In this document: one piece after another, positions 1 to 64,000 of the stretch
Layout: each line of letters begins with the position of its first letter
Numbering within the stretch: position 1 is the stretch's first letter
Source: Petrosia ficiformis
Taxonomy: Eukaryota > Porifera > Demospongiae > Haplosclerida > Petrosiidae
Assembly (NCBI GenBank): GCA_947044365.1
Contig: OX345637.1
Coordinates: 15,718,916 to 15,782,915, forward strand
Direction of reading: 5' to 3'
DNA: 64,000 nt
The notes under the pieces: generated by a model
The model's input: only the letters and a program-made list of their open reading frames with translations
What the model was told of the DNA's origin: nothing
Databases searched by the model: none
Translations under genes and position numbers: made by a program

Positions 1-335
1 TACTGTAGTTTTTAATAGTAAGTCTCTCTCTCAACCCAACCTAAAGAGAAATATTATAATAATAATTAAATAATAATATTACAGGATACATACCTCCTGG
101 TCTCCTTCGTATGATAAGTTTTCTTATCTCATCATACACAAAGATAAGAATAGAGAAACTTATGGGTGTACACCACCATTCTAATCTTAATCCATGCATA
201 CGTAATGCTGTATCTAACCATGGACAGTAAGCTAGGAATACAGCTAGAGCTGTCTCAAATATTAGACCAAATATAAGATAATAGTTCCTAATAAATAAAT
301 AAATACATGTATAGATAATATAATGACTATATGAA

Positions 336-765
336 TGATGAATGGTGGATGGATGAATAGATGGATGCATGGATGAATAGATGGATGGATGATACATGAT
401 GGACGGATAGATAAATGTATGATAAATGAATGACTGGATGTATGATGGGTGATGATGAATGGATGGTTCCTAATGATTAAAGAAATATACATTATAGAAT
501 GATAAATGAATGGTGAGGCTAAATTTAAGTACATGAATGAATGGATACAATATCCATAATCCATCCATTTATCCATCCATTCGTCCGTTCATCCATCTGT
601 CTCTTATTCATCCGTCCTCCATCCATTCATCCATTCATCCATCCATCCATCCATCCATCCATTCCTCCATCTGTCTTTTATCCATCCATCCTCCGACCAT
701 TCAATCCATTCATTCATTAATTCATCCATCCCTTCATCCATCCATTCATCTATCCATCCATGTAT
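336..765. repeat. (ATGG/ATCC)n tetranucleotide tract, copy A
   Basis: Imperfect 4-base repeat lying in the intron between the last two long ATPase exons. The orientation switches near 545, from ATGG-rich to ATCC-rich, so the two halves form a loose inverted repeat. Open frames here read as repeats of I-H-P-S and are repeat translations, not genes. The same tract is at 23430-23865 and 50780-51225. Confidence 0.9.
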
Positions 766-1185
766 ACAGAGATTACAGACAACTGGAAGTATATATAATT
801 ATGATTATGATTAATGAATAAATATTCATACTTGAATCCCTGTCTAAATAGAGAGTTCAGTCGTGTTTTACATATTATCAGATCAGCCCACTGTACTACA
901 ACAATACTGATAAAGAATCCAGTGTGACATGTAAACTCCAGTGTCTTACGATTATCATAATTCTGTATATATACACATGTATAATGAATGGATGGATGAT
1001 GGATGAATGGATCATTAAAATTAATGGATAAATGGAGGGTGCATGAATGGGCCAGTGAGCAGATAGATGATGGGATGAATGTACAGTACATACCAGCACA
1101 TGTATGTACATGTATCTATCTACATGTAAGCACATGTACAAATAGAAAGTATGTATATAATAAAACATAAGGAATAATTATTACA

Positions 1186-2290
1186 TTACATGTACATGTA
1201 TGTGAGGTACGTGATATATACATATAAATTATATACATGTATGTGAGGTGATATAATACATGTATACATGTATGTGAGGTGATATATACATATATACATG
1301 TATGTGAGGTGATATATACATGTATACATGTATGTGAGGTGATATATACATATATACATGTACATGTACATGTATGTGAGGTGATATACAATGTAATACA
1401 TGTATACATGTATGTGAAGTGATATATACATGTATGTGAGGTGATATATACATATATACATGTATGTGAGGTGATATATACATGTATATATGTATGTGAG
1501 GTGATATATACATATATACATGTATGTGAGGTGATATAAACATGTATACATGTATGTGAGGTGATATAATACATGTATACATGTATGTGAAGTACATGTA
1601 CATGTATACATGTATGTGAAGTGATATATACATATATACATGTATGTGAGGTGATATAATACATGTACATGTATATATGTATGTGAGGTGATATATACAT
1701 GTATATATGTATGTGAGGTGATATATACATGTATATATGTATGTGAGGTGATATATACATGTATATATGTATGTGAGGTGATATATACATGTACATGTAT
1801 ACATGTACATGTATACATGTATGTGAGGTGATATATACATATATACATGTATGTGAGGTGATATATACATGTATACATGTATGTGAGGTGATATATACAT
1901 GTATATACATGTATGTATGTGAGGTGATATATACATATATACATGTATGTGAGGTGATATAATACATGTATACATGTATATGAAGTGATATATACATGTA
2001 CATGTATACATGTATGTGAGGTAATATATACATATATACATGTACATGTACATGTATGTGAAGTGATATAATACATGTATACATGTATATGAAGTGATAT
2101 ATACATGTATACATGTATATGAAGTGATATATACATGTACATATATACATGTATGTGAAGTGATATATACATGTACATGTACACATGTACATGTGTATGT
2201 GAGGTGATATATACATATATACATGTACATGTATGTGAGGCGATATATACATATATACATATATGTGAGGTGATATATACATATACATGT
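1186..2290. repeat. Minisatellite, GTGAGGTGATATATACATGT-type, copy A
   Basis: Tandem units of about 28-30 bases alternate a GTGAGGTGATATATACATGT core with variable TACATGTAT spacers. The array lies in an ATPase intron. It is about 1.1 kb here, about 0.48 kb in copy B (24293-24775) and about 0.21 kb in copy C (51732-51945). Frames open across it encode only H-I-H-V-Y-M-type repeats. Confidence 0.92.
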
Positions 2291-3127
2291 ACATTGTATT
2301 ATGACGTATAAGAAAGTTAAATGAGGAATCTAACTAGGAATTAAACCCAGGACCTTCTGATATCTGACCAATCAGATTCATTGATGACAGAGGAGTGGAG
2401 GACTGTACTAATCCCAAATCTAGTTCAAATCAAGCTACTTCTAACTCTCTCAACATGTTATAATAACTCACCCATTCTTGTCCAAAGCTATCTGTTACAT
2501 AACCATTTTTATTATCCCAGTCTTTCCTCAGTCCCAGGAGTGTCCAAGGCAGAAACCCATTCTCACCCATTATCACAAAGTATGTAAAGAACCCAGCCAT
2601 TGCCTGTATGATACCAATCTGACCATATGTCATACTAATTAACCTGTTGTGATGAAATGATTCATTTAATTAATGTGATCAACACATGATTACTGATAAT
2701 ATCTCACTATTCATTCATTGTGTACACAAATCAATTTAGTAACTAAGAGACATATAGTCTCATCCCCAGCTGCACCACTATGTGATAAGCCACTAGTGAC
2801 TTTCTAGCAATATCTTGGTTGCGCTGACTCAGCATGTCATGTGATTATTTAGCACAGAATGTATATAAAATAGTGTGTTGCCAAGGTGAAATATCATAGA
2901 TGGTTGTTATCCTATTATCACATAGGCTCTTTTCTGAGTTGCACATACAAACCTTTCCAAACATTCATCCTGTGTCTCAGTAGTATAGATCTACTTTCAT
3001 AGCTAAACATTGCAACTTAATAAATAATGGTATGTAGCCATTAGTAAAATAACAGCTTATCTTTAATAATCACCAGAAATAAACATTCCTTTGACATTTT
3101 CACACACGTCACATGATATTTGTCAAT

Positions 3128-3296
3128 TACTGTATAGCCCTAAATTTTCAAATTTTGGCGATGTTCAACTATTTGTGATAACATTTTTATTTTCACCAAA
3201 AATGCCCACATGTGGTATGACCATTATTTTGCCGTCCATCAGTTTTCTCATTAAACACAAAATTTATAGCCTACAAAAATTTAGGGCTATACAGTA
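3128..3296. mobile_element. TA-flanked MITE, family 1, copy A intron
   Basis: The termini are inverted repeats, TACTGTATAGCCCTAAA on the left and its complement on the right, about 170 bases apart. No coding capacity is visible. Orthologous insertions are at 25599-25767 (unit B) and 52960-53125 (unit C), so it inserted before the duplication. TA-type ends suggest a mariner/Tc1-like mover, by inference. Confidence 0.75.
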
Positions 3297-3635
3297 TATG
3301 ATGATGATACAACATATTGGAATACAATTGTGTGAAGCACAACCAAGAAATTATTATAAAGTCACTGGACACTAGCTTCTAATGTAGTGGGTGTGGCTGA
3401 GATGAGACTAAGAAGCTTACTAATCACTCTTCATTAATAACACATTTCGATTACTGAATATCAAGTGTAATCATTCACTGATCAGTAATACCATTTCATA
3501 TTACCAGTTATACATACTCACCTACTGTTGACCAGTTTATCTCTTTTAGCATCTCGTGGTTTCCTCTCCATTATATTACTTTCGGCTTTCTCATATGCAA
3601 AAGAGATAGCAAGTACCTACCGGAAGATACATGAA

Positions 3636-3910
3636 TAGATAGATAGATACATGTACATAGATAGATATATAGACACATGTAGAATTGTAGATAGATACAT
3701 GTGTATAGATATATAAACAGATAAATAGATTCTGATAACTTGATTGATGATATATAGAATATAATAGACAGGGACATGTATAGCAATGCATTGAATGAAG
3801 AAATGGAGAGATAGATGGAATGGATGAATAGATAGATGAATGGATGGATGGATAGATGGGTGGACGGATGAATGGATGGATAGATAGATGGATCGGTGGA
3901 TGGATGGATA
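3636..3910. repeat. GATA/GGAT simple repeat, copy A intron
   Basis: Mixed 4-base repeats (ATAGATAG and GGATGGAT) lie in the intron between the M5-M6 exon and the following one. The matching tracts are at 26096-26440 and 53430-53780. No coding signal is seen. Confidence 0.85.
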
Positions 3911-3928
3911 AATCAATGAGATACCAAC

Positions 3929-4276
<348 letters not shown>

Positions 4277-5849
4277 TTAGTTAATAATACATCTTTGATT
4301 AACCTATATTAGCTCTTCTTAATGCAGGGGCATCATTCACTCCATCTCCAGTAACAGCAACCACCCAACCAGCTCTACGACAACCTTCAACAATACGAAG
4401 TTTTTGTGTTGGTGAAGTTCGTGCAAAGACTATTTCTGGATATCCACTTAATACCATATCAACTTCTTCATCACTCATTTCCTGAAATTAGGAATCAATG
4501 GAATGGGAATCAGTCTATAGAATAAGCATCAGTCTATATATGGATACAACACTTACCAGTAATTCAGTACCATGAACAACAATAGCACATGCTTTTCTGT
4601 TTAATAACAACAAGAGGAATAGTGATGACCATATAAGGAAATATTACCTTGGATCAACTTGTTCTAGTGTTATACCTTCAGCCTCAGCCACTTCATCAGG
4701 TGTATAATGACCTGGAACATACCCAATATATAAATAATAATAATATAATTAATATAACTGACCCTCTCTAATAATACCCACACTTCGAGCTATAGCTTTA
4801 GCAGTAATAGGATGATCACCAGTAACCATTATCACCTGTATATTAGACAAATGAGGATTTTACTAGTTAATGTATTATTGAGTGTACATTATGACATGAT
4901 CATGTGACTAGTATATGAAAATATGATTGGCTCGATGTTATATAATTATACATGTATCATAATTTCATATTGTAAGTAGTGTGGTTTTGTTCTACAAGAA
5001 CTTTTAAAACATAAGAAGAGTTGAATAATCAATATTTCCACCATGCCTATAGTAAACTGACCAATCAGATTGTTTGAAATAAGGTTGACAAATGTGTTGG
5101 TTAGTGATATTATGTATACTGTTGCCACATGCAAAGATTTGCTCAGTTACTGCATTTCACATGTATTTCATGGTAGATACACCTTGGTACAGTTTCTATT
5201 GATTTATCAAACCTTGTGCCTTTGGCCCTCAGTTTGATAAATCCTACATACCTCAGTATACAACCTATACTTATAACTGTGTGTTAATTGTGTTTATGAC
5301 ATGAGAAAGTCAGCCATGATTACTGAATGATGATACCACATAGTAATCATAGGGATATCTTGTTTTTGCTATGATCATAATATCATATTAATACCTTAAT
5401 TCCTGCTGTTCTACACTTACAAACAGCTTCAGGTACATTGGATTGAGGTGGATCAATCATTGACATTAGACCAACGAAACACAATCCTTCAACAGGAAAA
5501 TTAATCTATAAATAATATAATTAGTGAGTTTAATATCTCATGAATAATTCATTACTCACTTCATCTGTATCAAATTCATATCCTTTAGAAAATGTGTCCA
5601 ATGGAAGATTATAATGACAGAAACTAAATGATATATATATTAATATGTGTACATATAATAGTATAGTATGAGGTATAATTGAGATAAAGATCTTTATCTT
5701 AATATATTACATGTATAACCATTTATATATGTACATGTGATATGTAACTCCTCATGTTTAACTAACCCTAACACTCTTTCTCCAAGACCTCCTAGTTCAA
5801 GATATGCTTTATTAAATGACTCAGTGAATAATTCATTAATGAGGTGCTC

Positions 5850-5851
5850 CT

Positions 5852-5911
<60 letters not shown>
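5850..5911. repeat. (AAT)n microsatellite, copy A
   Basis: About twenty AAT units lie directly beside the splice acceptor of the exon at 5767-5849. They also occur in copy B (about 28121-28169). In copy C the tract carries a LINE fragment. Confidence 0.92.
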
Positions 5912-5912
<1 letters not shown>

Positions 5913-6682
5913 ACTTTATTATGTTAATGATAAAATATTAAACTAATATAATGAACTATTATATATACAAATAAACAATAATTATGTGATAGATATAATA
6001 ATCTTTTACATTGTATTAAGAGATTAAATATAACATGATAATGAGGGGAGAGGGACAATACAGTTCAGGATTACATGTATGAATGAAGTTAGTGTATGGC
6101 GTATCATTTATTAGCTCCATTCAAGTACACACATAGAAACATCACACATGTACAATAAAGGAAGTGTTTTAATACAGGATAGGTGATGAGTTTCAAGCAA
6201 TCTGATTGGGTTGAATTCAGAAAGATATAATAAATAATTATATTACATTACCTCTCCATTCATCATGTAAGTTGAACAACGACTTAAAATTCTTTCTGGA
6301 GCTCCTGTTAGTAATACAAAGATATAATTATTATATCAATGATCTAGCTCTCTTAAATACAGTTCATTATAATATACATATTTACTAGAGAACATTATAA
6401 TGATTACATGCAAGTTATAACATAATATTACACATAATGTGTATCACAACTCTTACATTCATTATAATTATTATGTAACTTATTAGTAAAGGATATCATA
6501 TCCTCAGACATGTAGTCTTTAGATGATATATTCTACAAATTAATAATCCACTCATTGTGGTATAATACTCAATTATTTTATGATCATGATACAGCAATAT
6601 TTAGATGGTACAATTATCACATGGTATCTTAATAATATTTTATCTGATGATCAAAATATTACCAATCCCTTCCTACATGATG

Positions 6683-7134
6683 TACCGTATGCCGGGAAAT
6701 ATTTGTGGTGGAATATTTTCATGGAAGGCCTATTTTGGAGTATTCACGAATTTAAACTTTCACAAATTACCACAATTTTAGTAGCCCACGTGTACAGTTT
6801 GTTTACTCAACATGTGAACTATTGACTTGCATGCGAGAGGCTAGAAATGATGCTGATCCCTATTCTGTAGCAATGATCAATTCCTCAGTGACTGTTGTTG
6901 GGTCATGAATCAATGGCAGAAGAAGGGACATTTGAAGATAGTGCTCCGTGTGGGCTTGGAACAGCAGAATCTCACTTAAAGTAATGATACAATGATGCCA
7001 TAATCAATTCATGAATCCACACGGCAATTACTTGTACCACGCCCAAATCTTTACGATTTTTATTTTCGCCAGTAGTGTACTATTCACGAAATTCCCGAAA
7101 ATATTCCACTGCGAACATTTCCCAGCATACGATA
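6683..7134. mobile_element. Inverted-repeat element, family 2, copy A
   Basis: The left end reads TACCGTATGCCGGGAAAT and the right end is its near complement (TATCGTATGCTGGGAAAT). Further inverted homology extends inward through GTGGAATATTTTC. It is about 450 bases long with no plausible transposase. Orthologous copies are at 28947-29427 and 58145-58605, each in the same ATPase intron. Confidence 0.72.
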
Positions 7135-7440
7135 TATACATTATATATATTTCCCCTCATATCATATCATGATGTTCCTTTTAGTTACCTTTCATAACAA
7201 GTAGGAATCCACTTCCGTCAGGTTTATCATGAATAGATAACTATAATAATAATATATTAATTAGTTATATGAATATTAATGAGGTTTATACCTGATATTT
7301 ATTAGTTGAGTTAAATGGTATCTCTGATACTTTACTATACTCCATTCTCAATTCTTCCACATTACCTACCTCTAATTCATAACACTTGAGTAATGCTGAT
7401 TCACTAGCATCACCACAACACTCTCTATGTGTGTGTACAT

Positions 7441-7442
7441 TA

Positions 7443-7473
<31 letters not shown>

Positions 7474-7510
7474 GTATGTGTGTGTGTGTGTGTATGTGTG
7501 TGTGTGTGCA
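7441..7510. repeat. (TG)n microsatellite, copy A
   Basis: Dinucleotide tract just outside the acceptor of the exon at 7292-7424. Homologous tracts of different length are at 29733-29767 and 58914-58972. The Cys-Val open frames here are translations of the repeat. Confidence 0.92.
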
Positions 7511-8947
7511 GAGTGTAAGACTCACTTACATGTACATGTATATATAATATACATGTACACATGTACGTACACACATGTACAGTATAGTGTGAAGGACCAA
7601 AGCCACAGACACACACACTTACTTGTCTAGTATATTCATGTATTCCTGACCATCTTTGAAATAAGCCCTGTTACACAAACCAGTAATCCTAGCTAACATA
7701 TTCCATGTTGGACTAGGATCCTAGTATTAAATAATGATAATTTAATAATGATAATGATGTTACATACTCTCTTTGTCTTCATAGGATCACAAGGGTCTTC
7801 ATCGGTATTAGCACCATGTATTGATCCATCAAACCACATGTGAGCTAATAAAAGAATGAAGGGATTTAGATACAAGTCTAGTATGTATGTATATGTACAT
7901 GTGTACACGTACATGTACATGTACATGTACAACTGTTAATTGAGTGCAAATCTTCACTAGAGCCTGTACTGATGTTTCATATGTACATGTACATGTTTAT
8001 GAAATTGTACATCACTCTATATTTATTATATTATCTCATCAACATGCTGCCCCTCTCCTCCACTCAGTAATCATGACTTTTAAATATCATTATAACATAC
8101 ATTAATCACATTTGAGTATTCCATCAAGATTTGATACTACATTTAGTTGATCATGTGTAGTTCCAGCAACCATACAATATAATATTGTGATGATAACTCA
8201 CAACTATTGCTCCACAATGTACATGTACATGTATATAATATACAAATAGTATAGCTGGGTTTTTTTTTTTGCAGACATTCACGGTAAGAGAAAACTGTTT
8301 CATTAGCAATGTATTTCACATTTTAAAATTTTGTACCATGATTCATGCTTACAATCACAGTCAATTGAAGAACTCATAAATACATTTCCATGGAGTGTTA
8401 TTTGTGCATTCTTCAATCAACCACTGTACCACAAAATTAAACAAAAATAAATTCCTTGTGAAAAATACTCACTATACGATATCTCTAGTACTAACACATG
8501 TATCGTACATGTATGTCTATTTTATGTCATGATAATATAAACAACATCATGACATAGTAGACATACATTAGCTAAACTAATACTAGCATTTCTTTGGAAA
8601 TGAATCTTTCTTGATATGTGTGTTCAGATTATCGTATAGGATTTATTTGAAGAGAAAGGAAATTGTCAGGTTTCTGTTAGCATTAATAATTTGTAATAGA
8701 CAATATTAACACATAATCATACAACAATTAGTGAGGGTATGGTGCCATGTTCCTCTAGAAATATTAGTTATATAAGCTCCAAAAGTCAAGTGAGTAGAAA
8801 CTCAAGCCTAAGAGGGTTACTAGTGCCATTCATCACCTTTGTATAAACCCTGGTCATTCATACAATATGAGAATAAGAATCTTCTTTACATGATCTACAC
8901 AAAACTATTTTTTTAATGTAATTAAAAATTCTATATCATTGCTGAAA

Positions 8948-9148
8948 TACTGTATAGCCCTAAATGTTTTTACATTTTGACGATATTCAACTGTTTTGCG
9001 ATAATATTTTAGCGTTCACCCAAATGATCATACATGTATGTGACAGCATACCTGACCATTATTTTCATAAATAAAATTTTTGTGGTCCATCAATTTTTGC
9101 GAAAAAAAGCGAAATTTATAGCCCAAGAACATTTAGGGCTATACCATA
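8948..9148. mobile_element. TA-flanked MITE, family 1 variant, copy A
   Basis: It has the same TACTGTATAGCCC-type left end as the element at 3128, with a decayed right end (GGGCTATACCATA). The interior differs from the 3128 group. Sister copies are at about 31108-31306 and 60420-60615. Confidence 0.65.
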
Positions 9149-9255
9149 ATCTCAATAACAATTTTAATTTATATTCTAGAGGATGTACATGTATATAGTA
9201 TATTGTAACAGCACTAGGTAATACATATTATAATATTAATTACTAATTAACATAC

Positions 9256-9374
9256 CAACAGTCATTCTTCTCTGAGTTAGAGTACCAGTTTTATCAGAAC
9301 ATATTACTGAAGCACTTCCAAGAGTTTCTACAGCTTCCAAGTTACGAACAAGACCTTCATTCTCTGAGCAGGAA
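9256..9374 (-). pseudogene. ATP1A: Copy A phosphorylation-site exon, internally deleted
   Basis: The exon encodes NLEAVETLG and the aspartyl-phosphate motif [10 protein letters not shown]. Compared with copy B (31414-31555) it lacks about ten bases between the codons for MK and LVRN, which breaks the frame. Its 5' end, including the normal splice acceptor, is also deleted. TQNRMTV of copy B reads TQRRMTV here. The right boundary is approximate because the original acceptor no longer exists. Confidence 0.85.
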
Positions 9375-10631
9375 AGAGAATGAAAAGTAAATGTATTGCA
9401 TGTACAAATACATAATGAGAATAGAAGGATCATAAGTGGCTACAGGTTGAGGGTTTCATCAATAGGTTTTCATTGTTGTATGACATATAAATGAATAAAT
9501 ATATATTTTGTACAGACATTGTTTATGCATGGCTAGACCTGTAGCCATTGGTATAGTGGATATAGAGAGGAATTAGGATAATGAGAAAGGACACGGACAC
9601 ACACACACACCAGCATGAGGAAGAAAATTTGAGGAAAGAAATAACAAGAGAAGAAAAGGGATAGAATAAACATTGAGCAAGAAAAGCAAGGGAGATACCA
9701 GAGAAATGAGTTTATGAGAAGAAAATCACCAAATATCAGAAAACAGAAGATAGATATGTATTTAAGGCGCTCTGAGTGCTAGGCTGTTTCTAGGAGTCTT
9801 CATGAAGACAATTCTGATGTTAATACAACAATTAATCCTCTTTGTTTGTTGTATTTCATGTATTTTACAAATTATCTATGCAAGTAAGCTTATGTTAACT
9901 CTCTAAGCTAATTATACATATTTCATGTGAAAGGAAAATTTTGAGATCTTGTGAGGTGTACCATGACTTGATGGGATTTCACAAGACTTGTGAAATCCAA
10001 TCATTGGTCATGTATGCAAGATATACACATGGTCACACATAATTGGCATTATTTTTATGGCCCATAGGGCCATCCCTATGATTGCTTTCCCACGGGTTCG
10101 ATGTATGTTTATATATATATATATATATATATATGTTTGTGTCACCTACGCGAGTATGCGTTGTATACGTAGTTAAGGAAGTTACATCATTCCCGGGGGC
10201 TCGGTCAATTAATTGGCGTGGCGCGTAAAAGAACGCGCGATCAAGCTCTACACACCAGCAGAAAGAAAACTGTGTAGCTTACGTAGAAACTGGAACTAAT
10301 AGCTAGCTATTCTGCCTGAAATATATTCCTAAAGTTCTACTAGGTCCTTTGAAAGGTCAGAAGAGTAGATAATCAAAATAATAACTATAATAAGCTGTTG
10401 TCTTTCATGCTTGATAAAGTCAGCCATGATTACTGAATTCTGGACACCACAAAGCAGTCATAAGGATACTTTTATCTTCACTTAAATTTGTAAAGCAATC
10501 ATAGGGATGTTTTTTTCTCTATATACACTTGTTTTAAGTACTCATATTGTAATATTATAATATCATGCTGTGTTAGACATTTTGACCACTCTCCTCATGT
10601 TCCCTAGTATACATACAATACACAAGCTTAC
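9375..10631. other. Junction region between ATPase and TMEM147 fragments, unit A
   Basis: No gene is supported apart from the signal-peptide-like exon. A (TA)n run sits at about 10111-10134. The flanks (about 9740-9960 and from 10543) match unit B, but the middle does not, which points to independent insertions or deletions. This region should hold the missing N-terminal ATPase exons and C-terminal TMEM147 exons; none were recognised. Confidence 0.6.
9802..9883 (+). other. Possible first exon encoding a signal peptide (unit A)
   Basis: An ATG opens a 27-residue stretch with a short basic start and a long hydrophobic core (LILFVCCISCILQIIYA), then AA|GTAAGC, a good splice donor. A TATTTAAG box lies about 45 bases upstream. 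Unit B has the same 82-base structure at 33653-33734, with mostly conservative changes. No downstream exon was found, so this may be a relic or chance. Confidence 0.3.
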
Positions 10632-10740
10632 TAAATTAATGTTTGCATCAAAACTCGATTGAATATATTTCCCGTCAAATTCAGTAGATCTTGCACCAAA
10701 CCACAATGGTAGGAGTCGAGTTGATATCAATTCAGCTAAA

Positions 10741-11045
10741 CCCCAACCTATAGTAATATATATACTATACAGTAAACCCCAACCTATAGTAATATATATA
10801 CTATACAGTAAACCCTAACCTATAGTAACATATATACTATACAGTAAACCCTAACCTATAGTAATATATATACTATACAGTAAACCCCAACCTATAGTAA
10901 TATATATACTATACAGTAAACCCTAACCTATAGTAACATATATACTATACAGTGAACCCCAACCTATAGTAATATATATACTATACAGTAAACCCCAACC
11001 TATAGTAATATATATACTATACAGTAACCCCTAACCTGTAAAGTA
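10741..11045. repeat. 36-bp tandem repeat containing a splice acceptor, unit A
   Basis: About eight units of AACCCCAACCTATAG followed by a TA-rich spacer start exactly at the 5' edge of TMEM147 exon 5 on the minus strand. Each unit contains the complement of CTATAG|GTTGGGG, that is, the exon 5 acceptor plus the first exon bases. Unit B has about four units at 34901-35060. Confidence 0.88.
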
Positions 11046-12573
11046 ATAGTAAACCCTAACCTAGAGAGAACTAATTTATATACAAGTAGAAATTAGTGAA
11101 TTGTCACTTACTAAAAGTAATATCTACAAACCAGATATAGTGTATATACACTGATCATAAACAAGAGGAAAGGTCATTCACTAATCACATTATTAATATG
11201 ATTATTAACATACCTACACTTGTAACAAGAACCTTCATTTCACCTTTACCAAGTAATCTTGTCAAGACAAGATATAAACCAAGAAAATTAATAATATCTA
11301 CCATACACTTTACTGATTCCTATTAATAATATTAATAATATAATTATATTGAGGGGAAATCCCTACTACTTACTGTTAATGGATCTATACCATCCTCTAA
11401 TTCATTAACTGGAAAGAAGGTTGCTAATAGCAACATCTAAAATGATGGATTAGTAACAAATATTACATGAGAACATTCTGTTTAAACACATAATATGATA
11501 AAAATAATAATTATTATTATAAAATTATTTGATACTACAGAACATTGTGTTTATGACGTATTTTTATAATTATACATAGCAGAAATATAGTTACAATGAT
11601 GATTATAATTATTTGTATTATATTATAGACTGTCCAGAAATGCAATATAAAAATAGTCAATTTTTAGTTACATGTACTACAGAGTCAATACTAGCTGAGA
11701 GTCACCAAATTTAGTCTCCTTTCATAGTCTCTTGTTTATATGTAGAAGCACTACCTCAGAAAATATTCATAACTTTAGTTTGGAATGATCAATAATATTT
11801 TCATATAACTATCATTCCTACACTTTTTGTGTATATCAAATTTCAATCCATTGCTTCATTATAGTACTAGGGTTTCATTTAGGGTAAGTATTTGCGCTCC
11901 CCTCAATGAAACCCTAAGTACAATCATGTATTAACCTTATGACATTACATATAAACACATTACATCATAATTTGAAGTCATCATGAATCTGAACAAATCA
12001 TCCTTATGTTCATTCCCAGAGATCTTATTGTATAATGAACATTGAATGACTACATGGATTAGAATTTAACATTAGAAGTAGAGAGCTTTTTTAAAATAAT
12101 AAACTGGATTATGATGTACAAATAATGAAGTAAGATGAGATGTATCATAACACCTCATGAATATATAATTTTCACTGAATACTGGATACCAGCCCCACTA
12201 TAATCTTATTCAATCACATTCCCCAGTGACTATATATGTATATCAGTACAAAATAATGGAGGATAGGATCATTGTCAACTTACAAAATGTCTATTCCCAA
12301 AAGGTCAATGTTACAAAATGTCAACTATTATAATCATGACCATGTACATGTCATGACGTCAGTGGGTGTGGTTTAGGTTCTCTGTCTAGTATGTAAGTCT
12401 CTCTACAATTATATATAATCAATATTCCATTGTACCTTGATAATCTGAGTCATGAAATATGCACCACCAGCTTTAATACATCTCCAGAATGTCTAACCTG
12501 TAAGTGAATCACGTGATAACACATGCGTACTTCCATACATCCTTTCATAATTCATAATTACAAAACTTATTAA

Positions 12574-13186
12574 GGTTGTAGTCTTTTCCGTGGGCGGATG
12601 CTACTCCAATCAGTTTCTAGTCTTGCAAGCTTCTTGCTGCATACAATCTGGTTCCATTCTGTATTTTTTGGAAGCCACACCCACCAGAAGGTATAATTAT
12701 TGGGCCTAAATGTTTTGACTGATAGTTTATTTTCAGAAACAAACCTAAACACGCCCCACGGCTGGTGGAGGTGGCGGTGGGTGGGAAACAATGGCGGGTA
12801 ACTGTAGTTGGTGTCTGAGAAAGATCGGAGTTTGATAGTGCCTAGAAAGGTAGATTTTATGGTTTCAGTGAAAAGCTACAGAATTCAGCTTTCTTCAGCC
12901 TCTTGTAACTATAAAAGTAAAATGAATTTCCAGAAAACGGCTCTATTTGTTTTCTCTAAATGCATTGTACTTGGTGCATGCCATGATTGGTGGGCGTGGC
13001 TTTCTCCGTTTTGTACTTATTGCGATTACAAAAATGGACATTTTATATATGTTTTATCACTTCCAGGACCCTATAAAGGTGATTAGAAGATATGAAGGTT
13101 GCCATTACACCAGGTTAGAGTCATATTATATAATATTCTATTTTGAAACTGATTGGAGTCGCATCTGCCCACTCCCTAGTACCACC
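12574..13186. mobile_element. piggyBac-like MITE flanked by TTAA, unit A
   Basis: A 613-base element lies between TTAA at 12570-12573 and TTAA at 13187-13190. Its imperfect inverted ends share a GTGGGCGGATGC-type segment and ACTCCAATCAGTTTC. Unit B has the empty site (a single TTAA before GAGAGTAAC near 36470). A TTAA duplication is typical of piggyBac. The interior open frames lack a DDE transposase, so it is non-autonomous. Confidence 0.85.
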
Positions 13187-13280
13187 TTAAGAGAGTAACT
13201 TACAGTCCAGAATATCTGTAAGTAATAATGTATGGAGCAGCAGCGAGAGCCACACAATTCACAAAATGTAAGAGAGTCAT

Positions 13281-13600
13281 TGCAGACGAATACAAGCAAC
13301 TTCAGTTTTACGGTAACTGTGTGCGAAATGTTTATCTCGAGAGCTAGAGGGCGTTATTAATTAAGATGGCTCTTGATTTTTTTTTTCTCGTTCTATTTTT
13401 GAATTTCCCGCTCCTGAATTAATTAATAAAACTGACCAATAACGTACGTTTGGCATATAGGGCGTACCCCAGTGCATATAGTTGGGAACTTGGGAGTGAG
13501 AGTGTATCCCTGCGAAGGATAGTTGTCTACAGTCATTTGGTTGTTTCTGAAATTTGACAGGTATAATAATCATAATGTTTGTCATGTACATGTGTGCGTA
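13281..13600. promoter_or_regulatory. Candidate bidirectional promoter, TMEM147 / ROCO, unit A
   Basis: This lies between the TMEM147 start codon (minus strand) and the plus-strand ROCO side. A CTGACCAATAAC block with a CCAAT box is conserved with unit B near 36838. Further right, a conserved AATTT.ACAG|GTATAATAAT reads like the end of a short untranslated plus-strand exon. The assignment is inference from position and conservation. Confidence 0.35.
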
Positions 13601-13734
13601 ATTATGCTGTAAACATTGAAGTGTTAATGCATTGTATGATTTAGGCCTATAAATGTTTTCGTTGGTGTCAATTTAATTGGTATAATAAGTAATTAATATG
13701 TTGTGTTTGGTTTGTAGTCAATCAGGACTGAAAC

Positions 13735-13950
13735 CCCAAATTGCGTGGGTGGTCAGGGCCTGTGCCCTGTTTCAACCCCCATTAACGGGCCAAAGGGCAG
13801 CCAAAAAACCATCAACTTTTTAAGCCATTTTCATGGGTTGTCCTTGACACAAATTACAAGCATTTGGAGTGCTTTTAAATGCTAGGAACACTCTTCGAAC
13901 TGCGTAGGGGTCAAACGTCACATATATGTGACACCAGTGCTCTAAGGGTT
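13735..13950. mobile_element. Fragment of AACCCTTA-ended dispersed element, reversed
   Basis: The segment matches, in reverse orientation, the element at 42711-43294, including the GACCCCTACGCAG block and the terminal TCTAAGGGTT. It is truncated on the left and has no coding capacity. Confidence 0.6.
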
Positions 13951-14184
13951 AACTGAATTGCTTAAAATTCATTTCAGTTTTTGCAAGGCATTATACAAAC
14001 CACAAAAATATATCTTGTCTTGTGTTGTGGCTATAGTCTGGGATAGCCACACCCTTCACTTGGAAGAGAAATCATCTGATAATTTTTGTGGCCTGGCCTG
14101 CAACTGAAATATGTTGACCCAATCTGATTGCATGAAGTTAATTTAATGCATTCTTGTTACATGAAGTCAAGAAAGAAAATGGGT

Positions 14185-14223
14185 TAGGGAGAGAATGTTA
14201 TGCTAACATTCTCTCCCTAGCCT
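14185..14223. repeat. Perfect hairpin around TGC, unit A
   Basis: GGGAGAGAATGTTA and its complement flank a 3-base loop. In unit B (37917-37954) the arms extend to CTAGGGAGAGAATGTTA. No following U-run is seen, so it does not read as a terminator. Confidence 0.7.
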
Positions 14224-15119
14224 TGAAGGATTGCTTGTTAACTACATCAACTTTGTCAGATTTTAACAATATCGGCTAAAATATGGAGATATTCATGATG
14301 CTAATGCTATCTAGTGTTGAACTTGTAAGACATATGCTGTTTCACTATGGTATAAAGGTTTTATGAATGAGTTGACTATAGTATAGTGTCTAGTTTTGAG
14401 CATGAAAATATAGTGATGTCGGTAAAAGGACTGGCAATTAAAATGTACTGAAATCTTTCATTTTTTTGTATAAACAAACACTTATCTCAATATCTTCTTA
14501 CACATAGTAAAGAATGATTTGTGTAATTTTTATTATCTCTTCAGCTATAAGTTAAAATCATGAGCTGTTTAAAATATTTGTACAATATAGTAACTACAAT
14601 TACCTCACCTATTATAATTAACATTCATTATAATATCATTCTTTCTTCATTCCAGACTAAATCAAGTAGTTAATATATTATATTTGATATACTGTTCAGT
14701 TCCTTACCATATGGTAAGTATAATATATATTAATATAATCAATTATTAACTCTCAAATTAAATCCTTTATAATGATTGATAAATGATACCACATGTATAT
14801 AGGATGAGGTTAGTATATAGTATACAAGTAATAGTTATAACAACATTATAATGAATATATCTCATTTACACTAACTGTACCAGAGGGCTGTAAGGTCAAG
14901 AGAAAGGTTACTGTAAATCAGATATATCCCAACCAGAGGTGTTATCAACTGAGTTGTTTATGTTGAGTGGGTGTATTTGGAACAACACTATCTAAACTAA
15001 TTAGTTGCTTAAAATTCATTTTCAGTTTTGCAGGTAACTATAAAACCATGGTGATACAATGAAACAGGATAATATAACTCATTAGAAGTTCTTCTGATAC
15101 ACCCACTCAACATTGTACA

Positions 15120-16975
15120 ATAGTATTTTGAATTATCATTTTATTTCCTCTTTTTCATATCTTTGTCTATATTCTAATTACGGCACATCTTTTCATTTCT
15201 TAATAACACATCATTGTGGATCCACTAGTGGGTGAGTCTAATCAAACCTAATATATACAATAGTATTTTGAATTATCATTTTATTTCCTCTTTTTCATAT
15301 CTTTGTCTATATTCTAATTACGGCACATCTTTTCATTTCTTAATAACACATCATTGTGGATCCACTAGTTGGTGAGTCTAATCAAACCTAATATATACAA
15401 TAGTATTTTGAATTATCATTTTATTTCCTCTTTTTCATATCTTTGTCTATATTCTAATTACGGCACATCTTTTCATTTCTTAATAACACATCATTGTGAA
15501 TCCACTAGTGGGTGAGTCTAATCACACCTAATATATACAATAGTATTTTGAATTATCATTTTATTTCCTCTTTTTCATATCTTTGTCTATATTCTAATTA
15601 TGGCACATCTTTTCATTTCTTAATAACACATCATTGTGAATCCACTAGTGGGTGAGTCTAATCAAACCTAATATATACAATAGTATTTTGAATTATCATT
15701 TTATTTCCTCTTTTTCATATCTTTGTCTATATTCTAATTACGGCACATCTTTTCATTTCTTAATAACACATCATTGTGAATCCACTAGGACGTGAGTCTT
15801 ATCAAACCTAATATATACAATAGTATTTTGAATTATCATTTTATTTCCTCTTTTTCATATCTTTGTCTATATTCTAATTACGGCACATCTTTTCATTTCT
15901 TAATAACACATCATTGTGAATCCACTAGGACGTGAGTCTTATCAAACCTAATATATACAATAGTATTTTGAATTATCATTTTATTTCCTCTTTTTCATAT
16001 CTTTGTCTATATTCTAATTACGGCACATCTTTTCATTTCTTAATAACACATCATTGTGGATCCACTAGGAGGTGAGTCTAATCAAACCTAATATATACAT
16101 GTACAATAGTATTTTGAATTATCATTTTATTTCCTCTTTTTCATATCTTTGTCTATATTCTAATTACGGCACATCTTTTCATTTCTTAATAACACATCAT
16201 TGTGGATCCACTAGGACGTGAGTCTAATCAAACCTAATATATACAATAGTATTTTGAATTATCATTTTATTTCCTCTTTTTCATATCTTTGTCTATATTC
16301 TAATTACGGCACATCTTTTCATTTCTTAATAACACATCATTGTGGATCCACTAGTTGGTGAGTCTAATGAAACCTAATATATACAATAGTGTTTTGAATT
16401 ATCATTTTATTTCCTCTTTTTCATATCTTTGTCTATATTCTAATTACGGCACATCTTTTCATTTCTTAATAACACATCATTGTGGATCCACTAGGAGGTG
16501 AGTCTAATCAAACCTAATATATACATGTACAATAGTATTTTGAATTATCATTTTATTTCCTCTTTTTCATATCTTTGTCTATATTCTAATTACGGCACAT
16601 CTTTTCATTTCTTAATAACACATCATTGTGGATCCACTAGGACGTGAGTCTAATCAAACCTAATATATACAATAGTATTTTGAATTATCATTTTATTTCC
16701 TCTTTTTCATATCTTTGTCTATATTCTAATTACGGCACATCTTTTCATTTCTTAATAACACATCATTGTGGATCCACTAGTTGGTGAGTCTAATGAAACC
16801 TAATATATACAATAGTGTTTTGAATTATCATTTTATTTCCTCTTTTTCATATCTTTGTCTATATTCTAATTACGGCACATCTTTTCATTTCTTAATAACA
16901 CATCATTGTGAATCCACTAGTTGGTGAGTCTAATCAAACCTAATATATACAATAGTATTTTGAATTATCCTCTTT
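15120..16975. repeat. 140-bp minisatellite array, 13 units, unit A
   Basis: Thirteen head-to-tail units of about 140 bases, nearly identical, end in a degenerate unit at about 16960-17040. Each unit has a pyrimidine tract (CCTCTTTTTCATATC), TTCTAATTACGGCACATC, then CCACTAG, a variable triplet and GTGAGTCTAAT. The triplets in order are TGG, TTG, TGG, TGG, GAC, GAC, GAG, GAC, TTG, GAG, GAC, TTG, TTG. Units 7-9 recur as 10-12, a three-unit higher-order repeat. Confidence 0.93.
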
Positions 16976-17040
16976 TTCATATCTGTCTATATTCTAATAT
17001 TGACACTTCTTTTCATCTGATAATAACATATCATTTAATC

Positions 17041-17888
17041 TACTTCAGTATTTCCATTTTCCATTTTTATATACTTATTTTGTTTAACACAGTTTGAACG
17101 TAAATTCAGAGAATATAGATGTAAGTTCTCAGTTATATCAATTGTTATTGTAATGTCATACATGTACTACTCCATTTTGGTTGTTCAAAATTAATGTAAT
17201 TAAAGAAACTGGAATTTTACAAAAGTATAGTAATTACTGTAAGTGTTTGATATCAGGTGTACAAGAAATCAATGAATTATTCATCTTAAACCAATATCAT
17301 TATCTGACTAGTGTGTGATACCCATATTCTTTACTTGGTGGATGAAGGGTCTGGGGATGATATCTTGTTCTGTTCAAATGTTTAACTATCTTATATCAGG
17401 AGTGCATGAATCCTTCGGCGGGGTTCATGTGCTCCTGCTTATATACATAAAGGAAGTGGTTTTTGTTTGTGTTGTGTTTCAGAGTCAGTTCTCTAGTTTT
17501 CCTTTCTTCAGTAGTCTGGTATGTTTGGTAACTATTGCTACACACTTGTCAAATATCTATTATCATAATATTTTTTGAGTTCTACACAATATATAGTTAC
17601 AATGTGTATTGCACAAATCACGTACTAACCAGGTAATCAGTCATGTAGAAATCACCTCCTACACTGATAAAGTGGTGCTTGATCAGGCTCACTCAATTAC
17701 TAGTTAACATGAATACATGTATTCATGTGGTGATATGTATTTTAATTATAATTGTGTTGAGCTGAAACTGATGTCATCATGAATTCATAGTTTTAAATAT
17801 AATTATACTTGTGTGTGTATTATAATCATTATAGTAATCACATATTGAGTGCATTTTAGAAAGTGAGTTTGATTTGCACAACATATTT
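17041..17888. other. Conserved non-coding region upstream of ROCO, unit A
   Basis: This is closely shared with 41690-42530 in unit B. It contains a possible 28-base exon (TTTAACACAG|TTTGAACG...GAT|GTAAGT) at about 17091-17119 and a hairpin (GGAGTGCATGAATCC and its complement) at about 17399-17436. A short open frame at 17315-17578 has no family signature. The missing 5' exons of the ROCO gene should lie here or further left; I could not define them. Confidence 0.4.
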
Positions 17889-18262
17889 AACCCCTACGCA
17901 GTTTGGAGTGTGTTCCTAGCATTATGAAGCACTCCAAATTGGTGTCAGGAATAGATAAGCCCATAAAAATGGGTTTAAAAGTTGATGTTTTTTCGGCTGC
18001 CCTTTGCCCTAAACATCAAGTATGGGAAGATTATAAAGGGTTGGTGTACCCCCGTTAATGGGGTTTGGAGTGGGTCAGCCATCGCCGCCCACACAATTTG
18101 GAGATTCAGTGACCCCACCCACCAGCACAATCTGGTGTGTAGCTGAGACATTTCCTTTGCTGTGAAACCCGATATCGCATCATAATGTAGCTTATGCCAA
18201 TATGTAGTGTGGTAGTTTTGTTTGTCCCAGGTGCAGTCGAAAGAGGGAGAACACTACATTTG
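17889..18262. mobile_element. Partial AACCCTTA-ended dispersed element, unit A
   Basis: The sequence from AACCCCTACGCAGTTTGG to GAACACTACATTTGAAT matches the left and middle of the element at 42711-43294 but lacks its terminal repeats. No open frame is supported. Confidence 0.55.
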
Positions 18263-18369
18263 AATAGATTAAGATTATATGTATATATTTGACATAAATA
18301 TACACGTTTACTTTGTTATAGATTTATATTTTCATCTTCTCTCCTTATGTATCTAAATCATTCTTTTAG

Positions 18370-21300
18370 CTTATACAAATGCTCTCAAAAAAGGAGAGTT
18401 AGATGTTGCCTATTCTCGTATAATGTTAATTGGATCAGCTGGTGTTGGGAAGAGTAGTCTAAAACGTGGACTAATGAGCTTACCATTTGATGTTAACATC
18501 AACAGCACCATTGTTGCTGACGTCCAATCCGTACGACCCGATATTCTATCACTACAACCAAATATATCTTCAGTACAACCTGTTCTTCCTCCGTTACGAC
18601 CGAATATTCCATCATTACAGCCTGATATTTCATCAATACAACCCTTATTACGACCAGTGTGTTTGGAGTGGGCAATGCCAGGAGATGAATCTACTATAGA
18701 ATGGACGGAGGTGACCACAGAGCATGAAGTAGAGGAAATAGCTCAATTAGTTACCATTGTCCACAAGCAACCAGAGGGTCATGGTACTTCTACAGCTACT
18801 GCCAATTTTCCACAAACCGAGCCACGTACGTCAACCCCACCAGAGTATAATACAAGAATAAACAAGATAATTAGATCAGAAATTCTTACTCCTGCCTTCA
18901 AGACAGCCTATAAGATGCGCCACAATGATATTGAACACGTAAAACTTCAGTCTTTCTATCATATTTGGGATTGTGGTGGTCAGCCAGTATTTCAGGAGGT
19001 ATTGCCAGCATTTCTCACTTCACGTACCATGTTCCTTCTCCTCTTTGATGCCTCTATAGATTTCAATACTAGATTGAAAGCTATACAGTATCAACAAGGG
19101 CAAATGATTGAAGAAGGGGAAGTCAACATGACGACACTTGAGCTTATGGAGGGGTGGATGTCAAATATTCATGGCCATCTTGTGAAGTATGATGACAAGG
19201 GTGGTTTATTAGAGTATCCTAGAATTATTGCAGTTGGATCTCGAGGAGATAAATTGACAGATCAGGAGAAGATTGAAGTCAAGGCAAAGCTGGATAAGTG
19301 TCTAAGAGACACTTCACATGATCAGAAAGACAAACAATATCTACAAATATTAAAGGAAATTGTCATTATTGATAATACCACATCAGGAAAGGGAAGTGAA
19401 GAAGATATAGGATACAAGTATTTACGAAAGGAGATTTATGATTTCACAAGCAAGAAGCTTGTTGTTAGAACACCAATTAAATGGGTTCTTTTTCGTAAGG
19501 TTTTGCAATCGTTAGTGAAGAAATCAGAAAATATCATTACCATGAGGGAGGCATGTGCTATTGGTGTTGCCTGTAAAATCCACCCTAAAGATGTTCCCAG
19601 TGTCCTCAAGTTCTATCATGAGCTGGGGGTGGTATTATTCTACTCTCGTATCAAGGGCCTTCAAGAGAAAGTCATTCTGAATCCAAAATGGTTTGTCGAA
19701 TGTCTTGGAAAGGTTCTCACACTTCCAGGTAGGGAAGGGTTTGAGAAAAGAGAGATGTGGAATCTTCTACGTCAAAAGGGCATTCTTGTACAGCCTCTGT
19801 ATGTAGCTGTTTGGAAAGAATGTGAGGGGATTGATCCCGAGGATATGATCCAGCTTTTAGTAAATTTTCATTTAGCAGCTGAAGTCCAGACAGATGAGTT
19901 TGGTCAACGAAGATCAAAACAGTTTTTCGTACCCGCAGTACTTCCAACAGGAGATCCATCATCAGCTCTGCCTTCTGGATATCAGCTTAGAGCTAGTCCA
20001 CTACACATCACATTTGGAACAGGTTATGTCATACCAGGCTTTTTTACACGTCTTGTCACCTCCATGGCTGAATCATCTCAATGCTCACTTTACTTCCATG
20101 ATGGTATTTTCCGAAACAGAGTGACATTTAAATTTGCCGATATCAATCGCGTGACTCTTACTCAGCTTTCTAACGCAATACAAGTTGATATGTTACGTTA
20201 TATTCCCAATTCCCCCACCCTAACACCTTTCCAAATAAGTTGTAAAGATTTACAGGTATCTCATTATGTATAATAATTACTTGTATTTGTATGACATACT
20301 GAATCAATAGATTTATCATTATATACATAATTAAGGTATTCTCTGATGATTCATAATTCACATTTATTAATAAGATGAGTAATACAGTATTATTAAACTG
20401 TATATATAATCTAAGTGTGGTTTATATAATGAAATATTAATGTGTTACTTTTCATCCAGTGTCTTCTGAAGATGTGTTCTCAGAAGGTAGAAGATAGTCT
20501 ACAGTCTAGTAATATCTATACTGATGATCAACAAGTGACTGTTTCTGATATTACAAGAGAAGTCAAGTTCATATGTCAAGGGTTGGAATGTAATTCTTCT
20601 TCTGATCCTCATTATCTACTTCCTATAGCTTCTCAAACATGTGAGATACCAGTTGAATGTGATAGAAGCAGAGTTTATAGGAAACTTACTCGTGATGAAT
20701 CATACTGGTTTCCTGGAAATAGTGAAGGTGAAATTAAATGCTTAGAAGACACTTGTATTGTAAATTTTTATTTACTGTCATCAATCCTGCCCATACATAA
20801 CTAACTACATCAATCCTGCCCATACATAACTAACTACATCAATCCTGCCCATACATAACTAACTACATACATTTATTGTATATACATGTTGTTAATAATC
20901 TGTTCTACAAGTAGTCAAATATTGTTCACATAATTATCTTCTAATTCTTTTACTACTAACTCTTGTTCCTTTGCTCATGGAGATGGATTCAAGGGGCTAC
21001 TGTAATTTGTTTCTCTCTGAAAACATTGACATTATGAATCCACTACCAGCAAAATTATACAAGGAAAATATAATAGTGGCCTTTTCTTTGTGTTTGTAAA
21101 GATATGATTATTGTTTTCGTTGAGAGGACTTCTGTTAACAAAATGAATACATAGATACATAAGACATAATTCTACTCAGTGTTCTGCCCACACTGGTTGG
21201 TACTGGTCAGGAATAACCACCTTTCAGATAAATTAACCATCTCTCAGATAATACATATATAGGCTACTGAGACAGAAGTAAGTATATACTGGATAAACAG

Positions 21301-22255
21301 CACTAAATGCAATGTAGAATCCAACCACCACTCTAACTATCCTGAGCAGAACACTGTATAATAATATATATTTTATGTGTTCTAATTATTTCTTAATCAT
21401 TGGAATAATTATGAGAGCATGTTTTATACTCAATGAAATGATTATAATATTATACTTGTAATGAAGGGATATACTTTCTATTATATATAATAATTAGTAT
21501 AATTATTATGATAGTGTGTAATATATAATGAGATAAACCACTTGTAAACCAGCTATCTATATCTCATATTCAGATACTACAGTATCATCTCCCTTTGTTG
21601 TTAATACATCATCTCAACTAGTAGATAATACTCCAGTATCTAATATATCATCACAAACATCTACTATTAACAAAGGTAATGAATGAAGTTCATATAATAC
21701 ACAACTAACATTCTTATTGAATTGTAACTGATGATAATGATTATATATAATTATATATAATTCTCTCATTGTACATTTAGAATCAATTGTCATGTCAGTA
21801 TAATACACATTCATGATATCACAATATTGTATATATGAGATACATGTAATTACATTTCATATATTACTAATCCTAATATAGAATCTTTCATCAAGACACC
21901 TGTCAAGTCTACTACACTCGCTGGACACCATACATCACAAACCACTAAGCTTTCTTCTCCATACGATATACTGAAGAGACACACACCAGAGTTGTTAGGT
22001 GTGATATCTAACCCTGATAAACTAGCTAATGATCTCTCATCAGCTGATCTAATAACACATCAGGTTAAAGATGATGTATTGACAACTCAAAGTTTCTCCC
22101 GATATCAGAAATGTAGCAAGCTATTGAACGAAATTCAAAGATCTCTCCGAGCCTTCAATGAAGAAGAGAGACTAAAATTATTTTGTGATGTATTGAAACA
22201 ACAAAATGACTGGACACTATCAAAAATATCTGATAACATGTTGAAAGAGTTATAA
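18370..22255 (+). CDS. ROCO (Roc-COR) GTPase with CARD-like C-terminus, gene A (5' partial)
   Basis: Exons are 18370-20255, 20460-20727, 21574-21675 and 21882-22255, with matching phases and stop TAA at 22253-22255. The true start lies in an unidentified upstream exon, since the frame is open through the acceptor at 18370. Counting from the Met at 18423, the P-loop GSAGVGKS is at 4-11, a repeat of S-x-Q-P type at 34-78, the switch-II motif WDCGGQ at 182-187 and a G4-like SRGDKL near 273-278. A COR-like region follows to about 611, with PKWFVECLGKVLTL. Exon 3 encodes a Ser/Thr-rich linker. Exon 4 encodes a helical CARD-like domain (ELLGVISNPDKLANDLSS). Roc-COR proteins are Ras-like switches that dimerise through COR; a CARD would recruit CARD partners. 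Roc-COR is firm; CARD is likely. Confidence 0.88.
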
Positions 22256-23114
22256 GGTCACATAAGTTTATTATAATGAAGTATTTGTTTTATAAATATT
22301 TCATTAGCTGCCCCGTTTTGTATTGTATAATTGAAACAATACAATATTCTATATAATTATTAGCTATAGTGTATGAAATGTAACTCCTGATCTCATTGTT
22401 TTGTCTTTTAATTTCTTTCGTTACAATAATTTGATTATTTAAATCCTGATTTGCTACTAATGAGTTTGACTATTAATAATTTTATTGTCATGAATATAAT
22501 TATCTCTGTTTAATAATAAAATATCTATCATTGATATTTGCAGTAAAAGAATGACACACACATTTAGTATTGTCAATGTGAGGCAAGATTAGCAAAGTGT
22601 TAGCATTGTATGGCTTTACTCCTGATGAATTTATGTTTTCAATCAGAGTTCTGACAGCACATACATAATGACTGCCTGGTTTCGTAACTGAAGCATTCAG
22701 TACCACTCAGGAAGTATATATATATGAAGTGCTGATGGTTGTCATAGCTCTGTGGTGAGAGGCTCCGTGAAACCACTGGTAGCTAAAGTCAGTAGCCCTG
22801 AATTCAATTCCCAGTAACTACTGGCATTTTTTTCACTTTACTTTGTTCATGAATGTGAACAGACTTTAGATAATCACCTGAATTAGATACAGCATTAGTA
22901 TGAATCATGATTAACTATTAATCATTATTCATACTAAGGCAATTGAACACAATAAAATTATCATTTTACATCTACCGTATTAATAATGAATTATTCATTA
23001 TTAATAATAATAAATAATATTTCCTGCACTAATAATAATAATAATAATAATGTGATAATAAATATTAAACAGAGATATAGTGTATTATATATTATGATAA
23101 GTCTACTGTAGTTT
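22256..23114. other. Convergent intergenic region, unit A/B junction
   Basis: It lies between the ROCO A stop and the stop of ATPase copy B, transcribed tail-to-tail. It holds AT-rich DNA, a tRNA-like segment at 22741-22826 and (AAT)n near 23030. A TATTAAACAGAGATATAGTG block near 23066 recurs at 50402 beside copy C. Confidence 0.7.
22741..22826 (+). repeat. tRNA-derived (SINE-like) segment
   Basis: TAGCTCTGTGGTGAGAGG resembles a tRNA A box, and GAATTCAATTCCCAG, about 50 bases on, resembles a B box. A T-run (TTTTTTT) follows. The acceptor stem does not pair cleanly, so it is not called as a tRNA gene. It is absent from the matching B/C junction. Confidence 0.4.
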
Positions 23115-32446
<9,332 letters not shown>

Positions 32447-32499
32447 CTAAAATATAAAGAGAAAATTATATTAGATAAATAAAAAAGATAAATAGATGG

Positions 32500-33012
32500 A
32501 TCCAATCATACATAGTAAAATATAGATGGGTAGAGATAGATAGACATATATATAAATGTAGATAAATGGATGGATGCATGGATGGATGGATGGACAGATG
32601 GGTAGATGGATGGATGGATAGATACATACATGTAGATCAGAGTATTTGATAACTTTTGAAGCTTGGGCCAAATTGGCTCAAAACTGTTAGTGTGTGTGCC
32701 ATTGAGAATACATCTTGAGCCAATTAACTAAGAGTTAATGCTGTTAGTGACAATATAATCATAATTAACTGCACTGATAAATGGATGGATGCATGGATGC
32801 ATGGATGCATGGATGCATGGATGGATGGATGGACAGATGGGTAGATGGATGGATGGATAGATACATACATGTAGATCAGAGTATTTGATAACTTTTGAAG
32901 CTTGGGCCAAATTGGCTCAAAACTGTTAGTGTGTGTGCCATTGAGAATACATCTTGAGCCAATTAACTAAGAGTTAATGCTGTTAGTGACAATATAATCA
33001 TAATTAACTGCA
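32500..33012. repeat. Local duplication with ATGG repeats, unit B
   Basis: A segment of about 210-235 bases from GATAAATGGATGG to TTAACTGCAC occurs twice in tandem (about 32563-32773 and 32777-33012). Each copy includes an ATGG microsatellite and GAAGCTTGGGCCAAATTGGC. It sits where the preceding ATPase exon would be expected. Confidence 0.8.
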
Positions 33013-33652
33013 CCACTGGCCCAAAGAGAGAACTGTGCAGTGCCAATTATGCCATATGAGCATATCCAAAACACTGATGCAGATATAGATAAATTATATA
33101 CATTAATTAATAAAATTAATAAAATAATGTATACAATCAGACTTGTGCTATTACATTATACATGTATATATATATGTATATATATATGTATATAGTTGTC
33201 TGGCTATAGAACATTGTAAACATTTCACTAATTAATTATTATATTCATACTATTAGTTGGTGTTTCCACATAGTAAACGTTGCAAACACTGATTTCACAT
33301 CCTTCTTAAACATAAAATAGTAATTATGACATGTTTACAAGATTCTCTCACTAGTGAGAACCTGAGCTACTTAATATTTAAAAGTTATAATTAGTGATGC
33401 AATAATAATCATATCAGTAATCATTATCACTCATTATTTCTAATATCAGTATTGAATATTGATTATATCAGAAAGAGGTACTGTACATGTAAGTGATGTA
33501 CATGTAGTGATAAGTGTACTAATATCTTGTGATTACAGCATCACCAATCATTTAATGATATTCATAACTATTGTGTAAATTATAGAATCAGAAACCAGAA
33601 GTTGATATGTATTTAAGGTGCTCTGAGCGCTAGGCTGTTTCTAGGAGTCTTC

Positions 33653-33734
33653 ATGAAGAGAGTTCTGATGTTAATACAACAATTATTCCTCTTTGTTTGT
33701 TGTATTTCATGTATTTTACAAATTGTCTATGCAA
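33653..33734 (+). other. Possible signal-peptide first exon (unit B)
   Basis: Counterpart of 9802-9883 with the same length and the same AA|GTAAGC donor. The changes are conservative (for example TI to RV near the start, I to F in the core). A TATTTAAG box is upstream. No partner exon was found. Confidence 0.3.
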
Positions 33735-33739
33735 GTAAG

Positions 33740-34792
33740 CTTATGTTAACTCTCTAAGCATACCTTATGTGTGTGAGGCTGATCTTCATATATATGTATG
33801 CTTAGTTATCAGCATGATTATGTCATCTCAATTCCCTAGTAAAAAACCCAAGGAAGATTTGTGAGATCTTGTGAGGTGTGCATGAATTGATCAGATTTCA
33901 TAAGACTGTTTAGTCTTGTGAAATCACACATCGGTCATGTATGAAAGATCACACATGGTCACACATAATTGAAAAAATGGGCATTGTTAACCCTCGCCCC
34001 TGCGTAGCCAGAGAAGATGGCTACTATAATCATTTTGTCTGTCTGTTAGTCTGTTTGTCAGTCTGTCGGCAAAATTCCAGCGAACCTACAAACATTGGCT
34101 CTTTGAAAATACTACCAGCACATACAAAAATTAAAAGCAACAACAGGCTTCCAGTGACCTATGAACATTACCACACACTACCAGAAGACTTCAAATCATA
34201 CAAGGATCAAAAGTAACAACAGGCTTTTGCTAAAACCTTTCTGTTTTAAAGTTATGACAATTTTTGTAACTCATCGTCACCATTTCACAACTTTCAGATG
34301 ATGTCTGCTAGCAAAATTTCACTGAAACACAGCTTATCTTACTTGAGGCCTATCGCTGTCGAATCACAGCTTGAAATGAAGTACAATTGAAGTAGTGGCT
34401 GCTACAACTTCAAGCTGGCTCTAAGTTGAGTGCCAATTTCTAGCTCCACCCATTTATTTCATTCATGTGATTGAAGCTAATCTGGAATTTAACACTTGTA
34501 ATCTTATACTATATAGTAGGAACTTGGAGTGTAAGTTGTAATGCACACACACACACACATATATAATATAATCTCAGTATAATAATTATAATAATTATTA
34601 TTACAGTGAAATATTGTCTGCAGTTATATCCTTGTCAGTGACTGAATCAATCTCAAATTGTTTTCCAAATCACACTTATAGCAAGGATTCTGCACTACAA
34701 ACTAGTGCATTCATATTGTAATATCATGCTGTGTTAGACATTTTGACCACTCTCCTCATGTTCCCTAGTATACATACAATACACAAGCTTAC
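33740..34792. other. Unit B junction without recognised gene
   Basis: Left part matches unit A up to the CACATAATTG block near 33968, then diverges. It contains a TCTGTCTGTTAGTCTGTTTG tract, a (CA)n run near 34544 and AT-rich DNA. No ATPase N-terminal or TMEM147 C-terminal exon was recognised. The open frame at 33941-34216 has no family signature. Confidence 0.55.
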
Positions 34793-36559
34793 TAAATTAA
34801 TGTTTGCATCATAACTTGATTGAATATATTTCCAGTCAAATTCAGTAGATCTTGCACCAAACCACAATGGTAAGAGTCGAGTTGATATCAATTCAGCTAA
34901 ACCCCAACCTATAGTAACATATATACTATACAGTAAACCCCAACCTATAGTAATATATATACTGTACAGTAAACCCCAACCTATAGTAATATGTATACTA
35001 TACAGTAAACCCCAACCTATAGTAACATATATACTATACAGTAAACCCTAACCTGTAAAGTAATAGTAAACCCTGACCTAGAGAGAACTAATTTATAGTA
35101 GAAATTATTGAATTGGTACTTACTAAAAGTAATATCTACAAACCAGATATAGTGTATATACACTGATCATAAACAAGAGGAAAGCTAAAAGATGTCATTC
35201 ACTAATCACATTATTAATATTATTATTAACATACCTACACTTGTAACAAGAACCTTCATTTCACCTTTACCAAGTAATCTTGTCAAGACAAGATATAAAC
35301 CAAGAAAATTAATAATATCTACCATACACTTTACTGATTCCTATTAATAAATATTAATAATATAATTATATTGAGGGGAAATCCCTATTACTTACTGTTA
35401 ATGGATCTATACCATCCTCTAATTCATTAACTGGAAAGAAGGTTGCTAATAGCAACATCTAAAATGATGGATTAGTAACAAATATTACATGAGAACATTA
35501 TGGTTATGAGTTCTTCATACTAACTAACATATAATATAATAAAGAGAATATAATATCATTTGATACCACAGAAATATTCATAACTTTAGTTCGGAATAAG
35601 CAATAATATTTTCATACAACTATCATTCCTGCACTTTTTGTGTATGTCAAATTTCAAATGTTAGCTTCATTACAGTACTATGGTTTCATTACAGTACTAG
35701 GGTTTCATTACAGTACTAGGGTTTCATTTAGGGGAAATATTTCCCCTCTCAACAAATTTAAAATGAAACCCTGAGTTAGGCTGAGTACAATCATGTATTA
35801 ACCTTATGACATTAAACTATACATGTATTACATAATACATATAAACACATAATTTGAATGTGAACCGATCATCCTTATGTTCATTCCCAGATATCTTATT
35901 GTATAATGAACATGGATTGGAATTTAACATTAGAAATAGAGAGCTTTTTTAACAGGATTATGATATACAAATAATGAAGTAAGATGAGATGTATCATAAC
36001 ACCTCTCAAAAATATAATTTTCACTGATATGTATTGAATTAGCCCCACTATAATCTTATTCAATCACATTCCCCAGTGACTATATATGACTATTATGTAT
36101 ATCAGTACAAAATAAAGGAGGATAGGATCATTTTCGACTCCCAAAATGTCTATTCCCAAAAGTTCAACTTCCAAAAGGTCAATTCCCAGAATGTCAATGT
36201 TACAAAATGTCAAATATTATAATAATGACCATGTACATGTCATGAGGTCAGTGGGTGTGGTTTAGGTTTTCTGTCTAGTATGTAAGTCTCTCTACAATAT
36301 AATCAATATTCCATTGTACCTTGATAATCTGGGTCATGAAATATGCACCACCAGCTTTAATACATCTCCAGAATGCTCCTAATTCTAACCTGTAAGTGAA
36401 TCACGTGATAACACGTTCCAATATATTTCCATAGTGTCTACATCCCTTCATAATTACAAAACTTATTAAGAGAGTAACTTACAGTCCAGAATATCTGTAA
36501 GTAATAATGTATGGAGCAGCAGCGAGAGCCACACAATTCACAAAATGTAAGAGAGTCAT
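34793..36559 (-). CDS. TMEM147: TMEM147-like gene, copy B (3'-truncated)
   Basis: Exons are 36483-36559 (ATG at 36557-36559), 36320-36389, 35396-35458, 35235-35340 and 34793-34908. All phases agree and give 144 codons. Motifs are [43 protein letters not shown] and [19 protein letters not shown]147 is an ER translocon-associated multi-pass protein of about 224 residues. The last 80 or so are missing, since the donor after AATTTA has no recognisable downstream exon before the ATPase fragment. It is head-to-head with ROCO B across a CCAAT-containing spacer. The frame is intact, unlike copy A, but a truncated product is likely. Confidence 0.85.
34901..35060. repeat. 36-bp acceptor-containing tandem repeat, unit B
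   Basis: About four units equivalent to those at 10741-11045, again starting at the TMEM147 exon 5 acceptor. Confidence 0.85.
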
Positions 36560-36990
36560 TAATAAAAATATTTTTTTTAAAAAACACTAGAACCAGTGTC
36601 AGTGTGCGAATGTTTTTACCTCGAGAGGACCTATGTCGCCGACGACAGTGAACTGCGATGAAAAACATTGTTCGCAACAAAGGAGGCAGAGGGGGCTCTA
36701 GCTGATTTTAGCTCTCAAATAGAAATAGTAATATTGCGCTCCATACAACGGCCCATAAAGTAATAGAAATTGTGCTGGAAATTGAAATGTTCCAAGCGCT
36801 TGATTTTCTCCATTCAAGTTTCCCTCTCCTGAGTAAACTGACCAATAACAAATACTGTACGTTTGGCTTCTAAGGAAGTGCATTCTTGTTGGATTACCCA
36901 CGCATTCTAAGAGCGTATCCCTGAGAAGGTTAAGTGTCTACAGTCGTTTAGTTGTTTCTGGAATTTCACAGGTATAATAATTATAATAAT
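36560..36990. promoter_or_regulatory. Candidate bidirectional promoter, unit B
   Basis: Spacer right of the TMEM147 start. The CTGACCAATAAC block (CCAAT) near 36838 and the GTTTCTGGAATTTCACAG|GTATAA block near 36952 are shared with unit A. Regulatory role is inferred only. Confidence 0.35.
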
Positions 36991-37271
36991 GATTTAAGAT
37001 TGTTTCTCTATTAAATTAAAGTTTTCTCGTTGGTAATATGTTGTGCGTGAGTGGATTTGGTTTGTAGTCTCAATATTCAACCAGGACTCCATTAATTGCT
37101 TAAAATTCATTTCAATGCATTATACAAACCACAAAGATATATCTTGTCTTGTGTTGTGCCTATAGTCTGGCATAGGCACACCCTTCACTTGGAGGAAGAA
37201 GTGTCTGATAAGATTTGTGGCCTGCAACTGAAATATGTTGACCCAATCTGATTGTATGAAAGTTAATTTAA

Positions 37272-37872
37272 GGTGGTACTAGGGAGTGGGCGGATGCGAC
37301 TCCAATCAGTTTCAAAATAGAATATTATATAATATGACTCTAACCTGGTGTTATGGCAACCTTCATATCTTCTAATCACCTTTATAGGGTCCTGGAAGTG
37401 ATAAAACATATATAAAATGTCCATTTTTGTAATCGCAATAAGTACAAAACGGAGAAAGCCACGCCCACCAATCATGGCATGCACCAAGTACAATGCATTT
37501 AGAGAAAACAAATAGAGCCGTTTTCTGGAAATTCATTTTACTTTTATAGTTACAAGAGGCTGAAGAAAGCTGAATTCTGTAGCTTTCCACTGAAACCATA
37601 AAATCTACCTTTCTAGGCACTATCAAACTCCGATCTTTCTCAGAGAGCAACTACAGTTACCCGCCATTGTTTCCCACCCACCACCCGTGGGGCGTGTTTA
37701 GGTTTGTTTCTGAAAATAAACTATCAGTGAAAACATTTAGGCCCAATAATTATACCCCCAGGTGGGTGTGGCTTCCAAAAAATACAGAATGGAACCAGAT
37801 TGTATGCAGCAAGAAGCTTACAAGACTAGAAACTGATTGGAGTAGCATCCGCCCACGGAAAAGACTACAACC
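37272..37872. mobile_element. piggyBac-like MITE flanked by TTAA, unit B
   Basis: A 601-base copy of the element at 12574-13186, inserted in the opposite orientation at a different site. TTAA lies at 37268-37271 and 37873-37876. Unit A has the corresponding empty site near 14140-14147 (GTTAATTTAATGCATTC). Confidence 0.85.
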
Positions 37873-37916
37873 TTAATAATGCATTCTTGTTACATGAAGT
37901 CAAGAAAGAAAATGGG

Positions 37917-37954
37917 CTAGGGAGAGAATGTTATGCTAACATTCTCTCCCTAGC
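37917..37954. repeat. Perfect hairpin around TGC, unit B
   Basis: CTAGGGAGAGAATGTTA, loop TGC, then the exact complement. Unit A has a slightly shorter version. Confidence 0.75.
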
Positions 37955-38789
37955 CTTGAAGGATTGCTTGTTAACTACATCAACTTTGTCAGATTTTAAC
38001 AAATATCCGCTAAAATATGGAGATATTCATGATGCTAATGTTATCTAGTGTTGAACTTGTAAGACATATGCTGTTTCACTATGGTATAAAGGTTTTAAGA
38101 ATGAGTAGACTATAGTATAGTGTCTAGTTTTGAGCATTAAAATGTAGTAATGTCGGTAAAAGAACTGGCAGTTAATCTTTCATTTTTTTGGTATAAACAA
38201 ACACTTATCTCAATATCTTCTTACACATAGTAAAGGATGATTTGTGTAATTTTTATTATCTCTTCAGCGATAAGTTAAAATCATGAGCTGTTTTAAATAT
38301 TTGTACAATATAGTAACTACAATTACCTCACCTATTATAATTAATTCATTATAATATCATTCTTTATTCATTCCAGACTAAATCAAGTAGTTAATATATT
38401 ATATTTGATATACTGTTCAGTTCCTTACCATATGGTAAGTATAATATATATTAATATAATCAATTATTAACTCTCAAATTAAATCCTTTATAATGATTGA
38501 TAAATGATTTGTGATATACCACATGTAGGATGAGGTAAGTATATAGTATACAAGTAATAGACATTATAATGAATATATCTCATTTACACTAACTGTACCT
38601 GAGGGCTGTAAGGTCAAGAGAAAGGTTACTGTAACTAGATGTGTTATCAACTGATTTGTTTATGTTGAGTGGGTGTATTTGGAACAACACTATCTAAACT
38701 AATTAGTTGCTTAAAATTCATTTTGAGTTTTGCAGGTAACTACTATAAAACCATGGTGATACAATGAAACAGGATAATATAACTCATTA

Positions 38790-39615
38790 TTATATACACT
38801 ATTTGAATTGACTAATCAGATTGCACGATTACAGGTTGCTAAATATTTACTTATTAACTCCCCTGGTTCACTTATTAACCCATGATTTATTAAAAGAATA
38901 AACAATGAATATAGCATGATTCAAGGATGAACAGTCTTACTGTTCAATAATGAAAATTGAAGGTCATCTTACTGAGGGCAGAGCCCGAAGTAATTAATGT
39001 TTCCAATGTAGCGCGTGGAAACCAAGAATACAGTATCTAAGCAAGTTTAGATTGTAGTTATTATTTTGTTGGATAGAAGACATAACAAGAAAGCCATGTG
39101 GTACTCTTCTTTAGCTGCAGAAAGATAGCAAGGTGATCGATAGCGCGAGTGTTTTGCTCTCGAGGGCAACGCCCAGTCAATTTAACTTTTGGATTTCAAA
39201 AAGCTGAAGATGTTAACTTACATAGTTGGACAGAAGACCTTTTAAGAAGGCTGTGAATACTCAGACGTCAGAAATTCAGAGTTGCAGTTGAGTGAATTGA
39301 GGCGAGTTTTTATATTTCGACGCGATGTTGCTAGGCGCTGTTTTACTGGCAATTTGATTTCCTCGAATAATTAGCGATTCGTCTGATTTAAGCGTAATTT
39401 TTGGTTGCCAAGAGACGAACACGAGCAAGCCTCAACCAGTCTGGTAGTTGCATTTTATATAATAAATACCTTAGATACCGTTTTCGCGGTTAATACGTGT
39501 GTTAATAATCCCTCGAAAGCCCATAGCAACCTTGCACTACGCGCTCGGTTGCTATATGGCTTCCTCAGGATTATAAACACACGTATGAACCACGAAAACA
39601 GTATATAACCTATAT
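38790..39615. mobile_element. Unit B-specific insertion, probable transposon
   Basis: About 830 bases interrupt sequence that is continuous in unit A near 15085. Near its right side, GTTTTCGCGGTTAATACGTG and a complementary CACGTATGAACCACGAAAAC form an inverted pair. The GC content is higher than the surroundings. The short open frames have no recognised transposase. Confidence 0.5.
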
Positions 39616-39649
39616 TTAGAAGTTCTTTTGATATACCCATTCTACATTG

Positions 39650-41620
39650 TACAATAGTATTGGAATTCTCATTTTATTTCCTCTTTTTCATGTCTTTGTC
39701 TATATTCTAATTACGGCACATCTTTTCATTTCTTAATAACACATCATTGTGAATCCACTAGGACGTGAGTCTAATCAAACCTAATATATACAATAGTATT
39801 TTGAATTATCATTTTATTTTCTCTTTTTCATATCATTGTCTATATTCTAATTACGGCACATCTTTTCATTTCTTAATAACACATCATTGTTAATCCACTA
39901 GGAAGTGAGTCTAATCAAACCTAATATATACAATAGTATTTTGAATTATCATTTTATTTCCTCTTTTTCATATCTTTGCCTATATTCTAATTACGGCACA
40001 TCTTTTCATTTCTTAATAACACATCATTGTGAATCAACTAGCCGGTGAGTCTAAACAAACCTAATATATACAATAGTATTTTGAATTATCATTTTATTTC
40101 CTCTTTTTCATATCTTTGTCTATATTCTAATTACGGCACATCTTTTCATTTCTTAATAACACATCATTGTGGATCCACTAGTGGGTGAGTCTAATCAAAC
40201 CTAATATATACAATAGTATTTTGAATTATCATTTTATTTCCTCTTTTTCATATCTTTGTCTGTATTCTAATTACGGCACATCTTTTCATTTCTTAATAAC
40301 ACATCATTGTGGATCCACTAGTTGGTGAGTCTAATGAAACCTAATATATACAATAGTATTTTGAATTATCATTTTATTTCCTCTTTTCAATATCTTTGTC
40401 TATATTCTAATTACGGCACATCATTTCATTTCTTAATAACACATCATTGTTAATCCACTAGGAAGTGAGTCTAATCAAACCTAATATATACAATAGTATT
40501 TTGAATTATCATTTTATTTCCTCTTTTTCATATCTTTGCCTATATTCTAATTACGGCACATCTTTTCATTTCTTAATAACACATCATTGTGAATCAACTA
40601 GCCGGTGAGTCTAAACAAACCTAATATATACAATAGTATTTTGAATTATCATTTTATTTCCTCTTTTTCATATCTTTGTCTATATTCTAATTACGGCACA
40701 TCTTTTCATTTCTTAATAACACATCATTGTGGATCCACTAGTGGGTGAGTCTAATCAAACCTAATATATACAATAGTATTTTGAATTATCATTTTATTTC
40801 CTCTTTTTCATATCTTTGTCTGTATTCTAATTACGGCACATCTTTTCATTTCTTAATAACACATCATTGTGGATCCACTAGTTGGTGAGTCTAATGAAAC
40901 CTAATATATACAATAGTATTTTGAATTATCATTTTATTTCCTCTTTTCAATATCTTTGTCTATATTCTAATTACGGCACATCATTTCATTTCTTAATAAC
41001 ACATCATTGTGGATCCACTAGTTGGTGAGTCTAATGAAACCTAATATATACAATAGTATTTTGAATTATCATTTTATTTCCTCTTTTTCATATCTTTGTC
41101 TATATTCTAATTACGGCACATCTTTTCATTTCTTAATAACACATCATTGTGGATCCACTAGGCGGTGAGTCTAAACAAACCTAATATATACAATAGTATT
41201 TTGAATTATCATTTTATTTCCTCTTTTTCATATCTTTGTCTATATTCTAATTACGGCACATCTTTTCATTTCTTAATAACACATCATTGTGAATCCACTA
41301 GGACGTGAGTCTAAACATACAATAGTGTTGTGAATTATCATTTTATTTCCTCTTTTTCATATCTTTGTCTATATTCTAATTACGGCACATCTTTTCATTT
41401 CTTAATAACACATCATTGTGAATCCACTAGGTGGTGAGTCTAATCAATTTTAATATATACAATAGTATTTTGAATTATCATTTTATTTCCTCTTTTTCAT
41501 ATCTTTGTCAATATTCTAATTACGGCACATCTTTTCATTTCTTAATAACACATCATTGTGAATCCACTAGCCGGTGAGTCTAATCAAACCTAATATATAC
41601 AATAGTATTTTGAATTATCC
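39650..41620. repeat. 140-bp minisatellite array, 14 units, unit B
   Basis: It has the same monomer as 15120-16975. The triplets before GTGAGT in order are GAC, GAA, CCG, TGG, TTG, GAA, CCG, TGG, TTG, TTG, GCG, GAC, GTG, CCG. Units 2-5 recur as 6-9, a four-unit higher-order repeat. A degenerate unit ends the array at about 41610-41700. Confidence 0.93.
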
Positions 41621-41689
41621 TCTTTTTCATATCTTTATTGATATTCTAATATCAACACTTCTTTTCATCTGATAATAACATATCATTTA

Positions 41690-42710
41690 ATCTACTTCAG
41701 TATTTCCATTTTCCATTTTTATATACTTATTTTGTTTAACACAGGTTGAACATAAATTCAGAGAATATGATTGTAAGTTCTCAGTTATATCAATTGTTAT
41801 TGTAATGTCATACATGTACTACTCCATTTGGTTGTTCAAAATTAATGTAATTAAAGAAACTGGAATTTTACAAAAGTATAGTAATTACTGTAAGTGTTTG
41901 ATATCAGGTGTACAAGAAATCAATGAATTAATCATCTTAAACCAATATCATTATCTGACTAGTGTGACATATCCATATCCTTTACTTGGTGGATGAAGGG
42001 TCTGGGGATGAAATCTTGTTCTTTTCAAATGTTTAACTATCTTATATCAGGAGTGCATGAATCCTTCGGCGGGGTTCATGCGCTCCTGCTTATATACATA
42101 AAGGAAGTGGTTTTTGTTTGTGTTGTGTTTCAGTCTCAGTTCTCTAGTTTTCCTTTCTTCAGTAGTCTGGTATGTTTGGTAACTATTGCTACACACTTGT
42201 CAAATATCTATTATCATAATATTTTTTGAGTTCTACACAATATATAGTTACAATGTGTATTGCACAAATCACGTACTAACCAGGTAATCAGTCATGTAGA
42301 AATCACCTCCTACACTGATAAAGTGGTGCTTGATCAGGCTCACTCAATTACTAGTTAACATGAATACATGTATTCATGTGGTGATATGTATTTTAATTAT
42401 AATCATGTTGAGTTGAAACTGATCTTATTATAAATTCATAGTTTTAAATATATACTTGTGTGTGTATTATAATCATTATGGTGATCACATATTGAGTGTA
42501 TCTTAGAAAGTGAGTTTGATTTGCATAACATGATTACACTACACATATATACAAAAGAAGTTTTATCTCCATATAAATGTTTTAATGAGATCATATTAAA
42601 CTCAACTATTATTCCAGTATAATATACTATACTTTGCTTGTGGTACTGATATGTCCTCATTTACTAAACAGTTAGTGTACTATTATCAGTTCATGTGTGG
42701 ATTAAAACTT
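41690..42710. other. Conserved non-coding region upstream of ROCO, unit B
   Basis: Counterpart of 17041-17888, including the possible 28-base exon (ACACAG|GTTGAACA...ATT|GTAAGT) at about 41743-41773 and the TGCATGAATCC hairpin near 42051-42088. No further gene is supported. Confidence 0.4.
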
Positions 42711-43294
42711 AACCCTTACAGGACTGGTGTGTTATATGTGACATTTGACCCCTACGCAGTTTGGAGTGTGTTCCTAGCATTATGAAGCACTCCAAATATT
42801 TGTAATTGGTGTCAGGGATAGATAAGCCCATGAAATGGGTTTAAAAGTTGATGTTTTTTCAGCTGTCCTTTGCCCTAAACATCGAGTATGGGAAGATTAT
42901 AAAGGTTGGTGTAACCCCGTTAATGGGGTTTGGAGTGGGTAAGCCGTTGCAGCCCACACAATTTGGAGATTCAGTGACCCCACCCACCAGCACAATCTTG
43001 TGTGTAGCTGAGACATTTTCTTTGCTGCGAAACCCGATATTGCATGTGTAGCTGGTGCCAATATGTAGTGTGGTAGTTTTGTTTGCCCCAGTTGCAGTCG
43101 AAAGAGGGAGAACACTACATTTGAATTAGTCCTACGAAGCACTTGAGGACTTTCGAGTCTCAGTAAGCCAGTTGGTAGAAGTAGTACTCCATGTCAGAAA
43201 AGGAGTCAAGTTTGGGGTACATAAAGTGAACAGTGGTCAAAATATATGCAGCAGAGACGCTAATTTGAAAATCAAACTCAGTCCTCTAAGGGTT
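42711..43294. mobile_element. AACCCTTA-ended dispersed element, unit B
   Basis: The 584-base segment has inverted ends, AACCCTTACAGGAC and the complement of AACCCTTAGAGGAC. Unit A holds a shortened copy (17889-18262) and a reversed fragment (13735-13950). The internal frames lack transposase motifs. Confidence 0.65.
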
Positions 43295-44097
43295 ATAATT
43301 AAAAAACGCTTGAAACTTTATTGGATTTATAGTGTGAATGGTTTTTTTTGATGTACATGAGATAATACTAATTAAATAATACATTAGCTTAATACTTAAT
43401 TAGACTTGTAATAGTTACATCAGGATTAGTTTAACATAAGCAGTCCTATAATATTGTGATTCTATATACATAAAATGATTATTATTAATATGTGCATGTA
43501 ATATATAACGTATAGTATATTCAATAGTATAATAAGATAATTATATATATAATGAGATCAAGTATATAAGAGTATTGTTAACCACAAGGAATACCCAGTA
43601 TGTGAAGGGCAAAGAATCTGGCTGTGGAATTCCATCTCAGACTCATTGGCCAAGACATGTGAATATGTAGAAACTAAATAATAATTAGCAGTCACTACAC
43701 AATATGTATAATACTGTAACAGAAAGATAAGCTTCACCAAAGATGTGTAAATACTGAAATTCAAGAGTTCTTGTACCTAAATCATCATGTAGTAAGACCA
43801 ATTACACTCCAGGGCAATACCATGGACACTGACACCTTCCAGTTCAAAATTGTAACCTGCATATAAAGATCACTTGAGAAAATGATATGTATTAAAATGT
43901 TTATTTCCTAGTAACAATAAAGCATTAAAATGAGTGTTTTCAAGTGCAACAACTAACTATGCTAACACTTTCTCTTGTTTGTTTATTGATATTCAACTTT
44001 ACAATACTTGATTATTATATATTGTGTGAACTAGTAGTGTAAATTAGTCTATGTTCATATTATACTACAAGTACAACACAATAGATTAAGATTATCA

Positions 44098-44098
44098 A

Positions 44099-44134
<36 letters not shown>
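44098..44134. repeat. (TA)n microsatellite
   Basis: Uninterrupted TA run about 80 bases upstream of the ROCO B exon acceptor. Unit A has only a short TATATGTATATAT at the same place. Confidence 0.9.
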
Positions 44135-44137
<3 letters not shown>

Positions 44138-44216
44138 ATATAAATATACACATGTTTATTTGTTGTAGATTTATATTTTCATCTTCTCTCCTTATGTATC
44201 TAAATCATTCTTTTAG

Positions 44217-47200
44217 CTTATAAAAAAGCTCTCTTAGAAGGAGAGTTAGATGTTGCCTATTCTCGTATTATGTTAATTGGATCAGCTGGTGTTGGGAAGA
44301 GTAGTCTAAAACGTGGACTAATGAGCTTACCATTTGATGTTAACATCAACAGCACCATTGTTGCTGACGTTCAATCCGTACGACCCGATATTCTATCACT
44401 ACAACCAAATATATCTTCAGTACAACCTGTTCTTCCTCCGTTACGACCGAATATTCCATCATTACAGCCTGATATTTCATCAATACAACCCTTATTACGA
44501 CCAGTGTGTTTGGAGTGGGCAATGCCAGGAGATGAATCTACTATAGAATGGACGGAGGTGACCACAGAGCATGAAGTAGAGGAAATAGCTCAATTAGTTA
44601 CCATTGTCCACAAGCAACCAGAGGGTCATGGTACTTCTACAGCTACTGCCAATTTTCCACAAACCAAGCCACGTACGTCAACCCCACCAGAGTATAATAC
44701 AAGAATAAACCAGATAATTGGATTAGAAATTCTTACTCCTGCCTTCAAGACAGCCTATGAGATGCGCCACAATGATATTGAACACGTAAAACTTCAGTCT
44801 TTCTATCATATTTGGGATTGTGGTGGTCAGCCAGTATTTCAGGAGGTATTGCCAGCATTTCTCACTTCACGTACCATGTTCCTTCTCCTCTTTGATGCCT
44901 CTATAGATTTCAATACTAGATTGAAAGCTATACAGTATCAACAAGGACAAATGATTGAAGAAGGGGAAGTCAACATGACGACACTTGAGCTTATGGAGGG
45001 GTGGATGTCAAATATTCATGGCCATCTTGTGAAGTATGATGACAAGGGTGGTTTATTAGAGTATCCTCGAATTATTGCAGTTGGAACTCGAGGAGATAAA
45101 TTGACAGAACAGGAGAAGATTGAAGTCAAGGCAAAGCTGGATAAGTGTCTAAGAGACACTTCACATGATCAGAAAGACAAACAATATCTACAAATATTAA
45201 AGGAAATTGTCATTATTGATAATACCACATCAGGAAAGGGAAGTGAAGAAGATATAGGATACAAGTATTTACGAAAGGAGATTTATGATTTCACAAGCAA
45301 GAAGCTCGTTGTTAGAACACCAATTAAATGGGTTCTTTTTCGTAAGGCTTTGCAATCGTTAGTGAAGAAATCAGAAAATATCATTACCATGAGGGAGGCA
45401 TGTGCTATTGGTGTTGCCTGTAGAATTGCCCCTAAAGATGTTCCCAGTGTCCTCAAGTTCTATCATGAGCTAGGTGTGGTATTATTCTACTCTCGTATCA
45501 AGGGCCTTCAAGAGAAAGTCATTCTGAATCCAAAATGGTTTGTCGAATGTCTTGGAAAGATTCTCACACTTCCAGGTAGGGAAGGGTTTGAGAAAAGAGA
45601 GATGTGGAATCTTCTACGTCAAAAGGGCATTCTTGTACAGCCTCTGTATGTAGCTGTTTGGAAAGAATGTGAGGGGATTGATCCCGAGGATATGATCCAG
45701 CTTTTAGTAAATTTTCATTTAGCAGCTGAAGTCCAGACAGATGAGTTTGGTCAACGAAGATCAAAACAGTTTTTCGTACCCGCACTACTTCCAACAGGAG
45801 ATCCATCATCAGCTCTGCCTTCTGGATATCAGCTTAGAGCTAGTCCACTACACATCACATTTGGAACAGGTTATGTCATACCAGGCTTTTTTACACGTCT
45901 TGTCACCTCCATGGCTGAATCATCTCAATGCTCACTTTACTTCCGTGATGGTATTTTCCGAAACAGAGTGACATTTAAATTTGCCGATATCAATCGCGTG
46001 ACTCTTACTCAGCTTTCTAACGCAATACAAGTTGATATGTTACGTTATATTCCCAATTCCCCTGCCCTAACACCTTTCCAAATAAGTTGTAAAGATTTAC
46101 AGGTATCTCATTATGTATAATAATTACTTGTATTTGTATGACATACTGAATCAATAGATTTATCATTATATACATAATTAAGGTATTCTCTGATGATTCA
46201 TAATTCCCATTTAGTAATAAGATGAGTAATACAGTATTATTAAACTGTATATATAATCTAAGTGTGGTTTATGTAATGAAATATTAATGTGTTACTTTTC
46301 ATCCAGTGTCTTCTGAAGATCTGTTCTCAGAAGGTAGAAGATAGTCTACAGTCTAGTAATATCTATACTGATGATCAACAAGTGACTGTTTCTGATATTA
46401 CAAGAGAAGTCAAGTTCATATGTCAAGGGTTGGAATGTAATTCTTCTTCTGATCCTCATTATCTACTTCCTATAGCTCATCAAACATGTGAGATCCCAGT
46501 TGAATGTGATAGAAGCAGAGTTTATAGGAAACTTACTCGTGATGAATCATACTGGTTTCCTGGAAATAGTGAAGGTGAAATTAAAATACTTAGCTTGATA
46601 ATAATAATTGTATAATACATTAATTTAAAAGTTATAATAAAAATAATAATATGGCTCTTTGTATTCTGGTATGCATGTTAGCCACTGTCATGTGACTTTG
46701 TTATGAGCATAGTCTAATATTAGCTTTATATAGTTAGTATCAGTGTATGAATGCTAGTATCACTAGGAAAAGTACAAATGCTCAAGTATTTGACATGTCT
46801 TACCTTCCATTGAGACTGGACTGTAGAGAGAGAGAGGGAGAGAGAGAGAGATCTAGAGATAAAGAGTAATAACAAATTTGAAAAATAAAATTATCATACA
46901 TAGTCCTACACTAATGAATGTTAATAATCTATATTGTTCATGATTGTTAAAAAGTAGTTTTGAATGACACAATCCATATTGTGATAATGAATGTCATTAC
47001 ATTCATGTCATGTACAATGAATGTTAACTAAAAGTAAAACCCTTTTAGTAAGCCTAATATTACTTTAGTAGCTATAACTAAAAGTGGTCATTATTGTCAC
47101 ACTAAAACAACACTAATTTCTGTATTTTGTGAAGCCATAGCTAAAAAGTTCAATACATGAACTAAAATGGATTGAGCTTTAGTTATACAAAGGTGCGTGG

Positions 47201-48767
47201 GCGATTGCCATGGCAACCTTTGATGTACCTAGGGAGATATATGCCCATAACATGCCTGTAGGCAGGGAGATTTAGTGTCTAGCCACTAAATCATCTAATT
47301 GTATTTTCACAGTTTTTACAGTAACGCTAATTGGGATATTACTAAGGTTTCTACTTGACAGCAGTGGAATTTAATTGCATACTTTTGTGTTACCATGGTA
47401 TAAAATACATATAGCCCTGGTTGGAGGCAGTTATGGGCATATAACACCCTTGAGATAATTATCTCGGGCTACGCCCTCGACCAATTATCTCGCGGGGTGT
47501 TGTATGCCCATAACTGCCTCCAACCAGGCCTATATCTATACTTAATCTACATCAATTAAAATTAATTAATAATAATTATACACATGATTGAACACATTAA
47601 GCCTAATATTACTTTAGTTAATTAGCTATAACTAAAAGTGGTCATTAGTGTCACACTTAAATGACACTAATTTCTGTATTTTATGAAGCCATAGCTAAAA
47701 AGTTCAATACATGTACTAAAATGGATATAGCTTTAGTTAATTAAAACAACACTACATCAATTGATAATAATTATACACATGATTGAACACATTAAATAAT
47801 GATATACATATTATATACAACATATGTATACATGACAAAACCTGTTCTACAAGTATTCTTTATTTAATTAGTAGTTACACATGACTAATATTTCTCAGGT
47901 ACTAGTATATCTATCCTGGAGAAGTCACCAGAGTCCCTAGATGTGTATCATCTACTGAAGGAGAAGTCAGCTGATTGGAATGGATTTCGCAGAGAGCTAT
48001 GGCTTGATGGTAACTATGGAGACACGTTGGCTCGAGATCGTAGTCTTACCGATGATGATAGATTGGATAAGGTGTTAACAAAATGGATTGAAGTACAGCC
48101 ATCTCCAGTGACATGGAGCATGATTCTTAAGATGTTACGAGAACTCGAGTTGCTAAATGTTGCAGACAAAGTGAAAAAATACCTGAAAAGAGAAGATGTG
48201 ACTGAGAAATACAGCAAGAAAAATAATTTTTCTGGTTAGTAAATTGTTTCTAACAAAGTATAACAATCAATATGAATTGAAAAAACCTTTTTGAGTGATC
48301 ATTAAATGCATGATATTCACTTGACATTATTTTAAACTACATTCTCTATAATGCCCCATCCAAACCCCACCCCTTCCCTCCCTAAATCCACCCTGCTATT
48401 CAATCAATTATATTGCACATACGCATGTTGTAAATCTGCACACTTTCAAGATGGCAGGATTTGAGAGTGATGAAAATCATCAAGAGTAGCCAGCAACATC
48501 AGTGTATTTTGTAACACATGTATATTATTTTACATATGATTGATGTCATTATCCACTTTACTGAAGTGAAGACACATTTGTGATCATTCACACTATGATC
48601 AACAATTCTGATGTCATAATATAATAACTAATAATATTATTGTTTATAATTATAACTATAACATCATTCATCACATAGATTTACATTCTCCTGTAAAGAG
48701 AACAAGAAAAGAACAAGATGATTATGAGGAAGAGAAGAGTGGAAACAAGAGGAGAAAATTATCTTGA
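44217..48767 (+). CDS. ROCO (Roc-COR) GTPase with Death domain and basic tail, gene B (5' partial)
   Basis: Exons are 44217-46102, 46307-46574, 47899-48234 and 48679-48767, stop TGA at 48765-48767. The first exon encodes a Roc domain (GSAGVGKS P-loop, WDCGGQ, GTRGDKL) and a COR-like region, and differs from gene A at about 14 of 616 residues. Exon 3 encodes a Death domain: helical, with VYHLLKEKSADWNGFRREL, TDDDRLDKVLTKWIEV and a VTWSMILKMLREL helix. Exon 4 adds a charged tail with basic clusters KRTRK and NKRRK, like a bipartite nuclear localisation signal. A GTPase switch joined to a Death domain suggests signalling in cell death or immunity; localisation is inferred. The start codon lies upstream, in exons I could not define. 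Confidence 0.88.
47042..47760. repeat. Direct repeats flanking a long palindrome, ROCO B intron
   Basis: Two imperfect direct repeats of about 140 bases (AGCCTAATATTACTTTAGT...) at about 47050-47190 and 47600-47745 bracket a 117-base inverted repeat at about 47415-47531. The palindrome arms run GGTTGGAGGCAGTTATGGGC to the complement. An inner pair, GAGATAATTATCTCG, encloses GGGCTACGCCCTCG. No open frame is seen. Confidence 0.8.
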
Positions 48768-50341
48768 AATACTAATTTACATACTGTGATGTTCATATCC
48801 CCTCATACTTACATTAATAGCTATATAAACATTTTGTGACTGATATCTTTAACAAGCACAAAACAATGGATTCATATTAAGTAAATTAACATAATAATTA
48901 TTTTATTTATTAATTATTTTGTGTAATAGTTCCACTGTTTGATGTCAATTTTTTTTATTATGTAAATTGTTTTTTTTTTTTGGTAAAGATTAAAATTTCT
49001 ACTACGATAATTACTTGTTAATGCAAAGGGTTAAATAGATGCTTTTTAAGAACCATAAAGCTGTTATAATTATATATAATTATATATACATATATATACA
49101 TCAACCACAAAAAATGAAAAGGTAAATAAATGACACTGGCTATATATGAATTCATAAGAAGAGTTTTATGAGAGCAAGAACTGGACTAAATACACTGAGA
49201 TATCATCAGATCATTTATCATCATTTGACAAGAAAGATAATCACTAATGTTGTGATGAACTCCATATTTCAAAATAACTATTATACATTGGCATGCCAAC
49301 ATAGCATATTAATATCCATTACTAAGGTGTATGGTGAATTACTGATTCATTTTAGATTTTTAATTCTTACAGTAGACAGATCTCTGAACAAACAACCAAG
49401 GTTGATGATGTAACTCAGATGTACACACCATAAATCATCACATAGTAGTTAATTTTACAGGTTATTAGCTAATTGTGTCAACCATCAACTATATCCTCTA
49501 GGGCCTCAGGATGGTTTTGTTTATAAAATTCATATCACATCATTGTGTAGTCTGGTGTGTGCACCCATTAACTTGCAGATAGGTAGATATATGCCCAGAC
49601 TAATATTGTAGGTTCATCATAATTACATAAACAATACTTGACATAATTGTGATTATTAAATGAATTTTGCAAGCACTTTAGTAATCTTAGTTGAGAGGGT
49701 AATTGTATTGTCACACATGTTCCAAGGTCATTTAGTAACATAATATACTCATGATCATATCAGGGAAAAGTCTTACTGGGTTTCCAATTACTGACAATAA
49801 AATCTTTTACCATGATGAATAACAGTCACTATATCACCAAATCCAGTCTGTTATACAATAAGGTTGATCTACTTTAGTAATCTCATTTGAATTCTCATGT
49901 CAGTAGAGCAACATTACATGATGACTGAATCAATAGGAAATATAGTTTAGAATGATCAATAAGACAAGATATACAATATCTGGGATCTATCTTGATATTA
50001 ACCTAAACATTGATCATCACTGACTATAAAGACATATAAACATATTAACAGTAAAACATGACTACCCTTGACCTCATTCATAACTTTAGTTTGGAATGAC
50101 TAAAAATCTTTTTACTTTTCATATAATAATTATCTTTCTTGTTCTTTTTTGTGTACATGTATGTCAAATTTGAATCCACAGCTTCATGCAGTATTGAGTA
50201 ACAGTACACTACATTACATATAAAGTGATCATAGTCCTAATTTTGAAGTCATCATGAATGTCAAACAGTAATTATCATTTATTATTCATTATTAATAACA
50301 CTAATTAGTTTAATTAAATAATATTTGCTGCACTATTACAC

Positions 50342-50389
<48 letters not shown>

Positions 50390-50453
50390 TGATAATAAAT
50401 ATATTAAACAGAGATATAGTGTATTATATATTATGATTAGTCTACTGTAGCTT
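48768..50453. other. Convergent intergenic region, unit B/C junction
   Basis: Between the ROCO B stop and the stop of ATPase copy C. About 50080-50290 is a diverged copy of TMEM147 intron sequence seen at about 11769-12000. An (AAT)n run lies at about 50344-50388. The short open frame at 49168-49413 has no recognised domain. Confidence 0.6.
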
Positions 50454-50779
50454 TTAATAGTAAGTCTCTCTCTCAACCCAACCTAAAGAGTAATATTATT
50501 AATAATAATTAAATAATAATATTACAGGATACATACCTCCTGGTCTCCTTCGTATGATAAGTTTTCTTATCTCATCATACACAAAGATAAGAATAGAGAA
50601 ACTTATGGGTGTACACCACCATTCTAATCTTAATCCATGCATACGTAATGCTGTATCTAACCATGGACAGTAAGCTAGGAATACAGCTAGAGCTGTCTCA
50701 AATATTAGACCAAATATAAGATAATAGTTCCTAATAAATAAATAAATACATGTATAGATAATATAATGACTATATAAAT

Positions 50780-51225
50780 AAATAAAATTAATGGAGGGTG
50801 AATAGATGGGTGGGGTGAATGGATTGATGGATGGATGGATGAATAGATGGATGGATGGATGAACAAATAGGTACATGTAGATGAATGGATAAATGGATGA
50901 ATACATGATGGGTGAATAGACAAATGTATGAAGAACGAATGCATGACTGGATGGATGATGATGAATGATGTATAGAATGATAAATGCCTAATGATTAAAT
51001 ATAGAATGATAAATGAATGGTGAGGGTAAATTTAAATGCAAGAATGAATGGATGCAACATCCATCCATTTATCCATCCATCCATGCATTTATCCATCTGT
51101 CCATCATCCATCCATTTATCCATCATTTATATCTGTCCATCTGTTTGTCATCCATCCATTTATCCATCTACCCATCTGTCCATCTGTCTGTCTATCCGTC
51201 ATCCATTTATCCATCCATCCATAGC
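50780..51225. repeat. (ATGG/ATCC)n tetranucleotide tract, copy C
   Basis: Counterpart of 336-765, more diverged, with TCTGTCTGTC in its right half. Confidence 0.88.
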
Positions 51226-51429
51226 ATGATTATATAATTATGATTATAATAATATTGATTAATGAATAAATATTCATACTTGAATCCCTGTCTAAATAGA
51301 GAGTTCAGTCGTGTTTTACATATTATCAGATCAGCCCACTGTACTACAACAATACTGATAAAGAATCCAGTGTGACATGTAAACTCCAGTGTCTTACGAT
51401 TATCATAATTCTGTATATACACATGTATA

Positions 51430-51660
51430 ATGAATGGATGGATGAATAGATGGATGGATGAGGGATGGATGAATGTGTGGATGATGGATGAATGGATGGA
51501 TGAATGTGTGGATGATGGATGAATGGATGGATGAATGTGTGGATGATGGATGAATGGATGGATGAATGTGTGGATGATGGATGAATGGATGGATGAATGT
51601 GTGGATGATGGATGAATGGATGGATGGATGGATGATGTGAACAATGGATGGATGGATGCA
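51430..51660. repeat. GGATGAATGTGTGGATGATG-type repeat, copy C
   Basis: About five units of roughly 32 bases built from ATGG words with a GAATGTGTGGATG marker. They lie next to the acceptor of the exon at 51280-51410, where copies A and B have only a short ATGG stretch. Confidence 0.85.
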
Positions 51661-51731
51661 TAAATAGTGGATGAATGAATGGAAACACATTTAAGGAATA
51701 ACTATTACATAACATATAGTCATATACCTAC

Positions 51732-51945
51732 ATGTACACATGTATGTGTGGTGAGATATACATGTACATGTACATGTACACATGTATGTGAGGTGATATA
51801 TACATGTACATGTACACATGTATGTGAGGTGATATATACATGTACATGTACATGTACACATGTATGTGAGGTGATATATACATGTACATGTACACATGTA
51901 TGTGAGGTGATATATACATATACATGTATGAGAGAATTAAATGAG
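51732..51945. repeat. GTGAGGTGATATATACATGT-type minisatellite, copy C
   Basis: The shortest of the three arrays, about five units, at the same intron position. Confidence 0.9.
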
Positions 51946-52504
51946 GGGAATTGAATCCAGGACTTTCAATCTGGTCAATCAGATTCATTGATGACAGAGG
52001 AGTAAAGGACTGTACTAATCCCAAATCTAGTTCAAATCAAGCTACTTCTAACTCTCTCAACATGTTATAATAATACTCATCAACTCACCCATTCTTGTCC
52101 AAAGCTATCTGTTACATAACCATTTTTATTATCCCAGTCTTTCCTCAGTCCCAGGAGTGTCCAAGGCAGAAACCCATTCTCACCCATTATCACAAAGTAT
52201 GTAAAGAACCCAGCCATTGCCTGTATGATACCAATCTGACCATATGTCATACTAATTAACCTGTTGTGATGAAATGATTCATTCAATTAATGTGACTCAA
52301 CACATGATTACTGATAATATCTCACTATTCATTCATTGTGTACACAAATCAATTTAGTAACTAAGAGACATATAGTCTCATCCCCAGCCACACCACTATG
52401 TGATAAGCCTCTGGTGACGTTCTTGGTTGTGCTGACTCAGCATGTCATGTGATTATTTAAAATAGTGTGTGTGAAATATCATAGACTGGTTACTTCCCTA
52501 TTAT

Positions 52505-52775
52505 TGCTGCCAGTCACCAGGTATCACATAACAATAGTAAACTCACTGGTATAACATAGGCTGCCAGTCACCAGGTATCACATAACAATAGTAAACTCAC
52601 TGGTATAACATAGGCTGCCAGTCACCAGGTATCACATAACAATAGTAAACTCACTGGTATAACATAGGCTGCCAGTCACCAGGTATCACATAACAATAGT
52701 AAACTCACTGGTATAACATAGGCTGCCAGTCACCAGGTATCACATAACAATAGTAAACTCTCTGGTATAACATAG
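52505..52775. repeat. 54-bp tandem repeat, unit C only
   Basis: Five near-identical 54-base units beginning CTGCCAGTCACCAGGTATC. In A and B the same place reads straight from CTATTATCACATAGG to CTCTTTTCTGAG, so the array is a unit C expansion. Confidence 0.92.
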
Positions 52776-52959
52776 GCTCTTTTCTGAGTTGTTGAATTAA
52801 TTAACAAACATTTAGTATAGATCTACTTTCATAGCTAAACATTGCAACTTAATAAATAATGGTACGTAGCCATTAGTGAAGAACAGCTTATCTTTAATAA
52901 TCACCAGAACAAACATTCCTTTGACATTTTCACACACACGTCACATGATATTTGTCAAT

Positions 52960-53125
52960 TACAGTATAGCCCTAAATTTTCACATTTTGACGACATACAA
53001 CTATTTTGTGATAAAATTTTTATTTTCACCAAAAATACATATGTGGTATGACCATTATTATTGCCGTCCATCAGTTCTCAAAAAATGCAAATTTATAGCC
53101 TACAAACATTTAGGGCTATACAGTA
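52960..53125. mobile_element. TA-flanked MITE, family 1, copy C intron
   Basis: Orthologue of 3128-3296 with small internal deletions. It is non-coding. Confidence 0.7.
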
Positions 53126-53429
53126 TATGATGATGATACAACATATTTGAATACAATTGTGTGAAGCACAACCAAGAATTTGTTAGATAGTCACCAGACA
53201 CTTCGGGTGTGGCTGAGATGAGACTAATCACTCTTCATTAATAAAACATTTCGATTACTGAATATCAAGTGTAATCATTCACTGATCAGTAGTACCATTT
53301 CATATTACCAGTAATACATACTCACCTACTGTTGACCAGTTTATCTCTTTTAGCATCTCGTGGTTTCCTCTCCATTATATTACTCTCAGCTTTCTCATAT
53401 GCAAAAGAGATAGCAAGTACCTACCAGAA

Positions 53430-53780
53430 GATACATGTATAAATGAATAGATAGATAGATACATGTACATATATAGATAGACACATGTAGAATTGCAGAT
53501 AGATACATGTGTATAGATATATAGACAGATAAATAGATTCTGATATGATGAGTGATGATGTATAGAATAAAATAGACAGGGACATGTATATCAATGAATT
53601 GAATGAAGGAATGGATAAATAGATGGAATGGATGAATAGATAGATGAATGGATGGATGGATGGGTGGATGGATGGATGGACATTGGACAGATGAATGAAT
53701 GGATGGATGGATGAATGAATGAATGATGGATGAATGGATGAATAGATAGATGGATGAATGGATGAATGGATAAATGAAAG
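53430..53780. repeat. GATA/GGAT simple repeat, copy C intron
   Basis: Nearly identical to the copy B tract at 26096-26440. Confidence 0.85.
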
Positions 53781-53953
53781 AATTAATGAAGATACCATAT
53801 CAGTTCCTAAGTCAATACAAAGAATAGTAATAGTTCCAAGAGGAAGAGGAATAGAGGCAAGAATAAACAGAAGAAATGGTGTTATCTCTGGTACATTAGA
53901 TGTTAGAGTATAAGCTATTGACTTCTTTAGATTATCAAAGATGAGACGACCTA

Positions 53954-54115
<162 letters not shown>

Positions 54116-55702
54116 TTAATAATAATTCTTTAGTTAATAATACATCTTTAATTAACCTATATTAGCTCTTCTTAATGCAGGGGCATCATTCACTCCATCT
54201 CCAGTAACAGCAACCACCCAACCAGCTCTACGACAACCTTCAACAATACGAAGTTTTTGTGTTGGTGAGGTTCGTGCAAAAACTATTTCTGGATATCTAC
54301 TTAATACCATATCAACTTCTTCATCACTCATTTCCTGAAATTAGGAATCAATGGAATGGGAATCAGTCTATAGAATAAGCATCAGTCTATATATGGATAC
54401 AACACTTACCAGTAATTCAGTACCATGAACAACAATAGCACATGCTTTTCTGTTTAATAAAAACAAGAGGAATAGTGATGACCATATAAGGAAATATTAC
54501 CTTGGATCAACTTGTTCTAGTGTTATACCTTCAGCCTCAGCCACTTCATCAGGTGTATATTGACCTGGAACATACCCAATATATAAATAATAATAATATA
54601 ATTAATATAACTGACCCTCTCTAATAATACCCACACTTCGAGCTATAGCTTTAGCAGTAATAGGATGATCACCAGTAACCATTATCACCTGTATATTAGA
54701 CAAATGAGGATTTTACTAGTTAATGTATTATTGAGTGTACATTATGACATGATCAGGTGACTAGTATATGAAAATATGATTGGCTCGATGTTATATAATT
54801 ATACATGTATCATAATTTCATATTGTAAGTAGTGTGGTTTTGTTCTACAAGAACTTTTAAAACATAAGAAGAGTTGAATAATCAATATTTCCACCATGCC
54901 TATAGTAAACTGACCAATCAGATTTTTTGAAATAAGGTTGACAAATGTGTTGGTTAGTGATATTATGTATACTGTTGCCACATGCAAAGATTTGCTTAGT
55001 TACAGCATTTCATATGTATTTCATGGTAGATACACCTTGGTACAGTTTCTATTGATTTATCAAACCTTGTGCCTTTGGCCCTCAGTTTGATAAATCCTAC
55101 ATACCTCAGTATACAACCTATACTTATAACTGTGTGTTAATTGTGTTTATGACATGAGAAAGTCAGCCATGATTACTGAATGATGATACCACATAGTAAT
55201 CATAGGGATATCTTGTTTTTGCTATGATCATAATATCATATTAATACCTTAATTCCTGCTGTTCTACACTTACAAACAGCTTCAGGTACATTGGATCGAG
55301 GTGGATCAATCATTGACATTAGACCAACGAAACACAATCCTTCAACAGGAAAATTAATCTATAAATAATATAATTAGTGAGTTTAATATCTCATGAATAA
55401 TTCATTACTCACTTCATCTGTATCAAATTCATATCCTTTAGAAAATGTCCCCAATGGAAGATTATAATGACAGAAACTAAATGATATATATATTAATATG
55501 TGTACATATAATAGTATAGTATGAGGTATAATTGATATAAAGATCTTTATCTTAATATATTACATGTATAACCATTTATATATGTACATGTGATATGTAA
55601 CTCCTCATGTTTAACTAACCCTAACACTCTTTCTCCAAGACCTCCTAGTTCAAGATATGCTTTATTAAATGACTCAGTGAATAATTCATTAATGAGGTGC
55701 TC

Positions 55703-55704
55703 CT

Positions 55705-55773
<69 letters not shown>

Positions 55774-56515
55774 CCGTTATTAAGAGTTCCTGAGTGCTGT
55801 GATGGATGTGGCTCAGTATTCGACTTGTCACATGGATTAGATTGTAGAAAAGGGGGCCTAGTAATACAAAGGCACAATGAAATAAGGGACGCTATCGCGG
55901 ATGTTTCCTCCATGGTCTGGGGACAAGTGAAAAAGGAACCAGTGGTCAGGGAACCAAATAATACAACAGAAACACCTGCCCTGATAGCTGACCTATCCAT
56001 CAGAGGAGTCTGGATGCCACAAGAGTTGACGTTGTTAGATGTTCGTGTCATAGACACAGACGCAAAATCTTATGGTAACAGATCTCCCGAAGATGTGATA
56101 AAAACCGCAGAGAGAGAAAAGAGGAATAAATATGGGGAAGCATGTGAGGCCAGGAGGGCAAAATTTACGCCATTCTGTGTTTCCGTAGATGGAGTAATGG
56201 GAAAGCAGGCGCAACACTTTGTGAAGAGAATAGGAGATAGATTGACAGAAAAGTGGGATAGAACATATGGAGAAACGATGGGGTGGCTAAGAGCAAGACT
56301 AGCATTTGCTATATTAAGAGCTTCAATCCTATGTTTGAGAGGATCACGAACAAAATGGAGATGTCTAGGGTTAGAGGATGGAGCTCCAATTACCTGGTTA
56401 TTGGATTAACACCAATCCCAATTATCACTTTATTTCTTTATTTCTATATTATAGAGTAATTATAATTTTTTGGACTTTGACTTTCAGTTGTATATTTATA
56501 TTAATAATAATAATA
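55703..56515 (+). mobile_element. 5'-truncated non-LTR retrotransposon in an (AAT)n tract
   Basis: Copies A and B have an uninterrupted AAT run here. In copy C the run is split and the coding sequence 55771-56409 plus about 90 bases of 3' sequence lies between AAT blocks (55703-55770 and about 56501-56515). Severe 5' truncation and a 3' simple-repeat edge are typical of target-primed reverse transcription. Confidence 0.8.
55771..56409 (+). pseudogene. LINE ORF2 C-terminal fragment
   Basis: The open frame encodes the region downstream of the reverse transcriptase core: a Cys/His knuckle (C-x2-C near CDGCGSVF, then SHGLDCRKGG), then LVIQRHNEIRDAI, and finally GETMGWLRARLAFAILRAS up to a stop at 56407-56409. 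No catalytic reverse transcriptase motif is present. The codon composition is less AT-rich than the surroundings. Confidence 0.78.
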
Positions 56516-56885
56516 ATGAACTTTATTATGTTAATGATAAAATATTAAACTAATATAATGAACTATTATATATACATATAAACAATAATTATGTGATAGA
56601 TATAATAATCTTTTACATTGTATTAAGAGATTAAATATAGCATGATAATGAGGGGAGAGGGACAATACAGTTCAGGATTACATGTATGAATGAAGTTAGT
56701 GTATGGCGTATCATTTATTAGCTCCATTCAAGTACACACATAGAAACATCACACATGTACAATAAAGGAAGTGTTTTAATACAGCACAGGTGATGAATTT
56801 CAAGCAATCCGATTGGGTTGAATTCAGAAAGATATAATAAATAATTATATTACATTACCTCTCCATTCATCATGTAAGTTGAACA

Positions 56886-57728
56886 TAGGCCTGGGCGATA
56901 TATCGATACCTACGATACTATCGATAGTACAGTACATATCAGATGCAACTTAAGAGGTAAACTCGTGTTGAACGCGTACGCAATTTTAGCGATACACGTA
57001 CAGAGCGCTATCGAGAGTATCGTCACGCCCACATTGAGAGCGCATGCGCAATCGTAAAACACAAGCTAAAAAAAATTCCACAATATGGTGACTTCAGATC
57101 TGTTAAAGTTGGCTAATTTGTTGCCTCTATCAAATGCTTCTAGTGAGGTTTGGACGTTTTACGGATTTAAGAATGATGGAGGTAAAATTGTTGATGGTGA
57201 TAAGGTGAGTACCTACAAAATTTTAGTTAATAAAAGTATTTATTATCATGTTTGTTTTACAGGTGTATTGTGTAATTTGTGAGCCTCATCGCCAGTTAAA
57301 ATATTGTGGAAACACTACTAATCTATTCTCACATTTAAAAAACAAACATCCTCGTGTATATAGTATTCTTCAAAAACCAAAGCAATCTACTGAAGCTAGT
57401 TCAAGTTGCAGTAGCAAGCCACCACAGAGTATCAACAGATGGTTTGCTAATCAGGAAAGACTACGACCAGATAGCCCACGTGCAAAAGAACTGTCAAAGA
57501 GTGTGGGATATTTTATTGCCAAAGATATGATGCCACTTAATGTGGTCCATGTTTTCTCCATGATAACTTACAATGATAAATTAATAATTATCTACCAAAT
57601 GTGTGGATTTAAGTTGTTTTCAAAAATCTTTTTAAATATTTTATTATAATGGCAATACATAAACAATATTGTGATACTCAAATTAGGTATTGTGATATGC
57701 AAATATAATTAGGTATCGCCCAGGCCTA
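56886..57728 (+). mobile_element. hAT-family element with 8-bp target duplication
   Basis: 843 bases flanked by GTTGAACA (56878-56885 and 57729-57736). The terminal inverted repeats share TAGGCCTGGGCGATA. An 8-base duplication and short ends fit hAT. It contains a BED-finger gene start but no hAT catalytic or dimerisation region, so it is an internally deleted, non-autonomous derivative. Copies A and B have the empty site. Confidence 0.93.
57085..57649 (+). pseudogene. BED zinc-finger N-terminus of a hAT transposase (truncated)
   Basis: Exon 57085-57204 starts at ATG and ends at AAG|GTGAGT. Exon 57263-57649 follows an acceptor TTTTACAG. The joined frame gives a BED finger: VWTFYGF, then CVIC (C-x2-C) and HLKNKH (H-x4-H). 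A linker and KSVGYFIAKDMMPLNVV follow, the segment that starts the catalytic part in ZBED/hAT proteins. It then runs into unrelated sequence and stops. It may still bind the element ends. Confidence 0.8.
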
Positions 57729-58144
57729 GTTGAACAACGACTTAAAATTCTTTCTGGAGCTCCTGTTAGTAATACAAAGATATAATTACTATATTAATGA
57801 TCTAGCTCTCTTAAATACAGTTCATTATAATATACATATTTACTAGAGAACATTATAATGATTAAGTGATAACATTAGTATATAATATTACACATAATGT
57901 GTATCACAACTCTCACATTCATTATAATTATTATGTAACTTATTAGTAAAGGATATCATATCCTCAGACATGTAGTCTTTAGATGATATATATTATACAA
58001 ATTAATAATCCTCTCATTGTGGTGTGATACTCAATTATTTTATGATCGTGATACAGCAATATTTAGATGGTACGATTATCACATGGTATCTTAATAATAT
58101 TTTATCAGATGATCAAAATATTACCAATCCCTTCCTACATGATG

Positions 58145-58605
58145 TACCATATGCCGGGAAATATTCACAGTGGAATATTTTCATGGAAGGCCTATTTTGG
58201 AGTATTCGCAAATTTAAATTTTCACGAATTACCACAATTTTAGTAGTCCTGCCGAACACGTGTACAGTTTGTTTACTCAACGTGCGAACTATTGACTTGC
58301 ATGCGAGAGGCTAGAAATGATGCTGATCCCTATTCTGTAGCAATGATCAATTCCTTAATGACTGTTGTTGGGTCATGAATCAATGGCAGAAGAAGGGACA
58401 TTTGAAGATAGTACTCCGTGTGGGCTTGAAAGAGCAGAAACTCACTTGAAGTAATGATACAATGAGGCCATAATCGATTCATGAATCCACATGGCGATTA
58501 CTTGCTACCACGCCCATATCCTTACGATTTTTATTTTCGCAAGTAGTGTACAATTTGCGAAATTCCCGAAAATATTCCACCACGAACATTTCCCAGCATA
58601 CGATA
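58145..58605. mobile_element. Inverted-repeat element, family 2, copy C
   Basis: Orthologue of 6683-7134 and 28947-29427, with an ATGCCGGGAAATATTC left end and a CCCAGCATACGATA right end. Confidence 0.7.
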
Positions 58606-58911
58606 TATATACATTATATATACTTCCCCTCATATCAAATCATGCTGTTCATTTTAGTTACCTTTCATAACAAGTAGGAATCCACTTCCGTCAGGTTTAT
58701 CATGAATAGATAACTGTATAATAATATATTAATTAGTTATATGAATATTAATGAGTTTATACCTGATATTTATTAGTTGAGTTAAATGGTATCTCTGATA
58801 CTTTACTATACTCCATTCTCAATTCTTCCACATTACCTACCTCTAATTCATAACACTTGAGTAATGCTGATTCACTAGCATCACCACAACACTCTCTATG
58901 TGTGTGTACAT

Positions 58912-58913
<2 letters not shown>

Positions 58914-58972
<59 letters not shown>
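58914..58972. repeat. (TG)n microsatellite, copy C
   Basis: The longest of the three homologous tracts, a pure TG run next to an exon acceptor. Confidence 0.93.
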
Positions 58973-58974
<2 letters not shown>

Positions 58975-60419
58975 AGAGTGTAAGACTCACTTGCATGTAC
59001 ATGTATATATAATATACATGTACACATGTATGTACGTACATGTGTACACACATGTACAGTGTAGTGTGAAGGACCAAAGCCACAGACATACACACACTTA
59101 CTTGTCTAGTATATTCATGTATTCCTGACCATCTTTGAAATAAGCCCTGTTACACAAACCAGTAATCCTAGCTAACATATTCCATGTTGGACTAGGATCC
59201 TAGTATTAAATAATGATAATTTAATAATGATAATGATGTTATTACATACTCTCTTTGTCTTCATAGGATCACAAAGATCTTCATCAGTATTAGCACCATG
59301 TATTGATCCATCAAACCACATATGAGCTTAATAAGAGAATGAAGAGATTTAAATACAAGTCTAGTATGTATGTACATGTACATGTAGACTATACAACTGT
59401 TAATTGAGTGCAAATCTTCACTAGAGCCTGTACTGATGTTTCATATGTACATGTACATGTTTATGAAATTGTACATCACTCTATATTTATTATATTATCT
59501 CTTCAACATGCTGCCCCTCTCCTCCACTCAGTAATCATGACTTTTAAATATCATTATAACATACATTAATCACATTTGAGCATTCCATCAAGATTTGATA
59601 CTACAATCTACATTTAGATGATGATGAATAGTTCCAGCAACCATACATTATAATATTGTGATGATAACTCACAACTATTGCTCCACAATGTACATGTACA
59701 TGTATATAATATACAAATAGTATAGCTGGGTTTTTTTTTTTGCAGACATTCACGGTAAGAGAAAACTGTTTCATTAGCAATGTATTTCACACTTTAAAAT
59801 TTTGTACCATGATTCATGCTTACAATCACAGTCGATTGAAGAACTCGTAAATACATTTCCATGGAGTGTTATTTGTGCATTCTTCAATCAACCACTGTAC
59901 CACAAAATTAAACAAAAATAAATTCCTTGTGAAAAATACTCACTATACGATATCTCTAGTACTAACACATGTATCGTACATGTATGTCTATTTTATGTCA
60001 TGATAATATAAACAACATCATGACATAGTAGACATACATTAGCTAAACTAATACTAGCATTTCTTTGGAAATGAATCTTTCTTGATATGTGTGTTCAGAT
60101 TATCGTATAGGATTTATTTGAAGAGAAAGGAAATTGTCAGGTTTCTGTTAGCATTAATAATTTGTAATAGACAATAATAACACATAATCATACAACAATT
60201 AGTGAGGGTATGGTGCCATGTTCCTCTAGAAATATTAGTTATATAAGCTCCAAAAGTCAGGTGAGTAGAAACTCAAGCCTAAGAGGGTTACTAGTGCCAT
60301 TCATCACCTTTGTATAAACCCTGGTCATTCATACAATATGAGAATAAGAATCTTCTTTACATGATCTACACAAAACTATTTTTTTAATGTAATTAAAAAT
60401 TCTATATCATTGCTGAAAT

Positions 60420-60615
60420 ACTGTATAGCCCTAAATGTTTTTACATTTTGACGATATTCAACTGTTTTGCGATAAAATTTTAGCGTTCACCAAAATGATC
60501 ATACATGTATGTGACAGCATACCTGACCATTATTTTCATAAATAAAATTTTTGTGATCCATCAATTTTTGCGAAAAAAAGCGAAATTTATAGCCCAAGAA
60601 CATTTAGGGCTATAC
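60420..60615. mobile_element. TA-flanked MITE, family 1 variant, copy C
   Basis: Counterpart of 8948-9148 and closer to it than to copy B. It is non-coding. Confidence 0.6.
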
Positions 60616-60709
60616 CATAATCTCAATAACAATTTTAATTCATATTCTAGAGGATGTACATGTATATAGTATATTGTAACAGCACTAGGTAATACATATT
60701 CTAATATTA

Positions 60710-60866
<157 letters not shown>

Positions 60867-61724
60867 CTGTAAAGAGAATGAAAAGTAAATATGTGTGCAT
60901 GTGTCTATGTGTCTATGTGTGTGTATGTGTATGTGCGTGCCTGTGTGTCTATGTGCCTGTGTATCTTTGGGTGTGCGTCTCTGTGTATGTGTCTGTGCAT
61001 GTGTCTGTGTGTGTCTGTGTGTCTATAATACTCTACATTTGTATATGTATGTGTGTGTATGTGTAACAAAATATTACATGTACAAATACATAATGAGAAT
61101 AGAAGAATCATAAGTGGCTACAGGTTGAGGGTTTCGTATCAATAAGTTTTCAGTGTTGTATGACATAAAAATAAATAAATATATATTCTGTACAGACATT
61201 GTTTATGCATGGCTAGACCTGTAGCCATTGGTATAGTGGATATAGAGGAGGGAATTAGGATAATGAGAAAGGACACACACACACCAGCATGAGGAAGAAA
61301 TTTTGAGGAAAGAAATAATAAGAGAAGAAAAGGGATAGAATAAATATGGAGCAAGAAAAACAAGGGAGATACCAGAGAAATGAGTTTATGGATAATAAAA
61401 GATGAAAGAAAATCATTAACCAAAAGATAATTAAAAACCATATAAATGTTTGTAATAATATGCAAATATGCATTATAATGATACACAATACATTTCCTAA
61501 TCATGTCCTGTTTACAACATACTGTGACTGTAGCCAAGAGTCCTTCAGGTACATTAGCTACTAATATCCCAATAAGAAATATACAAGCATCCAGCCAATC
61601 ATATCCTAATATTCGTCCAATGATAAAGAATGATACTCCCAATACAACTGCCACTGCTGTTATCAATCTTATGAAATGTTCTATTTCTATAGCTATAGGA
61701 GTCTCTAAAATATAAAGAGAAAAT

Positions 61725-61960
61725 TATATTAGATAAATAAAAAATAATAGATGGATCCAATCATACATAGTAAAATATAGATGGGTAGAGATAGATAGAC
61801 ATATATATAAATGTAGATAGATGGATGCATGGATGGATGGATGCATGGATGGATGGATGGATGAGTAGATGGATGGATGGATGGATGGATGGATGGATGG
61901 ATGGATAGATACATATACATAGATAAATAGATAGATACAGAGAAAATTATATTAGATAAA
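61725..61960. repeat. ATGG/GATA simple repeats, copy C upstream flank
   Basis: Microsatellite stretch immediately upstream (right) of the M3-M4 exon. It resembles 32500-32640 in unit B, and part of it (TTAGATAAATAAAAAAGATAGATAGATGGATCC) recurs at about 61950-61985. Confidence 0.85.
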
Positions 61961-62043
61961 TAAAAAAGATAGATAGATGGATCCAATCATACATATACAT
62001 GGGTAGGGATAGATAGATATATATGTAAATGTAGATAAATGGA

Positions 62044-62170
62044 TGTATGGAGCAGCAGCAAGAGCCACACAATTCACAAAATGTAAGAGAGTCATTGCAG
62101 ACGAATACAAGAAACTTTCAGTTTTACTGTAACTGTGTGCGAAATTTTTACCTCAAGAGGGCGTTCAATA
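62044..62170 (-). pseudogene. TMEM147: TMEM147 exon 1 remnant, unit C
   Basis: 62044-62095 matches most of TMEM147 exon 1, with the ATG at 62093-62095, followed on the right by upstream flank shared with unit A (GCAGACGAATACAAG). The exon is cut off on its left by simple repeats and the other four exons are absent. It marks a large deletion in unit C. Confidence 0.8.
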
Positions 62171-62178
62171 AGGGCGAC

Positions 62179-62385
62179 CAGTTTTCAGTGTTGTATGACA
62201 TATGAATGAATAAATATATATTTTGTACAGACATTGTTTATGCATGACTGGACCTGTAGCCATTGGTATAGTGGATATAGAGAGGAATTACGATAATGAG
62301 TAAAGAACACACACACCAGGATGAGGAAGAAAATTTGAGGAAAGAAATAACAAAAGAAAAAAAGGGATAGAATAAATATTAAATA
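62179..62385. repeat. Second copy of ATPase intron segment
   Basis: Matches 61146-61345 (the intron left of the M3-M4 exon), including GACATTGTTTATGCATG and CCTGTAGCCATTGGTATAG. It is a local duplication lying between the TMEM147 remnant and the transposase gene. Confidence 0.8.
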
Positions 62386-62398
62386 AATAAGTTTTCAG

Positions 62399-64000
62399 CA
62401 ACTACCTTAACAGGAGATCAACTTATACCTTTGTATCTAGAATGCACTTTTCCATTAGAAAGATGTGGATTTCGTGTAACATGTGTCACTTTAGATGGGC
62501 ATTCTGTAAACAGAAGGTTTTTTAAGCTACTTGGAGCCAGTTCGTCATCAGAGTCAAAGTTTAATGTTAATAATCCTTTGTCCTTTAATCAAAGAAAGGT
62601 ATTTCTTATATCAGATCCTCCACATCTCATCAAAACAACTCGTAATTGTCTTGCCAACCCTAAAAGGAACATGCAGGTAATTTTTACAAGTTACATGTAC
62701 GTGCATATAGTGTTTACAAAATGTACATTATGTATACAGATCAATGGACAGAGAATTTCATGGGAATTTATCACAAAATTGTATGAAATCAGCACACATT
62801 CAGATGGCTTAACAACACTCCACAAGTTGAAATACGAACTAGAGTTGGGCGATATTGAAATTTTGAAGATGATATGATAATTTACTTTTTATCATGATAA
62901 TGATATTATCACGATAATTGTGCATGCACTCAGAAAATATATATTTTTTGGTTAACAGTCTACAAAATCAAAATATGTTATTTCAGAGTAAGTGATAAAA
63001 TGATTAATTTATAACAAAATCAGAATTAGCTTTCAAACCGAAATAAGTCCAAACTGGAGAAGATGTTTTCTCTTTTCTAACCAGAGTTCTATCAGGTACT
63101 AAGGCTGCCATTACGATCGTTCGACGTTCCCGGTTCACTGAGACACGTGTATTAACGTATACCGTAATTAATCGATATTAGCGATATACCGCAATAACGA
63201 TATTATCGAGTTAACGATAACTGTGTATCGTGAGCGCGATAAGACTCATTTATCGTCAATTGGCGATAATACCGGTGTATCGCCCAACTCTAATACGAAC
63301 ATGTAAATTTAACATCCTTTTCCAAAATGAGAGTTGATTTAGCTGCTCAGGTATATAATGCACCAAAGCTAAAGAATTAATATTATATAATTATTATGAA
63401 CATCATTAAGGTCCTTAGATCAACCATTGCAAATGGTCTAAGGTTTTTCTATAAAAGAGGAATAGAAGAAATGCCAAACTTCGTGGAAAACTTTCATAAG
63501 TTTTTTGATGCTCTGAATGTGTCCAACTACAATGAGAGTTACAAATCCCTGAAACCTTTTAGAATGCCCTATCGCTCAGCTAATGACTTCCGAATAAAGG
63601 TATTCTTTCTTGTATAACAATTACATGTACATGTATTTCCATATTTGTAACACATTTACATTTAGTATAGAAAGTATACATAATTATTACAGCTGGCTTC
63701 ATATACATTGTACAAAATAGTCAAACATTCATTTTGCACTATTTGTGGTTTTCACAAATTATCACAAATATTGTACCTGATTAATAGTGGCTGAATGATG
63801 AATTTCTACCTTGGATTGATAAATGGGAAAGTGAAGTGAATGCTAGAAAAGATATAAAAGCAAAAGAAAAATCTAAGTTAATGTTAAGCAGAGAAACAAT
63901 AGGATGACAGGTTAATAAAAATGTATGGTATGGCATGCACTAATTAACCTTCCATCCATTTTTTACAGTTCACTCTTTCACAGATCTTGTTAAGTATCTG
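62399..64000 (+). pseudogene. P-element/THAP9-like transposase gene (partial, interrupted)
   Basis: Exons are 62399-62676, 62740-62839 continuing at 63301-63350 (split by a hAT element), 63411-63599 and 63788 to about 63910, with a likely further exon from 63969 running off the window. Family features are CVTLDGHSVNRRFF (RNase-H-like aspartate), ISDPPHLIKTTRN (second aspartate), a LAAQ-ending exon, and FDALN, the start of the GTP-binding-insertion region in P-type transposases. The N-terminal THAP finger was not seen. An in-frame TGA at 63905-63907 and the nested element imply it is dead. The family call is from recognised motifs. Confidence 0.78.
62840..63292. mobile_element. hAT-like MITE nested in the P-element-like gene
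   Basis: 453 bases flanked by ATACGAAC (62832-62839 and 63293-63300). The inverted ends share TAGAGTTGGGCGATA. The interior is rich in short palindromes such as TATCG/CGATA. No open frame is supported. Its ends resemble the GGGCGATA ends of the hAT at 56886-57728, suggesting related transposases. Confidence 0.92.

Follow-up and report, generated by a model that had tools for sequence, protein, structure and literature searches.

Near-identical Roc-COR genes with CARD-like and Death-domain tails in a tandem array of the sponge Petrosia ficiformis

Two ROCO genes and their tail exons

The window, that is, the whole 64,000-nucleotide stretch of DNA that was analysed, corresponds to positions 15718916–15782915 of contig C2 in a genome of 191 Mb and 29 contigs. 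It contains two ROCO genes, here called A and B, the features of which are listed in Table 1. In both genes a Roc-COR exon is followed by a second, shorter exon, with GT-AG splice sites that can be read from the sequence. The Roc domain is matched in Pfam at E 4.7e-11 in gene A and 8.6e-12 in gene B (43.4 and 45.8 bits, cut-off 27), and immediately C-terminal to it lies the COR-A domain, at E 4.3e-16 and 8.1e-17 (59.5 and 61.9 bits, cut-off 35.3). The P-loop GSAGVGKSS is found in Roc, which is predicted to be a nucleotide switch. The near-identity of the body exons reported in the preliminary description is borne out by blastn, with 18276–20745 and 44122–46593 being 98.2% identical. Between the P-loop and the DCGGQ motif, the G domain of gene A carries a Pro/Leu-rich repeat insert (18500–18700); insert length in the G domain is highly variable among relatives (P0009, 967 aa; P0003, 616 aa).

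Table 1. Features of genes A and B in the window
Feature	Position	Strand	Basis and remarks
Gene A Roc-COR exon	18370..20255	+	Open frame, splice sites, Pfam; phase-1 acceptor, phase-0 donor
Gene A second exon	20460..20727	+	Open frame, splice sites; closes at the phase-1 donor where the tails diverge
Switch point, final 18 bp common to A and B	20728..20745	+	Intronic; end of blastn identity, junctions of seven copies
Gene A Ser/Thr-rich linker exon, 102 bp	21574..21675	+	Phase 1 on both sides; splice sites in 4 of 4 CARD-tailed copies
Gene A terminal CARD-like exon with stop	21882..22255	+	Modelled core 21956–22252
Gene B Roc-COR exon	44217..46102	+	Open frame, splice sites, Pfam
Gene B second exon	46307..46574	+	Open frame, splice sites; same phase-1 donor as gene A
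Gene B Death-domain exon, 336 bp	47899..48234	+	Phase-1 entry
Gene B basic terminal exon with stop, 89 bp	48679..48767	+	Frame and splice site in 3 of 3 Death-tailed copies

The identity between the genes stops at 20745 and 46593, 18 bp into the second intron, and beyond this the two loci are unrelated. As had been proposed, each gene continues in phase 1 from its second donor, gene A into the linker exon and then the CARD-like exon, gene B into the Death-domain exon and then the basic exon, with splice sites read from the sequence. The observation is confirmed, and the finding is stronger than first reported.

The label given to each tail is upheld, on different grounds. Tail B matches the Pfam Death profile at 23.2 bits against a cut-off of 22.6 (21.7 bits, slightly under, when read in a longer piece); in its family 23 of 24 members match at E up to 10, the best at 1.2e-9, and the predicted fold is nearest to Death domains. 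The CARD-like label of tail A is supported chiefly by its predicted structure, a six-helix death fold nearest to CARDs. The profile search for a CARD did not reach its cut-off, at 14.3 bits against 23.9 (E 0.043, 1 of 23 members). Single-sequence searches of solved structures found no death fold for either tail, and nor did a profile of tail A. Other Pfam candidates were rejected, namely DUF2096_N, HrpB1_HrpK (7 of 23 members), the Syf1 repeat (4 of 23) and others for tail A or its family (best E 8.1e-4) and a weak match to SecA_PP_bind for the bodies, because each is under its cut-off where one was shown or occurs in a minority of members, and because structure prediction gives a death fold.

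The window is itself a tandem array, with units of approximately 23–27 kb at 1–20745, 23002–46593 and 50343–64000. Two of the units terminate in a ROCO gene and the third extends beyond the window. Exons of a P-type cation ATPase are present on the minus strand of the third unit according to Pfam (PF00689 at 50502–50987 and, more weakly, at 51210–51701; PF00122 at 61142–61723), and their presence in the first two units is inferred from DNA similarity. Upstream of both ROCO genes (15110–17044 and 39650–41696) lie tandem repeats of approximately 140 bp in which every forward frame is interrupted by stops, and a similar repeat precedes a related ROCO gene, L078, on contig C6. Among the matches listed in a comparison of gene A with this relative there is no upstream coding exon; they consist of the 140-bp repeats, which are noncoding, and of short stretches of chance similarity. 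No upstream exon, and so no sensor domain, was identified for either gene. Ankyrin repeats like those of a related gene on C17 (L075) are not found in the 64 kb (best E 0.90). A segment of approximately 220 bp downstream of gene A (22606–22821) is a 71% match to a stretch of locus L074 on C10, perhaps a dispersed repeat. At 62383–62874 the plus strand has weak TNP-like transposase matches, both under the cut-off (E 4.9e-4 and 0.0038).

The array and the distribution of the tails

Searches with the tails outside the window reach five further genes in the same stretch of C2. Four of the array genes are CARD-tailed (A, L069, L070 and L071) and three are Death-tailed (B, L072 and L073), seven being a minimum, as members with other tails would escape a tail-based search. 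Both shared exons are open in all seven copies, the second being 268 bp in each; every copy also has an open tail with its splice sites. Body identity is 96.95–98.86% over the 21 pairs, with a mean dN of 0.017 and dS of 0.030 (ratio 0.56). The body of gene A is equally near to the Death-tailed L072 and to its nearest CARD-tailed copy, L070, at 98.77% in both cases.

A first alignment of the bodies has 40 biallelic informative sites; of their 780 pairs, 468 are incompatible by the four-gamete test, with a Hudson-Kaplan count of 21, and the clustering of incompatibilities is not significant by a PHI-like test (p 0.21). A second alignment, restricted to gap-free columns with at most two letters, has 46 informative sites, of which 2 track tail type exactly, 20631 in the second exon and 20740 at the switch point; the mean r2 with tail type (0.28) is the highest of all 35 three-to-four splits of the seven genes. 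These site patterns suggest that exchange across tail types has been extensive, so that the bodies look like mosaics, and that some tail-linked history remains. At 90.1–98.9% identity, the four CARD exons of the array vary more than the bodies do. Within the three Death-tailed copies the intron (46575–47898) is 99.2–99.5% identical and the Death exon (47899–48234) 92.3–97.0%, with both dN and dS elevated in the exon; local conversion from another tail is one possible source of this divergence.

For each tail, at least 150 genomic places were scored. For the best 30 loci of each tail, 1.5 kb upstream was surveyed for bodies. Of the CARD loci, 4 are those of the array, 15 lie downstream of a second ROCO class and 4 downstream of a third (L017, L018 and L021 by profile, L013 through L081), and 7 are without an assigned body; the class profiles were built from L020, L022, L024, L026 and L034 and from L021 and L013, which match by construction. 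In the second class, which is distant, COR-A narrowly exceeds its cut-off in L077 (35.9 bits, cut-off 35.3) and falls under it in L076. Both third-class members that were read at greater length, L075 and L081, have ankyrin repeats. The Death loci include the 3 of the array, L042 and L043 with bodies 71% and 69% identical to gene A, five more with bodies of the class of gene A at 63–76% (L048, L049, L053, L060 and L061) and three with a match to the second exon only (L055–L057), while 16 of the best 30 are without an assigned body. No ROCO match is present within 5 kb upstream of the Death tail L044. For the exon upstream of another Death tail on C6 (L080) a ZU5 domain was considered, Pfam returned nothing, and no name was assigned.

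The best-scoring acceptor is in phase 1 at 26 of the 30 CARD loci and at 28 of the 30 Death loci (54 of 60). Random AG dinucleotides from the same stretches are in phase 1 in a mean of 19.7 and 20.6 of 30, and the observed counts are reached by 10 and 2 of 5000 random draws, respectively, although the tail loci are mutually related and the counts are therefore non-independent. Donor and acceptor phases match across genes, as symmetric-phase exon shuffling would have it, at the array junctions, at those 54 tail loci and at the C10 exons that were read. One body carries two unrelated tails at an identical junction, and both tails are dispersed on other bodies.

Source of the CARD tail and competing explanations

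In the tail trees, the array CARD tails group with seven tails from C10, L020 on C5 and L021 on C17 (support 89/85), separately from the main second-class CARD group (98/99). The array Death tails group with L042–L045 on C6 (89/94). As a single clade the four array CARD tails have a support of only 56/65, and more than one import of the tail is therefore possible. The linker exon of gene A is 73% identical over 30 aa (E 2.6e-9) to one in the ankyrin-Roc gene on C10 (L081), and the DNA is 81% identical over 122 bp; the C10 exon is likewise phase 1 on both sides. At locus L018 on C10 the same linker precedes the CARD exon by approximately 1 kb and nothing between them matches the Death exon, so the order of linker then CARD exon is common to gene A and Roc-type C10 genes. 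The linker was not found within 1.5 kb of the other C10 loci. Roc is matched at E 9.3e-8 in the C17 gene L075 and, slightly under the cut-off, at E 2e-5 in L081; for the exon at the COR position Pfam returned nothing in the former and nothing meaningful in the latter. From these relationships, the Death tail looks native to the array body type and the CARD tail looks imported.

The best explanation of the whole is that output exons have been swapped through a phase-1 intron among tandem ROCO GTPase genes, to which a probability of roughly three in four is given. The ancestral output of the array body would have been a Death domain. Recombination within the intron would then have put C10-like linker and CARD exons in place of the Death tail in some copies, at least once, and exchange between tandem copies would have held the bodies alike while both types of tail survived. 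The earlier proposal that one switch was joined to two outputs through a common phase-1 junction agrees with the sequence; the picture is broader than the one duplication that it invoked, with at least seven genes, mosaic-like bodies and dispersed tail families.

A substantially less probable history is that an old ROCO-CARD gene and an old ROCO-Death gene stood together in one array and that gene conversion overwrote their bodies, no tail having moved. The apparent mosaicism of the bodies across tail types would be expected from this, as would CARD exons that are more divergent than the bodies. Against it, another class of Roc gene carries the closest CARD tails as well as the linker exon that matches, and the remaining resolved bodies of the array class are all Death-tailed. 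The boundary between body and tail has therefore been crossed under either history.

It is improbable that a single transcription unit offers the tails as alternative last exons, with splicing making the choice instead of each gene having a fixed tail. Such an arrangement does have a candidate on C10, where the ankyrin-Roc gene L081/L074 (6416365–6426466) has a Death exon with its own stop (22.7–23.2 bits, cut-off 22.6) at L074:2876–3175 on the minus strand, followed 2.5 kb further on by a CARD exon, both with phase-1 entry. No forward open frame of more than 84 aa lies between the two exons, which could be alternative ends, a lead rather than a demonstrated isoform. In the window, however, each body leads into its own tail, after which comes the next repeat unit, with ATPase exons on the opposite strand, and the tail searches gave no further tail there, whether CARD or Death. 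Assembly collapse or haplotype switching is a very unlikely source of the contrast, for although near-identical copies assemble poorly, the four CARD-tailed and three Death-tailed copies each have private differences, and public exon-level proteins on contigs that differ in length, which cover the bodies and not the junctions, match L073 (100%) and L072 (98.5%).

Function and relation to known systems

Roc-COR is a nucleotide-controlled dimer in ROCO proteins, and like-with-like contacts are the basis of CARD and Death-domain assembly. In the proposed mechanism, GTP-dependent rearrangement of the Roc-COR dimer would expose or cluster the tail, and one kind of switch could thereby seed a signalling complex of either the CARD or the Death-domain type. 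The two tails may recruit different adaptors, and the genes may be immune receptors. A wider and tentative suggestion is that ROCO switches underlie an NLR-like repertoire of receptors, with CARD and Death exons mobile among ROCO classes at a common phase-1 junction and some outputs chosen by splicing, for example in the C10 ankyrin-Roc gene.

Domain swaps in signalling proteins are mostly inferred across distant genes. Here the switch halves are still 97–99% identical and the outputs unrelated, and relatives of the likely donor exons persist in the same genome, which makes the swapping of death-fold outputs testable. ROCO-CARD proteins are suggested as a class of receptor to seek in early-branching animals.

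DAPK1 consists of a kinase, ankyrin repeats, ROC-COR and a Death domain. The genes described here resemble it in having a Roc-COR body with a C-terminal Death domain, and the related C10 and C17 genes have ankyrin repeats also; the array includes CARD tails, which DAPK1 is not known to have.

The division of output between CARD and Death is shared with sponge NLRs, described in the accessible part of PMC12909245 as expanded repertoires of intracellular receptors of CARD and Death types. Those are NACHT-LRR proteins with N-terminal death folds, whereas the present genes are ROCO with C-terminal ones. In Amphimedon, TRADD-N and Death expansions comprise hundreds of proteins with shuffled architectures and many Death-like domains; TRADD-N is a different adaptor domain, and tail exchange among near-identical genes is not described in the accessible part of that report (PMC8195603). 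A parallel in mechanism, as far as the accessible part of PMC11378527 describes it, is in brown algal ROCO genes, proposed immune receptors in which LRR exons are shuffled. Both systems combine a ROCO switch with shuffled exons of one symmetric phase, but in the algae these are phase-2 LRR exons on the sensor side and in the sponge they are phase-1 death-fold exons on the output side. Searches of open-access PMC listed no prior report of ROCO genes with swapped CARD and Death tails. Exon shuffling of signalling tails is known in principle; what is new is that the exchange is on the output side and among near-identical ROCO genes, in a genome that still contains relatives of the donor exons.
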